NCBI RefSeq assembly: GCF_007860095.1
Contig: NZ_SJPT01000002.1
Coordinates: 806,001-870,000 of the forward strand
Direction of reading: 5' to 3'
Origin: Novipirellula galeiformis
Lineage (GTDB): Bacteria; Planctomycetota; Planctomycetia; Pirellulales; Pirellulaceae
DNA: 64,000 bases
Shown: positions 1-64,000 of the stretch, in pieces
Position numbering within the stretch: the stretch's first letter is position 1
Layout of the letters: each line of letters starts with the position of its first letter
Program-made: the position numbers and the translations under genes
Notes under the pieces: model-generated
Databases searched by the model: none
Told to the model about the DNA's origin: nothing
What the model saw: only the letters and a program-made list of their open reading frames with translations

Positions 1-1572
1 TTCCGTCTTGCTGGCCTTCGTAGGGGGCACGTTCACGTGCACTTGCGTGAAGCCATCGGCGAACCAAGTTTCATAACCATCCGTGGCGCTGGGTTTCAGG
101 GCTTGTCCATTTAGCTGTACGTCGAGCTGAGATGGATTACGGTACGGCAGTCGCAGACGGAAGCTGATACCGTTTTCAATCCTCACATCGTCGGTATCTG
201 TTGCGGCCAGCAGCTGCGAGCGCGGGGTGCCCATGCCCAATTTGAACTCCGGGCCCGCTTCGATGAAATTCCTAATGTTCCCCGCGTCAGCACCGAAATG
301 GTCGTGCAGATTAAGCTGCAACTCGCGAAAATCAGCGGCGGCAACGGCCCGTTTCGCCGCAGCCGTGGTCGTACAAACCAGGCTCTCGCGCCCCACAGTC
401 TGCGGATACAGGAATCCGAGCGAGAATTGGGCTTGTTTGGACCACAGTTCAACGCGGCTCTTGCGGCGCTGGGCCGCCGTGTTTCCATACGCGGTCACAA
501 AGTGCCCGACGAAATTCTTTATTCGATTGACCGGATAGCTTGGCTGTCGCTCGTCATTCCAGACATTGTTTCCAATGCTTAGCAGTCCCTTCATTCGTGC
601 GACGATGCTTTGCTCCCACGCCACCTCATGAGTGCTGAGCATCGTGTGGTATTTGGCATAGGAATAGTGCTGGGAATAGAACATTGGCTTTCCTTGCCAC
701 AATCGTTTCGACAATGGATCGAGTTCCGTTCCCCAGAAGGTGCGCTGCGCATCGGCCTCAAATCGATCCGAGGGGAATCCGGCTGCGTTGCCCGCTTCGA
801 TCATGGCTTCGGTGACCCGCCAATCCCAGGGCCGCAATGCATTGTTGGAATAAGCGCTTCCCGTAATCTCAGTCATAATTTGACCGTGATAGGTTCGCCG
901 CGTGCCAAGTTGATCAGGCGAGTATTCCTGAAGCCCGGTGCCATGAAAATCAGCGTGAACCTCCGGTTGATATTCGTCGACCACGGAAAGCACGGCCATC
1001 AGTTCCGGTGCATCCTGCGGATTGCGTATCGTGAGCGTTTTCACATCCCAGAGTTTGCCCTTTCGATCCAGTCCGGCATACGGCTCGACGCCGTGTTCAT
1101 TACGCCAGCGGTCGGTGTGAAACAACGATAGAGGGTTCACAACCGGCATGACGAGAATGATCTGTCGGCGGCGAGTCTCCGCTGCGAGTGGGTCACCGCT
1201 CAACATCCACTCGACAAACGCCATGGCTCCCGAGGCCCCGGTTCGCTCCGGTCCGCAATGTAAAGTGGTGATCAGGCAAATTTGTTTGTCTTCATCGGAC
1301 ACGTCACGATCCGTAATTTTGACCAGATAGACAGGCAAGTTCTGCCCGCTGAGCCCCCGCGACTCAAGCGTGACCCACTGCGGGTAGGTGGTTTGCCAAA
1401 ATCGCAGGGTGCCTTCATATTCATCCATCGTCAATCGATGCATTGGTGCATAGCGAATCTGCTTGTCCTGAGCCTCGGCGGTCGTCATACAGAACACGAC
1501 GAGAAACGGGATCCCCGCCGTCAGCAGCCGCGGCACGAAGCGTGGCTTTTGCACAGAATCGTTCGAACTCAT
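1..1572 (-). CDS. M14 family zinc carboxypeptidase, exported (3' end cut by window edge)
   Basis: The frame is open from the ATG at 1572 to the left edge (524 codons), so the C-terminus is missing. A signal peptide lies at about residues 12-34 (hydrophobic LLTAGIPFLVVFCMTTAEA). The M14 zinc site is visible: HCGPERTG near residue 104 supplies the His and Glu ligands, and HADFHGTG near residue 214 supplies the third His. The fold of the rest agrees with M14 peptidases acting on peptides or cell-wall material. Substrate cannot be told. It sits upstream of, and co-directional with, no clear operon partner. A tandem repeat lies directly upstream of its start. The family call is firm. The biological role is inferred only as extracytoplasmic peptide degradation. 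Confidence 0.85.
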   Translation of the reverse strand, partial: MSSNDSVQKPRFVPRLLTAGIPFLVVFCMTTAEAQDKQIRYAPMHRLTMDEYEGTLRFWQTTYPQWVTLESRGLSGQNLPVYLVKITDRDVSDEDKQICLITTLHCGPERTGASGAMAFVEWMLSGDPLAAETRRRQIILVMPVVNPLSLFHTDRWRNEHGVEPYAGLDRKGKLWDVKTLTIRNPQDAPELMAVLSVVDEYQPEVHADFHGTGLQEYSPDQLGTRRTYHGQIMTEITGSAYSNNALRPWDWRVTEAMIEAGNAAGFPSDRFEADAQRTFWGTELDPLSKRLWQGKPMFYSQHYSYAKYHTMLSTHEVAWEQSIVARMKGLLSIGNNVWNDERQPSYPVNRIKNFVGHFVTAYGNTAAQRRKSRVELWSKQAQFSLGFLYPQTVGRESLVCTTTAAAKRAVAAADFRELQLNLHDHFGADAGNIRNFIEAGPEFKLGMGTPRSQLLAATDTDDVRIENGISFRLRLPYRNPSQLDVQLNGQALKPSATDGYETWFADGFTQVHVNVPPTKASKTE

Positions 1573-1614
1573 ACTGATGCCTTCTTTCCTGGGAGCGACC
1601 AAAGGTGTCAGAGC

Positions 1615-1690
1615 GCTCAATGGAATCGCTCAATGGAATCGCTCAATGGAATCGCTCAATGGAATCAACGCTCAATGGAATCAACGCTCA
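1615..1690. repeat. Short tandem repeat upstream of the M14 peptidase
   Basis: About five copies of GCTCAATGGAATC, first with a 13-bp period and then lengthened to 16 bp by insertion of AAC between copies, with a truncated last copy. The array lies about 40 bp upstream of the peptidase start, in its 5' leader or promoter. Confidence 0.9.
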
Positions 1691-1813
1691 ATAACGAGTA
1701 TTCCGCCCGCGGTACCAGATTAAAACGACGCGGAAGGCAACACAGGTTTCAGGAGCGAATAGCGTTGGCCACCGCGTTTCAGCTATTTTCTGCGCATTGC
1801 GTTGCAGATCGCG

Positions 1814-3259
1814 TTACGATTTGATCTCACTCCACTTCAATTCGTGCGGCATGAGCTGCTTCTGGATCGAGACCGCAGCGGCCAATCCCGCCGCCTCGCC
1901 CATCGGGACGGAGTTACCGGTCACTCGGTAACTGGAGTGGGCAATGAAGTCGCCGCTAATGCAGCGACCGGCCAGCAGCAGTCCATCAACATCCTCGGCA
2001 ACCAGCGCGGGATAAGGAATATCGTACGGTTGATGCCCCCCCTTTTTGAACTCGCGATTGATCTCTTTGTTTCCATGCGCGTTCAATGCGTGCACATCGA
2101 TCGGAAACTTCGCGGTACAGACGGATTGCTCATGCTTGAGACCTGTGGCCAGATCATTGGCTGTGATTTGGTAGCGACCGCGAATGCGTCGACCTTCGCG
2201 GATCCCGATCTGTTCAGCGGTCGCAACGACGGCAATGTCTTTCCATACACCCCCGATGCGGCGCAGCCCGTTCACAAGATCATGGATCTCGCGACGGGCA
2301 CGGATGGTCGACTCACTAATCGCGTTTGCGTCGAACGCGGAAACACCGTACTCGTGATTCGTCATCAGCGAAAAGACGCCACTGTGCAAATGACGTAACG
2401 TTGGCGCACGGTAGGATGGCGTCATCCCATGTTCTTCCATCAACTTCAGCAGCAAGCGTTTTGCCGACGAGGCGGTTTCCCGAATGTAAGGCCGCACCGC
2501 ATCCGCATCGATGCCGGTCAACAGCGCCATCATCGACATCGGTTGACATTCACAATCCTGTCCCACGCCAAGTTCGAAACGACACCCTGCATGGGCCGCC
2601 AAGTCGCCATCACCGCTACAGTCGACGAATCGCTCAGCCAGCCATGCTTCGCGTCCCGACTTTGATTCGGTCAACACGGCCACGACGCGACGGTTAGAGT
2701 CCGTGACGGCACCGACAAGCCGCGTGTGCAAGCGAATCTTCACGCCCGCCTCGACACAAAGTTCTTCCAGTACGAGTTTGGCGATTTCAGGATCGTAGAC
2801 GGTGCCGTCGGTCTGCTTGGCCACCGAACTGCCTTGGGCTGCGAATCGGTTTAGCAACTCGGGCATGATCCCCGACTTATTTTCCGCGTCAAGGATCTTG
2901 GTCAACAAGCCCGCCGTCCAGACGCCGCCCAGACAGCCTGCGACCTCGATCAACTGCACGGTCGCCCCAGCACGCGCCGCCGCCAACGCCGCAGCGATTC
3001 CAGCCGGACCACCGCCACAGACGAGGACATCCGTTTTTCCCACCACGGGAATCGATCGCTGTTCCTCGATCAAATGCTGGGCGTCCGCGGAAAGCTCCGC
3101 CTGAGTCTGCAACACATCGCCGCTGAGTGGATTCACAACGCGGGTGGCCTGCGCCGTTTCCGCCGCCTGAGTGTCAGCGGATGCAAGCGAGGCAGAGACA
3201 ACCAAGCCGCCTGCGGTGGCTTGCAGAAAGTTTCGGCGTGAGGGAACTCTACGGTCCAT
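1814..3259 (-). CDS. Tat-exported FAD-dependent oxidoreductase (FAD_oxidored type)
   Basis: This 481-residue protein begins with a Tat-type signal: twin arginine in SRRNFLQ, a hydrophobic stretch at about residues 15-30, then small residues. A Rossmann FAD-binding motif follows at about residue 60 (GGGPAGIAAALAAARAG) with the acidic residue ending the second strand (QLIE). A second nucleotide-binding fingerprint, FVDCSGDGDLAAHAG, lies near residue 210, and a C-terminal FAD-contact region, GLLLAGRCISGDFIAH, near residue 430. This pattern is typical of the FAD_oxidored family, which is common and multiply paralogous in planctomycetes and often sits with sugar-degradation genes. The substrate is unknown. 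It is about 160 bp downstream of the Gfo/Idh/MocA gene on the same strand, so the two may be co-transcribed. Confidence 0.88.
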   Translation of the reverse strand: MDRRVPSRRNFLQATAGGLVVSASLASADTQAAETAQATRVVNPLSGDVLQTQAELSADAQHLIEEQRSIPVVGKTDVLVCGGGPAGIAAALAAARAGATVQLIEVAGCLGGVWTAGLLTKILDAENKSGIMPELLNRFAAQGSSVAKQTDGTVYDPEIAKLVLEELCVEAGVKIRLHTRLVGAVTDSNRRVVAVLTESKSGREAWLAERFVDCSGDGDLAAHAGCRFELGVGQDCECQPMSMMALLTGIDADAVRPYIRETASSAKRLLLKLMEEHGMTPSYRAPTLRHLHSGVFSLMTNHEYGVSAFDANAISESTIRARREIHDLVNGLRRIGGVWKDIAVVATAEQIGIREGRRIRGRYQITANDLATGLKHEQSVCTAKFPIDVHALNAHGNKEINREFKKGGHQPYDIPYPALVAEDVDGLLLAGRCISGDFIAHSSYRVTGNSVPMGEAAGLAAAVSIQKQLMPHELKWSEIKS

Positions 3260-3415
3260 GAATCATCCTTCATCGTTGGGGCTTGTGTATCGCGCGTAAC
3301 GCAATGACGAAATATTATTTGGGTCGCGTCACTCGACAAGTGTTTCCACCACCCCTGAAAACGAAAGCCATGTTGAACTTCCGCTACGCTAGAACCTGCG
3401 TATGATTATCCCGAA

Positions 3416-4780
3416 TCATGATGCATTGTCCTGCCAATTTGTAAACGGATGTGTGCGTTTGGCGAGCGGCAACTGCACGACTTTCCCACCCTCGACATGC
3501 GAGGCGTACGCCCCGTGAACCATCTCGAGCGTCGCTCGGCCATCAACATCACTACACAGCGGAGGCCGATCCTCGTTGATCGCAGCGAGCAGATCACGCA
3601 CCGCCAAGATATGATGGGCAACCTGATTGACGATGTCGGGGATCGGTTCCGTTTTGCCGATTCCGGCGCTGCTGATCGGAATCCACGGCCGCGGTTTTGA
3701 TGCGGGTTGAAAGGGATTCGCAGGGATAAAGTGGGCGATTGGCTCACTATCCATACGCAAATCGACGATCCCTTCGGTGCCAATCAATTGCAAACCGAAG
3801 CCAGCCGCACCGACGCCATGATTACGGATCGAGTCAAAATAGACGGGCATGCCACTTTCGGTTTCGTAACGCGCGTGCAGGCGATCTCCTGCGATTGGGC
3901 CATTGCCCTCGTTGCCTTGAACAATATCGCTAGGGGTCACAAGTTCGTGCCCCTTCATCATGACTGCGGAACAGGCGGTCACGTTACCGGCGAAAACAGG
4001 GACGAGATTAAACAGGTGCGTGCCGAGCACCCATAGATCCTGACATCCTCCGCGTGCGTCTTCCTTACCACGGCAGCGAATTTCCAACGGTTTGCCGATC
4101 GCTCCCGCTTTGATCGCCGCTTGGGTCGCCACGAGCGCCGGGTGGTAGCGGTTGCGGTGGGCCAGTGCCAATTTTGTACCACTCCGCTCACAGGCCGCGA
4201 CGATCGCGTCGGCTTCCTCGAGCGTGCGGCAAAACGGCTTCTCACAATAGATTCCCTGTGCTCCCCCCTCGATCGCCGCCATGATCATCTCGTGATGCTG
4301 GTCGACGTGACGAGCACAAACCGCGACGATGTCGGGACGGATCTGCTTGATCATTTCTCGGTAGTCTGAAAACGCATGCTTGGCTCTCGTTCTTTGCTGC
4401 TCACGTTTCAGACCTTCTTGATCCACATCGGCAACCGCGACGATCACCGTTTCGCTAACGTTTAGCCAAGTCGTGCTTAAACCATGTCCAAATCCACCTC
4501 GCCCAGTGTGCCCGATCGCCGCGACTCGCAAGCGATCGGCTTCGGGCGCAGCGGAATCAGCGGCGGCCAAGGAGAGCGCTGGTGCGAGTGCGGCGAACGT
4601 GCCAGCGGCGGACACGAAGCCACGTCGATTGAGAGTTGGCGAAGCAGATCGCTCAGTGCGCTGAAAATATGCATCGCCGCACTGAACGCGTGTATCGTCC
4701 GATTCTAGTGAGTGAGCGTCCAGCGACGTGGCACTGCGACGCTTGGATTCGGTGGCACGCGGTATTGGTTGCAATGTCAT
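3416..4780 (-). CDS. Gfo/Idh/MocA family oxidoreductase, exported
   Basis: A 454-residue NAD(P)-dependent sugar or polyol dehydrogenase family member. The N-terminus is long: about 50 polar residues precede a twin-arginine signal (NRRGFVSAAG, then a hydrophobic Ala/Leu stretch ending near SLAAADSA). The Rossmann domain starts near residue 83 (VAAIGHTGRGGFG), and the catalytic EKP motif of the family is present as YCEKPFCRTLEEAD near residue 178. The C-terminal half (about 210-430) matches the alpha/beta substrate domain, with DARGGCQDLWVLGTHLF in the region that usually carries the catalytic His. No other ATG lies between 4780 and the signal, so the start is the only ATG available, but a closer non-ATG start cannot be excluded. 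It diverges from the multidomain gene starting at 5076. Confidence 0.87.
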   Translation of the reverse strand: MTLQPIPRATESKRRSATSLDAHSLESDDTRVQCGDAYFQRTERSASPTLNRRGFVSAAGTFAALAPALSLAAADSAAPEADRLRVAAIGHTGRGGFGHGLSTTWLNVSETVIVAVADVDQEGLKREQQRTRAKHAFSDYREMIKQIRPDIVAVCARHVDQHHEMIMAAIEGGAQGIYCEKPFCRTLEEADAIVAACERSGTKLALAHRNRYHPALVATQAAIKAGAIGKPLEIRCRGKEDARGGCQDLWVLGTHLFNLVPVFAGNVTACSAVMMKGHELVTPSDIVQGNEGNGPIAGDRLHARYETESGMPVYFDSIRNHGVGAAGFGLQLIGTEGIVDLRMDSEPIAHFIPANPFQPASKPRPWIPISSAGIGKTEPIPDIVNQVAHHILAVRDLLAAINEDRPPLCSDVDGRATLEMVHGAYASHVEGGKVVQLPLAKRTHPFTNWQDNAS

Positions 4781-5004
4781 TGTTAGTGATCCATGTCAAA
4801 CTTGTTTGTCGATTGCGATGGCTGGTCCGGCAGAGTGTGGATGGCAGCAATCCGCTGACGCGAGTGGTGACACCAAGTGTACACCCCCAGACAACGGCAC
4901 GCACACGCGGGCCTGATCGAATGAGCACATTGTTTTCGCACCACGGGTGGGTAACCCAGCGCGGTGGCGATGCCGTGATACAATACCGACCATTGCTATT
5001 GGAT

Positions 5005-5045
5005 TTGCGAAATTCCATTCGCGTTGTCGAGCATTGAATTCGCAA
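5005..5045. repeat. Inverted repeat in the divergent intergenic region
   Basis: TTGCGAAATTC at 5005-5015 is matched by GAATTCGCAA at 5036-5045 (10 pairs, one bulged base, 20-bp spacer). It lies 30 bp upstream of the GTG start at 5076, in the gap between divergent genes, so it could be an operator or a leader hairpin. No regulator is nearby. Confidence 0.4.
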
Positions 5046-5075
5046 TCGTCCCTCCACCCCGCTGAATTCCACGCT

Positions 5076-8000
5076 GTGAATCAAAAACCCATTCTACTCT
5101 GCGTGCTGGCCATTCTTCTCTCTGGAGCCACGGATCCTCTGATACCGCGGGGGACAGCAGCAGATGACGGCGGCGTCCTTCGCCGCAGCAATCAAGTGGC
5201 TTGGTGCATCGTTCCCTTTGACGCAAAACACCGCAATCCGGCCGAGCGGGCTGCGATGCTGAAGGAGCTGGGGATAACTCGTTCTGCCTACGATTGGCGA
5301 GCTCAACACGTGCCCACGTTTGAACAGGAAATCCGGGAGTACCAGAAGCACGGCATCGATTTTTTCGCGTTTTGGAGTGTGCATGAGGATGCGTTCAAAC
5401 TGTTTGAAAAGTATGACCTGCATCCTCAAATCTGGCAGACGTCGGGGGACAGCGTCGGGGAAACCCAGGCCGCCAAAGTCGAAGCCGCGGCCCAACACAT
5501 GCTGCCGCTTGCCCACCGCACCGCTGCGATGGGATGTTCGCTCGGGCTCTATAACCACGGGGGTTGGGGAGGCGAACCGCAGAATCTCGTCGCGGTTTGC
5601 AAGCGATTGCACGAACTGGGCCAGGCTCATGTTGGTATCGTTTACAATTTTCACCACGCTCACGCACACCTGACCAATTGGGAAGCCTCGTTTGCATTGA
5701 TGAAGCCATTTTTGCTCTGCGTCAATCTGAACGGGATGAACCCGATGGAACAGCCCAAGATTCTCGGTATCGGCAAAGGGGAGCACGAATTGGAGATGAT
5801 ACGGGTTGTCGTTGAAAGTGGTTATGACGGACCGATCGGGATTCTGGATCACCGCGAAGCGATTGATGCACGCGAATCACTGAAGGAAAATCGCGATGGC
5901 CTCGAGTGGATTCGCAAAGAATTGAACACTCCGGGTAGTGCCGGACCGCTGCCCCCGACGCCGCAGAACTTTGTCAAACCAAGCCCGCCCGACGAGGCCC
6001 GCTCAGGCCGGATCTACCCAGGCTCGGACGTCTACCGAACGCCACCGATCACGGTCGAACTTCGCGTGACGATTCAGCAGCGTGAGCGCTACAACATTCT
6101 AGTGGCGAGTGACCCCAAGTCATCCTCCGATCACTGGGAGTTGTTTACCATGAACGGCAACGGCCGATTGACGGCCTACCTGCCCGGCAAACGGCCCGAC
6201 CACGTCCATTCCCAAGCGATGATCTGTGACGCAAAGCCGCATACGGTGTCGATGATCTATGAACCCAGTCGCGTCCGATTGTATGTCGATGGAGAGCAGG
6301 TCGCCGACCAGGCGATTGTTGACACCGGTAGCGGGTCGCCCGTGCCCGGAGGCCTCGGCATCGGGCGACTCGTCGAGGGCCGTTTGGCATGCGACGGCAA
6401 GATTCATTGGCTGCGTATTTCGAAGGGAGTGCGAACGATTCCGAAGAAGCCCCTCGTCGATGTTTCACGCGACGCGACAACGCAAAGCTTGTGGAAATTT
6501 GACAACCCCAGCGAGACGGACTCGCCTCGCGAGGATGATCTCAGTGCCATCCCCGCTGACGAAAATGAGTTAAAGGCAACTGCGGGCGTCGCAGGCTTGC
6601 CCTACGATCCGGCATGGGCACCGCGACTGGTCCGTGAGGCACAAACCTCGGGTGACGCGTTACGCGGAGCGAGTGTCTTTGCCGATGCCAAATTGGCCTG
6701 TTTGTCGTGTCACAAGATAGGATCGCAGGGAGGAACGGTCGGCCCCGATTTGTCCACGATTGCGAAAGATCGCAAGTTGAACAAGATTGTCGAGTCGATT
6801 TTCTGGCCAAAGCGAGAGGTGGCAGCGGAGTTCATGACGTGGAAGATCCTGACGACCGATGGCGACATCGTCACGGGCTATAAAACCGGCTCGGGCGACG
6901 ATCCACGGGTGATTCGAGATACCGGATCGGGCAAACTGACCACGGTGGCCGAGGATGACATCGAGATGGAGATCGCGGTGGGCTCGGTGATGCCCGACGG
7001 GTTAACCGCCGCGATGTCACATCAGCAGCAAGTCGATCTGATTCGATTTCTGAGCGAACTAGGACGCAGCGAACGGGGACGCGATGGCGAACCGCTGGCG
7101 GAGGCGCTGCAACGCGCGATCGCTCATCGCCAAATGCATGGCCCGGTTGAGTTTCCCATCACATCCGCCCCGCTGCAGCCCGCAAATTGGCCTCATGCAA
7201 CCCACCGAGTGAATCGAGATCGGGTCTACGACTTCTATACAAAACAAGCTGAACATTTTCGTAAACAACCCCACCTGCCGATGCTAATCGCTCCCTATCC
7301 AGGCCTCGATGGCGGCGCGCAGGGACATTGGGGCAACCAGAGTGAACCGGACTGGGCCGATGATCGCTGGAACGCAACACAGCTGGGATCGCTACAAGCG
7401 GGAGTGTTTCGAGCCGACGCAATTACGGTCCCACGCGGTGTGTGCGTCCGGCTCGGTGACGATGGCGAGATGTCAGCGTGCTTCAATCCTGACACCTTGT
7501 CATTCGATGCCGTCTGGACGGGCGGCTTTGTCAAATTCGATGCGGTTCGTTACGGATTCGTCGGAGGGCTGCGAGCGGACGGGAAACTGATCTCGGTGCT
7601 GCCGGGCAAGAAAATGGATGGCCAATTTCAGTATCATGGCTTTTATCGAAGCGGTAAACGGGTTGTTTTTTCCTACACGATTGGTGAGGTGAAGTATCTC
7701 GATTCCGCCTGGGTTGAGCACGGCGAATTTGTTCGCAACGTCGCGCCGGCGAACGAGCATCCGCTGCGGCAAATCATGGCAGGGGGACCGCGACAATGGC
7801 CCGAGGTGACCGAAACGAAGATCACCCCAGGCACCCAGCGGCCCTATGCCATCGACACGATCGAGTTGCCATATGACAACCCATGGGATGCGCTCGTCTT
7901 TTGCGGAGGACACGACTTTCTCGACGACGGGAGTGCGTTGGTGTGCACGATGCAGGGGGACGTTTGGAGAGTCAGCGGATTGAATTCGGGTGTGGATCAA

Positions 8001-8576
8001 CCCGGTGTGGCGAGTTGGACGCGTTTCGCGTCGGGGCTGCATCATGCCTTGGGATTGGTCGTGACCGAGGGGCAAGTCTATGTTCAATGCCGAGACCAAT
8101 TGACCCGTCTGAGCGATTTGAACAACGACGGCGAGGCCGATTTCTATGAGTGCTTTAGCAACGCGTTCATTACGTCGCCGGCCGGACATGACTTCATTTG
8201 CGGTTTGCAGCGTGACGAACAAGGCAACTTCTTTACCGCATCGGGCAACCAAGGATTACTACGCATTTCGCCGGACGGGAAAGCAGCGGAAGTGATTGCC
8301 ACCGGTTTTCGCAACCCCGACGGTCTGGGGATCCTGGCCAACGGCACGGTCACCGTGCCCGTTTCCGAGGGCGAATGGACGCCGAGTTCCGCGATCCATG
8401 CGGTCCAGAATGCTTCGTCACGGAGATCCGATGATCCGACTCACCACGGATACCGTGGCCCCAAGCATGGTGATCCACCGGAATTACCCTTGGCCTATCT
8501 GCCCCGAGGGCTCGATAACTCCAGCGGTGGCCAGGTCGAGGTCACCAGCGATGCCTTCGGTCCACTCGCAGGCTAA
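5076..8576 (+). CDS. Multidomain exported protein: TIM barrel, LamG, heme-binding domain, beta-propeller (N-terminal part, cut by in-frame stop)
   Basis: I place the start at GTG 5076 because it is followed at once by a signal peptide (NQKPILLCVLAILLSGATDP). The frame is open further upstream, but that sequence has no signal-like character. Domains in order: a xylose-isomerase-like TIM barrel (about residues 35-290), a LamG/concanavalin-like domain (about 315-455), a c-type heme site CLSCHKIG at residue 542 followed by the Pirellula/Verrucomicrobium-type putative heme-binding domain (to about 670), then a DUF6797-like region and a Glu/Sorbosone-dehydrogenase-like propeller. Translation stops at TAA 8574-8576, codon 1167, inside the conserved stretch FGPLAG-(stop)-LLHFSFG. 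The frame continues without change to 9695, so the gene appears to be one reading unit broken by a single nonsense codon. Confidence 0.8.
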   Translation: MNQKPILLCVLAILLSGATDPLIPRGTAADDGGVLRRSNQVAWCIVPFDAKHRNPAERAAMLKELGITRSAYDWRAQHVPTFEQEIREYQKHGIDFFAFWSVHEDAFKLFEKYDLHPQIWQTSGDSVGETQAAKVEAAAQHMLPLAHRTAAMGCSLGLYNHGGWGGEPQNLVAVCKRLHELGQAHVGIVYNFHHAHAHLTNWEASFALMKPFLLCVNLNGMNPMEQPKILGIGKGEHELEMIRVVVESGYDGPIGILDHREAIDARESLKENRDGLEWIRKELNTPGSAGPLPPTPQNFVKPSPPDEARSGRIYPGSDVYRTPPITVELRVTIQQRERYNILVASDPKSSSDHWELFTMNGNGRLTAYLPGKRPDHVHSQAMICDAKPHTVSMIYEPSRVRLYVDGEQVADQAIVDTGSGSPVPGGLGIGRLVEGRLACDGKIHWLRISKGVRTIPKKPLVDVSRDATTQSLWKFDNPSETDSPREDDLSAIPADENELKATAGVAGLPYDPAWAPRLVREAQTSGDALRGASVFADAKLACLSCHKIGSQGGTVGPDLSTIAKDRKLNKIVESIFWPKREVAAEFMTWKILTTDGDIVTGYKTGSGDDPRVIRDTGSGKLTTVAEDDIEMEIAVGSVMPDGLTAAMSHQQQVDLIRFLSELGRSERGRDGEPLAEALQRAIAHRQMHGPVEFPITSAPLQPANWPHATHRVNRDRVYDFYTKQAEHFRKQPHLPMLIAPYPGLDGGAQGHWGNQSEPDWADDRWNATQLGSLQAGVFRADAITVPRGVCVRLGDDGEMSACFNPDTLSFDAVWTGGFVKFDAVRYGFVGGLRADGKLISVLPGKKMDGQFQYHGFYRSGKRVVFSYTIGEVKYLDSAWVEHGEFVRNVAPANEHPLRQIMAGGPRQWPEVTETKITPGTQRPYAIDTIELPYDNPWDALVFCGGHDFLDDGSALVCTMQGDVWRVSGLNSGVDQPGVASWTRFASGLHHALGLVVTEGQVYVQCRDQLTRLSDLNNDGEADFYECFSNAFITSPAGHDFICGLQRDEQGNFFTASGNQGLLRISPDGKAAEVIATGFRNPDGLGILANGTVTVPVSEGEWTPSSAIHAVQNASSRRSDDPTHHGYRGPKHGDPPELPLAYLPRGLDNSSGGQVEVTSDAFGPLAG

Positions 8577-9695
8577 TTATTGCATTTTTCGTTCGGGGCT
8601 GGGGCGTGGTTCGCGGTGCTTGGCGACGAGTTTGACGACGAGGTTGGCGATCAACTTCAAGGCGCGGTTGTTCCGCTTGCCGGTGATTTTTTGTCGGGGG
8701 CACATCGCGGACGTTTTCATCCGCTGGACGGACAATTGTATGTGTCCGGAATGTCCGGATGGGGATCGTACACTCGCGACGATGGATGCTTCCAACGCGT
8801 TCGTTATACAGGTGACGCCATTCAAGTCCCCGTCGGCTTCCATACTCATGAAAACGGCATTCGCATCACGTTTGCTGCCCCCCTCGACGCCTCCATCGCC
8901 GGTGATCGGACTCGCCATTTTGCTCAATGTTGGAACTACCGTTACAGCGGCGGGTATGGTTCCCCAGAGTATTCGAGCACGCATCGGGGAACGCCGGGGC
9001 ACGATCCGCTGCGGATTCAATCTGCCCACGTCTTGGACGATGGCCATTCGCTATTTCTGGAAATACCGGACCTGCAACCGGTCAATCAATTGCACCTGCG
9101 AATGCACGTCAATAAAGAGGAGTCGTTTTCTTGCAATCCCGCGGGCAGCGGCCATGACATGTTCGTGACCGTCCATCGACTCGACATCCCATTCACCGAG
9201 TTTGCAGGTTACCAACCGCGAGAAAAGCAAATCGCGGTCCACCCGCTGCTCGTCGACTTGGCATCGATGGCCGATCGCACGCCTAATCCGTGGCACAGAA
9301 AAATTGCCGGTTCCCGCGAGATCCAAATCGAAACGGGCAGCAATCTCAGCTACACCACCGGCCAATTCACCGTCAGAGCGAATGAAGCAGTGGCGTTAAC
9401 GCTATCGAATCCCGATGTCGTTCCTCACAACTGGGTACTCGTGCAACGTGGAGCGTTACAGCACGTCGGTGAGCTTGGCAATCAGATGATCGCAAATCCG
9501 CAGGCCTTCGCTCAGCAATACATCCCCGACTCGGACCAGGTCCTAGCTCACACCGACATCGTTGCCCCAGGGCAGGAACAGACGATTTACTTCGTCGCGC
9601 CGGCCACGCCCGGTCGCTATCCTTTCCTTTGCACCTTTCCCGGTCACTGGATGGTTATGAACGGAGTGATGGTGGTTACCGAGGAAGGATCCTGA
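8577..9695 (+). pseudogene. C-terminal part of the interrupted multidomain protein, with cupredoxin domain
   Basis: These 372 codons are in the same frame as the gene upstream and complete its propeller (RGRFHPLDGQLYVSGMSGW is typical of the C-terminal propeller blade in this family). They end in a cupredoxin domain at about 9340-9690, with the type 1 copper ligands PHNW (His) and FLCTFPGHWMVM (Cys, His, Met) as in azurin or auracyanin. The first possible re-start is a TTG at 8580 with no ribosome binding site, and the fragment has no signal peptide, so on its own it would not be exported. The likely reading is a recent nonsense mutation, a sequencing error, or readthrough. A shift in frame is ruled out because both halves share one frame. 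Confidence 0.75.
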
Positions 9696-9751
9696 GAGCA
9701 AACACAGCAGGCTGAAAATCGAGGTTCAATGGATATCGGCAACACACGCTT

Positions 9752-10774
9752 TCACTCTCCACGAATGTGCTGCGCCATTCGTGGCAACACGAAGGGAACG
9801 AAGATGATGCCGGAATAATGATCCGCCAGCATGCGCACGTGATGATTCAGAGAGAGACCAATCCCGTTGGCAAGAGCGACCGCGTTTTTGATGTCGACGA
9901 CCTGATCGTAGTCCGCTGAATAGAGCCAAGTGTTGTTTGGATTCAGCCGATGGGCCACTCGCAGCGGTTCGACTTGTTCAACAATCGACTTGATCTCGTC
10001 GACCGACAATCCCGATTGTTCGAGTTGTTGTCGGAACCGGGCGGCGTCCCGTTTGCCGCTTTGAATCACGTCCATCAGATTCCCGCCGGCCAACAAAATA
10101 ATGACTTTGTCGTAACCGCAGTCGTCGTATCCACTATCGAGGCTAGCGCTAGTCGCCGAGACGAATCCTCCCAGACTTGTTCCCTGTAATGACACCTTGC
10201 CATCCTCGACAAAGGGTAATGCCGCGACGGCATCGCGAGCACGACGCACATCGGCGACCGCTTGACGCATCGCTTCGACAAGCTTGCGTCGATCGGGATC
10301 TTGGTTCGCGGTTCGTCGTTCCCCATAGTAGGGCAGATGAATTAGGAAGGCGTGCAGCCCACTGGCCTGGAAACCGCGAGCGAACACGCGGCCGGCAACC
10401 ATGTTGGATCCCGATTCGTGAACGACCACGACCGCCGGTCGCACCGCCGGTTTCTGATCGTCGTCGCGAGCCAAGTACCATTCCATTGTGACGCGATCAT
10501 TGAGCGCATCGCCGCTGGAGATCGGAGATGGAAACGAGACCAAGGCATCGCCCTTGGATGCCAACGGAGATCCGCATTTGACTTCAAACTTGCCCGGTTC
10601 CCAGAGCAAACCGTCGAGACACTTACGCGCGTCAGCCGACGCTTCCTCACGTGCGTCTAGGGTATCTTCACTGGCAAAGACCTGGCGCTCAAGGAACGCC
10701 AAATCGGCGCCTTCACAGAGGGCATCGACGCCCAAGAGTGAAACGAGCAACACAAACATCTGTAGCAATCTCAT
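9752..10774 (-). CDS. Exported alpha/beta hydrolase
   Basis: I choose ATG 10774, which puts a signal peptide at the start (MRLLQMFVLLVSLLGVDALC, with further hydrophobic character to GADLA), giving 340 residues. The upstream extension to 10837 is in frame but has no signal character. The nucleophile elbow GTSLGG lies near residue 189, the oxyanion region is VVHESGSN near residue 114, the acid is probably in YSADYD near residue 289, and the His is probably DHYSG near residue 320. The fold resembles dienelactone-hydrolase or abhydrolase-type esterases of planctomycetes. The substrate is unknown. It converges with the cupredoxin fragment, with only 56 bp between the stops. Confidence 0.8.
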   Translation of the reverse strand: MRLLQMFVLLVSLLGVDALCEGADLAFLERQVFASEDTLDAREEASADARKCLDGLLWEPGKFEVKCGSPLASKGDALVSFPSPISSGDALNDRVTMEWYLARDDDQKPAVRPAVVVVHESGSNMVAGRVFARGFQASGLHAFLIHLPYYGERRTANQDPDRRKLVEAMRQAVADVRRARDAVAALPFVEDGKVSLQGTSLGGFVSATSASLDSGYDDCGYDKVIILLAGGNLMDVIQSGKRDAARFRQQLEQSGLSVDEIKSIVEQVEPLRVAHRLNPNNTWLYSADYDQVVDIKNAVALANGIGLSLNHHVRMLADHYSGIIFVPFVLPRMAQHIRGE

Positions 10775-10890
10775 CAACAGCCGCCTCGGTCTGGATATTC
10801 GGAAAAACGCAGGGCCACCCCCCGTCAGTGTTGACACTATAGCTTAGGGGGATCTTCCCAGGTGTCTCAACCCGGTGGGCGATCAATTTT

Positions 10891-10933
10891 ACTTTTCCTC
10901 GCTCCCTCACGGATTTTCCTCGCTCCCGCACGG
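10891..10933. repeat. Two-copy direct repeat upstream of the SYLF gene
   Basis: Two adjacent 21-bp copies of TTTTCCTCGCTCCC-CACGG that differ at a few positions. They lie in the 565-bp gap between the divergent hydrolase (start 10774) and SYLF gene (start 11340). I see no other gene in that gap. Confidence 0.7.
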
Positions 10934-11339
10934 GATGGAACAACAGAGCTATTGAATCTGTAAAAAGGGGAGCTCGGGATCGGCGGGGATAACAACATCC
11001 GGAATGCCTGCGAATTCGGATTAACGACGAAGTTTCGGGCCGAGAAGACCGTATCGGCAACGCCGCGACCAAGGAGGCGTGGACACGGCCACCACCGGCG
11101 TACCCACTCGGCGAGGCTACGCGCCGGTGAGCAGGGCCCCGGATCTGTCGACTTGGCGAGAAGCCAATCGGAACGGAAGAAAAATGCCCCCGCTGGCGGT
11201 TCGCGTCTGTGGGCTTGGTCACGTTTGTATTCTTTTCTTCGCCTCGATCCTCTACACTTCAGCACGCAGCCACACGGGAACGTCTCGTTTACGGTTAACG
11301 AAAGCCCCCATCGTCCTCCCCTCGAAGACACCTTTTTAC

Positions 11340-12395
11340 ATGATGAATCGCACCGGCTTGATTGCTGCTATCCCGCTCGCCTTCGCGATGCTCGTGCAGA
11401 CGCCGACTTCGCAGGGCCAGTCGCCCGAAGAACAGGTGGTACTCGCCTCCACCGTTGTGCTCAATGAAGCCATGACGACGCCTTTGAACCGCGTTCCCCA
11501 GGCGATGTTAGCGAACGCATATGGGGTGGCGATCGTCCCCAATGTGATCAAAGGAAGTTTTATTGTCGGGGCGCGGCACGGACGAGGGCTACTGTTTGTG
11601 CGTGAACCCGAAGGGGTTTGGCGTGCCCCGGTCTTTATCACACTGACCGGTGGCAACATCGGCTGGCAGATCGGCGTGCAATCCTCGGACCTTATTCTTG
11701 TATTCAAGACCGAACGGAGCGTGCAGGGAATTTTATCAGGAAAGTTGACCCTCGGAGCCGATGCCGCGGCCGCGGCGGGCCCGGTTGGCCGCGAAACCGC
11801 GGTTGCGACCGATGGGCAATTACAGGCTGAGATTTACACCTACTCGCGTACCCGCGGCTTATTCGCCGGCGTATCGATCGACGGCTCGGTAGTGCAAGTC
11901 GATCCGCGGTCGACCGGAGCCTATTATCACAGCCCGGCACCGGGCCTACCTGTGGTTGTCCCACCGACGGCCGAACAATTGACGCTAACGATCGCACGCT
12001 TTGCCGGCAACACCGTGGCAACGGGAGCGCCGGTGGCATTACAAAATCATCAATCCCAATCGCAGTCCCCCGCAAGCACCGTGGAAGCGGACGCGTTACG
12101 CGCTCAGTTGCTGCAACAAGCTCCGCAACTCTACGCGGTGCTCGACGAGCAATGGAAAAGTTATTTGGCGTTGCCCTCGTCGATGCTTGCCGGCGGTGCC
12201 GCGACATCACCGCAAGAACTTCAAACCACGATCGACCACTTTAACGTCGCGGTCCGTGAGCCACAGTTTCAAAGTCTCGCCGCCCGTCCCGAGTTTCAAT
12301 CGGTTTACAGACTATTGAAACACTATCAACAAGCGATTCAACATCCCGCGCCGCCGCTCCAATTGCCGCCCCCCCCGCCAAACAACGGCCGCTAA
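11340..12395 (+). CDS. SYLF (YSC84-like) lipid-binding domain protein, exported
   Basis: From the ATG at 11340 (a second ATG follows directly) the protein has 351 residues and opens with a signal peptide, MNRTGLIAAIPLAFAMLVQT followed by PTSQGQ. The frame is open upstream to 11079, but that part has no signal and is not needed. The SYLF domain covers about residues 25-210: VPQAMLANAYGVAIVPNVIK, then GSFIVGARHGRGLL, GNIGWQIGVQSSDLILVF, and the closing GLFAGVSIDGSVV. SYLF domains bind phosphoinositides in eukaryotes, and bacterial homologues are usually exported or lipid-associated. The C-terminal 120 residues carry a Gln-rich linker, a helical stretch and a proline-rich tail (PPLQLPPPPP). Function in this organism is not known. 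Confidence 0.85.
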   Translation: MMNRTGLIAAIPLAFAMLVQTPTSQGQSPEEQVVLASTVVLNEAMTTPLNRVPQAMLANAYGVAIVPNVIKGSFIVGARHGRGLLFVREPEGVWRAPVFITLTGGNIGWQIGVQSSDLILVFKTERSVQGILSGKLTLGADAAAAAGPVGRETAVATDGQLQAEIYTYSRTRGLFAGVSIDGSVVQVDPRSTGAYYHSPAPGLPVVVPPTAEQLTLTIARFAGNTVATGAPVALQNHQSQSQSPASTVEADALRAQLLQQAPQLYAVLDEQWKSYLALPSSMLAGGAATSPQELQTTIDHFNVAVREPQFQSLAARPEFQSVYRLLKHYQQAIQHPAPPLQLPPPPPNNGR

Positions 12396-12436
12396 CGCGA
12401 GGCGACTTGAACGAACCGAGCAGATCGGACGAACGT

Positions 12437-12468
12437 GAAATCACGCGCCGAAGAAATCACGCGCCGAA
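12437..12468. repeat. Two-copy 16-bp tandem repeat
   Basis: GAAATCACGCGCCGAA occurs twice in direct succession, shortly after the SYLF gene stop. No gene is seen in 12396-12917 apart from this repeat and the dispersed repeat at 12631. Confidence 0.75.
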
Positions 12469-12630
12469 GCATGTCCTAGCCCGCTGAATCACCGCAACAT
12501 TGGAACGTCACTGCGCCATGGCGGCGTCCAGTCGCTTCAAGGGATCGGCCGCGTAGGGAGCTTGTTTGATTTTAATGTAGCGACATCGCCAGACGGTGGA
12601 ACGCGTTCTGGGGAACACGTGCTAGGGAAC

Positions 12631-12675
12631 ACAGCGACGGCTTGAAACCCACTTCATTTCTCAAAAGGCTCGAGC
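12631..12675. repeat. Dispersed intergenic repeat, copy 1
   Basis: A 45-bp stretch (from ACAGCGACGGCTTGAAACCC to GGCTCGAGC) is about 80 percent identical to 30287-30331, which is also intergenic. No coding meaning is apparent. It looks like a family of dispersed intergenic repeats. Confidence 0.6.
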
Positions 12676-12917
12676 GACCGCCGTCGCGACCGGCCCGATT
12701 GGAAAAATCGGAACCTTTTGACAGCGAAGATCGTCTCAGTGGGGTGAGTTTGACGGCCGTTGCCCCAACATCAGCTAAGCTTGCTTTGACTGGCGCTAGT
12801 TCGGATGAATCCAGCTTTAGGATTGCCACGTGCCATTTGTCACGCAGCACCACGTTCGTGGAAGGAAAATGGCTGCGGATCAATAGTGACGGATCAGCCA
12901 TTACGAGAATTATCAAT

Positions 12918-13121
12918 ATGAGCGACAGCCTAGAATCCCGATTGCAAGCATCATTGCAGAGACTTGGCTTTAGCAACATTCAAGTAAGTAGTGAGTCAAA
13001 CGGGCATATCCAACTATCAGGAACCGTCGAGGATCCCAACGAGCGAGCCTCCGCTTTGTCGATCGCTCGGACCACTCCGGGCGTAGCAAAGATTTCAAAT
13101 CGCATCTCGATCTCTTCTTAA
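12918..13121 (+). CDS. Small BON-domain protein
   Basis: A 67-residue protein starting at ATG 12918 (MSDSLESRLQ). It consists of a single BON domain: a leading helix (LESRLQASLQRLGF), a strand with the typical GHIQLSGTVEDPNERASAL turn, then a second helix and the closing strand VAKISNRISI. BON domains are thought to bind phospholipid or carbohydrate surfaces and occur in OsmY-type and secretin-associated proteins. There is no signal peptide at this start. The frame is open for another 92 codons upstream (to 12642), but that extension overlaps the dispersed repeat and has no domain, so I do not include it. Confidence 0.72.
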   Translation: MSDSLESRLQASLQRLGFSNIQVSSESNGHIQLSGTVEDPNERASALSIARTTPGVAKISNRISISS

Positions 13122-13199
13122 AGCCTGCTCACGGCGCCGGATTCTCAATCGCCCGCTTCGCGATCATCTCTACGTCAGTTCGGCTAAAGCCGTCTAAGC

Positions 13200-13232
13200 A
13201 AAAAAATGGCCTCGAATCATCCGATTCGAGGC
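13200..13232 (-). terminator. Rho-independent terminator of the Gly/His/Tyr-rich gene
   Basis: A perfect 9-bp stem (GCCTCGAAT / ATTCGAGGC, 6-base loop) at 13209-13232 is followed on the minus strand by a run of seven T at 13206-13200. It lies about 35 bp past the stop of the minus-strand gene at 13268. Confidence 0.85.
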
Positions 13233-13267
13233 GCTAAGCGTTTCTCAAGATCAAGCCATCCTCGAGC

Positions 13268-13642
13268 TTAGTGATGGTTTCCGATGCCGAGGTGGAATCG
13301 CCCGATGTCCAAGTGGACGCCGCCCCCGTGGCCATAGCTTGGAGTGTAACCGCGGTACCCCGACGAAGAACCACGGTAGCCCGACGAATAGCCGCGCGGA
13401 TACGATCCATATTGGTATCGCGAAGCGTGGGAGTGAATCGAGCGATGTTGGTTGTTGTGGTAACCGTGGCTCGATTGACCATACCTCACGCCACCATGCC
13501 CGTAGCTACCATGCCCATAATTTGAATGACCACCGTAGTGCCCGCCGTGTCCGTAGTGGTGATCTGCCGCCGAAGCGGTCGGAGCGGTTGCAAAGAGGGC
13601 GAGTGCGGCCGCGGTCAGAACGATTGCGAAGAGGCGTTTCAT
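13268..13642 (-). CDS. Gly/His/Tyr-rich secreted protein
   Basis: From ATG 13642 the product has 124 residues: a clear signal peptide (MKRLFAIVLTAAALALFATA, cleavage near SAADHH) and a mature part made almost only of Gly, His, Tyr, Ser and Arg, with loose repeats such as HYGHGGHYGGH and SSGYRGSSSGYRGY. The composition suggests metal binding or a structural coat protein, but no family is recognised. The gene carries its own terminator and has neighbours on either side in unrelated arrangements. An upstream in-frame ATG (13726) would add 28 residues before the signal and is not preferred. Confidence 0.75.
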   Translation of the reverse strand: MKRLFAIVLTAAALALFATAPTASAADHHYGHGGHYGGHSNYGHGSYGHGGVRYGQSSHGYHNNQHRSIHSHASRYQYGSYPRGYSSGYRGSSSGYRGYTPSYGHGGGVHLDIGRFHLGIGNHH

Positions 13643-13959
13643 GATTGATTCCTGGGAGGGAGGATTCCTGTGACGGAGAAGGCCGCCATGGACGAAAACT
13701 AAATCGCACATGGCGTGCCAACGCATAAACAGCGTAAAACCTGCGGTTCATGCACCCAAGGCGCCATCACTTCGACACCACCACAGGCGTCACAATGACG
13801 ACACCCGATTGCGAGCGTGCTGGAAGGCGGCCTCGTTCCAGGCCGTGTTTCTCCAACGACCGATGCTCCGTAGGAATTCTTTTGCTGCCCGACAACTCGC
13901 CAGCCCAGCCGGCCTCGTTTCCATTCACCGAGCACGCGAAGGCTTCCCGGCCGGAGGGG

Positions 13960-14847
13960 TTATGCGAGCGTTCTTTTGAAAAACGCGATCGTGCGCTGCC
14001 ACGCTAAGCCCGCAGCGGCCTTGTCGTAACGAGGCGTCGTGTCATTGTGAAACCCATGATTGACGCCGGGATAGACAAATGCTTCATACGACTTGCCGTG
14101 CTCCTGCAACGCTTTTTCCAACGCCGAGGCGCCCGCCATGATGCGGCGGTCAAGCTCCGCATTGTGAATCATCAACGGCGCCTTGATCTTCGCCACCTCA
14201 CTGACCTCAGGTTGGCTGCCGTAAAACGGCACCGCCGCGTCGATCAATTCGGGAGTCCGCACCGCCAATTGATACACCATCCCGCCGCCAAAACAGAAAC
14301 CCTCTGCGCCAACCTTGCCGGTGGACCTATCATGCCGTTTGAGAAACCTCGCAGCGGCAATGAAGTCTTGTGTCATTTCGTTACGGTCACGTTTCGCTTG
14401 CATCACGCGGCCTTCGTCATCATTGCCTGGATAGCCCCCAAGTGGTGTCAGTGCGTCGGGGGCAAAGGCCAAGAATCCTTCACTGGCCAAACGACGTGCA
14501 ACGTCTTCGATATACGGGTTCAACCCCCGATTCTCGTGAATCACCAATACGGCGGCAAACTTACTTCCCTGCGCAGGCATCGCCAAAAGGCCTTTCATTT
14601 CACCGTCGGCGTCGGGAGAATCGTAGGCGACCACCTCCGTTTTGATGCGGGGGTCGTTGGGAGCAACTTGTTGTGCCCAAGCGTAGTTCGGGCTGAGACT
14701 GGCAATCAGCGCTTCGACTGTAACACCGCCGACCGCGAACGCGGCCAACCGGCTGACGTATTCCCGCCGCGTCAATCGCCCGTGAGCATAGTCGTCGTAC
14801 AAATCCAATACCGTTGGATCAAACTGATTCGCCGTTTTTCGCTTCAT
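13960..14847 (-). CDS. Dienelactone hydrolase family protein
   Basis: The start at ATG 14847 is chosen over 14901 because a GGAG ribosome binding site stands about 8 bp before it. The protein has 295 residues. Residues about 18-55 form an unusual N-terminus with [20 protein letters not shown], a twin-arginine-like export signal often seen in this subgroup. The hydrolase domain follows with the oxyanion region VIHENRGLN near residue 104, the nucleophile Cys in GFCFGGG near residue 183, the acid probably in NAELDRR near residue 233, and the His in NHGFHND near residue 268. Family members hydrolyse dienelactones or related esters. The true substrate is unknown. It stands alone. Confidence 0.85.
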
Positions 14848-15167
14848 CGCATCACTCCGTGCAGAAAGAGGCATTGTCGTTAGGCACACACTGCGGGGCA
14901 CCCGTCCATCACGACTGCCCTTCGAACCGGGAATCGTCCGAGTATATCAGCCCTCCCATTCCGCCGCAGCAATTCGGGAGTTCTATGCGCCGTCCTATCA
15001 GCCTCCTAAGACGTCCTGTCGATGACCGGAAATTCGATTGCTTCATCATCATGGTCAGTCGCTCCGTCCTGCCATGTTCCGTTCCTAAAAGCTTTGACGT
15101 TGTGTGACGATGAATTTCGCGTCCGCAACACTGCGACTCACTGGCAACGGGACACTCGTTTTGCACT

Positions 15168-15189
15168 GGCACCCTATTTTCAGGGTGCC
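15168..15189 (-). other. Hairpin covering the stop codon of the UspA gene
   Basis: GGCACCCT / AGGGTGCC form a perfect 8-bp stem with a 6-base loop, and the TGA stop of the gene (15180-15182) lies at the loop. No T-run follows on the minus strand, so it is not a canonical terminator. It may protect the 3' end of the message. Confidence 0.4.
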
Positions 15190-16121
15190 GATTGAGCGTT
15201 CTCAGCAGCTTGCTGTTTCGCTTCGCGACGGACATGCTTATCTCTTAGAATCAACACACTGCAATGCACATGTCGCAACACGTACCGCGACGTGCTACCC
15301 AGAAACATTCGCGTCAACAGTCCGCTGTCGCTATCACCGGTTACGACCAAGTCGCACCCGTGCTCTTCAGCGTAATCGACTAACGCTTCGCCGACGTGAT
15401 TGGCTTCGACCAAATGCGTTTCCGTATTCACGCCCAGCTTCTGGAGCTGTGTTTCAAGATCGATCAATTGGGCATGAGATTGCTGCAACAACTGGTTCCA
15501 AAATGAACTCGCCTTTTGGCGAATGTCTTGGCGATAGAACGTGCTCAAGAGCAGAATGCGAACCAAGTGGACCTCGGTGCCGACGGGCCATTTGAACCCT
15601 TTTAGCCAATCGATCATGCGTTGATCCTCTGGGCTGCCTGACAACGCGAGCATGATTTTCCGCAGTTCCGGAGGCGCGCTCGATTCACGAGGCGGACGAA
15701 CAATCAACGTGGAAATATCACCATGCGTGGCAACGTAATCCGAGATACTTCCCAGCAACACACGCTCGAGCCCCGAGTGACCGACGGCCCCCAGAACGAC
15801 CAAATCCGCATCCGTCGTCTCGGCCAGATCGAGCAACTCCGTCGCAGGCGATCCGATCGGGATATGACACCGAAGCGAATGCACGGGACCCGCTAATTGA
15901 TCGGCCGTTTCTTTGACACGCGTTTGCGCCGCCTCTCGTTCTTCTTCGATAAACAAGCCAAGGTCCGAAGGCAATAACATCGTCCCCGCATCGATCATCA
16001 TCGGAGGAACGACCGCTGAAACGATGTCTAAGTCAATCGGCTTGCGAAACGGCAGTGAACGTAGGTAGTCGGCCGCCGCCTGAGAGTGCTTCGACGCATC
16101 GTTGGCTAACAGTACTCGCAT
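15180..16121 (-). CDS. Tandem universal stress protein (two UspA domains)
   Basis: From ATG 16121, preceded by a GGAG ribosome binding site, the protein has 313 residues and two Usp domains. Domain 1 (about 1-150) begins MRVLLANDASKHSQ and ends with the ATP-binding loop GAVGHSGLERVLLGSISDYV. Domain 2 (about 165-300) ends with GDSDSGLLTRMFLGSTSRYV and CSVLILRD. Domain 1 keeps the G-x2-G-x9-GS type loop. Domain 2 has a variant of it, so only one half may bind ATP. Such cytoplasmic proteins act in stress survival. A second tandem Usp protein with the same layout is encoded at 49176-50096. Confidence 0.88.
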   Translation of the reverse strand: MRVLLANDASKHSQAAADYLRSLPFRKPIDLDIVSAVVPPMMIDAGTMLLPSDLGLFIEEEREAAQTRVKETADQLAGPVHSLRCHIPIGSPATELLDLAETTDADLVVLGAVGHSGLERVLLGSISDYVATHGDISTLIVRPPRESSAPPELRKIMLALSGSPEDQRMIDWLKGFKWPVGTEVHLVRILLLSTFYRQDIRQKASSFWNQLLQQSHAQLIDLETQLQKLGVNTETHLVEANHVGEALVDYAEEHGCDLVVTGDSDSGLLTRMFLGSTSRYVLRHVHCSVLILRDKHVRREAKQQAAENAQSAP

Positions 16122-16531
16122 GATGGGCTCCGGTGTGAATCGATGGATGGTTGGCACGTTGCTTCTACAACTGATGCTGGGGCAATTTGAATGCCGCTTC
16201 ACGAGCGGCCAAATTCGGTCGCTGTCACGTTGCGAAACGCTCCACCCCGCACGTTGCCTCCTCTGGTGCGTGCGTCAACGCACAAGCAGTCGACCGTGTT
16301 AAATGGGTTGGCAATTCTCTTTCGACACGGCGACGGTGGCCGCACACGCGTTTACTCGCTTCGCAGAAGCGCGTCGGTCCTTTGGTGGGTCCAGAAAGGG
16401 CCCCACCGATTTCATTGATGGTCGGCGGTGCGGCGCAGGTCTCCGTTTCACTCTCCGTGCGTGCTACCGTGATTTACGTTTTAGCCAGGGAGTTTTTGCC
16501 AACCCGATGGATTCCAAATCTAGCTGGATTC

Positions 16532-17410
16532 TCAACGCAACAATCGCTTCATTGCTGCGGCAACGCCAAGCGTCACTTCGGTCATCCGTGTGTAATCGAG
16601 CGTTTCGGGCGTATCGGATTGACGGTGGTAATTCGGATTCCTCAGAAAGCTTGTGTCCGTCAACATCAATGCTGGGTAGCCTTGATCCCAAAATGAACTA
16701 TTGTCGCTACGGCGGATCTCGCTGATTTTCTCTGGCAGCACAATCGAAAAGAGAGGCAGTTGCGAACCGCATTTGAAACCACGGCGGAATGCCCAATTCA
16801 GTTTCCAAGAAGGCAAATTGCCGACCGCGGCCAGAAAGTTTCCCCGCTTTGGGAAGAACCGATGGAGTATTTGGGGAATCGATGCGGGGACCTGTTGGGA
16901 ACCGAGTTCGTCACGAAAATAGCCCAACATCTCCAAACAGAGCATGCCGACAAGTTTCTCGTTGCGTTTTCGTGATTGCCGCGCATGATACTGACTGCCC
17001 ATCGCGTGCAGGCTAAAGTAGGGCATCTCTTCGCAAGCGAAGGCGACGTAACGCGCCGACCTAGTGCCGCAATGATCATTCAACAAACGACTGACCTCGA
17101 TCATGACCGCAACGCCCGACGCATTGTCATCCGCTCCCGGAGTCGACCAAACCGTGTCGTAGTGTGCGCCTAATAGCACGATTTCATCGGCTTGCTTGGT
17201 CCCTTGTTTTTCAACGACCAAGTTCGTCGCTATCTCGCCCATCGCCTCGTACGACTCGTCACGCACTGGATATCCCATCCCGGACCATTGCCCCTTGATG
17301 TATCCGAGCGTGGCCTGGATGGTCTTAGGACGCTCAAGCGTGCGTGGTCCGATCAAACCGGCGATCCGGTCAACGTGCAAACGTAGATTCTGTTCAATTT
17401 CGCTGCACAT
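16532..17410 (-). CDS. M28 family metallopeptidase
   Basis: I choose ATG 17410 because a strong GGGAGGGG ribosome binding site lies about 3 bp upstream. The frame stays open to 17572, but the extra 54 residues carry no signal or domain. The 292-residue protein shows the co-catalytic zinc site of M28 peptidases: GAHYDT (His), GADDNASG (bridging Asp), CEEMPYF (Glu pair, with the catalytic Glu), LEMLGYF (Glu in place of the usual Asp position) and YHRQSDTPETLDY (last His). No signal peptide is seen at this start, so it may act in the cytoplasm. Substrates are probably small peptides. It stands next to a gene-free region. Confidence 0.85.
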   Translation of the reverse strand: MCSEIEQNLRLHVDRIAGLIGPRTLERPKTIQATLGYIKGQWSGMGYPVRDESYEAMGEIATNLVVEKQGTKQADEIVLLGAHYDTVWSTPGADDNASGVAVMIEVSRLLNDHCGTRSARYVAFACEEMPYFSLHAMGSQYHARQSRKRNEKLVGMLCLEMLGYFRDELGSQQVPASIPQILHRFFPKRGNFLAAVGNLPSWKLNWAFRRGFKCGSQLPLFSIVLPEKISEIRRSDNSSFWDQGYPALMLTDTSFLRNPNYHRQSDTPETLDYTRMTEVTLGVAAAMKRLLR

Positions 17411-17960
17411 CGTCCCCTCCCAACTCGATTTCACAACATGATTTTGCAAGTCCATTGACAAGGCTTTTGCACCACAGAACTCCCTCCACGCGAAAGATCG
17501 AATTGTAACGAATCTCCATCGTCGTGTTACAACACACTTCGCTACCAGACTGAAAACAGGCGAGACTCGCATCGCAAAACGATGAAAACGTTATCCATAG
17601 CTCCCGACGTGGTTACGCCCATCGCAGTCCTTTTGCAAAGATCCCTGCTTCCTCATTGCGACGGCCTCTTGCGAACGAGCGTGGCACCGTAAATCGAGAC
17701 GCCACATCCACGGTTCCAAACTCTGCGAGCACAATCAAATGAAAAACCAAGTTTCGGTTCATTCCTCTAGCGGGGATGCGGCGCGATTCAAGGTGCCGAT
17801 CAACTATGGCCACACGCTGATCGATTGAATCACGGCATGAGCTCCAGCGTCACGAAGCGTTTGGACCGTTCACTCCCGCAGTATCGATTGTTCATCGACG
17901 ATCGGGTTCTCGTAGTCGCACTGCGACATCCCCATCAACCGACTGCTGTCGCCTACGCCG

Positions 17961-18008
17961 ACCGCTAGCCCCGTCTACCGCTAGCCCCGTCTACCGCTAG
18001 CCCCGTCG
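17961..18008. repeat. Three-copy 16-bp tandem repeat
   Basis: Three head-to-tail copies of ACCGCTAGCCCCGTCT, the last with one mismatch, in the gene-free stretch. Confidence 0.9.
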
Positions 18009-18169
18009 ACGCTTAGATTCGGCAACGCAAACAATGGGGCAACTGAGGATCCACCTTGGCAAAATCGGAAAACAGCGTTGGATGGGGAAAGGACAATGTT
18101 CCCCCTCCTTATACGCGACGGCCAAATGAGGCACGTCGCGGCCACTATCCGCGGTCATCGGGATGCGAT

Positions 18170-18300
18170 TAAGCAGGTAGGCAGGAATCCTTGGGTGAAA
18201 TCCCATTAGCCGCTTGGGCGTTACCCCCGCTTGAACCGCTTGAACCGCGGCTAACGGCCAAAACGGCTAATCTACCGAAAGACTCCTGCCTACCTGCTTA
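18170..18300. repeat. 131-bp inverted-repeat element (MITE- or REP-like)
   Basis: Terminal arms TAAGCAGGTAGGCAGGAATC (18170-18189) and GACTCCTGCCTACCTGCTTA (18281-18300) are complementary at 19 of 20 positions. A second nested pair, ATTAGCCG (18205-18212) and CGGCTAAT (18264-18271), and a doubled CGCTTGAAC lie inside. No coding capacity. The unit can fold as one long hairpin, as small mobile or REP-type elements do. Confidence 0.7.
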
Positions 18301-18457
18301 GCGGTGCCTCAGCACAGGGGATCGAGGCCTTTCGAGAGGCGATATCGTCGCCATCGCTGCTTTGAATCGCCAAGCTAGCCATCATCTTCCCCGGCTCGAA
18401 CTACGTTCCGCCCGCCAGCCGAAATCACCACTTCGGCATGGGAGCTGCGAGAAGGCG

Positions 18458-18491
18458 TCAGTGCCACGCCTGAGTCAGTGCCACGCCTGAG
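18458..18491. repeat. Two-copy 17-bp tandem repeat
   Basis: TCAGTGCCACGCCTGAG occurs twice in direct succession in the gene-free stretch. Confidence 0.85.
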
Positions 18492-18989
18492 GTTGCTGAG
18501 TTCTGGGGGGGTCAATTGGAAACCCGCGAAGGTGGTAAACGCACCTTTGCGCGGTGTGGCTTGGAGCGTCGCTGTGACGCCCGACACTTGATGCCCAACG
18601 GCATCGTATCGCTAAGACTCTCCTTCCTCTCCAATGAGAGCTAGCTTTCTAACGTATACGAATGTTTTGTAAGGCAGGGCCTCGCTTGGACGTGGCCCCC
18701 CTCGAAACGAGGGGGTGTTCCGGGGGGTGTGATTAGCGCGGTTATCAGTCTTATACTCTGTTTTTTCGTTTTCGAAGCTAATATACATCCGATCGCCGCT
18801 CAATTCCTTTTGTGGGTTAGGAAGCTTGCGTAGACTATAGGGTATAACATCGGCGTGTAGACTCATCGCTTGGGTTTTGCCTGCGGCCGTTGCTTTCCAA
18901 CCGGACTGCTGGCCCGACGTCACCGACCTTGTTGTTTGCTTATCTCTGTCTTCCCTCATCCCGCAAACCTATTTGTTTTGCACTCCTCC

Positions 18990-21900
18990 GTGATCCAATC
19001 GATTCACCCTCTATCCCGCTTGCGCTTCTCGTGTTGTGGTCTTGCCACACGCATCGGGTCGACGCGTGAATATTGGCAACCAAGACTTCCGTGTTGGCGA
19101 CGGGTGACGGGGCTATTGCTACTCGCATTATCGATTGTTGCCGATTCGGGTACTGAGGTGATCGGCCAGGGGCCAGGCGCCGAACCCCCGCGCGAGATCC
19201 TGCAATCGGGTAGTGAATCGGTCGACCCCGGCAACGGCAGTCCGCTGCGGGTCAAGGGATTTTTGTTTTTGGACAATTCGGGCGTGCCCGTCTTGATGCC
19301 AGGAACCTCCTTTGAAGAGATCGAACGATTACAAAATCTGGAAGCCGGAGTCGACGCCCGCAGCCAAGTTTTCGACTTTCAATCGCTCGAGATCACGGGA
19401 TCCGCTTCGCAAACTCGGGCGGAACTTCGCATTGTGATCCGTTTAACGATTGATTCGACCGCGGGGCGGACCGTGGCGATTCCATTGCGAATGCGAAACT
19501 TTTTCCCGTTAGGGCCTCCCGACGTCAGCGGACTTGATGAATTTCGCATGACCGTCTCGGGCAACGAGTCGGGACATTTGTTGATGGTCAAGACGAATCG
19601 TCGACGTGAAGCGGTGATCACAATGAATGTGGCGGCACGCGTCGATCCAGGCCCGACGCATGCCTTGCAATTCCAACTTCCTGATGTGCCTTCGCTGGTG
19701 CGCATTACCACCGATGACGAACAAGTGACCGGCGAGATTGTCGGCCGTGGCGATGAGGTGATGCAAACCAAACGCGAGTCGGGGCGTCCTGCTCAATTCG
19801 TGATTGAAAGTGGCGGAGGCACGTTTTCGTTGCGTTGGGGAAAACGCGATCGAGCAACGGATGGATCACCGCTGTTGGAAATCGATAACAGCCGGATCGT
19901 GGTCCAATGGGACTCACCTCAAGACCAACCCATTGCCGCGTGCCAAATGATCATTCGAAGTGTGCGTGGCAGCATCAACACGCTTCAGGTTCGATTGCCC
20001 GAGAATGCAGTATTGTTGGACATGCCGACCTTAGGCCCGAATGCACAATCGGTCGAACTGGTCAGCCCCACGTCGCCGGCCAGTTCCCCGAGCAATGGGG
20101 AAGGAGCACTGTTAGACATAGTCATCCCTGAGCAAGAACGTCAGCAGCGGATTGACTTGAATTTTGACATTCAGTTTTCTGCGAGTGATCCCAACGCAGC
20201 GACTCCACTCAGTTTCCGCGCGCCCGAGGTCATCGGAGCGCTGCGGCAACGGGGAGAGATCCAAATTTCGACCGGCGACGACTACCGATTGCGATGGCGG
20301 TCACGTCCATGGGTACAAAGCATTTTGGGACAACCGACCGACGAGACCGGTCGATCGTATTTGTTTCGTTATGATCGCGCGTCGTTTGATTTACCAATTT
20401 GGTTGGCAACGACACGTCGACAATTGAGGCTTTCCACCGAGTCGGAGATTTCGCTTCACGACTCGATCGCTCGGATTAAGTATCGCATCGTTTCCAGTGG
20501 ACGTGCCGCTGAAGGAACGATGCTGAAAATTGACATGGGGTCGTGGCGTTTGCGTTCGATCGAGAACGAAGACACCTCGCAACAAATCGAGTCTGGGCTC
20601 AATGGCAAGCACCATGAAATCTATCTCGAATCGGTGGCCAACGGTGATCCCTCTCCCATTCGGATTGTGGCCGAACACGATTTGCCACTGGTGCCCAAAG
20701 ATGGGGCGTTGACCGGCGGTGCCGCTCAAGAAGACATCGTGTTCGAATTGCCCCACATCACCGATATCGAAGACACGATGTTGGTTCAAGCCTCTACAGT
20801 CTCGGTTGCCAACCAAGGACGATTGTCGTTCGTCGTCGACTTGGAAGGTTCGCAAAACATCGATCGCGTGATCAACGCCGACACTCCCGCGACCGTGGAA
20901 ACGCCTCGTTCGCATTACCGCGTCATCCCGCCCGACGCAGCAAGTAAGTTGATCGGACGGATCGTTCAGCAATCGCCCACGATTTCGCTAGCGGGTGACG
21001 CGTCGATCGAAGTCGAAGGACGGAGTCTCCGTGCAACACTCGATTGGATCGTAAATTCATCGCTTGATCTGGAAGGCCGATTACCGATCCAAATCCCAGC
21101 GCAAGGCCCTATCGCGTCCGCCGCCTCCAAGCCCGCCGCTGCGTCCGCTCGGGCGACTAACGCAACCGAGAAATCGGGTGCGGGAGATCCGTCGACGAAC
21201 GAGGATCTGCCGGACGACTCCGCCGACGCCCAGACAAACTCAGCGAGTCTTCCTAGCGACTGGACCGTCACAGTTAACAATCGCCCCGCAGTCTTGGAAT
21301 CGCGAGGCGATGATCGTTATGAATTGATCTCCGATCAACTATCGAGTGGCTCGATGGCGATTCGTTGGAAGTTGCTGCGGCCGCTGAACGCCCCCACCTC
21401 CGACAACCAGATCGAAACGGTATCCATTCCCCGCCCGTTTGCGGTCGACACGACGTTCCGAGGAACGATGCGAGTGCTGCTGCAAGGCGACGCGGCCACC
21501 GAAATCCTGGCGGCCGACGCCATCGGTCATTACGGGAATAGCGTCGAGGGAGACCCCGAAGCGGAGGAAACGGGGCCACCACCGTCGTCGAATCGTGGCC
21601 TCGACAAATCCACCATGATTCTCGATGCATTGCCTCGCGAACCGCTACGATTGCGAGTTCGCGCCCGACAAACCGCAACTGAAAATATATTCGTCTCACG
21701 CGCTGTCCTGAGAACGGCGGTGGGGTATGCCACACGCATGGAACAATTGCTTGCCAGCGTCGAAGGGAGTCAAGAACTTCGCCTGGGATTGCCGCCGGGT
21801 GACTACTCGATTTCGACCGAAGCATTCGTGGATGGCAATTTCGTCACCGTTCGTCGTGAAACCAATGCGTTGTTAATCGCGTTGCCTGACGATGGTGAGT

Positions 21901-22613
21901 CGCACTTGGTTGATTTACGAGTCTGGTTGCCGCTCGATGCGTCCATGATGGCCGAGGCGATTACGCCCGCCTTGGAGCTACCGATTCGCGTAGGTCGCGT
22001 CTATTGGGAAATTGCCGCGCCTCAAGATTCGCATGTGATTTGGGCGTCACCGACGCTCGGTCGGTCGATGGCGTGGCGATTTGATCGCTGGCGACTGTAT
22101 CGTGAATCAACTCAAAATTCACGTTCGTTAGCAAGCTGGGTGGGCGGTCATGATCTGATCGAAGTCCCTAGAGGAAACCGGTACTTGTACGTGGGTGCGG
22201 ACGTAAAATCGTTTCACGCCGTGGTCGTATCACGCACCATTCTATGGGGCGTGACCGGATCGATCGTTTTGTTCATTGCGGTTTTACTATCGTTCGTACC
22301 GCAAACCCGCCATCCTTTGTTTGCGGTTACCGCGGGGGTCTTGTTTTCCGGGATGTTGGTAATCGCCCCTGATGCCGCCGTGTTGGCTGGACAACTCGGC
22401 ATGATCGCGCTGGTGCTCGTGATTGTGATGTCCGCCATCCGCACCATGGTGCAGTCGCGTGAACACCCTAGCGCACTCGATTCACGGCACCGATCACGTC
22501 GGATCGATAACTCGACTCAAATGCACAAGGACAGTTCCGGAGCCAGTCGCGGCACGCTTTCGGCAACCCGCTCGTTGGCCCATGCATCGAGTGTGAACAA
22601 GGTGACGCCGTGA
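18990..22613 (+). CDS. Large exported protein with C-terminal membrane segments, unknown function (first gene of pair)
   Basis: The frame is open from 18870. I take GTG 18990 as the most plausible start (1207 residues), with low certainty. A signal-anchor lies about 38-55 residues in (RVTGLLLLALSIVADSG). The bulk, about residues 75-1070, is rich in beta-strand-like alternation with many short hydrophobic runs and an Ala/Ser/Asp-rich linker near 720-755. No known domain is recognised. Three hydrophobic helices follow at about 1078-1155 (e.g. TILWGVTGSIVLFIAVLLSF), then a basic cytoplasmic-like tail (SRHRSRR, then Ser-rich). The layout suggests a large periplasmic body anchored in the inner membrane. 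Its last four bases overlap the start of the next gene, so the two are almost surely translated together. Codon use looks like that of the neighbours, so I see no sign of recent transfer. Confidence 0.75.
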   Translation: MIQSIHPLSRLRFSCCGLATRIGSTREYWQPRLPCWRRVTGLLLLALSIVADSGTEVIGQGPGAEPPREILQSGSESVDPGNGSPLRVKGFLFLDNSGVPVLMPGTSFEEIERLQNLEAGVDARSQVFDFQSLEITGSASQTRAELRIVIRLTIDSTAGRTVAIPLRMRNFFPLGPPDVSGLDEFRMTVSGNESGHLLMVKTNRRREAVITMNVAARVDPGPTHALQFQLPDVPSLVRITTDDEQVTGEIVGRGDEVMQTKRESGRPAQFVIESGGGTFSLRWGKRDRATDGSPLLEIDNSRIVVQWDSPQDQPIAACQMIIRSVRGSINTLQVRLPENAVLLDMPTLGPNAQSVELVSPTSPASSPSNGEGALLDIVIPEQERQQRIDLNFDIQFSASDPNAATPLSFRAPEVIGALRQRGEIQISTGDDYRLRWRSRPWVQSILGQPTDETGRSYLFRYDRASFDLPIWLATTRRQLRLSTESEISLHDSIARIKYRIVSSGRAAEGTMLKIDMGSWRLRSIENEDTSQQIESGLNGKHHEIYLESVANGDPSPIRIVAEHDLPLVPKDGALTGGAAQEDIVFELPHITDIEDTMLVQASTVSVANQGRLSFVVDLEGSQNIDRVINADTPATVETPRSHYRVIPPDAASKLIGRIVQQSPTISLAGDASIEVEGRSLRATLDWIVNSSLDLEGRLPIQIPAQGPIASAASKPAAASARATNATEKSGAGDPSTNEDLPDDSADAQTNSASLPSDWTVTVNNRPAVLESRGDDRYELISDQLSSGSMAIRWKLLRPLNAPTSDNQIETVSIPRPFAVDTTFRGTMRVLLQGDAATEILAADAIGHYGNSVEGDPEAEETGPPPSSNRGLDKSTMILDALPREPLRLRVRARQTATENIFVSRAVLRTAVGYATRMEQLLASVEGSQELRLGLPPGDYSISTEAFVDGNFVTVRRETNALLIALPDDGESHLVDLRVWLPLDASMMAEAITPALELPIRVGRVYWEIAAPQDSHVIWASPTLGRSMAWRFDRWRLYRESTQNSRSLASWVGGHDLIEVPRGNRYLYVGADVKSFHAVVVSRTILWGVTGSIVLFIAVLLSFVPQTRHPLFAVTAGVLFSGMLVIAPDAAVLAGQLGMIALVLVIVMSAIRTMVQSREHPSALDSRHRSRRIDNSTQMHKDSSGASRGTLSATRSLAHASSVNKVTP

Positions 22614-25600
22614 TTCAGATCGTTCGCCACGCTTTCTTTGCCTGCATCCTGGTTGGCGTTGGGGTCGGGGCGGCGTCCTTGCCGTGCGTTGCCCAAGAAT
22701 CGACCTCCACCGAGCAACCGCCAACGGCGGAGCCAGCCGGCGATGGTGAAAGCCCGATCACAGGCGAGGTGAGCGAGACCAGCGAGACCAGCGAGACCAG
22801 CGAGACCAGCGAGGGCGCGTCGAATGAAGGCGCCTCGAATGAAGGCGAGACCAAAGCGGGCGAGGCTAGCGACGGTGAACCGAGTGACGCCGAACTTAAC
22901 ACGGAGCAGACCGACCCGGAAACGGGGCAATCGCCCTCCCGCACTAACGATGATGGAAAACCGCCTCAGCCCGAGACCGCAACGTCGCAATCGGATAACA
23001 TGGCATCGTCCGCCCCCGAAGGCGACGCAGCGGAAGATTCGATGGACGAGAGCGTTTCTGAGACACCCTCACCGGAACCGACACCGTCTCCATCGGCCCC
23101 CGCTCCCCCGCTCGTCCGTGACAACCCTTTGGCGGTGCTTCCCGACCAGTTACCCGATGGAACTCGGTTGAGACCCATCGCGTTATTCCATTCTCAATTG
23201 ACCGAATTGGTCCCCGAGAATTTCCAGCCCATTTCGATTTTGCGGCTCAAGGATGCAATCGATTTGGCAACCAGCATGGTGCCTGACGAAAATGCCAGCC
23301 GGGTTCGACACGCGTTGTATGTCATCGAATTGGTTGATGACACGTTGATCAGTGAGCGGTCGGTGCTTGACATCCAATGTGACACGAAAGACACCGTCCA
23401 TCGCAACCTTGGGAAGGTCAACTTAGCAATAAACTCGTCCTCACGCGGTGGCAACCTTGTTAATAGCCCCTCGATACCTCGACTTGAATCGCTCGCCGAT
23501 GGCAATTTGGTTGCGGTGGTCAATGGTGACACCTCGCTTGCGTTTGCGTGGACGTTAAAGAGTGAAACCCCGGGCTTGGTCAAGCAATTCGATTTACGGC
23601 TGCCACCCTCACCACAGACGCGAATCGTACTACAAGTCCCCAAGGGGATCTCGGTTGAATCGCTTGACGGCGTTGTCCGCTTGTCACCGAGCCCTCCGCC
23701 TGAGCTCGAAGTGCGGGCGTTGGGCGTCGACGCCCGTTACTACCTGATCGACGCTGGTGGGTTATCGCGTGTGCGTTTGAAGACGACACGCGAAGGATCA
23801 CGTGACGATCCACACGAATTGTTGGTTCGCAACCAATACACCCAATATTCGATCGACGCAACTCGCGTGGTCTGGTCTCACCAAGCGATCTTACAACTTC
23901 AGGTACCCGATCGGTTGCCGTCGATGGTGATTGGCAACAGCACGATCACGTCGATCGAAGTCAATGCGATCGACACGCCATTCAACTCGACATTGATTGG
24001 CGACGGTGTCTATCGCATCGACATCAATGTCCCCACCGGCTCGCTGCCACAATCCGATTCACCGACGTCGTTGACGATCAAAGGGCAAGCGGTATGGCGG
24101 GACGCTGATGGATGGTGCGATCTGCCTCAGCCCCAATTTCTAGTCGGCGGACTGGTTGTATCAGAAGTCACGAGCAAGGTTGAGTTAAAGACGACCGATC
24201 CATTGCGCGTGATCGAGTGGAAATTGCCCGACGGTTGGGCGATGTCGAGGGAAACGACCGAAAGCGAAGAGACCAAACAAATCTCGGCCTCCGGTCCTCC
24301 GGTGACACTGGACGATTCGGTCATCAGCCATTACAGCTCCGTCAATGCAACAGACGCTGGCGGATCGAGCGAGCAAACGCAGCCCAGTTCCGATCGTGAT
24401 CCGGCAGCTACAACGGACATCAAACCCCCAGTCTGGTCGCGTGTCCGCATCGCTCGTGAGTCGCCCCTTCGCGATGCTTCGACCGTCATCAACCTTTCTT
24501 TGGCCGATGGAATCATCACGGCAACGTCACAATTGCGAGTGCGGTTGGATCCACGGCGTGTGGAACCAATCAAGATTGAATTGCAACGGGGTTGGACGCT
24601 GCAATCGATCAACCTACTCGTATCTGGACGAGTGATCGAAACGCCTTCGATTAACCCGACAACTTCCCAATTCACCATTTGGCCTGAAGCGACGGATGTC
24701 TCGGATTCTGAGTTACTGATCCAAGCCGTTGGACAATCACGAATCATACAAGCCGATCCGCAGATCATCGTTCCGCAAAGTTGGTTTCTGCGATTTGTGG
24801 ATGTCCAAGGTGAATTTCTAGCTGCGGTGACACCTCCGGGCAATCTCGATTGGTCGAGCCAGATGTCGTTATTGAGCCAGCGAATCAAACGTGCCGACAT
24901 CGCTGAACGATTTCAAGAGTTTTTTGCTTCGGCAACGAAGAACGCGATGTTTCTGCGTTGTGTGACCGGGCGCACGCCCGCACTCGTGTTGCAACCACCG
25001 AGCGTCGCATTCGATGTCGCAACGACATTGGTATATCGGCTCGTCGGTGAGGAAGTTTTCGAGGACTTGATCATCGAGATGTCGGCCACGAGTCCATCGC
25101 CGCAAACCATCACCGCGCAAACGGGGCCCGATCTTGATCGTCCTGCATTCACATGGAGCCTTCGACAATCCGATGGCCGCGCCGCGGTCAGTTTACCCGT
25201 CTCGAACGTCTCGCTTGACAAGCCTGACTCGGACGGTGTCTATACCATCGACGTTTCTCAGTGGAATTTACGTGGACAACGCTTGGTTGGACGCCGCCAC
25301 TATTCAATTCAGAACGACCTCTCGGTTCGTCTACCGGTCGTCCCCAATGCCACGTCCCAAACAGCCGAAGTGTTGATCGGCGAGGGATTGAGTGTCAAAC
25401 ACGGTCATGATTCCGTATTGCGAGTTTCCGTTGATGCGAATGTTCGACTGGCCGAGTTGCTCGAAGGACGTCGCGACAACGACGCCGCAGTGACCCCGCC
25501 AAGCGACGCCTCCGGTGCCGCTAAAACGGACTCCCCAGCCGGTGACCCCGCATCGCGATCGTCGACACAAGCGGACTTTGTCAAAACGAAATTGCGCTAC

Positions 25601-28600
25601 GATGCCGTCGATCAACCCTCGTTGGTGATCACTAAAAACGCCGCGAATCCCAACGTCAATATCGTTTGGGACCAAGAGGTAACCCTGGTTGCCTCGAGTC
25701 ACGGTACCGATCGCATCGAAGCGATGCTGGATGTGACGGCGTCTAAACCGCTCGAAATTGATTATGATCATGACTTGAGACTGATTTCAGTCGAGCAAGA
25801 TGGAACGCTGTTGGATTCCATCGATCTCCATCGGCGCCCACTTTTGATCGGAGCGACCAAACCGATCAAGAAACAACGGATCCGTTTGGTTTGGAGCCGA
25901 CAACAGTTTCATCGCAATTGGTGGCGAGATTGCACCATTCCGCTCATTGAGCTCTCCGGCGTTGTGATGCGATCGCATTATCAAGTCCGCGCTTCGTCGG
26001 ATTCCTTTCTGCCGGGAATTCTCTGGGCTAGCTCACCGACAACCGCAACACGTTGGACGTTGCCGATCCAACCCGGTGGCAACGTGCTGTTGGTTCGTCG
26101 CAACAATGCGTTGGCCTTCGGATGGTTGACCGCAATCTTGGTGTTCGCATTGTGTTGGTGGATTGCACGTCGATCCCTTTACCTGTGCGCAATGATTGTC
26201 ATTTTGTTGGCCACGCTCGCGAGCGTGTGGTGGCCATGGCATTCGATCACCATTGGATGGTTTTTGGTTCCTTCGCTGATGGGAGCATTGTTAGTCAGCA
26301 CGCTCCGTTGGAAGGACCGCGTCGAGCAACGAGGTGAGCGGTTGCGATCACAACACGAGGCGGACAGTCAAGCCGAGATGGCCGCGGAGGACTCGACGGA
26401 GTTTTCGGTGTCGACACCGGTCGGCGGCATGATACTTTTTGCGTTTTTGAGTTTGTCGGTGACCACCACCTCGGCTCAGGAAGCCGCGTCGCCTCCGCTG
26501 GATGCAAAGCCAGCTCCTCCCCCCGCTGCGGTTGAACGTCCCACGCCAGCGGTCGACTTGTTAGTTCCCGTGGACATCGATGGCCATGTGGTCGGCGACA
26601 AGCTCTATATTCCCCGAGAACTAAAATCCTCGCTCTTGGCGATGTCATCACGATTGGCACCGGAGGAGGCTCGTTTTCAAATCGCTAACTACCGCCTACG
26701 GATTGAATCAAGTGAGGAATCGCTTCGCCCGGGCGTGTTGCTGCTCGACGCTGATTACATCATCCACACCGACCGCCCAACCGATCGTGTTCGCTTGCCA
26801 TTCACTCCCGCAGTGATTCGCCGAATCGAACTAGTCCAAGATGACCAAGACCGCATTGTTCAGTTTGTGGCAAACTCGACCACCGATGTCATCGCCAACG
26901 TACCTTTGGGGGATCGATTTCGAATGCGCGTCACGCTGATCCCCGAATTGGTGATCGCTGAAAATTTCGACAACAAAGGGCAATTGAATATCCAACTGCC
27001 TCCGATTGCAGCGTCACGTTTGACGGTTGAAGGCAGCGGTAAGCTAGAGCGAGTGCGCATCGGCGGGGTCACCGGACAAGTCGTCTCACAACGTCAATTG
27101 CAAATTTGGACCGCGGACATTGGCCCAATAAAAAAACTGGCCATCGAGTTTGAATTCAACAAAGGCAACGCGGCAACGCCCACGACATCGCAACCACTGC
27201 GACGACGCTACTGGCTTCACGCGGGCAAGTTGCAAACCATCGTCGAATGCCAAGTCGAGCCCGCCTATCCCGTCTCCTCCGGCGATACGGTGTCGCTATT
27301 GCTACGCGATTCGTTGCTCCCGACCGTGGTTTCGAGCTCGTGGGAGATTCGCCAAACTGATTTATTGAGCCCCACCCGCCGTCAAGTCACCTTGGCGGCA
27401 CTGCTCGATGCGCCTGGACCGATACAATTGCTGTGGACATTGCCTTCGCGAGTCAGCAACGCCAACGCGGTGGAGGATGCGATAGCGATGGTCATTCCCG
27501 ATGTCGCCCCCACAGCAGCCGGTGATAGTGAACCTGCGTGGGTCGGAATCAATAGTGACCCTGGAATCCGCGTCCAGCCCATCACGCGTGAACCGCTCGA
27601 CGCGTTGACGGACGATCAATTTCTCGCCGTTTGGTCGGGATATCGTGGCAATAAACCAGATCGTACTTTCGTCGCCTTTGGCCAGCTCCCTTCGTTTCAA
27701 TTGGTGCAAATCCCCGATCCACCGCCCACCATCGCGCAAACGCATCAAGTCCATATTGCGGTCGATGCACTCGAAATTCGCTATCGCGCTGAGATCACGA
27801 ATCACGGCAAGCGGCCACGGCGGTGGATCCTAAAGCTGCCCACGGGAGTATCGTTGCGTCAATTACTCGTCGATGGGCAACCTCTTCAATCGCGACCACT
27901 GGTTTCAAAAAACTTTACGGAAGTGATGCTTGGCGATCTCTCCGACCCCGCAACCACCGTGGTCGAAGCCATCGCAGTCTCTAACCTACCCTCCAACGGA
28001 AAGTTCACCCTTCCCCGACTCACGCTGAACCCAAGCTCCGCGACGACGGATCGCTACTTCGTCACACGTGACCAATCACTCGACGTTCGGTTCGCCTCCC
28101 AAGCCCCCCAAGAGTTCACCGAACGCGTCACGGTCGGCGACCTCGATCATTTGGCCAAGGGCTGGGTGCCGATCGTGGGTTATCAGTTCGATTCAAGCAT
28201 CGTGGGTGATGCGATGCAACTACCTAAATTGGTGTTGCGATCGTCACTTCGTCCAACACGCTTCGATGCAAATCAATTGATCGCGTTGTCGTGGAGCGAC
28301 GGTCGTTGGACCATGCAATCACTGACTCGTTTCGCCCCCGGAAAACTTCCTGATTTCATTGACATTCAAGTACCAACTCGATGGTGTGAATCACTGGAGG
28401 TCAGTTCGGCGGTGCGATGGTCACGGCAACCGGCGAACGATGTTTCCACCCAATTGATTCGCGTCTCGTGTGATGAGCAGGTGCGTGAGAGTCGTGTGAT
28501 TTCGATCAGCGGGACACTAGCGTCAGCAGACAAATCTCGCGTCAGCGTTCCTTCGATTCAAATTCTCGGTGAAGGGCGTCGCTCGGTTCACGTTTCCGTA

Positions 28601-30016
28601 CCAAGCCGTTTAACGAACGAGCCGATTCGATGGCGTTCAAGTTCCGTTCGGGCCGCAGAATTACCCGCATTCTGGTCGACGGTGACCCCTTCGACGAATC
28701 TGGATTTGCTCAGCCCACGAGCAACGTATGCGGTCGCGGCGAGTGGTTGGTCGATCGAATTGGCGCCGCTTCAGCAACAAAACCGGACCGCCATCGTGCT
28801 GGCCGCGGAGACGCGTGTGTTCCCCGGGCACGAACGAATCGTGGTGATGTCCCGATTTGATTTGATCCCCGGTGCGCTTGACGACGTCGAACTTGCCTTA
28901 CCCCAAGACGCAACCTGTTTGGGCGCATGGACGGCAAACCAAGCCGTCAACCCAATGACCGTCGGCGCGCAGGAAACTTCGCAAGCGACGCCCGATAACC
29001 CCTCAGCGAACAACGTCGTACGTTTACCTCTCTCGCTAAGCCGACTCGCCCAAAGTGTCGAAGTCTTGTTTGAACTACCGTTGTCGCGGGCCCATCGAGG
29101 TGACTACGCGGCCCGAATGCTGGCCATTCCTGTTTCGGAAGCGTGGGTTTCGACTTATGCCTTGTCCGATTCGCCTGACACCAATGATCCAAGCACGCCG
29201 GCGGGGGTCAAAAACAAGCCCATCGGCAATGCAAGCGATCCCCATTGGACGCGTGATGAAAAGCGAACACAGATGATCCAGCGACGCGGATTGTCGCTGG
29301 CCGCTTCGATCGTGCAAATGATCAATGATTCCAGCGACATTCTCGCCGAGCGTCCGACTGCCGAGTCGACCACTTGGATTCGGCCGATGATTGCACGATA
29401 TGAGGATTTAGCTGCCGAAGCCGGGCATCCGGTTCAGTGGGGGGTGGCGTCTCAGGCGGCGATCCCTCCCAACCCCGAATCGGGATCCAACTCCGATGCC
29501 CCCCGTCCCTCAGGTCCTCAACCGCCAATCGTTGGAACGGAGGCATCACCTCGCTCAGTCGTTTCCAACCCTCCATCACTAGAGACGCTGAGCTGGGAGC
29601 AGCTCAATGCAAAAATGGAAGTTCACGTCAAACGATATTCGAGTCCTTCGGACGATGTTGCGTTCTTATTCTCCAATCGTGCGAATTTGAAGGGTTACAA
29701 GGTACAACAGATTGAGCAGATTGATTCGCAATTGGACTTAGCCTCGATCACGCTTGACGCCCCTACCGATACCGATTTGCGTACGATCATCACGAATTCC
29801 ATCTCCTTGCTTTGCGGCATGGCGGTGATTGTGTTGCTGTGGCCGCTAAGACGTTACTTTGACGCCATGACGTCGCATCCCGCGTTTTGGTTAGCATTGG
29901 TAGCGATCTGTGGTTTCTTTGTGGCACCGATTCCCGTAGCCGCCAGCTTATTGTTGGTCGCGATTTCGTTACCAGCGTTTCCCAGCGACGGCTTCAAACG
30001 TCATCGCTCGCGATAG
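22610..30016 (+). CDS. Giant 2468-residue exported membrane protein, unknown function (second gene of pair)
   Basis: It starts at GTG 22610, overlapping the previous stop by GTGA. A signal peptide (residues about 4-27, HAFFACILVGVGVGAASLPCVAQ) leads into an acidic, Ser/Thr/Glu-rich low-complexity region (about 30-165). Body 1 (about 170-1150) is predicted beta-rich. Three or more hydrophobic helices follow at about 1165-1235 (ALAFGWLTAILVFALCWWIA and two more), then a charged stretch, then a further hydrophobic segment that looks like a second signal (ILFAFLSLSVTTTSAQE, about 1277-1293). Body 2 (about 1300-2390) follows, and two or three helices close the protein at about 2394-2460. It thus reads as two copies of the layout seen once in the preceding gene. 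No enzyme motif is visible. The role is unknown: an envelope structural or transport-scaffold function is only a guess. Confidence 0.8.
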   Translation: MIQIVRHAFFACILVGVGVGAASLPCVAQESTSTEQPPTAEPAGDGESPITGEVSETSETSETSETSEGASNEGASNEGETKAGEASDGEPSDAELNTEQTDPETGQSPSRTNDDGKPPQPETATSQSDNMASSAPEGDAAEDSMDESVSETPSPEPTPSPSAPAPPLVRDNPLAVLPDQLPDGTRLRPIALFHSQLTELVPENFQPISILRLKDAIDLATSMVPDENASRVRHALYVIELVDDTLISERSVLDIQCDTKDTVHRNLGKVNLAINSSSRGGNLVNSPSIPRLESLADGNLVAVVNGDTSLAFAWTLKSETPGLVKQFDLRLPPSPQTRIVLQVPKGISVESLDGVVRLSPSPPPELEVRALGVDARYYLIDAGGLSRVRLKTTREGSRDDPHELLVRNQYTQYSIDATRVVWSHQAILQLQVPDRLPSMVIGNSTITSIEVNAIDTPFNSTLIGDGVYRIDINVPTGSLPQSDSPTSLTIKGQAVWRDADGWCDLPQPQFLVGGLVVSEVTSKVELKTTDPLRVIEWKLPDGWAMSRETTESEETKQISASGPPVTLDDSVISHYSSVNATDAGGSSEQTQPSSDRDPAATTDIKPPVWSRVRIARESPLRDASTVINLSLADGIITATSQLRVRLDPRRVEPIKIELQRGWTLQSINLLVSGRVIETPSINPTTSQFTIWPEATDVSDSELLIQAVGQSRIIQADPQIIVPQSWFLRFVDVQGEFLAAVTPPGNLDWSSQMSLLSQRIKRADIAERFQEFFASATKNAMFLRCVTGRTPALVLQPPSVAFDVATTLVYRLVGEEVFEDLIIEMSATSPSPQTITAQTGPDLDRPAFTWSLRQSDGRAAVSLPVSNVSLDKPDSDGVYTIDVSQWNLRGQRLVGRRHYSIQNDLSVRLPVVPNATSQTAEVLIGEGLSVKHGHDSVLRVSVDANVRLAELLEGRRDNDAAVTPPSDASGAAKTDSPAGDPASRSSTQADFVKTKLRYDAVDQPSLVITKNAANPNVNIVWDQEVTLVASSHGTDRIEAMLDVTASKPLEIDYDHDLRLISVEQDGTLLDSIDLHRRPLLIGATKPIKKQRIRLVWSRQQFHRNWWRDCTIPLIELSGVVMRSHYQVRASSDSFLPGILWASSPTTATRWTLPIQPGGNVLLVRRNNALAFGWLTAILVFALCWWIARRSLYLCAMIVILLATLASVWWPWHSITIGWFLVPSLMGALLVSTLRWKDRVEQRGERLRSQHEADSQAEMAAEDSTEFSVSTPVGGMILFAFLSLSVTTTSAQEAASPPLDAKPAPPPAAVERPTPAVDLLVPVDIDGHVVGDKLYIPRELKSSLLAMSSRLAPEEARFQIANYRLRIESSEESLRPGVLLLDADYIIHTDRPTDRVRLPFTPAVIRRIELVQDDQDRIVQFVANSTTDVIANVPLGDRFRMRVTLIPELVIAENFDNKGQLNIQLPPIAASRLTVEGSGKLERVRIGGVTGQVVSQRQLQIWTADIGPIKKLAIEFEFNKGNAATPTTSQPLRRRYWLHAGKLQTIVECQVEPAYPVSSGDTVSLLLRDSLLPTVVSSSWEIRQTDLLSPTRRQVTLAALLDAPGPIQLLWTLPSRVSNANAVEDAIAMVIPDVAPTAAGDSEPAWVGINSDPGIRVQPITREPLDALTDDQFLAVWSGYRGNKPDRTFVAFGQLPSFQLVQIPDPPPTIAQTHQVHIAVDALEIRYRAEITNHGKRPRRWILKLPTGVSLRQLLVDGQPLQSRPLVSKNFTEVMLGDLSDPATTVVEAIAVSNLPSNGKFTLPRLTLNPSSATTDRYFVTRDQSLDVRFASQAPQEFTERVTVGDLDHLAKGWVPIVGYQFDSSIVGDAMQLPKLVLRSSLRPTRFDANQLIALSWSDGRWTMQSLTRFAPGKLPDFIDIQVPTRWCESLEVSSAVRWSRQPANDVSTQLIRVSCDEQVRESRVISISGTLASADKSRVSVPSIQILGEGRRSVHVSVPSRLTNEPIRWRSSSVRAAELPAFWSTVTPSTNLDLLSPRATYAVAASGWSIELAPLQQQNRTAIVLAAETRVFPGHERIVVMSRFDLIPGALDDVELALPQDATCLGAWTANQAVNPMTVGAQETSQATPDNPSANNVVRLPLSLSRLAQSVEVLFELPLSRAHRGDYAARMLAIPVSEAWVSTYALSDSPDTNDPSTPAGVKNKPIGNASDPHWTRDEKRTQMIQRRGLSLAASIVQMINDSSDILAERPTAESTTWIRPMIARYEDLAAEAGHPVQWGVASQAAIPPNPESGSNSDAPRPSGPQPPIVGTEASPRSVVSNPPSLETLSWEQLNAKMEVHVKRYSSPSDDVAFLFSNRANLKGYKVQQIEQIDSQLDLASITLDAPTDTDLRTIITNSISLLCGMAVIVLLWPLRRYFDAMTSHPAFWLALVAICGFFVAPIPVAASLLLVAISLPAFPSDGFKRHRSR
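22772..22807 (+). repeat. In-frame 9-bp repeat encoding (SET)4
   Basis: Four tandem copies of AGCGAGACC encode Ser-Glu-Thr repeats in the acidic linker of the giant protein. A 15-bp repeat (GAAGGCGCCTCGAAT-like) follows directly. Both periods are multiples of three, so copy-number change keeps the frame. Confidence 0.9.
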
Positions 30017-30114
30017 TCAATCGGCCGTCGCCAACGCGGAACGAGAATGCGAACGTCTCACGCGGCTCGATTTGATCCACGAACGTTGAGCGGCGATACC
30101 GCCGAGACGTTTCT

Positions 30115-30178
30115 CGCGAACTGTATCGGCCGCGAACTGTATCGGCCGCGAACTGTATCGGCCGCAAACTGTATCGGC
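30115..30178. repeat. Four-copy 16-bp tandem repeat
   Basis: Four head-to-tail copies of CGCGAACTGTATCGGC (last copy with one change) lie in the gap between the convergent giant gene (ends 30016) and RRM gene (ends 30531). Confidence 0.92.
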
Positions 30179-30286
30179 CCGGAGTCGACACCGCGACGGG
30201 CGTTCCCGCTTTCGGACAACTTGCGAGAGCATTTATCTTTTTGCGGTAGTTACCGTCGCCAATCGGTGAACCCCATTTGGGCGAAT

Positions 30287-30331
30287 GCAGCGACAGTTTG
30301 AATCCCACGTCATTTTTCGAATGGCTCGAGC
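30287..30331. repeat. Dispersed intergenic repeat, copy 2
   Basis: About 80 percent identical to 12631-12675 over 45 bp and in the same orientation. Sits between convergent genes. Confidence 0.6.
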
Positions 30332-30421
30332 TTGTGCACGCTCTCGATAGTCGGCCTCGATGTAATTCAAGCGAGCATTTCGCGATCATTCCAACTGCGC
30401 ATAAACATTCCAGCTGCGCAT

Positions 30422-30460
30422 AAAAAAACGGCTTGCTTAGGAAGACCTATGCAAGCCGTT
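30422..30460 (-). terminator. Rho-independent terminator of the RRM gene
   Basis: A perfect 10-bp stem (AACGGCTTGC / GCAAGCCGTT, 14-base loop) at 30427-30460 is followed on the minus strand by a run of seven T at 30428-30422. It lies 70 bp past the stop of the minus-strand gene. Confidence 0.85.
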
Positions 30461-30530
30461 CGATATTTCAAGCGTATCAAAACGTGCCCTCGGAAAAGGG
30501 CGAGCGAATCAACAGCACAACCGTGAGGTC

Positions 30531-30950
30531 TTAGTAGCGATCGCCACCGCGACCACCACCACCACTGCGACCGCCACCGCCGCCACCGCCGTAGCCACCG
30601 CCACCGCTGCGACCACCGCCGCCGCCGCCACCGTAACCGCCGCGACCACCGCCGCCGCCGCCACCGTAACCACCACGACCGCCACCGCCGCCGCCACGCT
30701 CTTCGCGAGGACGAGCTTCGTTAACGGTCAAGGAACGACCGTCATGTTCTTTCTCGTGCAACCCAGTGATAGCCGCCTGTGCTTCGGCATCGCTGCTCAT
30801 TTCGACGAACCCAAAGCCTTTGCTACGACCGCTATCGCGGTCGGTGATGACTTGGGCACTTTCGACCGTGCCAAACTCTGAAAACAAATTTTCCAGATCC
30901 GAACTTGAGACAGCAAAGCTCAAGTTCCCACAATACAATTTCCTTCCCAA
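30531..30950 (-). CDS. Glycine-rich RRM RNA-binding protein
   Basis: The start is set at TTG 30950, since an AGGAG ribosome binding site (30958-30962 on the minus strand) is spaced 7 bp from it and the product then begins MGRKLYCGNLSF like its relatives. An earlier in-frame TTG would lack such a site. The 139 residues hold one RRM (about 3-83) with RNP2 (LYCGNLSF) and RNP1 (KGFGFVEM), then a Gly/Arg/Tyr-rich tail of repeated GGGGGYGG-like units (about 88-139). This architecture is shared with cyanobacterial and planctomycete cold-inducible RNA-binding proteins. The role is probably binding of single-stranded RNA, perhaps in cold adaptation (inference). It has its own terminator. Confidence 0.88.
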   Translation of the reverse strand: MGRKLYCGNLSFAVSSSDLENLFSEFGTVESAQVITDRDSGRSKGFGFVEMSSDAEAQAAITGLHEKEHDGRSLTVNEARPREERGGGGGGRGGYGGGGGGGRGGYGGGGGGGRSGGGGYGGGGGGGRSGGGGRGGDRY

Positions 30951-31572
30951 CGCTAAACTCCTGTGCAAGGATTGACCGCCCGCCGTTGGAAGTTGCGGGC
31001 ATTAAAGACAGCGGTCTCTGGAGAGACCTACCAAGTGGGACGGAGGAAAACTGCACGCCCCGGCCTACAAATCCGGCTACGAGCTGCACGATCAACCAAC
31101 CAACTACGGTTCAATTTACTGAATTCTACTGCCGCGTATAGCCCAAAGCCCCCCCAGGACGGACGGGAATGTGGGAAAAGAAGACAAACTCGAGGGACTA
31201 GAGAGAGATCCCAAGCAAAGCTCAAACCTCAAAAACAACGCTCCTGGACGAGGCAAGTTTTCGTTCAACACGCAAATCGACGCGAACCTTTTAGCCAAGA
31301 CGGCCCGCGATCGAATTAATTGACTTTCCCCAAATCTAGCTCGACACCTCCAACTCCTCCCATTCCACCTCGCCGCCTCAGATCACCCAGGCTGTCCGGC
31401 ACCTCCGCAGCCAATTCGCGGCCTACTCGACACTCGATGACGGTGGGCCATCGCCCCAACGGTTGGGTGCCCTGAACGATCTAGGACTCTGGACGCGCGG
31501 TGCAGCTAAAGCGATGGAGACGATGGATCACCGTCGAGCAGCTTAGCCGCGTAAAACGTTGGAAAGTCGAAT
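30951..31572. other. Intergenic region upstream of the RRM gene
   Basis: No gene found in about 620 bp. On the minus strand it is the likely promoter and leader of the RRM gene. A 6-bp-stem hairpin or palindrome (GGTCTC-TGGA-GAGACC, 31013-31028) lies about 63 bp upstream of the RRM start and could be an operator or leader structure. I could not assign a promoter. Confidence 0.5.
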
Positions 31573-32895
31573 TTAATTCCAACGGTGTTTCCGCAGTTCG
31601 CGAATTGCATCGTCTCGCGTCTGTAGCACTCCATCAAGTTGTTGGTTGCGCAGGTGACTCAAGATTTTCGCATACGCCGGCCCCGCGGGAATCTCGAGTC
31701 CGGCCAAATCGGAACCCGTCAATAACGGAGCGGGATCAAGCACCATCGCAGGCAGCGACAACGCCTTTTGCACAAGCTGGATTCCGTCGCTTTCCAATCC
31801 CGTCGCCCTGACGCACTCGGATGCAACATCCAACACCACCGCGATGTCACGATCTATCAAGACCGGTTGAACCTTGGACCACGCCAACTTGTGAGCAATG
31901 CTTAACACCGGCGCCCCATGAATCGCGGCGGTCACGATGCGTTTTTCTTCATTCGACAATTTCCATCGTTTTGCAATCGACCGCAAATCCGCCAGCGCGT
32001 GTTCGCTGGCCAACAACAGACATGCCAGCGCCGATGGAAAGGAGCGGCGTCGTTTGTGCGCGAAGTATTGCGCGAGTCGATCGCCATCCATGTTCTCAAG
32101 CTCGGGTAACACGTACGCCGCCAATGATAAGGCGCGAAGATGCTCAAAACCCTGGTACGCATTTTCCGAACTCATCGTCCGTCGCATCTCAATTCCGATT
32201 CGTTCCCCACTGACCCGCACGATTTCGCTCGCCTTATCGCGAATCGACTGGGCGGTGCGGGGCTCGATTTCAAAGTCAATCGTGGTGGCAAAACGCACCG
32301 CGCGAAGCATTCGCAGCTTGTCCTCGCCGAAACGTTGATCCGGATCACCAATCGTCCTCAACACGCCTCGTTTCAGATCATCGTGGCCGGAAACGTAGTC
32401 GATGATTTGCCCCATCGCCGGATCATAAAACAAACCATTGATGGTAAAGTCACGTCGTTGGGCGTCTGCAGCCGCGTTTCCGAAATGAACGCTGTCGGGC
32501 CGACGCCCATCAAGATAGACGCCATCGCTACGAAATGTAGCAACCTCGGTCGGTTCCACCTTTGTTATTGCGGCCTCTTCACCATGCTCCGTTGCCGCGT
32601 TAGCCCGCTTTCGGGGGGCCGCCAATTTCCGATCCGGTAGAACGCCAATCACCCCAAAACTGGCTCCGAACGCCAAGGTTCGTTTGCGGCCAAACACATC
32701 ACAAATCGACTCAGGCGTCGCATCGGTGGCAACGTCGTAGTCTTTGGGATGTTTATTAAGCAGCGCATCACGCACGCACCCACCGGCGAGATAAGCGGTG
32801 AAACCCGCCGCTCGCAACCGACGAATCACGCGCAGTGCTTCTTGGGCGGATTCCGTGGAAAAATCGAAGTCGAATGGGGTGCAAGTAGGATTCAA
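31573..32895 (-). CDS. CCA tRNA nucleotidyltransferase / poly(A) polymerase family
   Basis: The protein adds CCA to tRNA 3' ends or is a poly(A) polymerase of the same class II nucleotidyltransferase superfamily. It shows AGGCVRDALL, the metal-binding pair in KDYDVATD, and later the RRDFTINGLFYD and GD-x-x-x-RFGEDKLRMLRAVRFA motifs of the head and neck domains. A polar insert of about 30 residues (Arg/Lys/Ala/Glu-rich, near residues 80-115 from this start) separates FGVIGV from VEVATFRSDG. No ATG precedes the domain, so the start is a non-ATG codon. TTG 32895 is the closest that still covers the domain (440 residues), and the open frame runs up to 33033. Start uncertain. Confidence 0.83.
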   Translation of the reverse strand: MNPTCTPFDFDFSTESAQEALRVIRRLRAAGFTAYLAGGCVRDALLNKHPKDYDVATDATPESICDVFGRKRTLAFGASFGVIGVLPDRKLAAPRKRANAATEHGEEAAITKVEPTEVATFRSDGVYLDGRRPDSVHFGNAAADAQRRDFTINGLFYDPAMGQIIDYVSGHDDLKRGVLRTIGDPDQRFGEDKLRMLRAVRFATTIDFEIEPRTAQSIRDKASEIVRVSGERIGIEMRRTMSSENAYQGFEHLRALSLAAYVLPELENMDGDRLAQYFAHKRRRSFPSALACLLLASEHALADLRSIAKRWKLSNEEKRIVTAAIHGAPVLSIAHKLAWSKVQPVLIDRDIAVVLDVASECVRATGLESDGIQLVQKALSLPAMVLDPAPLLTGSDLAGLEIPAGPAYAKILSHLRNQQLDGVLQTRDDAIRELRKHRWN

Positions 32896-33014
32896 AAACG
32901 TTGCGATTGTGTGGGTATGTGTTGGAAAAAAACGATCGGTATACGACAAACCGGATGATGCCGCGAATGAATCTACGATTGTGGACCAACCCGATCTTAG
33001 GTAAAAGCACCCGT

Positions 33015-33449
33015 ATGAGTGACAACATGCCAAGAATCGGAAAAAAGCGAGGCGTCGTGGGAGTGATCTTCCGCGAGGAAAAACTATTGATCATTCGCCG
33101 GTCCTTGACCGTCACCGCACCGGGAAAGCTCTGCTTGCCGGGCGGCACGATCGAAAAGGGCGAAAGCGAACAGTTTGCGTTGGTTCGCGAGATGCAGGAA
33201 GAGTTGGCAATCGATGTCGAACCGATTCGCCTGCTGTGGCGGAGCGTGACCCCCTGGGGAACCACCTTGGCGTGGTGGTTGTCAGCATTGGAACCCGACG
33301 TTTTACCGGTCCCGAATCCCGCGGAGGTCTCCGAATATCACTGGATGGATAGCCGGGAAATCTGTAACGCTCGCGAGATGTTGCCGAGTCTGCCTGAATT
33401 CATTCAAGCGATTCGCGCTGAAGAGGTCCGCTTAGACATCGCCTTCTAA
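33015..33449 (+). CDS. Nudix hydrolase
   Basis: ATG 33015 gives 144 residues. The Nudix box is complete apart from one change: GGTIEKGESEQFALVREMQE then ELAI, fitting G-x5-E-x7-REU-x-EE-x-G-U with Ala in place of the last Gly. The protein starts MSDNMPRIGKKRGVVGVIF, so the domain begins at once. Nudix enzymes cleave nucleoside diphosphates linked to another moiety. The substrate cannot be deduced. It is divergent from the CCA-adding enzyme gene. The open frame reaches back to 32901, but that sequence is antisense to the neighbour's first codons and is not included. Confidence 0.85.
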   Translation: MSDNMPRIGKKRGVVGVIFREEKLLIIRRSLTVTAPGKLCLPGGTIEKGESEQFALVREMQEELAIDVEPIRLLWRSVTPWGTTLAWWLSALEPDVLPVPNPAEVSEYHWMDSREICNAREMLPSLPEFIQAIRAEEVRLDIAF

Positions 33450-33619
33450 GCCGCCCGGCGTCGCCTCCGAAACCGCCGCCTCCGAAACCGCCGTCACGCC
33501 ACCGAGAGCGTTGACGGCTTACTTCACGCCCGCGAGCGGTGATTTTGCTTCACGCTCGAGAGCGGAGATTGCTTGTGCAACCGTCTCGCTCGCCACCCCA
33601 CTCGCGTTAGCGAGCCATC

Positions 33620-36600
33620 CTAGCGAGCATCCGGTCGCGTTGCGATCCTCGCCTGATCAAGCTCGCTTAGCGACAGCGCGATCCATCCTTCACGCAATTC
33701 GAGTTGGCTAATCGCCAAACTTTCGCTGGCGGGATGCATCGCCAACACATCGCTCGTCAAAGGCAAACCACGATTCGGCGAGAGCACCTTGGTGAAGATC
33801 GCTCGAATGGGCAAACGTTCTCGCATCGACAGATTCGGTCCACTGATGCTCAAGTGCCCGTCCCGGACCAACGTCGCCTTTAACCCATCAACCTTGGGCA
33901 CGTAGCTCGCCCGCACGATAAAGCGGCGCAGATCAAGCATCTCGCCACGCGTTAATTTTACGACGCGAAGCGTCAGCCATAACTTACCGTTCTCGATCTC
34001 AACGGTAATCGGCCGCGTCTTGGCGAATTGAATCATTACATCGTCAGGAATGTCCTCAGGAATCGCCGATGCTTGCTGGCCGAACAATACCATTCCCTCT
34101 TGGATCATATCGACGATCCGGCGTGGTTGATCCCTGGGAACCAATTGTTCTAACGTATTGTTCATCGATGACTGATGCACTTGCACACTCATCAAACTGT
34201 TGCGAAGAGCGCGCGGGCGTGGTGTGAACGCGCCGAGTTGCCAATCGCCAGCCAACCGATAGCGGGCGAGCAAACGGTCATTTGTCGTCTGCATGTCGGC
34301 CACTTGTGGATCAAGTTTAAGCGCCCCCAACGGGCCGAGGACCAACTTCGACAAACTACGCGCCGAATCATTGATTTGTTTATCGACTCGTTGATCGATT
34401 TCGCCGCCCACTTGGCTACGCACTTTTTCAATGGAGATTTGGTTCGACAAAGGCTCAAGCGACTCGTAGCGAGTCGTTGCGAGACTACGTACAAGGGTCC
34501 CAATCAAGGGCCAACTGTCGTAATCAGTCGCGATCCCTTGGAGTTGATTTCTGCCATTAACGTCGACCCATGAATCACCAAGCTGAACGCCATCGGGTGT
34601 AATTTCGATTGGCGTGGAGGCGAGGAAATCACTGTCACCAGCGGTTCGCAAGGCGACGGGCCCGCTGTGTCCGATCGATCGAGTTTTCACATTACCCAAC
34701 GTACGGAGGTCAATCTGCCAATGGTTTGGCGAGGGCAGTAACGCAATGCTTAGGTTACTTTTGACATGGCTGATTCCTCGTACTTGACTTCCCAACACCT
34801 GGGTGCGAATCGGAACCGATTGAGGCGCGATGGTAGGCAACATCCGTTGCAACATCGATTGGCTAATCGCCAAACGTATATTGGCGTTGCGGTAGTGCGT
34901 GTCAATCGCCGAAGCAACCTTCACTGCGATCGGATTGTCCGAATGGCGAAGGGTCTGGACCGCTTCGGCAATCTCCAAAGAAACCGTGTCAATTTCATTT
35001 GACTCTTGGTGTTCAAGTTGATTCAGCAAGCTGGCGTAATCAACCGCCCCACGCGTCCAAGGACGAATAGCGATCGCAAGCTGCTCGATTTTGTCGCCAC
35101 GAAGCCATTCACGGTGATCGGGATGCAATCCATGCCATCGGAGACGCGCCAAGAACCGCTTGGCCAACATTGCACGATCCTCACGCGAGGCTCCCGTGGC
35201 GGCCGATTCAAGTGGATCTAACAACAAAAATCGATTCCAACCTTCGGCATCACCGGTTTCGCTAAGGATCGCTCGCACCTGGGCCACAAATTCACTCGCG
35301 TCCGCTTCGGTTGCCACGTGGTTTCGCGGCGCCAACATCTGGGTATCCCCGGTCTGGCTCAGTTGCCAAATCGGTTGCCAAACGGCCACGCGGCGCTCAA
35401 TGGCGTAGCAGGCATACAGAAAATGCATCTGCGTTTCACGCGTCACCATCGCCTCCGCAGTATCCTGACCCTGTCGGCGGAGTGTATCCAGCCGTTCGAT
35501 CAACGTTCCAGCGCGAGCGCCCCCAAGACGTGGCTCGGTTCGCAACTCAGCCAACGTTTGTTGAACTCGCTCGGACCAACTCGATAGCTCCGCGAGCTCC
35601 TGGAGTTGCGAGTTTGACTGCGTGCCAGGCTCGGCACGATAGGAGTTCACAAATTCATCGAGTCGGTCTAGTTGCCGATTAAGGCTGTTGGTCACGGGCC
35701 AACCCGCGGGGCTGAGCTGATGCGATCGACGAGTGGATTCGAATACCGAAGCGGCGTCGAACGATTCGCCTGCGTCGGCAGCCGAAGAAACGTCGGGGAT
35801 CATCTCAGACGCGACGCTCGACGCCTTTGGGTTCACTGTCGGACGAGGACTTATTTTCGCAAGGACAGCGATCGATTCCGGCAACACGGAAGCTCGCTTG
35901 CGGTCGCTTGCCCTTCGTTCGCCCAGCTCCGCTTGCACGGCCTCCGGCTGCACCGCAGCAATCGTATTAAGCGGAGATTGAATTTCGGGCAGAGGCGAAT
36001 AGTCGGCAACGCCATCGACGCTGGAGGGAGCGTCGAGGGAATCCGAAAGCGAGGCTGCGATCGCGCTATGGTGTCCCGCTAACTCTTGGTGCTCATCACG
36101 GATCGGAGCGATTAGGCGTCCCGGTTTCTCGGACGGCAGGGCGACTTTAATGTCGGCCTCTGTGGAAGCCTGAGCTTTAACCGTGCTGGGATTGAGCCGA
36201 TACTCGTCGCTCGCGACCGACTCGAGATCCATGTGATCCAGATCGATCACCAATTCATTATCCGATTCGCGCGGTGCCGCCTTCGCGATGTTCGATTCGC
36301 CGTAATGCGGGTTGCGGGCCTCCGTCAACAGGTCGCTTGGGGCATCGTGCTTCTCGGTTGAAGCGAGCTCTCGCTCAAGACGTAGCGGCATACGCATGCC
36401 CCGGACGCCGTATTCCGGCCGTTCGATCGCAGCGACTTCGGCGGGGGTGGGGGCGATTTGCGGATGCAAAACTTCAAAAGTTGACTCTAGACGCGTTTCG
36501 CGAGTCCGTTCTACCGCGGTCGCGTTCACCGACGACCGCCCTTGAATGTTCGCAGGCGACTGAAACGTGACCACTTGCGAATCCCAACTCGGTCGTTGCT

Positions 36601-36730
36601 GATCGTCTGCGGATGGTCCTAGGGACTCGAACCAACCTTGGTTCATTGTTCCGTGCCACGAAACCGCGACCATAACCAGAGAAGCCGTCAATGGCCATAA
36701 AACCAGTGATCTTTTAACGTCCTTGCGCAT
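33620..36730 (-). CDS. Large exported protein of unknown function with one N-terminal membrane segment
   Basis: ATG 36730 gives 1036 residues. A single hydrophobic segment at about residues 8-24 (SLVLWPLTASLVMVAVSW), preceded by basic residues MRKDVKR, suggests a signal-anchor with the rest outside the cytoplasm. Residues about 60-330 are low in hydrophobics and rich in Ser, Glu, Ala and Pro (a likely disordered stalk). The rest (about 340-1036) looks mixed helical and strand, with no motif I recognise. It may be a planctomycete-specific envelope protein. The neighbours, a Nudix gene (convergent) and the fucose genes (divergent), do not explain it. Confidence 0.75.
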   Translation of the reverse strand: MRKDVKRSLVLWPLTASLVMVAVSWHGTMNQGWFESLGPSADDQQRPSWDSQVVTFQSPANIQGRSSVNATAVERTRETRLESTFEVLHPQIAPTPAEVAAIERPEYGVRGMRMPLRLERELASTEKHDAPSDLLTEARNPHYGESNIAKAAPRESDNELVIDLDHMDLESVASDEYRLNPSTVKAQASTEADIKVALPSEKPGRLIAPIRDEHQELAGHHSAIAASLSDSLDAPSSVDGVADYSPLPEIQSPLNTIAAVQPEAVQAELGERRASDRKRASVLPESIAVLAKISPRPTVNPKASSVASEMIPDVSSAADAGESFDAASVFESTRRSHQLSPAGWPVTNSLNRQLDRLDEFVNSYRAEPGTQSNSQLQELAELSSWSERVQQTLAELRTEPRLGGARAGTLIERLDTLRRQGQDTAEAMVTRETQMHFLYACYAIERRVAVWQPIWQLSQTGDTQMLAPRNHVATEADASEFVAQVRAILSETGDAEGWNRFLLLDPLESAATGASREDRAMLAKRFLARLRWHGLHPDHREWLRGDKIEQLAIAIRPWTRGAVDYASLLNQLEHQESNEIDTVSLEIAEAVQTLRHSDNPIAVKVASAIDTHYRNANIRLAISQSMLQRMLPTIAPQSVPIRTQVLGSQVRGISHVKSNLSIALLPSPNHWQIDLRTLGNVKTRSIGHSGPVALRTAGDSDFLASTPIEITPDGVQLGDSWVDVNGRNQLQGIATDYDSWPLIGTLVRSLATTRYESLEPLSNQISIEKVRSQVGGEIDQRVDKQINDSARSLSKLVLGPLGALKLDPQVADMQTTNDRLLARYRLAGDWQLGAFTPRPRALRNSLMSVQVHQSSMNNTLEQLVPRDQPRRIVDMIQEGMVLFGQQASAIPEDIPDDVMIQFAKTRPITVEIENGKLWLTLRVVKLTRGEMLDLRRFIVRASYVPKVDGLKATLVRDGHLSISGPNLSMRERLPIRAIFTKVLSPNRGLPLTSDVLAMHPASESLAISQLELREGWIALSLSELDQARIATRPDAR

Positions 36731-37028
36731 CCCGATCTCGTTTTCGAATAGGCGGGAATTGTTGTCTAAACGGTCCTATCCCGCTCGATAGCCATCCGTG
36801 GCAAATCTTATCAACCGCTGTACACTAGCATCGGCGATCCAACCGGCTCCATCCACAAAGGTCTTTCAAACCCGACAAAAAGACGAGAAGTCGCCATCCC
36901 CCCCAACCCACCCAGAGGATATAAAGGTCCCTTCTGACGAATCAAAATTCGTCTTTTAATGCAGCCCGCGATTTTGCTATCAGTCACCGAACTGACTCAC
37001 CTTCGCGTCCCAACCCCGATTTCGCTCC
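36731..37028. other. Divergent intergenic region
   Basis: About 300 bp between the large exported protein gene and fcl. I see no gene and no confident promoter. Confidence 0.4.
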
Positions 37029-37982
37029 ATGACTACACTCTCAGGAAAAATCTACGTCGCCGGCCATCGGGGCATGGTCGGTTCCGCGGTATGCCGTCGG
37101 TTGGCGGCTGCAGGTACCTGCGAGGTGCTGACGGCCAGTCGCGAGGCGCTGGATCTAACGCACCAAAGCTCAGTCGAAGATTTCTTTGCGGAAGAAAAAC
37201 CTGACACGGTCATTTTCGCTGCCGCTCGTGTGGGAGGTGTGCTTGCCAACGATACCTATCCCGTGGAATTCTTGGCCGATAACTTGCTGATGTCAACATT
37301 TGCAATCAATGCGGCTTATGCATCGGGGGTGAAACGCTTTTTGTTTCTCGGCAGCACCTGTATTTATCCTCGCGATTGCGCTCAACCCATCCAGGAGAAC
37401 GCTCTGCTGAGCGGTCCGCTAGAAAAGACAAACGAAGCCTACGCGCTGGCTAAAATAGCGGGCTTGAAATTGTGCCAATATTATCGTCGCCAACACGGCG
37501 TGATGTTTCACAGCGCGATGCCCACCAACCTGTACGGCCCCGGCGACAATTACCATCCCCAACATAGCCACGTATTGCCCGCATTACTGCGGCGATTCCA
37601 CGAGGCAAAAATCGCGGGCTCGCCGAGCGTTACAATCTGGGGCACGGGGACGCCACGTCGCGAATTCCTTTTCGTTGACGACCTGGCCGATGCATTGCTA
37701 TTTCTGCTGGGACAAGACAATCCACCGGACTGGGTCAACCTAGGAACGGGCATCGACCTTTCGATTCTTGAACTCGCCCAACTTGTCGCCAAGACGGTCG
37801 GCTATGAAGGCGCCGTCAAGACCGACCCCGAAAAACCAGATGGCACCCCGATTAAATGCAGTGACGTATCGCTGTTGCACCGCATGGGATGGAAACACAA
37901 GGTCGAACTCACCCAGGGACTCCGAACCACGTATGATCACTTCCTGAGCGAAGTTGAATCGGGTGAAATCCGATCCGTTTGA
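37029..37982 (+). CDS. fcl: GDP-L-fucose synthase
   Basis: A 317-residue short-chain dehydrogenase/reductase. It has the nucleotide-binding GHRGMVGSA at about residue 13, the GSTCIYP motif with the catalytic Ser/Cys region near residue 107, and the Y-x3-K pair in YALAKIAG near residue 137. These are diagnostic of GDP-4-keto-6-deoxy-mannose epimerase/reductase, which makes GDP-L-fucose with NADPH. It is followed after 172 bp by gmd, which makes its substrate, so the two form a pathway unit: GDP-mannose to GDP-4-keto-6-deoxymannose to GDP-L-fucose. Fucose is used in cell-surface polysaccharide or glycoprotein. No glycosyltransferase is adjacent, so the end product is not shown here. Confidence 0.92.
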
Positions 37983-38154
37983 TGCGTTGTTCAAAGATCC
38001 TTGAACGATCGACAAGGCAACATCGTTTCGCTGGGCCCGCGTTTTTATGGCAATCACGCTGCCCAAAACGTTCCTCACAGTTCATTTCTTCGTTCACTGT
38101 CTACCCTCTTTATCTTCCCCCTTTCGCAATCTCCCCTAAACAACCGACATTGAC

Positions 38155-39189
38155 ATGGCAAACAGCACCCCGACGCCGAAAAGTGCATTAATCACCGGGA
38201 TCACCGGCCAAGACGGCAGCTATCTGGCTGAACTGCTGCTTGAGAAAGGCTACACCGTCCATGGACTCGTTCGCCGCAGCAGCACGTTTTCGACCGAACG
38301 CATCGAGCACATCTATAAAGACATTCACGAAAACTCAAGGCTCCGCCTGCATTACGGCGACCTAACGGACGGCCAAGCGTTGACGAACTTGGTACTCGAA
38401 ATTGAGCCCGACGAAATCTACAACCTGGGCGCGCAAAGCCACGTTCGCGTCTCATTTGATCAACCGGTTTACACTTTGCAAACCGTCGGCGTCGGCGCTC
38501 TGAACGTTCTCGAAGCGGCACGCTTGCTGAACAAAAAGAAGTCGGTTCGCGTCTACCAAGCCAGCAGTAGTGAAATGTACGGCGATGTCATGCAAACGCC
38601 GCAAACCGAACTGACGCCGTTTAACCCTCAGTCGCCCTACGCGTGTGCCAAGGTGTTCGCGTTCCACCAGACGGTGAACTATCGCGAAAGCTACGACATG
38701 TTTGCCAGCAACGGGATCTTGTTCAACCATGAATCCGAGCGTCGCGGAGAAACCTTTGTAACGAGAAAAATCACGCGTGCAGCCGGACGGATCAAAGTCG
38801 GGATGCAGAAAAAACTGTACCTCGGGAATCTCGATGCCAAACGTGACTGGGGCTACGCAAAAGACTATGTCGAAGGCATGTGGCGGATCCTTCAGCACGA
38901 CGAGCCCGATGATTTCGTGCTTGCCACCGGACGAACCGAAACCGTGCGCGACTTTGCGAAACTCGTGTTTCAACAACTCGACCTAAACTACGAAGACTTC
39001 GTTGAGATCGATCCACGCTACTTCCGCCCTGCCGAAGTGGAACTATTGCTTGGTGACCCGAGCAAAGCCAAAGAGAAACTCGGCTGGGAAGCAACGACGA
39101 ACCTTGAAGAACTCGCACGCATCATGACCGAGCACGATCTTGAACTGGCGAAGCGTGAAGCCCACGCGAACAGCTTCGTACCAAGCTAG
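38155..39189 (+). CDS. gmd: GDP-mannose 4,6-dehydratase
   Basis: A 344-residue extended SDR enzyme with the NADP-binding [19 protein letters not shown] near residue 16, the active-site region SSSEMYGD near residue 140, and Y-x3-K as YACAKVFAF near residue 162. [20 protein letters not shown] and [20 protein letters not shown] are strongly conserved in bacterial and plant GMD. It converts GDP-mannose to GDP-4-keto-6-deoxymannose with water release. Near-family length (about 340-370). It follows fcl on the same strand and is probably transcribed with it. The gap of 172 bp could hold a second promoter, but none is clear. Confidence 0.94.
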
Positions 39190-39417
39190 ACAAGCGTCGC
39201 TAATTAAACGCTCGCCTGGGCACGGGCCTTTCGTCCACCCAGGAGAGCTGGCAAGGCGTGCAAAAACGCAAGCAAAGGAATCACCTTTGCAACCGCCTTC
39301 GCATCTTCAGGCCAACCGCTCGAGGCGCGACTCCGCCTCATAGCGACAATCTTGCGGCCACGTCTTCAATCAAGGCCATGAAATCGGGGACGTCCATTGG
39401 ACTCGATCGAGAAACCT

Positions 39418-40305
39418 CTAAGCTGCGGATCGCTGCAGAGAACGCTGGGCCAGTGAACGCTGACTCAGGAAACTACCGCGTGGGGCACGCATCCATGTGA
39501 CCAGCCCGTCGATTGAGTGTGGCTTGCTCAATACGAGTTCGACCCCCGCAGCCTCGGCTTCACGGGCCTGATGGACTCTCGGGCACGTAGCAATCCAGGC
39601 ATGCGAAGCATTGGCCACCGTATCGACCGACGCCATCCGAATCTGCCATTCGGCTTTCGTGCCAAACGGCGCGACTGAGTCGTCCCAGATGACGCGGTCA
39701 ATATTGCGAATCCGCTGTGATTCGGCGGAGCGCAACCAGACCGCAGTGGCGCCGTCGATGGACGCCAAGTCCAACAGCGGTTCTGCGGCGGAAAGGCAGG
39801 AGGCCAGCACCGCCACCGTCATTTTGCTAGCTGGCCGCTGAGGGGGCGTCTCCTGCCCGGCACCGGATAGCCCGGCACCGGATAGCCCGGCACCGGATAG
39901 CCATGCGGGAACCACATCCCGCCAAGCGGCTGCATTGACAATCGGAACGAGCGGCGTCGACATCGCGTCCACAGCAGCCGCGATCGCGAATCGCTCGGCG
40001 TGACGAACGCCCTCGCAAAGCGACGAGAGCAAGATGACCCCCTCGGCGCCTACGCTGTGCCGAATTAACTGGATTGCTTGGTTCCAATCGAACGCCCCGC
40101 GATCCCTCCGAGCGATCACAATCCGATCGACGGTCGAAGCCGGCCGCTCAAGTGCATCGCGAATCGAGTAACGATAGGCTATCTGCAGCGAGCTGGATTC
40201 AGCCAACGCATAACATTCGCGAAACTCGCTCGAGTCCCTGGGGCCAATCCACATTAACGTACGGCAAGGCGTGGCCAGTGCCGCGGTCGGGGAGTCATTC
40301 CACAT
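39418..40305 (-). CDS. Uncharacterised protein with receiver-like C-terminus
   Basis: ATG 40305 gives 295 residues. No firm family. The last third (AGVELVLSKPHSIDGLVTWM) reads like the beta5/Lys-Pro end of a response-regulator receiver domain, and an earlier stretch resembles a second degenerate receiver-like fold, but phosphoacceptor residues cannot be confirmed. A (LSGAG)3 repeat, from three 15-bp DNA copies at 39856-39900, forms a linker in the middle. It begins 33 bp after the stop of the HTH-PTS IIA gene on the same strand, so the two are probably one operon and may form a signalling pair. Confidence in the gene is fair. Confidence in the fold is low. Confidence 0.6.
   Translation of the reverse strand: MWNDSPTAALATPCRTLMWIGPRDSSEFRECYALAESSSLQIAYRYSIRDALERPASTVDRIVIARRDRGAFDWNQAIQLIRHSVGAEGVILLSSLCEGVRHAERFAIAAAVDAMSTPLVPIVNAAAWRDVVPAWLSGAGLSGAGLSGAGQETPPQRPASKMTVAVLASCLSAAEPLLDLASIDGATAVWLRSAESQRIRNIDRVIWDDSVAPFGTKAEWQIRMASVDTVANASHAWIATCPRVHQAREAEAAGVELVLSKPHSIDGLVTWMRAPRGSFLSQRSLAQRSLQRSAA
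39856..39900. repeat. Three-copy in-frame 15-bp repeat
   Basis: CCCGGCACCGGATAG repeats three times and codes (read on the minus strand) for LSGAG units. The period is a multiple of three, so the frame is kept. Confidence 0.93.
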
Positions 40306-40338
40306 AGAGACAATCAAACAAAGGCGACAAGGTTGCTA

Positions 40339-41040
40339 TCAAAGCTCGTCAACGCGTTCTTCGCACTCCTTCAGTGCGTGCCACGCTTCGCCGGGCGATG
40401 TACTGGTACGTAACTCAATCAAAAACGAATCGTCGATAATCATGCGACTCAATTTTGCGAGGATACGAAGGTGAATCCGATCGTCGTAAGAGCAAATCAG
40501 GAAGAAAACATCGGTTAATTGGCCACGATCGGCGAACGGGATGGCCGAAGGACAGATTCCCAACGCAATCACCGAGTCGGCCAGAATGGAGGTTTGGGGG
40601 CGTCGGGGGTGCAGCAACGCCACGCCGCAATCGAGTGCCGTGGGATGCATTTGTTCGCGTGCCTGCACCGCTTCGGCCATTGCCGGGGCGTCCCACATCA
40701 GCCCCGTCTTTCCCGCCAAATTGCACATCGAGCGAATCACGCTGCCGCGCGTGCGCGCGTTCAATGGGACTTGCAGGGTGTCGATGCTGCACAATTCGTG
40801 AATCGGTCGATCGACCGCTTCGGGCGAGACACGGTCGAGCACTTGTTGAACTTTGTCGAGCTCATCGGCCGCGCTTAACCCAATTCGTTCCTCGAGCCAG
40901 TGATGAATTTCGGCCTTACTAAACCGCCATTGGCCACCAACTTTTCGTGCCGGCACCCTGCCACGGTCAGCCATTTTGACCACTTGGTCCGGGGTCACGT
41001 GCAGGTATTCCGCTATTCGAGCCGCGTCGAGATCGTCCAT
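40339..41040 (-). CDS. HTH (excisionase-type) fused to PTS EIIA domain
   Basis: A 233-residue protein with two parts. Residues about 5-52 form a MerR/excisionase-like helix-turn-helix (IAEYLHVTPDQVVKMADRG, VPARKVGGQWRFSKAEIHHW). Residues about 85-225 form a fructose/nitrogen-type EIIA domain: the phosphorylatable His is probably in DCGVALLHPRRP near residue 146, the position of the usual GVAIPH motif. No other PTS gene (EI, HPr, EIIB/C) is in the window, so it is more likely a regulator than a sugar transporter part. It is probably co-transcribed with the following gene. Confidence 0.82.
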   Translation of the reverse strand: MDDLDAARIAEYLHVTPDQVVKMADRGRVPARKVGGQWRFSKAEIHHWLEERIGLSAADELDKVQQVLDRVSPEAVDRPIHELCSIDTLQVPLNARTRGSVIRSMCNLAGKTGLMWDAPAMAEAVQAREQMHPTALDCGVALLHPRRPQTSILADSVIALGICPSAIPFADRGQLTDVFFLICSYDDRIHLRILAKLSRMIIDDSFLIELRTSTSPGEAWHALKECEERVDEL

Positions 41041-41291
41041 TATTAGGAATTTCTTGGGTTAGGGGTGAGGTGAGACTGCCGGCAAATTTCCCTTCGTTGG
41101 AGCAAAGGAACGCCGTGGAAGCAACCAGAGCGTCAGGCTTTTGCCAGCATGTTCACGAAGACTTTACCATTGACATCGAAATTAATTTCACGGTATTCCA
41201 AACTTAGTCTAAAGTCCCCTGGCGAACTATCGATCGCTAACCGAATTGACGTGTGGCGCAGCCACTCGTTGAACCTTTTGAGCAGGATCTT

Positions 41292-42974
41292 ATGATTCGC
41301 TGGCTCCCAACGAACGTTTTCTACATGAATTGTCGACAGAACCAACGCCTGGGGCTGTCGAGTGTAAGCTTGCTGCGCCGCGTTGCTCGACGTCTAGCAA
41401 GTCGCAAGCCGGACGAAACCGGCTGCTCCACCCCGCCAATCACGACAACACGGTCGCCAATCCCAGCAACGAGGTCTATCTGCCGACTGTTGTTTTCGGC
41501 GTTGATCGTGCTGGTCACCAGCGGTACCAAGGTCTCCGCGCAAGGCTCGAGCTTTCCGCCAAGCAATACACCGATCTCACCGGGGCTTCCGTACGGCAGT
41601 CGAGCTCCCGTCGATATCCCGCAAACGAATCTGCAACCGATGGGCAGCCCGTTCGCGGGGGCTCCCGGCGGTTCGCCAGCCCCCACGGCACCGCCATCGA
41701 TGGGCGCCCAATTTGATCCCTACGCGAGTTCGGGGTCGGCAAGCTTGCCAAGTTACCCCGCACCGAGCTATCCATCGTCGCCCGTTCCACTGGGCAGCAC
41801 CCTCGGCCCCGTTCAAGCACCGGGCGCCTTGTTGCCACCCTCTCGACCTGGCGGTGAAAGTCTGTTCAGTCGCATTTTTTCGCAGTCCGCGTCCGCCCCC
41901 ATCCTTCCCGGCGGACCGGCCAGCTACGGTGGTTCACTGGCCGCTCCCACCTTGCCTCCTGCGAATTATGGAGCAACCGCCCCGGGGGCGTCTGCCTACG
42001 GGCCTCCCGTCTATGGCCCCGCACCGAACTATGGGGGCCCGGCGACCATTCCCGGTCCCGCGTACCCCGGCTCGATATATCCTTCGACCGGGCCGAGCAC
42101 CCTATTCCCTGGCGGGATCTTCGGCAGCAACGGAGATTTTTTCGGTAACGGATCGGAGTTTAGCGCCTACCGACTACTCCAAGGCCCTCGGCTGCGACAC
42201 ACCTACTTAGGTTCAACCAGCGACCCCGATTCACTTGAAATCAACGACACCGATGTTTCGTTAGTCTTTGCTTGGCAGAACTTCTTGTATTCGAGCCAGC
42301 CGTTGATGATCGCTCCGGCATTCTCGTTGCATCAATGGAACGGACCGGAGAACACCCCCACACAGAATGCGGATCTCCCCTCCAAGGCCTACAGTGCGTT
42401 CTTGGATGTGGGTTGGCAAAGTGATCCTAATCAAATACTAGGGCTGGAGCTGGGCGCGCGAGTCGGCGTGTTCTCTGATTTTGACACGGCGAACAGCGAC
42501 AGCCTAAGAGTGCTTGGTAAGGGCTTGCTGAACTTTCGTTTAACCCCCGCGGCCACACTTAAAGGCGGCGTCTACGTCTTGGATCGAATTCGCTACAACG
42601 TCATTCCTGCCGGTGGGATCCTTTGGCAACCAAACCCTTATACACGATTTGACATTTTCTTCCCGCAACCCAAATTGGCGCGTTATTGGCGAACCGTTGG
42701 GACACAAGACGTGTGGGGGTATTTGGGTGGCGAGTACGGCGGCGGTTCATGGACCGTGACACGTGACAACAAAGACGAACAACTCATCGATATCAATGAC
42801 TATCGCGTGATGCTTGGGCTGGAATGGGGACAACATGAGTATATCCGCGCCGGCCGCCGAAACGCGTTTGTCGAAGTCGGCTACGTCTTCGATCGCGAGA
42901 TTCTATACGAGAACAAGAACAATCGATTCACCCAAGATGACGCGATCATGTTTCGCGCGGGTATCGGTTATTGA
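41292..42974 (+). CDS. Likely outer-membrane beta-barrel protein with proline-rich N-terminal region
   Basis: Start uncertain: GTG 41253, ATG 41292 and ATG 41325 are all in frame. I give ATG 41292 (560 residues). A signal peptide lies unusually far in (CRLLFSALIVLVTSGTKVSA at about 63-82), so the true start may be later. Residues about 85-285 are rich in Pro, Gly, Ala, Ser and Tyr (repeats like SYPAPSYPSSP and YGPAPNYGG), a probable flexible linker. Residues about 300-560 alternate in the manner of a barrel and end in an aromatic C-terminus (FRAGIGY), the signature of outer-membrane insertion by the Bam machine. The function is unknown. Confidence 0.72.
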   Translation: MIRWLPTNVFYMNCRQNQRLGLSSVSLLRRVARRLASRKPDETGCSTPPITTTRSPIPATRSICRLLFSALIVLVTSGTKVSAQGSSFPPSNTPISPGLPYGSRAPVDIPQTNLQPMGSPFAGAPGGSPAPTAPPSMGAQFDPYASSGSASLPSYPAPSYPSSPVPLGSTLGPVQAPGALLPPSRPGGESLFSRIFSQSASAPILPGGPASYGGSLAAPTLPPANYGATAPGASAYGPPVYGPAPNYGGPATIPGPAYPGSIYPSTGPSTLFPGGIFGSNGDFFGNGSEFSAYRLLQGPRLRHTYLGSTSDPDSLEINDTDVSLVFAWQNFLYSSQPLMIAPAFSLHQWNGPENTPTQNADLPSKAYSAFLDVGWQSDPNQILGLELGARVGVFSDFDTANSDSLRVLGKGLLNFRLTPAATLKGGVYVLDRIRYNVIPAGGILWQPNPYTRFDIFFPQPKLARYWRTVGTQDVWGYLGGEYGGGSWTVTRDNKDEQLIDINDYRVMLGLEWGQHEYIRAGRRNAFVEVGYVFDREILYENKNNRFTQDDAIMFRAGIGY

Positions 42975-43620
42975 GACCGCTCCTTCGGGCACACAAGCCC
43001 ACGTTTTTTATGGCGGGCCGCCGTACTGTGATCGTGGAACCGCTGCGTTTACTTCATGAGCGGTAGCATTCTCCGCACGATTCGTTATAATTCGGCTCGT
43101 CGGCCCGAAAGAGTGGGCCGTACCGTTGGCCCCGGTGCCTCCGCTGGACTGGTTACCACACCTCACGTCGGAGTGCCATTAAGACGCTTTCCATGAGCGT
43201 TGTGCAGGGGCGAATGAAAGGGATTGAAAACTGACTCGAAACACCCGTTGATTGGAATCATGTTGCTGTCATGGTCGCTGAGTGATGATCGTTTCGATCG
43301 GTCTCGCACGATGACATTCCTTTGTTGCAACGTCACGAATTCCTCACGAACGGGTTCCGACTCGCATTTTTCGAGCGGTGGATGTTTCCATGGCGACCTT
43401 GTCGAGGATGCCTCGGCCAATGGCGGCCTGTTAGATTCAATCTCAACGTTTGGCGATTGTCAGCTTCGGCCTCACGCTGGATTGAATCGCGGTTGCCGCG
43501 AATTCGTCGTAATCCGGCACGATAACGCAAACGCCTAGATGAACCAACGTACTCGCTGCGGGGTTGGGTTGATACGCAATTCGGCGCGGGGACATGACTC
43601 GAAATCAGTAGAGGAAGTCG
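42975..43620. other. Intergenic region upstream of the betaine operon
   Basis: No gene is supported in this 650-bp region. It has a TATAAT-type -10 candidate at 43086-43091 with no good -35, followed by a weak hairpin (CGGCCC / GGGCCG, 43101-43120). If used, the leader of the operon would be about 520 bp long. Confidence 0.4.
43086..43091 (+). promoter_or_regulatory. Candidate -10 box upstream of the glycine betaine operon
   Basis: An exact TATAAT. The hexamer 17 bp upstream does not match TTGACA well, so this is only a candidate. Confidence 0.3.
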
Positions 43621-44499
43621 ATGTCGATTCCGAAGGATGGAAACACACACTCGATGCCGCTATCGCCGCCACAGCAGCGGTTTGGCAAAAACCCGGTGAA
43701 GCAACGAGAGACCGACAACTATGCCCAGGAGTACATCAAAGGGTTCGTCGACAAGTGGGACGAGCTAATCGATTGGGACAGTCGTGCCGAGAGCGAAGGT
43801 GACTTTTTCATCCAAGCGTTAAGAAAGCACAATGTACGCAGGGTGCTCGACGTCGCCACCGGAACCGGTTTTCATTCGGTCCGCTTATTGGAGGCCGGAT
43901 TTGAGGTGGTCAGCGCCGACGGGAGTCCCGAAATGCTGGTGAAAGCGTTTGAGAATGCGCGACACCGAGGCCACATTCTTCGCACCGTTCAAGCGGATTG
44001 GCGGTGGCTCAATCGCGATGTCCGTGGCGAGTACGACGCCATCATTTGTCTGGGGAATTCGTTCACTCACATGTTCCAAGAACGCGATCGCCGCAAGGCC
44101 CTCGCTGAGTATTACGCGATGCTAAAGCACGATGGCATCCTGATTCTCGACCAACGGAACTACGATCGTATTCTCGACGATGGCTTCTCCAGCAAGCACA
44201 CCTATTACTATTGCGGCGACAACGTCCGAGCGGCTCCGGAGCACATCGACGATGGGCTGGCGCGGTTCCGATATGATTTTCCCGATCAATCCAGCTATCA
44301 CTTGAACATGTTTCCGCTACGCAAACACTACATGCGACGGCTGATGCAAGAGGTCGGTTTCCAGAACATCGAAACGTTTGGTGATTTTCAAGAAACGTAT
44401 CACGATGAAGAACCCGATTTCTATATTCACGTTGCCGAGAAATCCTACGAGTCGCTTGAAGGATCAATCGACATCCAAGTTGCAGGGGCAAGCCAATGA
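43621..44499 (+). CDS. Glycine/sarcosine N-methyltransferase
   Basis: A 292-residue SAM-dependent methyltransferase that methylates glycine to sarcosine and then dimethylglycine, the first steps of glycine betaine synthesis. Visible: a Rossmann SAM motif VLDVATGTGFHSV near residue 79, DYAxxYIKGFVDKWDELI-like N-terminus, and CLGNSFTHMFQERDR near residue 145, typical of GSMT proteins (e.g. of Ectothiorhodospira). A GAGG ribosome binding site lies about 8 bp before the start at 43621. Its stop overlaps the next start by ATGA at 44496, so the pair is translationally coupled. The family assignment rests on motif recall and context. Weak alternative: another small-molecule methyltransferase. Confidence 0.85.
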   Translation: MSIPKDGNTHSMPLSPPQQRFGKNPVKQRETDNYAQEYIKGFVDKWDELIDWDSRAESEGDFFIQALRKHNVRRVLDVATGTGFHSVRLLEAGFEVVSADGSPEMLVKAFENARHRGHILRTVQADWRWLNRDVRGEYDAIICLGNSFTHMFQERDRRKALAEYYAMLKHDGILILDQRNYDRILDDGFSSKHTYYYCGDNVRAAPEHIDDGLARFRYDFPDQSSYHLNMFPLRKHYMRRLMQEVGFQNIETFGDFQETYHDEEPDFYIHVAEKSYESLEGSIDIQVAGASQ

Positions 44500-45344
44500 G
44501 CGGAAACTATTCCACCGCCGTGAACACGGCACGCGAGTACTACAACAGTGAAGATGCCGATTCGTTCTACTCCTTGATCTGGGGTGGCGAAGACATTCAC
44601 ATCGGCTGCTACGCGAACGACGCCGAGCCCATCGAAACAGCCAGCCGTCGTACGGTGTCAAAAATGGCCGATCGGCTCCGTGACACTCTTTCGCCAAACT
44701 CGCGTGTGTTGGACCTCGGCGCGGGCTACGGCGGCGCCGCACGCTATCTCGCCGAGCGATTTGGTTGCCAAGTCGTCGCCTTGAATTTGAGCGAAACCGA
44801 AAACTCACGATGTCGAAAATTGAACGCCGAGCAATCCCTCGATCATTTAGTCGAGGTGGTTGACGGCAGTTTCGAAGCGATTCCCTCGGATGACCATCGT
44901 TTTGATGTGGTGTGGTCTCAGGATGCGATCTTGCACAGCGGAAATCGAACGCAAGTGATCTCCGAGGTCTCGCGCGTCTTAAAGCCGGGTGGCGACTTTG
45001 TCTTTACCGATCCGATGCAGGCCGATGATTGCCCCGTAGGGGTGTTGCAACCGATTCTAAATCGGATTCATTTGAACACGCTCGCGTCCCCCAAATTCTA
45101 TATCGATCAATGCGATGCAGTGGGCATGCGTTTGATCGATTTCGAATGCCTGACGCCACAGTTGGTGCGACATTATGCTCGCGTGCTCGAGGAAACGACC
45201 GCGCGCGAAATGGAGATCAATGAACTGATTTCACCTGACTACCTGCAACGAATGAAAGCGGGACTCGGTCACTGGATCGATGGCGGTCATCACGGCTATT
45301 TGGCGTGGGGGATTTTCCACTTTACCAAGTCCGAACTCAGCTAA
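44496..45344 (+). CDS. Sarcosine/dimethylglycine N-methyltransferase
   Basis: A 282-residue SAM-dependent methyltransferase that carries sarcosine or dimethylglycine on to glycine betaine. It starts MSGNYSTAVNTAREYYNSED like SDMT proteins and has the SAM loop VLDLGAGYGGAARYLAERFG near residue 70, then VVWSQDAILHSGNR near residue 140 and a conserved FTDPMQAD near residue 169. Together with the preceding GSMT it forms the classic two-enzyme de novo betaine route. Start overlaps the GSMT stop. The transporter follows. Confidence 0.87.
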   Translation: MSGNYSTAVNTAREYYNSEDADSFYSLIWGGEDIHIGCYANDAEPIETASRRTVSKMADRLRDTLSPNSRVLDLGAGYGGAARYLAERFGCQVVALNLSETENSRCRKLNAEQSLDHLVEVVDGSFEAIPSDDHRFDVVWSQDAILHSGNRTQVISEVSRVLKPGGDFVFTDPMQADDCPVGVLQPILNRIHLNTLASPKFYIDQCDAVGMRLIDFECLTPQLVRHYARVLEETTAREMEINELISPDYLQRMKAGLGHWIDGGHHGYLAWGIFHFTKSELS

Positions 45345-45447
45345 AATCAAACGGGCGCTGGCAATCCCCTCCTTCCGGAGGCATTCGGTTCACCGCGAGC
45401 GTCGATCCGCCCCGTGCTGTTCGCTTCAATACATACTGGAACCAAGT

Positions 45448-47367
45448 TTGATCAATGCTCAACCAAAGCGAGCGATTCGTCGCCGCGTGCTTGGTGTCGA
45501 AATCGAGGCCCACCCGGTCGTCTTTCCGGTTTCGGCGATCATCGTTGTCGGATTTGTTATCGCTACCGCGGCGGCGCCTCGCCGCGCGATGATGCTGTTC
45601 GATTACTTGCAAACCACCATCGCCGAACAATTCAGTTGGCTGTACCTCGCGGCGATGACTGGTTTCCTGTTATTCGCTATCTACCTTTGTTTCAGTCGTT
45701 TTGGGAACATTCTGCTTGGCAAAGACGGCGAACGCCCCGAGTTCTCGACCATGACATGGTTCGCGATGTTATTTAGCGCCGGGATGGGGATTGGTATGCT
45801 GTTCTTTGGCGTTGCCGAGCCCATGCTGCATTTCGTCGATCCACCAAACTTGCGCAACGGCGTCATCGCCAATGCCGAAAGTCTCGCCGCAGCGCGCGGT
45901 GCGATGGGGATCACCTTGTTTCATTGGTGCTTGCACCCCTGGGCGCTCTATTCGTTGGTCGGCGTGTCGCTCGCGTACTTTAGCTTTCGTCGCGGCATGC
46001 CACTGAGCTTCCGATCGGTGTTTTATCCATTGTTGGGTAAGCGGATTGATGGCTGGCTCGGCGACTCGATCGATATTCTCTCCGTGGTTGCCACGCTGTT
46101 TGGCTTAGCAACCTCGCTCGGACTCGGGGCCAAACAAATCAACGCGGGATTGAGCTATGTGTTTGGTTTGCCGCAAAGCACTACAGTGCAAATTATCTTG
46201 ATCGCGTGCATCACCATGCTCGCAGTCGGATCGCTGCTATCGGGACTACACGTTGGCGTTCGTCGCTTAAGCGAATTGAATATGGTTCTAGCGGGATCGC
46301 TGCTCGTGTTTCTGTTTGTAGCAGGCCCTACGGTCTACTTGCTTGGTGCCGTCGTGGACAACGCCGGTGCCTACGCCGAACGTTTGCCGCATGCATCGTT
46401 TTGGACGGCCAGCTATGCCGAGTCCTCCAAATCCGATTGGCTTGCTAGTTGGACTTTGTTTTACTGGGGTTGGTGGATCGCATGGTCACCATTTGTAGGC
46501 ATGTTTATCGCCCGCGTCTCACGAGGTCGGACGATTCGCGAATTTATTACCGGCGTATTGTTGGTTCCCAGCGGCGTCGCGATTGTTTGGTTGACTGGAT
46601 TTGGTAACACCGCGATGCACCAGGAAATCTACAAGTCGCTTGACCCGCACGCTGCGACGATCACTAATTTCTACGACTACACACCCCAGCAATATGATGT
46701 GCAAATCATCGACCCGGCGTCCGGACTCCCCCAGAGCGAAGACGGAGCGTGGCTAATCGGAGCCACGGCAAATGGGGTCGCCAGTCCTCAAGGCGTACAA
46801 ATGCGTCAAAGCCCCTCAGGGCTCCTCACGAAATCGGGAAATGCGGTCGAGTATGTTCGCGGGGTGCTTGTTCACGCCGGAACGTGGACGCCGTATCATC
46901 CAACGGTGGAAGAACGCTTTCATGGACCTTTCAAGTCCGAGCACGCATCGCTGAGTCTATCGGGCTATTTAACCGAACCGGTACTGACATCGTCGCATCG
47001 ATCCAAAGTCGACACTAGCGCGACGGCCATGTTCGTGATGCTGCGATCCTACCCATTCCCCACCGTCACGGCATTGTTGGGAGTGCTATGTGTGATCCTG
47101 TTCTTCGTCACCTCATCGGACTCCGCGTCGCTGGTCGCCGACATCATTGCCTCCGGCGGAAGCCCCAATCCCACGGTAGGAACGCGTTTGTTCTGGGGGA
47201 TTTTGGAAGGGGTGTTGGCCTCGGTACTTCTTCTCGCTGGCGGTTTAAAAGCCTTGCAAACGGGTTCAATCACGATCGGTTTGCCGTTCTGTGTGCTGAT
47301 CATTCTAATGTGCATCAGTCTATTAAAAGCGCTGCGAGAGGAAGTCGACGCGCCCGAGATCCGCTAA
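45448..47367 (+). CDS. BCCT family betaine/choline/carnitine transporter
   Basis: A sodium- or proton-coupled transporter with 12 expected membrane helices. Family signatures are present: WFAMLFSAGMGIGMLFFGVAEPM (in part) near residue 107 and the WW-x-AWSPFVGMFIARVSRG motif near residue 343. The first helix is VVFPVSAIIVVGFVIATAA near residue 25. The frame is open back to 45280, inside the SDMT gene, but the plausible starts are TTG 45448 (639 residues, begins INAQPKRAIRRRVLG) or GTG 45487. A soluble loop of about 130 residues lies between helices near 400-530. Family length is near the usual 500-700. It completes a betaine module: two synthesis enzymes plus uptake, apparently one operon. Confidence 0.87.
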   Translation: MINAQPKRAIRRRVLGVEIEAHPVVFPVSAIIVVGFVIATAAAPRRAMMLFDYLQTTIAEQFSWLYLAAMTGFLLFAIYLCFSRFGNILLGKDGERPEFSTMTWFAMLFSAGMGIGMLFFGVAEPMLHFVDPPNLRNGVIANAESLAAARGAMGITLFHWCLHPWALYSLVGVSLAYFSFRRGMPLSFRSVFYPLLGKRIDGWLGDSIDILSVVATLFGLATSLGLGAKQINAGLSYVFGLPQSTTVQIILIACITMLAVGSLLSGLHVGVRRLSELNMVLAGSLLVFLFVAGPTVYLLGAVVDNAGAYAERLPHASFWTASYAESSKSDWLASWTLFYWGWWIAWSPFVGMFIARVSRGRTIREFITGVLLVPSGVAIVWLTGFGNTAMHQEIYKSLDPHAATITNFYDYTPQQYDVQIIDPASGLPQSEDGAWLIGATANGVASPQGVQMRQSPSGLLTKSGNAVEYVRGVLVHAGTWTPYHPTVEERFHGPFKSEHASLSLSGYLTEPVLTSSHRSKVDTSATAMFVMLRSYPFPTVTALLGVLCVILFFVTSSDSASLVADIIASGGSPNPTVGTRLFWGILEGVLASVLLLAGGLKALQTGSITIGLPFCVLIILMCISLLKALREEVDAPEIR

Positions 47368-47380
47368 TCCTTAAATGAGC

Positions 47381-47460
47381 AACTCTTAATTCTAATTTCA
47401 ATGCGGTCTGCGAATCTGCGTTGAAGCGAAGCCTGCCAAAGAAGCTTAGGATTAAGAGTT
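47381..47460. repeat. Inverted repeat downstream of the betaine operon
   Basis: AACTCTTAATTCTAA (47381-47395) and TTAGGATTAAGAGTT (47446-47460) can pair at most positions, with a 50-bp loop. No T-run follows, so it is not a clear terminator. It lies 14 bp past the transporter stop and may still mark the 3' end. Confidence 0.45.
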
Positions 47461-47647
47461 AGACGACGAAGAAAAAGCATCTAAACGTGGCAAAGCCAAG
47501 CGAGCGATTCGATCACAAGAAACGGGATATCGCTATTCACATATAATCGACCGCTGCAGTCCAATGCACCTGGATTACGGGGGCTTGAATCACGGGCGCT
47601 TCGTCGATGTTCTCCAAAACCCTCGCATGCTTACGGGTGAGTCCGCT

Positions 47648-48373
47648 TTATCGCCACCCCATCAGTTGAACCTGTCGCGCTCCAACGCTATCACGCCAAG
47701 CATCCAGATGCACTGGCAACGCATGTTCGCTGAAACGTGATTCGGCTTCGACATGAAACCCGGTATCCTTCAGCAATTGCTCGATTTGTGCTGCAGAATT
47801 GTATTCAACGCTGTCGTCGGTTTCGTGGACTTCAACGTAGATCGCTTCCACGCGATCCAACTGATCGGCTATCTCCACTAACACACGTTGTTCCGCTCCT
47901 TCGATATCGAGTTTCAAAAAACTGACATCCCGCATGGCAATGTAGCTTGATAAACGTTTGCATTTGACCATGCTCTCTGCCGTCCCTTCACGTTGTCCCC
48001 AGGCGGCATCAATGGAATTACCGCGGGCATCGCCTCGCGCTGATACCTCGCCATAAAAGGGAACCGTGTCCTCGCGATCGGATACCGCCGCGTTGATACA
48101 CCGCACACTCGGGACATCATTGAGATCAATGTTTTTTTGCAAGATTTGGAACGCAAAGGGATCGGGTTCAAAACAGATGATCTCCGATCCCGGCCAACGC
48201 GTCTTCCATTCCAGCACGGAGACACCAATATTCGCACCGCAGTCAATGATCAACGGGCGGTCGACTTTGGGCGTAAAGAAGGACGGGAACTCATCAATTT
48301 GACGGACCATCGATTCGGCGGAGGCTTGGTTCTCGAACAACAGCTTGTAGCTGCGAAATTTCATTCTCTGCAT
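47648..48373 (-). CDS. FkbM family methyltransferase
   Basis: A 241-residue SAM-dependent methyltransferase of the FkbM type. Visible: the SAM loop LIIDCGANIGVSVLEW near residue 41, the acidic strand end ICFEPDPFAFQILQKNI near residue 65, and FLKLDIEGAEQRVLVE near residue 152, which is a family hallmark. FkbM enzymes O-methylate sugars or other hydroxyls, often in cell-surface or secondary metabolite genes. There is no glycan cluster next to it. ATG 48373 is followed closely by a second ATG, and either could be the start. A 48-residue gene lies directly upstream on the same strand. Confidence 0.85.
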   Translation of the reverse strand: MQRMKFRSYKLLFENQASAESMVRQIDEFPSFFTPKVDRPLIIDCGANIGVSVLEWKTRWPGSEIICFEPDPFAFQILQKNIDLNDVPSVRCINAAVSDREDTVPFYGEVSARGDARGNSIDAAWGQREGTAESMVKCKRLSSYIAMRDVSFLKLDIEGAEQRVLVEIADQLDRVEAIYVEVHETDDSVEYNSAAQIEQLLKDTGFHVEAESRFSEHALPVHLDAWRDSVGARQVQLMGWR

Positions 48374-48433
48374 GGTCGTCTGGTGAAAAAGGTGAGTAGC
48401 GGGGGGGCTGTGCCTCTGAAATGAGCTTCACGC

Positions 48434-48580
48434 TCACTTCTTCGGCTTGGATTTGCCCGGCGGATCGTCTCGAGGATGACGATCAAGTAATGCCAACAAC
48501 ATCATGGCGGCCACCGTGACGGCGATCACAAGCATCGAGAATTCGCCAAACTGTAGAACCAGATCAAATGCATGCTGCAT
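48434..48580 (-). CDS. 48-residue single-pass membrane protein, unknown
   Basis: ATG 48580 to TGA 48434 encodes MQHAFDLVLQFGEFSMLVIA followed by VTVAAMMLLALL and a charged, Lys/Pro-rich tail (DRHPRDDPPGKSKPKK). One hydrophobic helix at about residues 12-32 and a cytoplasm-compatible basic tail. No family recognised. It is 60 bp upstream of the FkbM gene on the same strand. A GTG three codons further upstream is a possible start. Being so short, it needs comparison with relatives to confirm it is real. Confidence 0.5.
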   Translation of the reverse strand: MQHAFDLVLQFGEFSMLVIAVTVAAMMLLALLDRHPRDDPPGKSKPKK

Positions 48581-48671
48581 TGAGTTCACTTTACTTTTAA
48601 AACGCACCCCGCGTTAAGTTCGCCGCCGTGCTCCGTTGTGGGCGAGTCCGCCACCCAGTGAGCTGACTCAC

Positions 48672-48754
48672 CTTGATGCCCGCCGTTCTGCTTGCTGCCC
48701 GCCTGCTTGATGCCCGCCGGTCTGCTTGCTGCCCGCCTGCTTGATGCCCGCCGG
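48672..48754. repeat. 34-bp tandem repeat (2.4 copies)
   Basis: CTTGATGCCCGCCG-TCTGCTTGCTGCCCGCCTG repeats with single changes, and each copy is itself two imperfect halves of about 17 bp. Between the 48-residue gene and the UspA gene (48581-49175). I see no other gene in that gap. Confidence 0.88.
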
Positions 48755-49140
48755 GCGGAGCGCCGCCATTCTACCATCACTCGGGCTGATCACCAGTATC
48801 GCAGCAGACTCGACAAACGAACCGGTCTCTAACCTCCGTACGCACGTGCACGAGTCCGCGAGCTCATCGTGCTGTAACGAAGGTTCGATCGTAAACCGAT
48901 CGTTGAGTGAACATCGATCGTGTGAGTGAACATCGATCGCTGCGACGTGATTGGCATCGCGCGGGGACTCGTTTCTCAAGGCCGACCGATTGGCGGTGGC
49001 GACGATCACTCAAGACTCACATTCCCCCGGATGCTCCGTTTTCTAGTAGGTGGACATTTGCAGACGACTTCCCCCTTGGCGATGCCAATCCAAAGTCCGA
49101 TCCAAAGTTTGCTAGTGAAAGGCTTTGCTTGCCAGTCCCT

Positions 49141-49166
49141 CTTGGGGTACGATACACCCCAAAGGA
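49141..49166 (+). promoter_or_regulatory. Hairpin plus ribosome binding site before UspA
   Basis: CTTGGGGT (49141-49148) pairs with ACCCCAAA-side bases of ACACCCCAAAG (about 49154-49163) to form a 7-8 bp stem that ends right at the AGGAG ribosome binding site (49163-49167) of the gene at 49176. It may limit access to that site or act as an operator. Confidence 0.45.
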
Positions 49167-49175
49167 GCGGTTGCC

Positions 49176-50096
49176 ATGCAGAACATCCTTCTTGCCACCG
49201 ATGGTTCCAAAAGCGCCGAAGTTGCCGCTGAATTTTTGGCACATTTGCCCCATCGCGACAAGGTCGAATTGACCGTGGTCACGGTGATCGAGATTCCTTC
49301 GATTGATCGTGCCTATCCGATGTCCGAATGGATGCTGAAGTCCATGGAGCGCGAACATGCCTACGCGCGGGAGTCGTTTGCCAAAATTGAGCAGATGTTC
49401 GCAGGAGCCAATGTCAACCTACGGCACCTCATTCGTGAAGGCGATCGCGGCGTCTCAATCGTGCAAGTCGCGCGCGAGTTATCAGCGGGTCTGATTGTCC
49501 TTGGCGCCCGCGGTCATTCTCTTGTCGGTCGCATCTTGCTCGGCAGTACCAGCGAGTTTGTCGCCACGCATGCTCATTGCAGTGTGCTGGTCGTCCGCCC
49601 CCGACCGACACCAGCACCGGATCGCCCCTTGCGAATCGCCATCGGATACGAAGCGACGCCTTCAGCTCAAGCGGCATTAGAAGAATTTCTTGAAACCGGC
49701 TGGGGGCACCAAACCGAAGTCGACCTCGTTGCGGTAATCTCATTCTCAAGCGGCATCGCTTACCAGATCGAACGCGATCCCGAATCCATCATCCAAATCG
49801 CCACCACCGCAAATCAATCTGCATTGATCCGATTGCATCAGGACGTGCCGCAGGCGGAGCCCCATGTCATCGAAAGCACGCATGTCAGTGAGGGTTTGGT
49901 GACGTTTGTCGAAACCCGTCAAAGTGACCTCTTGATCGTGGGAGAAACTCCTCGCCATTTTCTCGGTCGAGCCTTGATGGGAAGTGTCACTCGGTACGTC
50001 GTCCGTCACGCGCCGTGCAGCGTCTGGATCACGCGAAATCGGGTAATTCGTGATCTGGGATTCGCAAACGAGACATCTACACAAGGGGACACTTGA
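49176..50096 (+). CDS. Tandem universal stress protein (two UspA domains)
   Basis: ATG 49176, preceded by a good AGGAG site, gives 306 residues. Domain 1 (about 1-145) starts MQNILLATDGSKSAEVAAEF and carries the ATP loop GARGHSLVGRILLGSTSEFV. Domain 2 (about 150-290) ends with GETPRHFLGRALMGSVTRYV, where the canonical loop is altered. Same domain order as the protein at 15180-16121, but the two are diverged. Followed by a GSP17M-like protein, an ANTAR regulator and csrA in the same direction, a cluster with a stress-response flavour. Confidence 0.87.
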   Translation: MQNILLATDGSKSAEVAAEFLAHLPHRDKVELTVVTVIEIPSIDRAYPMSEWMLKSMEREHAYARESFAKIEQMFAGANVNLRHLIREGDRGVSIVQVARELSAGLIVLGARGHSLVGRILLGSTSEFVATHAHCSVLVVRPRPTPAPDRPLRIAIGYEATPSAQAALEEFLETGWGHQTEVDLVAVISFSSGIAYQIERDPESIIQIATTANQSALIRLHQDVPQAEPHVIESTHVSEGLVTFVETRQSDLLIVGETPRHFLGRALMGSVTRYVVRHAPCSVWITRNRVIRDLGFANETSTQGDT

Positions 50097-50404
50097 GATG
50101 TGCAGATCCGCAAACAAGAAGCTCATTGTGTCAAACGCCACCGGTTCGGAACGAAACGACGCGAATACGGGTTCCGGTTGTCGCCCATTGAACTGGACAA
50201 CGCCCTCCCGTGACAACCGCCGGACGACATTCTCCTGTGACGTCGGGAATGATGGCTTGTCGCAAATTGTTCTCATGACCTTGATGTTCTCGCGATCGCC
50301 CGATTTTGCCTATTGAATCAACGACCGCTTCCACACTCTTGCCTAACCCGTTTCCCGTCATCCGTACACGACCTCGGTGACTTTCCACACAGCGGAGAAC
50401 GATC

Positions 50405-50917
50405 ATGAATGCCGAATGTTTAGTTGCGGTGTATCCATCGTTAGCAAAGGCACAAGTGGGCTTGGAGGTCCTCGAAACATTTGATTTTGCCTCGGATGCA
50501 GTCTCCACGGTTTGGCGTGGGCGGGAGGAAGCATTGGAACACTTGAATTGGGAACAAGGCGCACAGAACGCGCAAGACGTCGTCACCACGATGGCACTGG
50601 GCGCGTTCATCAGCGGTGCGGTGGCGGTACCATTTGCGGTCGCGACCATGATCATCCCCGTCATCATTACCGGGCCACTCGTGGCGATTGCCGGAGGGGC
50701 AACGATGGGAGGGGTTTTAGGCGAAGCTCGACACTGGGGCATCCATCGCCACGCTTCAAAAAGCTATGAACAACAAATCGCCGACGGAGCGGTGCTTGTG
50801 ATTGTGACCAGCACGAAAGCACGGATCGACGAAGCACAACAAGGACTGCAAACCACGCATCCTAGCCATCTCGATCGATTTGCCTATCAACACGCAATCA
50901 AATTGGACGCGGGGTAA
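50405..50917 (+). CDS. General stress protein 17M-like membrane-associated protein
   Basis: A 170-residue protein (ATG 50405) with an N-terminal fold beginning MNAECLVAVYPSLAKAQVGL, a glycine-rich hydrophobic middle segment at about residues 60-103 (GAFISGAVAVPFAVATMIIP and so on, two short helices) and a C-terminal return to a similar alpha/beta stretch (DGAVLVIVTSTKARIDEAQQGL). This layout fits proteins related to the GSP17M / DUF1269 group in which a ferredoxin-like fold is interrupted by a hydrophobic hairpin. The function is unknown. Membership is my best reading, not certain. Confidence 0.62.
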   Translation: MNAECLVAVYPSLAKAQVGLEVLETFDFASDAVSTVWRGREEALEHLNWEQGAQNAQDVVTTMALGAFISGAVAVPFAVATMIIPVIITGPLVAIAGGATMGGVLGEARHWGIHRHASKSYEQQIADGAVLVIVTSTKARIDEAQQGLQTTHPSHLDRFAYQHAIKLDAG

Positions 50918-51647
50918 CCGATCGCTACTCGCTAAAAATGGATGTCGCGTTGCAAGTCGATTGCCCCAACTGACCAGCATCGAAAGATGCTCGATGAACC
51001 AAAATCGTGCCTCCAATGGCGATGTCACTGCCGTACTAAACTCATGCAACCCTCACAACGTACGCTGCTTGCAGCGGAACGCCCTCAAGGCTGTCAATGC
51101 TGAACATTTTGTCACCGCATGATTCGGTCCCGGATTGCAGTTTGCCAATATATTCTGACAAAACCATGTTACACAGCGGTGCTCCTGAGTGCCATCGCTC
51201 CGCGGCAAGTGCTAGAATGCTAGCGATCGCAGGAAGCTGGAACGGTCGTTCGCGTGACGTTCACAGCGTGAGCTTACGAACATGAGTGGTGCGGTGACGT
51301 TGATGAGCTCCTACGGTGCATCGTTTAATCCAAACGATCAAGGAAACGCAAATTGCTGTCCGCAATCCAGTCCTAATCTTGACCGCCGATCGCAAAGCCT
51401 TCAATGCTCGGCAAACTACCGATGCGATGTCGCGTCTTAAAACCTATTCACACCCGATCGGGGCTGAGCGAATCGGCATTCGCCCATCCCTTTTGATCCT
51501 TTGATTACCACCAAGAATGCCCATGCAGACCGACCCTGGTATGGCAATTGCCAAACGAGTCTTTGAATCGCACCGTAGCACGATGGAATTGCAATCGGTG
51601 TCGCGCAATGGAACGGGGTTCCAGATCCTATTGTCCAGGGGTCAACG
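50918..51647. other. Intergenic region before the ANTAR regulator
   Basis: About 730 bp in which I see no gene, promoter or repeat that I can support. Confidence 0.4.
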
Positions 51648-52232
51648 ATGAACACTTCGCTACGTATTGTTGTCGCCGATGACGATCCCGCAATGTGCGA
51701 GTACATGCAAACGACGTTGACGTTGCTGGGACACCAAGTCGTCGGCATCGCCAACAGCGGCCAAGAATTAGTCCAGCAGTGTCGGCAGTTGAAACCTAAA
51801 TTGGTCATCACGGATTTGAAAATGCCCGAGATGGACGGACTCGAAGCCATCAAAGCGATTGGAAACACATTACCAATCGCGTTCATTTTAGTCAGCGCCC
51901 ATCACGACAGCGATACGATCGCACGCGCGTTGGACCAGCAAGTGCTCGCCTACCTCGTCAAGCCAATCAAACGCGCGGATTTGGAAACCGCGATTGCAGT
52001 CACGATGCGTCGATTCGCTGAGTTCCAAGCGTTGTTTCAACAAACCGACTCGCTGAGGCAATCGCTCGAAGACCGTAAAACAATCGAAAAAGCAAAGGGC
52101 GTATTGATGCAACGGGCCGGCATCGATGAACCAGATGCCTTCAAGCGGCTTCAGAAAATGGCCAGTGATAACAATTGGAAGTTGGCCGAGGCAGCGAAAT
52201 ACCTGCTCGCGACCGATCAAGCGCTTCAATAG
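51648..52232 (+). CDS. Response regulator with ANTAR RNA-binding domain
   Basis: A 194-residue protein (ATG 51648). Receiver domain at residues about 5-125: acidic pair VVADDDP, phosphoacceptor Asp in VITDLKMPEMDG near residue 59, Ser in ILVSAHH near residue 86, and Lys in YLVKPI near residue 109. ANTAR domain at about 145-190: IEKAKGVLMQRAGIDEPDAF followed by LAEAAKYLL. ANTAR proteins (AmiR, NasR, NasT, EutV type) bind paired hairpins with six-base loops in nascent mRNA and prevent termination. Usually a sensor kinase partner is nearby. None is visible here, so it may be an orphan regulator. Between it and csrA lies a leader with several six-base-loop hairpins. Confidence 0.88.
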   Translation: MNTSLRIVVADDDPAMCEYMQTTLTLLGHQVVGIANSGQELVQQCRQLKPKLVITDLKMPEMDGLEAIKAIGNTLPIAFILVSAHHDSDTIARALDQQVLAYLVKPIKRADLETAIAVTMRRFAEFQALFQQTDSLRQSLEDRKTIEKAKGVLMQRAGIDEPDAFKRLQKMASDNNWKLAEAAKYLLATDQALQ

Positions 52233-52477
52233 CCCTTGCTCGATTCTCGGTTCCCCTTCATCCGATGGGCGTTTCCTGCTTGATTGGCGGGAGCTTCGAT
52301 CCGCTTCACCGAAAAACGACAAATCGTGTAGGGGTCACTAAGCCGCCCGGGGGGCAAAAAAGAGACCTGATCCTTCACCGGTGGCCATGCCTCACACTGC
52401 ATCCTCTCGCATAAATGCCGCAATTATCGACACGACAGAAAGTCGCACCACCAATTAATAAAGTCCAGAAAATCTTG

Positions 52478-52505
52478 TTGACACCCCCAAAGGGATGGGT
52501 ACAAT
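52478..52505 (+). promoter_or_regulatory. Sigma-70-type promoter candidate upstream of csrA
   Basis: TTGACA (52478-52483), a 16-bp spacer, then TACAAT (52500-52505). Exact -35 and one mismatch in the -10. If used, it would start a leader of about 555 bp before csrA. Confidence 0.6.
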
Positions 52506-52607
52506 CCTAAGCATCGTGCGTTCGCGACGGACACGCTTTTCTCTTGTACATCTCTTATCGACGAATGATTCTCGCGCCTGGTGAGCGGGCACCTCGGGAT
52601 TACAAGT

Positions 52608-52758
52608 TTGATTCCTGAATGAATCAACGATGGGTGACTCATTCAATCGGTTCAATGTGACACCGGCTTTGTCAGTGTTATGAGCCGCTAATGCTCACGT
52701 AGCCGCGTCTTGCCCTAGACGCATGGCGCCTCGTCGTTTCGGAGTCCTTCCCGACTCC
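52608..52758 (+). promoter_or_regulatory. Structured leader region with six-base-loop hairpins upstream of csrA
   Basis: Three simple hairpins with six-base loops: TTGATTC / GAATCAA (52608-52627, loop CTGAAT), GCGTCT / AGACGC (52705-52722, loop TGCCCT) and GGAGTC / GACTCC (52741-52758, loop CTTCCC). The last two are 18 bp apart. They lack the A1/G4 loop bases of classic ANTAR targets. No T-run follows, so a terminator is not shown. Confidence 0.35.
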
Positions 52759-53067
52759 GCGACACGCTGCGACTTCTCCGCTACACGGTGATCTTAGCGG
52801 TTTCGATTTCCATCAGTTCCTTTCGAGAATGGAGACACAAATGATGCAGGTTGCATCCAGACGCATGAGCGGGCGATCGAACAGACAGCCGATGACAACA
52901 GGTCATCACACACCGTCAGGGGAAAGCTCCGCAAGACGGATCGGGCGAGAGCGCCCTTTCGTCTCGTCGGCCCCAACACGTTCGGCTTCATGCGGTAACG
53001 CCACGAAAGTCGTTTCGACTTTCGCTTTGCAAAGCCATCCCGATCCATTATTCAAGGAGGTTGAGCC

Positions 53068-53292
53068 ATGTTGGTTCTTAGCCGCAAGTGTAATCAGCAA
53101 CTCACGATCGCCAATGACATCGAAGTGACGGTCCTTAGCATCAAAGGAGGTCGGGTTCAGTTGGGCATCAACGCGCCCAAACACGTCTCGATTCAACGCG
53201 CCGAACTGCTTCTGCGAATTGACACCGAACTGGGGTCCGCCAGCAACCCGCTGCTGCCTCCTGCGGTCGAAACAAAAGGAGCCACGGCATGA
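53068..53292 (+). CDS. csrA: Carbon storage regulator CsrA
   Basis: A 74-residue RNA-binding regulator. It starts MLVLSRKCNQQLTIANDIEV, like all CsrA proteins, has the RNA-contact residues in the first strand (LVLSRK) and ends its core in the fifth strand and helix (APKHVSIQRAELL). A tail of about 20 residues extends beyond the usual 61. A near-perfect AAGGAGG ribosome binding site sits at 53054-53060, 7 bp before ATG 53068. As CsrA binds GGA in hairpin loops near ribosome binding sites, this site could also serve autoregulation. Its last bases overlap the start of the zinc-ribbon gene. Confidence 0.95.
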   Translation: MLVLSRKCNQQLTIANDIEVTVLSIKGGRVQLGINAPKHVSIQRAELLLRIDTELGSASNPLLPPAVETKGATA

Positions 53293-53519
53293 TTCGCTCT
53301 CGATTTTTCCAACGTTGCCCGGTCTGTGGTCGCGGAATGTTGATTCCCATCGAGCAACTCGGGGACCCCGTTTCTTGCAGCCATTGTAGCGGTCATTTCC
53401 ACGCGACCGATGCATCGGCGTGTCCCCCACGTGGAGTCCAAGACCACGGTTCATTGATGCGACGAGCAAATGAATTGTTGGTTGCGGAATCCAGCGACAT
53501 GGCCGAGGCATTGCCTTAG
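53289..53519 (+). CDS. Small zinc-ribbon protein coupled to csrA
   Basis: A 76-residue protein starting at ATG 53289, overlapping the csrA stop by ATGA. Two Cys pairs, RCPVCGRGML and CSHCSGHFHA, form a probable zinc ribbon at residues about 9-35. The rest is short and helical (RRANELLVAESSDMAEA). No known name. The overlap with csrA points to translational coupling and perhaps a shared job in RNA control, but this is inference. Confidence 0.72.
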   Translation: MIRSRFFQRCPVCGRGMLIPIEQLGDPVSCSHCSGHFHATDASACPPRGVQDHGSLMRRANELLVAESSDMAEALP

Positions 53520-54335
53520 AAAACCAAACCGCGTCGCCGATGCCGTGGCGGCATTGGCGACGCATTCACGTTCACGATCGTTTCTGGCTAACGTGAATCG
53601 TCGCCAAGCAACTCGATCGTCGTCGATCGAATCCGGCGCGCGACGGTTACATCGATTCTTCGTATTCCGTTTTTTGAATCCACCGCTAGCTTGAGTGCGC
53701 GAGGCAAGCCGTTTCGTTTGCCGCCGTGATCTCCGTCTTTGCTGCAAACACGCTCTCAATAAACGGTCCCGTTCTACAGACCAAGCCATCGTGCCTCGCT
53801 ATCGTGACGCGCTGTCGTGACGCGCTGCAAATCGGATCCCCAAACGTAGCCGCCGCGGACGATCATTCCATATCGTTCCCCCATCGCACGTCACGCTGTG
53901 TGGGGTTGTGCATCCGAGCGGACACAACCGGATCGCAGCGACCTTTTCCATAGGATGGCAACTCGCAAACCTGATCGCGACGTGTTGTGATCCACGACGC
54001 CGCACTTCTTGATCGCGTTCCTTGACCGCAGCATCAAACAAGCGATTGCCGCCCCCGTTGCGGTAAAGCGTTACCTGCGATGTCGCGCCGGAGGCCCAAC
54101 GAATTCCCTGCTATCCAGGCTGAAAAACCGGCATTCCTCAAAGTCCCATGCCATTTGATCAAGTGAATTGCTCATTTTTCTGAGCTAGCACAATTGCTTT
54201 GGCCGCCGGTGCTGATACAGTGAAATACCCCAACGACGGGCCCCCTGCCCACCTTGCTGGCCTCCTTCCTCCCTCGCAACGGGCAACTCGCCTGTTGCCC
54301 GGCTACCACGCTCTAGAAAATACTGGATCCCGCTT
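53520..54335. other. Intergenic region
   Basis: About 815 bp without a supportable gene. It holds a doubled 13-bp word (CGTGACGCGCTGT/C) near 53802-53828. Nothing else stands out. Confidence 0.5.
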
Positions 54336-54959
54336 ATGTTTGCCGCGCCGTCTCGCTATATCACTGCCGTCATCGCCTTGCTCGTCCTCTCCGCCAGCCA
54401 TGTGATTGCCGACGACTCACAATGGACGTCGCTGTTCGACGGCAAGTCCTTGGCCGGATGGAAAAAAGTTGGGAATGAGAAGAGCGTGTGGGAAGTCAAG
54501 AACGGAGCGCTTAGCGGATCGGGACCGGCATCCATGTTGGTCACGACCAGCGGCCCGTATAAGAATTTTCGCTACCGAGCTGAAGTAAAAATCAGCGATG
54601 GGGGCAACTCTGGCCTCTACTTTCGCACCACCGCGGAACCTGGATTTTCGGATGGTTACGAAGCGCAAATCGATAGCACCCATACCGACCCGATTCGCAC
54701 TGGATCGCTCTACGGGATGTGCCATGTCTACAAGCAACACGTCAAGCCTGACACCTGGTTCGCTTACGAAATCGAAGTCCGTGATGACGTATGGCGAGGT
54801 CGCAATGTGACCCGCATCAAAGTCATCATTGATGGCAATGAACTTTACGAATATCTCGATTTCGCGCAGACCTTCAAGGAAGGCCACTTCGCCTTTCAAC
54901 ATCATGATCCGGGCAGCACGGTCAGTATCCGCAAAGTCGAAGTTCAACCGTTACCGTAA
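54336..54959 (+). CDS. DUF1080 (3-keto-disaccharide hydrolase domain) protein, exported
   Basis: A 207-residue exported protein. A signal peptide (RYITAVIALLVLSASHVIA) precedes the domain, which begins WTSLFDGKSLAGWKKVG at about residue 31 and runs to the end, with the NSGLYFRT signature near residue 90 and YEAQIDST near residue 109. DUF1080 folds like a LamG/glycoside-hydrolase family 16 jellyroll. Characterised relatives hydrolyse 3-keto-glycosides. The gene is followed by a paralogue in the same direction, both exported. Confidence 0.88.
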   Translation: MFAAPSRYITAVIALLVLSASHVIADDSQWTSLFDGKSLAGWKKVGNEKSVWEVKNGALSGSGPASMLVTTSGPYKNFRYRAEVKISDGGNSGLYFRTTAEPGFSDGYEAQIDSTHTDPIRTGSLYGMCHVYKQHVKPDTWFAYEIEVRDDVWRGRNVTRIKVIIDGNELYEYLDFAQTFKEGHFAFQHHDPGSTVSIRKVEVQPLP

Positions 54960-55267
54960 CCGGTAGGTTGATTGGGTAACTTGATTGCGAATGCACCCGA
55001 CTGCGCAAGCCAAGGGGCGCCTGGGCGGTAAGCTACCGCTCGCGGGTACATTCGGGCTGGGCGTGCGGGCTCGCTAACTCAGTGTGCTCTCGATCACGCC
55101 CCGATCGGTCGTCACCCGATGAGGGACATCGTCCGCAAACGTGTGCCCCCAGTCCGCATCAAGGGTGACGAAACCTCCACACGCCGCTTGGCGTGGATTG
55201 AAACTGAAAACTCTCTATGACTGGATCGACCAAGCGATCGATCCCCTCCCCTCCGAAGGAAGCTAAC
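54960..55267. other. Gap between the two DUF1080 genes
   Basis: 308 bp with no gene. A small hairpin (GCGGTA / TACCGC near 55026-55040) is the only structure noted. Confidence 0.4.
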
Positions 55268-55915
55268 ATGCATCGTGCTTTTACATTTTTGTGTTTTCTG
55301 TGCACCGTGATCGGCACTGTGAGCGCTAACGACGACTCCGGCTTCGTTGACTTGTTCAACGGCAAAGATCTGAGCGGATGGAACCAACGCAACGGCACCG
55401 CCACCTACCGTGTCGAAGGTGACTCGATCGTCGGAAAAACATCCGAAGGCAGCCCAAACTCATTTCTATGTACCGATAAATCCTACGGCGACTTTGAGAT
55501 GACATTCGATGTCAAAGTCGATTCGGGCCTTAACTCCGGTGTTCAGATTCGTTCACAGAATGTTGGCAACAAACCTGAGGGACGCGTCAATGGTCCGCAG
55601 GTCGAAATCTCGATCGATAAGATGGCAGGCTATGTTTACGGTGAAGCTGCTGGCGGATGGATGACACCGGACGCCGACCGCAAACCCCATGATGCATTCA
55701 AAGATGGCCAGTGGAACTCTTACCGCATCGTGGCAAATGGCAATCGAATTCAAACCTGGATCAACGGCACCCCCATTTCAGATCTGACACATGAGGAGCG
55801 TTTCAAGTCGCATCCCAAAGGCTTCATCGGGCTGCAAGTACATGGTATCGGAGCAGGAAAGGGGCCCTTCGAGGTTCGCTGGCGAAACCTGAAGCTTCGC
55901 GAATTGACGAAGTAG
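55268..55915 (+). CDS. DUF1080 domain protein, exported
   Basis: ATG 55268 is chosen over 55217 since a GAAGGA-type ribosome binding site stands about 8 bp before it and the product then starts with the signal peptide HRAFTFLCFLCTVIGTVSA. The 215-residue protein has the DUF1080 start GFVDLFNGKDLSGWNQRNG, then LNSGVQIRS near residue 97 and GPQVEISID near residue 117. Distinct from the preceding paralogue. Followed by a strong terminator, so it probably ends the transcript. Confidence 0.88.
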   Translation: MHRAFTFLCFLCTVIGTVSANDDSGFVDLFNGKDLSGWNQRNGTATYRVEGDSIVGKTSEGSPNSFLCTDKSYGDFEMTFDVKVDSGLNSGVQIRSQNVGNKPEGRVNGPQVEISIDKMAGYVYGEAAGGWMTPDADRKPHDAFKDGQWNSYRIVANGNRIQTWINGTPISDLTHEERFKSHPKGFIGLQVHGIGAGKGPFEVRWRNLKLRELTK

Positions 55916-55942
55916 CCGTCCACAAAACCACTGCGAGTCCTT

Positions 55943-55977
55943 CCCCCCGTGCGGTAATCTCACGGGGGGATTTTTTT
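55943..55977 (+). terminator. Rho-independent terminator after the second DUF1080 gene
   Basis: A perfect 9-bp stem (CCCCCCGTG at 55943-55951, CACGGGGGG at 55961-55969), 9-base loop and a run of seven T at 55971-55977. Clear textbook form. Confidence 0.92.
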
Positions 55978-56342
55978 GGACTCGGCGAATTCTATCGCCA
56001 CTCCGATCCCACCGCGTCGACGCTCGCTATCTCCCTTGCATCTCCAATCCATGATTTCCGGTCATGTCATCAATCGCGATTCCCACGCGTCCATGATCTC
56101 CAACGGGAGTATCCACACCCGGGTTCGCAACTCTCACTAAATGCTACTCTCAATCCTCGGGTCTCAAGCATGACGTCGCTGGGTCGGCTTCGATCACGCC
56201 GCTCAATGAAAGGGTTCTTGTAACCACCCGCGCCCATTCGCATGCTCAGCCACTCGCCTTCGGTATCCCGTAACCAAGCTACCTTGTCCTAAACGCAGTG
56301 ACCGGTCGTCCGATCGGACGCTGCGAAAACACATAATGTCGC

Positions 56343-56384
56343 TTGACGCCATGTACCTTACGTGTCATATATTAACGCGTAAGG
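56343..56384 (+). promoter_or_regulatory. Promoter with overlapping dyad operator upstream of the efflux operon
   Basis: A TTGACG -35 candidate (56343-56348) is followed after 17 bp by CATATA (or after 19 bp by TATATT). Overlapping it, CCTTACGTGT (56356-56365) and ACGCGTAAGG (56375-56384) are complementary at 9 of 10 positions with a 9-bp spacer, a layout like those of TetR-family operators. No regulator gene lies nearby. The start of the DoxX gene is about 400 bp downstream. Confidence 0.55.
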
Positions 56385-56412
56385 GAACACGAATTGATGG
56401 GCATGTAAGTCA

Positions 56413-56433
56413 CCCTATTCATGATGAACAGGG
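56413..56433. promoter_or_regulatory. Second dyad in the efflux leader
   Basis: CCCTATTCATGATGAACAGGG is a near-perfect 21-bp palindrome (one mismatched pair). It sits downstream of the promoter candidate and could be a further operator or a hairpin. Confidence 0.45.
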
Positions 56434-56781
56434 GAAAGCAGTCACTTGGTCGCGTCATGCATAGATTCCCCCCGAGGGAGCAATCGTCCCGGCGAACAAC
56501 GCGAGCCCAAAACACGCGATCGCAGCGGTGATTTAGACCGCCGCCTCCACGACTGAAATGCCGCTGATGGGGGTGTTTACGCCTTAGATATTTTCATGGT
56601 CCATGTGTGTTTTGCTGTGTGTTTTGCCGCGAGTTTTTTGGCGAGGGCCTGCGTCGCACCGACGACCTGGTTCTTTTGATCACGGTTGGCGTGGCGTCTC
56701 CGAATTTGGCCATATTCCCACTGACGCATTTTCTGCGAGACGGATTCAAAGTCTTTTAAAACCCCTTCGAAGGTATTACAA

Positions 56782-57222
56782 ATGAACTTACGTTCGGAAA
56801 AGTTGACCTCCACTGGACTGCTGTTTCTTCGTGTCGGCATCGGCGTTCTGATGCTCGTCCACGGCATTGCCAAGCTGAAGGGCTTCGGTGAGATGGCGGA
56901 CCAATTCCCAGACCCGATCGGAGTGGGAAGCAAGTTGAGTCTGATCCTTGCGATTGGTGCCGAGGTCGGTTGTTCGCTATTGCTGATCGTCGGCTTTGCG
57001 ACTCGTCTCGCCCTGCTGCCGCTGGTAATGACGATGGTCGTCGCCTTGTTTGTCGTCCATAGAGCGGATCCGTGGGTGGCCAAAGAATTAGCGGCGATTT
57101 ACTTACTCGTCTACCTGTCGTTACTGATGACCGGGCCTGGCCGGTTCTCCATTGACAACGGTTGTTGTGGCCGCAGGAATTCCCCGACGGCCGAACCGAC
57201 CTTACCCGAGACCGCGACGTGA
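56782..57222 (+). CDS. DoxX family membrane protein
   Basis: A 146-residue protein of the DoxX family with four membrane helices: LLFLRVGIGVLMLVHGI (residues about 12-30), LSLILAIGAEVGCSLLLIVGF (in part), LALLPLVMTMVVALFVV and LAAIYLLVYLSLLM. The GFGEMADQFP motif after helix 1 is typical. DoxX proteins have been linked to redox and detoxification reactions. It lies directly upstream of the MFP-RND efflux genes in the same direction (61 bp to the MFP start), so it may be part of the same transcript. Confidence 0.85.
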   Translation: MNLRSEKLTSTGLLFLRVGIGVLMLVHGIAKLKGFGEMADQFPDPIGVGSKLSLILAIGAEVGCSLLLIVGFATRLALLPLVMTMVVALFVVHRADPWVAKELAAIYLLVYLSLLMTGPGRFSIDNGCCGRRNSPTAEPTLPETAT

Positions 57223-57283
57223 TCACGAGTCCTTTGCCTCGCCAACTTGCTTGTCCTCGTCTAACTCATCTTGTCTAAAGCAC

Positions 57284-58606
57284 ATGAACTCAATGCGAAC
57301 TATCCTCGTTCTCAGTGTATTCGTATCAACCGCGAGCATGCTCGGCTGTAGCAAACCGCCCAGCGGTGAACGTCCTCAGGCTCCGCCGGCGGCGGTACGG
57401 GTTGCCAATCCGTTGCGGAAAGAGATCGTGGAGTGGAAGGAATTCACGGGACGTATGGAGGCCGTCGACTTCGTTGAAATCCGCTCTCGCGTCAGCGGAT
57501 ATTTGCATTCGATGCACTTTTCTGAAGGCCAGGATGTCAAGAAGGACGCCTTGTTGTTCGTCGTCGATCCGCGGCCGTTTCAAGCCGAGTTGGAGAAGGC
57601 CGAGGCGGCGCTCGCAGAGGCCAAGGCGCGTGTCGAGCAATCCAATGCACAGCTCGAACAAGCCACCGCGTCCAAGGAGACCGCAAGCTCTCAATTGCGA
57701 TTTGCCAATACGGAAATGGAACGGCAACTCACGCTGCAAAACCGTAGTGCGACGTCCCAATCCGAGGTCGATCAGGCGCGCAATGAATTGAGTAAAGCGC
57801 AAGCGAGCCTCGAATCGGCCAACGCCGGGATCGCGTCGGCGAAAGGGGCGATCGCCACCTCCAAGGCCGCGATTGTCACTGCGGAGGCAGCGGTCAACGA
57901 GGCGAAACTAAACCTCGAGTACACCAACATCAAAGCGCCGATTAGTGGCCGCATCAGCCGTCGTTACGTCACCGAGGGTAATTTAATCAGTGGAGGGTCG
58001 GAGCAATCAACACTGTTGACCACGATCGTCTCACTCGATCCGATCTACTTCATGTTCGATGCCAGCGAACAAGAGGTGTTGCGGTTCCAGCGGATGGTGC
58101 TGCAAGGCGAACGACGGGATGTCCGCGAAGTAAACTATCCCGTTCATCTTGCTCTGGCCGACGAGACAGGCTATCCGCACCAAGGCTACCTTGACTTCGT
58201 TGATAATCGCTTCGATCCAAATACGGCCACGATGACGGCGCGGGCGATGTTCCCCAATGCTAACGGAATTTTGACGCCTGGCATGTTCGGCAAAATGCAA
58301 ATTGCCAACACCCTGCCCTACGAAGCTTTGTTGCTGCCCGATGCGGCGATCGGGGCGGACCAGTCCGAAAACTTTGTCTACGTAATTGATGAAGACAATA
58401 CGGCGAGGCTACAAGTCGTGGAAACGGGACCGCTCGCCTTGGGGCTTCGCGTGATCCGCAGCGGCATAACCGCAACGGACCGCATTGTGGTCGGCGGGTT
58501 ACAACGAGTGCGTCCTGGGGCGCCGGTGGAAGCAAAAACCGAAGTGATCACCGCAGATGAAAGCAATACGGTCAAGTACGACTCGGCTCCCATGGAGAAA
58601 GGTTAA
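57284..58606 (+). CDS. RND efflux periplasmic adaptor subunit (MFP), lipoprotein
   Basis: From ATG 57284 the protein has 440 residues. The signal ends in a lipobox (SMLGC, Cys near 23), so it is probably a lipid-anchored adaptor as in AcrA/MexA. Then beta-barrel/lipoyl half (FTGRMEAVDFVEIRSRVSGY near residue 47), a coiled-coil hairpin (about 105-215, rich in Ala/Gln/Glu), lipoyl return (NIKAPISGRISRRYVTEGNL near residue 220) and C-terminal barrel (GLRVIRSGITATDRIVVGGLQRV). It links the RND pump to an outer-membrane channel, which is not encoded in this window. The stop is 2 bp before the RND start. Confidence 0.92.
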   Translation: MNSMRTILVLSVFVSTASMLGCSKPPSGERPQAPPAAVRVANPLRKEIVEWKEFTGRMEAVDFVEIRSRVSGYLHSMHFSEGQDVKKDALLFVVDPRPFQAELEKAEAALAEAKARVEQSNAQLEQATASKETASSQLRFANTEMERQLTLQNRSATSQSEVDQARNELSKAQASLESANAGIASAKGAIATSKAAIVTAEAAVNEAKLNLEYTNIKAPISGRISRRYVTEGNLISGGSEQSTLLTTIVSLDPIYFMFDASEQEVLRFQRMVLQGERRDVREVNYPVHLALADETGYPHQGYLDFVDNRFDPNTATMTARAMFPNANGILTPGMFGKMQIANTLPYEALLLPDAAIGADQSENFVYVIDEDNTARLQVVETGPLALGLRVIRSGITATDRIVVGGLQRVRPGAPVEAKTEVITADESNTVKYDSAPMEKG

Positions 58607-58608
58607 AC

Positions 58609-61600
58609 ATGAATTTCTTCATCGACCGCCCCATTTTCGCAACCGTCATCTCGATCGTGATTGTCGTAGTAGGAGCGATCTCTTACGTCAATCTTCCGGT
58701 TTCTCAATATCCCAACATCGCCTTGCCGACCGTGGTGGTGAGGGCCCAATACGCCGGTGCAACCGCCGAAACGTTAGCCAACACGGTGGCGACTCCGTTG
58801 GAACAAGAAATTAACGGCGTCGAGAACATGCTTTACATGGAATCGTCATCGACCGCCGATGGGACGATGCAATTGACGATCACCTTCGAGCAAGGTACGA
58901 ACCTTGATGATGCTCAGGTGTTGGTACAAAACCGCGTCTCGTTAGCCGAACCACGGCTCCCCGCGGAAGTGCGCCAGATCGGTGTCACCACTCAGAAGAG
59001 TTCGCCGGACATGTTGATGGTGGTGCATCTCTATTCGCCCGACGAATCACGCGGATCGCTGTACATTAGTAATTATGTGCTACTGCGAATCAAGGATGTT
59101 TTGGCTCGCCAAGACGGTGTCGGAAACGTGACGGTGTTCGGGGCACGTGAATACAGCATGCGTGTATGGCTCGATACCGAGCGTCTCTCGACACTCGACA
59201 TGACCACCGGCGACGTGATTGCGGCGTTGCGAGAACAAAACGTCCAAGTTGCCGCCGGAGCGATTGGACAACCGCCTACGCAGCAAGCCCAAGGGGCGTT
59301 CCAGTTAAACATCAGCACCCAAGGTCGGCTGGAGGACGTCGAGCAATTCAAACAAGTCGTGGTCAAAGCGGGCGAGGGAGCTAATCTCGTGCGACTCGGC
59401 GATGTCGCCCGTATCGAATTGGGAGCCCAAGACTATTCAACGGGCAGCTATCTCGACGGACGCGAAGCAATCGGCATCGCGATCTTTCAACGGCCTGGAT
59501 CCAATGCGGTCGCAGCGGCCGACAATATCGTGCAGCTGATGGACGAATTGAGCGCTGACTTCCCCGCCGGATTGAAGCATGAGATCGCTTATAACCCGAC
59601 CAACTTTGTCAAAGAGTCGATCCGCGGCGTGTTCCAAACTCTGGTCGAAGCGACCGTTTTGGTCGTGCTCACCGTATTCCTGTTTCTCCAGAATTGGCGT
59701 GCCACGATCATTCCGGTCGTGGCCATTCCCGTCTCGCTGATCGGGACGTTTGCCGCGATGTTGGCGATGGGCTTCAGCCTGAACAACCTCTCTCTGTTCG
59801 GGCTGGTGTTGGCAATTGGGATTGTGGTTGATGATGCCATCGTGGTGGTCGAGAACGTCGAGCACTGGATCGAACGCGGACTATCGCCGCTGAAAGCCGC
59901 GCATAAAGCGATGAGCGAAGTCGGCTCCGCCCTCGTCGCGGCGACGTTAGTACTGATCGCGGTGTTTGTCCCAACCGCCTTCATCCCAGGGATCAGTGGT
60001 GAGTTCTATCGTCAATTCGCTGTCACGATTGCGGTTTCAACCACCCTCTCTCTGGTCGTCTCGTTGACGCTCAGCCCCGCCATGTGCGCGTTGTTGTTGC
60101 GTCCCAAGCCCGAATCTCAAAACGCCAACGCCGGAAAACCAGCCGCGAACGCCGGTCTGGTCCACAAGGTTGGTTATTGGTTGATGTCACCGCTGCGTTG
60201 GTTTTTTGCCGGATTCAACTGGCTATTTGATTGGGGTAGCGGAATCTATACCGGCTTAGTCGCTCGCTTGGTGCGCGTCAGCGTGGTCGGGATGATGCTC
60301 TACTTCGCGCTGCTCGGTTTGACCTGGCTCGGTTTCTCCAGCGTACCAGGCGGCTTCATCCCGATGCAGGACCAAGGCTATATCGTCGTCAGCATCGAGC
60401 TCCCACCGAGCGCCTCGTTAGCCCGCAGCGAAGAAGTCGCCGAACAAGTCAAGGACATCGCGATGGAGGTTCCTGGAATCGCTCACGCGGTTTCCATCGT
60501 CGGGTTCAGCGGCGCAACGCGTTCGAACAACTCCAATGCGGCAGCCGTCTTCGTCACCCTTTCCGACGCGGGCGAACGTGCGAAACAGGGACACAGCTCC
60601 GACCAAATCCTCGCCGAGTTGCGCAAGCGAACCGCTGTGGTCGACGAGGCGATGGTGCTGGTCATTCCTCCGCCTCCCGTGCCTGGGATCGGCACCGGAG
60701 GCGGATTCAAAATGGTGGTCCAGGACCGCAACGGAGCGGGCTCGGAGCAATTGCAACAAGTCACAGCCGATCTCGTTGGCGAAGCGATGACGCAGCCCGG
60801 TATGGCGATGGTTTACACGATGTTTCGTAACAACACCCCACAGATGTATGCCGACATTGACCGCGTCAAGGCCCAGATCCTTCACGTGCCACTGACGAAT
60901 GTCTTTGACACGTTGCAAACCGCGCTTGGCAGCGTTTACGTCAACGACTTCAATTATCTGGGCCGCACGTACCGCGTCACCGCCCAAGCCGACTCGCAAT
61001 TCCGCGCCGAGCCTGAGGATGTTCTCAAGCTAAGAACACGCAGCAGCAACGGCGCCATTGTGCCTCTCGGATCCGTCGTCAAGATGTCCCAGCGAACCGC
61101 TCCCGACCGAATCGTCCGCTACAATTTGTATCCCTCGGCGGATGTCAGCGGGGCACTATTGCCTGGATTTAGTACCGGCGCAGCGATGGCGGTGATGGAG
61201 CAACTCGCCGACGAACGCTTGCCAATCGGATTTGGCTACGAGTGGACCGACCTGTCGTATCAAGAGAAACAAGCGGGCAATACGGCGCTGATCATTTTTC
61301 CCCTCTGTGTGTTGTTCGTCTTCCTGGCGCTATCGGCACAATATGAAAGTTGGTTGTTGCCGCTGGCGGTAATCATGATCGTTCCGATGGGATTGTTGTT
61401 CGCGATCACGGGTGTGTGGTTGCTCGGTATGGACAACAACATCCTGACTCAAATTGGATTCATCGTCCTCGTCGCCCTGGCGTGTAAAAACGCGATTTTG
61501 ATTGTCGAGTTTGCAAAAGCGGAGGAAGACTCCGGCAAGAACCGTTTTGACGCCGCCGTCGCCGCAGCGAGATTGCGAGTTCGTCCGATTCTGATGACGT

Positions 61601-61941
61601 CGCTGGCGTTCATTCTCGGCGTTGTACCGCTGGTGATCGCCACCGGAGCCGGTTCCGAAATGCGACGCGCACTCGGCACGGCCGTGTTCAGCGGCATGAT
61701 CGGTGTGACGCTGTTCGGCTTGATCCTGACGCCAGTGTTCTACGTGGTCCTACGCCGTTTTTCTCGCGATCGAAATCCTACGGTCGCACAAGATGACTCA
61801 CCATCGCTCGCGCTCCAGCCCGGATCGCCAGTAGGCGTGAGCGGCGCAGATGAGAATCTACCGGAGAATTCCAAGCAGATCGCAGACGACGCAGACGATG
61901 ACGTTGCCCAGGCTCCAACTGAAACGCCGGACGAGTCTTAA
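58609..61941 (+). CDS. RND efflux transporter permease (HAE1 / AcrB type)
   Basis: A 1110-residue inner-membrane pump with the AcrB layout: first helix FIDRPIFATVISIVIVVVGA, then the porter domain with GxxSxxxxxx-like repeats, a second helix block from about residue 340 (TLVEATVLVVLTVFLFLQNW), the proton-relay pair GIVVDDAIVVVENVE near residue 404 and CKNAILIVEFAKAEED near residue 962. The C-terminal 60 residues are an acidic, Pro-rich tail. HAE1 pumps export drugs, dyes, bile salts or solvents. The substrate is unknown. It follows the adaptor closely. Confidence 0.93.
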   Translation: MNFFIDRPIFATVISIVIVVVGAISYVNLPVSQYPNIALPTVVVRAQYAGATAETLANTVATPLEQEINGVENMLYMESSSTADGTMQLTITFEQGTNLDDAQVLVQNRVSLAEPRLPAEVRQIGVTTQKSSPDMLMVVHLYSPDESRGSLYISNYVLLRIKDVLARQDGVGNVTVFGAREYSMRVWLDTERLSTLDMTTGDVIAALREQNVQVAAGAIGQPPTQQAQGAFQLNISTQGRLEDVEQFKQVVVKAGEGANLVRLGDVARIELGAQDYSTGSYLDGREAIGIAIFQRPGSNAVAAADNIVQLMDELSADFPAGLKHEIAYNPTNFVKESIRGVFQTLVEATVLVVLTVFLFLQNWRATIIPVVAIPVSLIGTFAAMLAMGFSLNNLSLFGLVLAIGIVVDDAIVVVENVEHWIERGLSPLKAAHKAMSEVGSALVAATLVLIAVFVPTAFIPGISGEFYRQFAVTIAVSTTLSLVVSLTLSPAMCALLLRPKPESQNANAGKPAANAGLVHKVGYWLMSPLRWFFAGFNWLFDWGSGIYTGLVARLVRVSVVGMMLYFALLGLTWLGFSSVPGGFIPMQDQGYIVVSIELPPSASLARSEEVAEQVKDIAMEVPGIAHAVSIVGFSGATRSNNSNAAAVFVTLSDAGERAKQGHSSDQILAELRKRTAVVDEAMVLVIPPPPVPGIGTGGGFKMVVQDRNGAGSEQLQQVTADLVGEAMTQPGMAMVYTMFRNNTPQMYADIDRVKAQILHVPLTNVFDTLQTALGSVYVNDFNYLGRTYRVTAQADSQFRAEPEDVLKLRTRSSNGAIVPLGSVVKMSQRTAPDRIVRYNLYPSADVSGALLPGFSTGAAMAVMEQLADERLPIGFGYEWTDLSYQEKQAGNTALIIFPLCVLFVFLALSAQYESWLLPLAVIMIVPMGLLFAITGVWLLGMDNNILTQIGFIVLVALACKNAILIVEFAKAEEDSGKNRFDAAVAAARLRVRPILMTSLAFILGVVPLVIATGAGSEMRRALGTAVFSGMIGVTLFGLILTPVFYVVLRRFSRDRNPTVAQDDSPSLALQPGSPVGVSGADENLPENSKQIADDADDDVAQAPTETPDES

Positions 61942-62346
61942 GAATATGAAGGCACTTTAGGGGGCGGGGGGTTTTGCCTACAAAGTCTTCCTCGCCCCCT
62001 TCATTTCCCCGTGGACGGAATCGCGCGGGCCAGCGGCGACCGGACTGGCGTTTTTCCACCTTGGACAAGCACCATCGCTTGACGTTTGGGAATGAGGTGA
62101 CACGAGCTTGTTCATGGCCAGAGAGGAATACTTTCGAGTGACCATCGACAGCCGGGGCGTTTTCCCTGCACGAAACGAAGCAGCTTTTCCACGCTGGCCA
62201 TATCGCCTCGTGGGTTAAATTGAAGCCAATAAAATAGATCCACTTTTTCCTTGACACAGACACCGGTGGGCGGCATACAGACATGGGAGTGATGTTTTTA
62301 CCATTGCCACACAAGTGCGGTCCAAAAACCGATGACACTAGCTCAA
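61942..62346. other. Intergenic region after the RND gene
   Basis: About 400 bp with no supportable gene and no clear hairpin terminator for the efflux operon. Confidence 0.4.
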
Positions 62347-64000
62347 ATGAAGCTACCGGGAACGAGAACAGTCTTGTCGTGCATGTTGCTCACGACATTA
62401 TCGCTCTTTCTCATCGATACGGCGAATGCCCAACGTGTTTCGAGTCATTTGCAGGCCTTTTACACTTTTGACGAGGGGCACGGCGACACCGTGCGAGATC
62501 GTTCTGGTGTTGGACGTCCCCTTGATCTGAAGATCACTCGAACAAACACCGCGGACTGGAAAGACGGCGTTCTTGTTGTTCGTACACCAACCTCACTGAT
62601 CTCTGCTACCCCCGCCACGAAGATCATTGACTCGATAAAGCGGTCCGGCGAGATCACAATCGAAGCGTGGATCAAGCCCGCCAGCGATTCACAAGCGGGA
62701 CCAGCTCGTCTCATTTCACTGTCCTCGGACACGAGTCAGCGAAACGTCACGCTTGGCCAAGACAAGGACCTGTGGGATGTCCGGTTACGCTCGACCAAGA
62801 CCGACCGCAATGGATTGCCTTCGACGGCCAGTCCTCGAAAGTCGCTGCTGACAACATTGACCCATATTGTTTTCACTCGCGATCGCAAGGGCACCGCCCG
62901 CATCTATCTGGATGCAAAGAAAGTTGCCAGCGGGGAGGTCGCAGGCGACTTTGGCAATTGGGACGTAAAGCATCGACTGACACTCGCCAACGAAGTGACG
63001 GGTGACCGCCCATGGCTCGGCGAATTGCATCTGGTAGCGATTTATGACTCCGCGCTCGCTGAGAAAGATGTGCAGCAGAACTTTGCTGCGGGTTCAAAGC
63101 CAAGTCCACCCAAGCCGCAAAGTCTTGCCGCGGTTTCAGCGAGCCTGTTTGACCATGATGTGGCTCCTTTGTTCGCGAAACACTGCCTGGAATGTCACGA
63201 CTCGGCGATCAAGAAAGGTGAGTTGGATTTGTCTAGAAAAACGACGGCACTGGCTGGCGGCGAAAGCGGCCAGGTGATCGTGCCAGGAAATGCCGCAGAC
63301 AGTCTGCTCTATCAATCGGTGTCGTCCAATGAAATGCCCAAGGACCGTGAACCGCTCAGCAATGAGGAAAAGGTGGCACTCAAAAAGTGGATCGATAGTG
63401 GAGCAGTGTATTCAGTCGATCGAATCGATCCTGTGATTTACATGCATGGCGGTGGCAGCGGCGACGTCTGGATACAGCGACTGACGGTGACGGAATACAT
63501 CACCACGGTTCGCAGCGCCGTAGGTGTCGATATCGCCAAGGAAGCTCACGAGTTTCTACCGCCCGACCTGCGTGCCGACGGATTTCGCAACACGGCATAC
63601 AATCTGAGCGTCGATCTAAAGCACGTCGAGGCCTATGCACGATTGGCCGAAATCACGGTCCAACGCATGGATGTGATGAAGTTCGCGGCGAGATTCTCCA
63701 AAAGCAGCAAATTGTCGACCGATGACACGATGCGAGACCACGTGGCGGCAATGGGAAAATGGTTATTCCGGGGACCGCTTAACGAACGCGAGATCAACGC
63801 GTACAGCGGCATCGCGACCACGGTCGCCAGTGCCGGAGGTGATTTCAACCAAGCCATGACCTACATGATCGAAGCGATGTTGCAGTCGCCGCGATTCATC
63901 TATCGAATCGAACGCCAGTATGACGCACGCGGCTCGCACGCAGTCGATGGCTACGATTTGGCTTCGCGGTTGAGCTACATCCTCTGGGGAGCGCCGCCAG
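62347..64000 (+). CDS. Exported LamG plus planctomycete cytochrome c protein (3' end cut by window edge)
   Basis: Starts at ATG 62347 (an ATG at 62332 is in frame too). The signal peptide is TVLSCMLLTTLSLFLIDTANA. A LamG domain covers about residues 35-255 (HLQAFYTFDEGHGDTVRDRS, then TIEAWIKPASDSQAG), followed by a c-type heme motif CLECHDS near residue 281 with the PSCyt1-like context, then DUF1587/DUF1592-like sequence (YITTVRSAVGVDIAKEAHEF, then MIEAMLQSPRFIYRIE near the edge). This is the usual layout of planctomycete Pirellula-type cytochrome proteins that act outside the cytoplasm in polysaccharide or sulfated-sugar breakdown. The frame runs open off the right edge, so the end is missing. 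Confidence 0.85.
   Translation, partial: MKLPGTRTVLSCMLLTTLSLFLIDTANAQRVSSHLQAFYTFDEGHGDTVRDRSGVGRPLDLKITRTNTADWKDGVLVVRTPTSLISATPATKIIDSIKRSGEITIEAWIKPASDSQAGPARLISLSSDTSQRNVTLGQDKDLWDVRLRSTKTDRNGLPSTASPRKSLLTTLTHIVFTRDRKGTARIYLDAKKVASGEVAGDFGNWDVKHRLTLANEVTGDRPWLGELHLVAIYDSALAEKDVQQNFAAGSKPSPPKPQSLAAVSASLFDHDVAPLFAKHCLECHDSAIKKGELDLSRKTTALAGGESGQVIVPGNAADSLLYQSVSSNEMPKDREPLSNEEKVALKKWIDSGAVYSVDRIDPVIYMHGGGSGDVWIQRLTVTEYITTVRSAVGVDIAKEAHEFLPPDLRADGFRNTAYNLSVDLKHVEAYARLAEITVQRMDVMKFAARFSKSSKLSTDDTMRDHVAAMGKWLFRGPLNEREINAYSGIATTVASAGGDFNQAMTYMIEAMLQSPRFIYRIERQYDARGSHAVDGYDLASRLSYILWGAPP

Follow-up and report, generated by a model that had tools for sequence, protein, structure and literature searches.

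Two giant overlapping genes of the planctomycete Novipirellula galeiformis raise the question of what kind of exported protein they encode, how the parts of these proteins are related and what such proteins could do in the cell envelope. The window, the whole 64,000-nucleotide stretch of DNA that was analysed (G000:C2:806001-870000), carries both genes on one strand, tied by the 4-bp GTGA overlap (22610-22613) that an earlier note on this DNA had reported from the letters alone. That note began gene 1 at 18990, which is indeed an in-frame GTG, but the upstream-most start lies at 18870 and the true start is uncertain, likely downstream of 18870, with the GTG codons at 18990 and 19104 among the candidates. 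The gene 1 product is ordered as a signal-like hydrophobic region (residues ~80-92 of the window protein, under the hydropathy threshold applied), a body of ~1000 residues and C-terminal helices, so that the layout first proposed stands, while its count of three helices is seen in an AlphaFold2 model and hydropathy gives two peaks. As the same note had read it, gene 2 runs through this layout twice, and hydropathy together with the model of unit C confirms the order of signal, body, three hydrophobic segments, second signal-like segment, body and helices. The general layout recurs in most of 16 other gene pairs, some of which are without one or other hydropathy peak.

Comparison with the nearest complete relative (G002), at 75% amino-acid identity for gene 1 and 69% for gene 2, indicates that both genes are under purifying selection, with dN/dS about 0.1 (0.083 for gene 1 and 0.103 for gene 2), ratios that are approximate because dS is about 2.2-2.3 and near saturation. 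Pfam and NCBIfam scans of both proteins find no domain at curated cut-off, in line with the earlier reading that no known domain is present. Weak Pfam matches among 17 gene-1 proteins, including DUF5693 in 6 (best 0.021), DUF6251 in 2 (best 0.0083; the window protein stays below the cut-off for this family), TgpA_N in 1 (4.7e-05) and further weaker ones, are taken for helix similarity or chance.

Table 1 Features of the gene pair, in positions of the window
Feature	Position	Strand	Description
Gene 1 (unit A)	18870..22613	+	ORF, 1247 aa counted from upstream-most TTG
Unit A beta domain 1	19362..19859	+	aa 165-330; border by eye on model, profile mapping, domain matrix
Unit A beta domain 2	19860..20414	+	aa 331-515; best single-domain structural match to M1 aminopeptidase N-terminal domain
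Unit A beta domain 3	20415..20969	+	aa 516-700; model, mapping, matrix
Unit A beta domain 4	20970..21659	+	aa 701-930, low-confidence insert; model, mapping, matrix
Unit A beta domain 5	21660..22193	+	aa 931-1108, last part low confidence; model, mapping, matrix
Unit A C-terminal helix bundle	22203..22454	+	aa 1112-1195, model helices
GTGA start/stop overlap, gene 1/gene 2	22610..22613	+	sequence reads ACGCC-GTGA
Gene 2 (units B + C)	22610..30016	+	ORF, 2468 aa, GTG start
Unit B body, five domains	23276..26071	+	borders about aa 223, 400, 618, 797, 1008; profile mapping from A and C, matrix
Unit B hydrophobic segments	26108..26305	+	hydropathy peaks at aa 1167, 1189, 1213
Internal signal-peptide-like segment	26393..26476	+	about aa 1274-1289; predicted cut TTTSA|QEA before Q1290
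Unit C body, five domains	26660..29254	+	borders about aa 1351, 1522, 1704, 1881, 2055; AlphaFold2 model, mapping, matrix
Unit C C-terminal helix bundle	29783..29977	+	aa about 2392-2456, hydropathy and AlphaFold2 model

Three homologous units of five beta domains

The earlier note had suggested three related units from their shared order of features and had proposed a profile comparison. We split alignments of 17 orthologous pairs into A (gene 1) and B and C (the halves of gene 2) and ran that comparison. Full-length hhalign E values for the unit pairs are 2.6e-33, 1.3e-26 and 7.4e-33. With signals and helices excluded, the bodies match at E 2.4e-28 (A-B), 9e-24 (A-C) and 2.8e-30 (B-C) in alignments that are colinear across 828-852 columns, against a best control of 0.0016 (six reversed comparisons, E 0.0023-0.35; fifteen block-shuffled comparisons, E 0.0016-0.52). 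A profile of 11 diverse gene-1 proteins that includes no gene-2 sequence (profile A5) matches gene 2 twice, for example a 2850-aa ORF at E 2.3e-136 and 4.2e-111. The loci contain 71 ORFs longer than 1900 aa, of which 55 are matched by A5, 45 in both halves and 10 in a single half, and plain HMM searches also cross over between units in divergent loci. Separate genes for the units occur as well: three consecutive genes, each matched, encode proteins of 1128, 1237 and 1138 aa in L214 and of 1202, 1419 and 1470 aa in L123, and some distant lineages have only two visible units or a shortened second gene. By profile comparison, A, B and C are three homologous units, with gene 2 holding two units in one, and the suggestion of three related units is borne out. 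The segment L147:1-1458, which is cut by the locus end, lies behind an A-BC set, matches the profiles of units B and C and is perhaps a fourth unit.

Each unit is in turn built of five tandem similar beta domains. Comparing units with themselves yields offsets near 165-180 and 335-350 columns. Models exist for A and C, and the borders of B come from the sequence profiles of these two units; the A borders (aa 165, 331, 516, 701 and 931), carried by profile to C, fall within about 5 residues of the C borders drawn by eye. In a 15 x 15 domain matrix, hand averages are about 53 for pairs at the same position in different units and about 28 for other inter-unit pairs, with reversed controls at 15.0 (maximum 25.4). 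The same-position rule holds on average only, as B2-C3 (60) exceeds B2-C2 (47) and A2-B4 (53) exceeds A2-B2 (51). The simplest history would place the five-domain unit first, with two later copyings of the whole.

Two other sources of the similarity between units were considered. Chance or composition is ruled out by the reversed and block-shuffled profiles and the reversed domains, and likeness of signals and helices alone is ruled out by comparing bodies without them.

Predicted fold, topology and internal signal

AlphaFold2 models of units A and C, from inputs of 12 and 10 sequences, are chains of beta domains at modest confidence (pLDDT 64.2 and 56.4; pTM 0.32 and 0.29, respectively). VIA-align places ribophorin I/Ost1 at the top for both, as 6ezn_A for model A (Z 14.0, 307 aligned, rmsd 12.5 over two domains) and 6s7o_E for model C (Z 9.9, 376 aligned, rmsd 31.1). 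Residues 210-391 of model A align with leukotriene A4 hydrolase (6enb_A, Z 13.2, 165 aligned, rmsd 3.1), with other M1 aminopeptidases and TAF2 close behind (M1-type Z about 11-13, rmsd mostly 3-4), and model C aligns with 3chp (Z 9.1, 153 aligned, rmsd 4.6) and with the M61 chain 8j9c_A (Z 9.0, 144 aligned, rmsd 3.5). The matches listed concentrate on one or two domains per model, with few elsewhere, and the resemblance to the M1 aminopeptidase N-terminal domain (PF17900), LTA4H, TAF2 and M61 is that of one A domain (in the Z range just given) and one C domain (Z 8-9). Plain Foldseek puts integrins first for both models.

Profile searches were also made for this resemblance. A planctomycete M1 N-terminal domain profile set against whole units reaches probabilities of 10% (A), 27% (B) and 2% (C). 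Against single domains it shows weak similarity in B2 (score 36.7), A3 and B3 (32.5 each), followed by A5 and C3 (26) and the other ten (23 or less), with reversed controls scoring up to 20.5; the best domain probability is 69%, and 12 of the 15 domains fall below 12%. A2 and C4 are the best structural matches to the M1 domain, yet their profile scores, 17.3 and 16.4, are at the level of the controls. Pfam scans find no PF17900 match in gene 2 or in the 17 gene-1 proteins, and the Ribophorin family is absent from Pfam matches to the same proteins up to E 10, a range in which HMMER filters drop most matches above 0.1. A PDB profile search returns a best sequence relative at E 0.042 and no Ost1 chain up to E 5. 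Structure prediction, on models of modest confidence, lends support to an M1-N or ribophorin-I-like fold for the domains, and a shared ancestry with M1 domains is no more than suggested.

The units differ from M1 enzymes in forming tandem arrays, in having no catalytic domain and in the absence of the HExxH zinc motif, which neither gene 1 nor gene 2 encodes. Their most conserved positions are mainly proline, glycine, tryptophan, hydrophobic or aromatic, and the few conserved polar ones are R61, T308 and Q460 in gene 1 and D1915 in gene 2. An enzymatic role was considered and rejected, as neither that zinc motif nor an evident catalytic set appears among the most conserved positions.

The segment between units B and C resembles the signals at the N termini. 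A signal-peptidase-like motif follows it in 41 of 48 gene-2 proteins, and the same motif is found at 64 of 78 N-terminal signals and 55 of 386 other membrane segments (Fisher p 1e-23, for a motif set after viewing the sequences and with ancestry ignored). The loop preceding the internal signal is net positive in 30 of the 48 proteins and the stretch beyond it in 9, and C-terminal tails in the gene-1 family are net positive in 49 of 60. Prediction thereby supports a topology of signals, periplasmic bodies and inner-membrane helices. The signal-peptidase-like site and the lineages with separate unit genes suggest that the gene 2 product is a polyprotein with a predicted cut into B and C.

Distribution and neighbours of the pair

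With the gene 1 of the window as query, 42 of 60 related genomes match, its own included. Another family member as query matches 13 of the 18 missed genomes and a profile recovers one of the last five, which brings gene 1 to 56 of the 60. As a single query, gene 2 matches only 12 of the 60 genomes because it diverges faster; the loci still show gene 2 behind gene 1. Downstream sequence of over 2 kb is present at 58 gene-1 loci, near relatives and second copies of one genome being counted apart, and a family member is next on the same strand in 54 of them and starts at a 4-bp overlap in 35. In three exceptions (L130, L139 and L142) a related long gene precedes gene 1; in the fourth (L145, in G177) an opposite-strand frame was chosen as ORF, and profile search finds the downstream unit. 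The named relatives comprise 12 loci, from Rhodopirellula, Rubripirellula, Roseimaritima and two unclassified planctomycetes.

Distant lineages also carry gene 1, and a conserved gene pair, for which the earlier note had proposed a search across Planctomycetota, is what we find. One Pirellulales protein as query matches 44 of 294 genomes of the phylum, profile A5 matches 46 of 119, and five genomes of family f21 have two pairs each. Four of the 60 relatives and, with profile A5, 73 of the 119 phylum genomes give no match; the pair is either not needed everywhere or was missed there by the search.

Neighbours vary between lineages. Of 62 loci in which gene 1 was called, 17 have an inositol monophosphatase gene (PF00459 in the seven members scanned) as the adjacent upstream gene in the same orientation. 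These loci all belong to Pirellulales or f21, the distances run from -86 to 587 bases, and the phosphatase was considered as a possible functional partner of the pair. A family of ~220-310 aa accompanies the pair in 15 loci (L066:5183-6025 and 14 others), on the opposite strand in 13; its members have a conserved LEKGV motif and often end in PLT, and the two scanned are without a Pfam match. A GNAT-like gene, so named by sequence judgement, follows in 6 loci.

In the window, neither an inositol monophosphatase nor a VWA gene adjoins the pair, and the nearest recognised genes encode an M28 peptidase and a tRNA nucleotidyltransferase. Elsewhere in it, a 1209-aa protein with LamG-like and DUF6797 domains (4947-8576, +) is directly followed by a cupredoxin-like gene (8580-9695). 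A 1036-aa protein with an N-terminal hydrophobic stretch is without a Pfam match (33620-36730, -), and the relative L052 has a 1079-aa gene in a similar position. Two neighbouring genes (37029-39189, +), whose domains are NAD-epimerase and GDP-mannose 4,6-dehydratase, are arranged as for GDP-fucose synthesis, and an AcrB-type efflux pump gene lies at 58609-61941 (+).

Candidate roles of the rods

Our preferred reading, which we put forward tentatively, is that the three homologous rods form an inner-membrane envelope complex that serves as scaffold or tether, the gene 2 chain being cut into B and C. Each unit would consist of a Sec-type signal, a periplasmic rod of five beta-sandwich domains and, embedded in the inner membrane, a helix bundle at the C terminus. 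A beta-sandwich measures about 4 nm, and five would give rods near 20 nm. Gene 2 would be translated as one chain, with the internal signal re-exporting it after the unit B helices and signal peptidase probably cutting there to release B and C. The start/stop overlap would couple A to B+C, pointing to an A-B-C assembly of fixed stoichiometry that has its anchor in the inner membrane and extends into the periplasm. As no catalytic residues stand out, the role is taken to be mechanical or binding. In some lineages the putative complex is encoded beside an ECF sigma factor and a single-TM protein whose VWA/YfbK domain is periplasmic, and perhaps is read out by them. The cleavage itself, the complex, the scaffold role and the sigma link are what we infer from these features.

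A different weighting of the same neighbours would make the rods the sensing part of an ECF sigma/VWA anti-sigma pathway, chiefly a signalling device and not a scaffold, which we consider unlikely, though the likeliest of the alternatives. Of the 55 divergent loci that were analysed (L113-L147 and L205-L224), 54 have a match and 48 include an upstream gene. In 7 of the 48, from seven distant genomes (L132, L207, L216, L217, L218, L222 and L223), a VWA plus YfbK_C gene (PF12034), which is not itself a member of the giant family, lies directly upstream. These genomes have one or two YfbK_C genes each, and the adjacency is therefore unlikely to arise by chance, although eight of the 20 genomes covered by that count were picked for linkage to a VWA gene. 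In L207, L217 and L223, the only loci that cover the start of the VWA gene, a sigma-70-type/ECF sigma gene precedes it. The order on one strand is ECF sigma, transmembrane VWA/YfbK, A and gene 2 in L207 (where gene 2 is partly matched) and L223, and sigma, VWA and one two-unit giant gene in L217. The VWA proteins of these three loci have a short N-terminal part and one TM helix near residue 104-119. Because zf-HC2 scores in L223 only and the usual HxxxCxxC motif is absent from all three, the label 'anti-sigma' is partly drawn from position and layout. Beside the pair in L146 lie a sigma-70-type (ECF) gene and a zf-HC2/VIT/VWA gene. The genome of the window has a comparable ECF sigma and TM-VWA/YfbK pair on another contig, C22, unlinked to the giant genes, its YfbK_C gene being the single one found there. 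Against a sensor, no ECF or VWA cluster is among the neighbours scanned in Pirellulales loci, and three units of ~1000 aa seem large for sensing alone. The C22 pair (L225:5872-9304) encodes a VWA protein that has the N-terminal part, with a TM peak near residue 107 and a weaker one near 614.

Bat operons encode a MoxR ATPase, the VWA proteins BatA/B, and BatD. They couple a VWA membrane protein with a beta-rich exported protein that ends in a TM, a layout comparable to the one proposed here. The giant pair is far larger than its Bat counterparts and has three homologous units, and BatD is absent from the Pfam matches to gene 2 and the gene 1 homologues.

Rods that bridge the periplasm could instead carry lipid or polymer between the membranes, a role in trans-envelope transport that we regard as improbable. 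Genes of this kind do occur nearby: a TolC-like OEP lies no more than two genes away in L114, L123 and, judged by similarity, L224; L121 has MlaE and ABC_tran; L132 has PqiA; and each neighbour clustering includes 3 loci with an ABC ATPase that looks MlaF-like by eye. These genes are scattered and form no repeated operon, and the predicted bodies are tandem globular beta-sandwiches, not a continuous groove.

The top VIA-align match of both units also invites an analogy in which the rods would keep chains that are exported or glycosylated close to the translocon, a role proposed for Ost1. Like the units, as judged from models of modest confidence, ribophorin I/Ost1 is exported and carries a membrane anchor behind tandem beta domains of similar fold. 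Passages of PMC7226087 describe Ost1 with a single TM helix and two luminal beta domains that resemble each other, whereas five domains and a helix bundle make up each of the three units here. A fold in common is not a function in common, no Ost1 chain appears in the PDB profile search described above and no oligosaccharyltransferase domain is found among the scanned neighbours; we give this reading little credence. Similarly doubtful is a surface adhesin or other surface protein, the kind said to form most giant genes, because the alpha-helical bundles at the C termini and the mostly positive tails speak for an inner-membrane location and the order-wide conservation would be unlike that of variable adhesins.

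The preferred reading, an envelope scaffold or tether, concerns a family that looks undescribed, as judged from literature searches and the Pfam and NCBIfam scans. Planctomycete 'giant genes' have been delimited by a 5-kb threshold, which gene 2 exceeds (PMC5177795); they are a size class and not a family, and the passages of that article available to us name no such pair. An essentiality screen in Planctopirus limnophila counts 108 essential phylum-specific proteins of unknown function (PMC10632474). The available passages of PMC5177795, PMC7226087, PMC10632474 and PMC5837995 do not describe the pair, and among the open-access articles listed by the literature searches nothing names it.

In its fullest form, which we think rather unlikely as a whole, the picture would be of a widespread planctomycete envelope machine made of three homologous five-domain rods that come together at the inner membrane, two of them freed from a polyprotein through its internal signal peptide, with an ECF sigma factor monitoring them by way of a periplasmic VWA anti-sigma protein. 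The predicted anatomy can be tested on three points, namely the internal signal of a bacterial polyprotein, the complex of three parts and the connection with ECF signalling. An 11-kb gene pair that is found in almost all related genomes and in distant lineages, and that has no family name, likely serves something basic in the unusual envelope of these bacteria.
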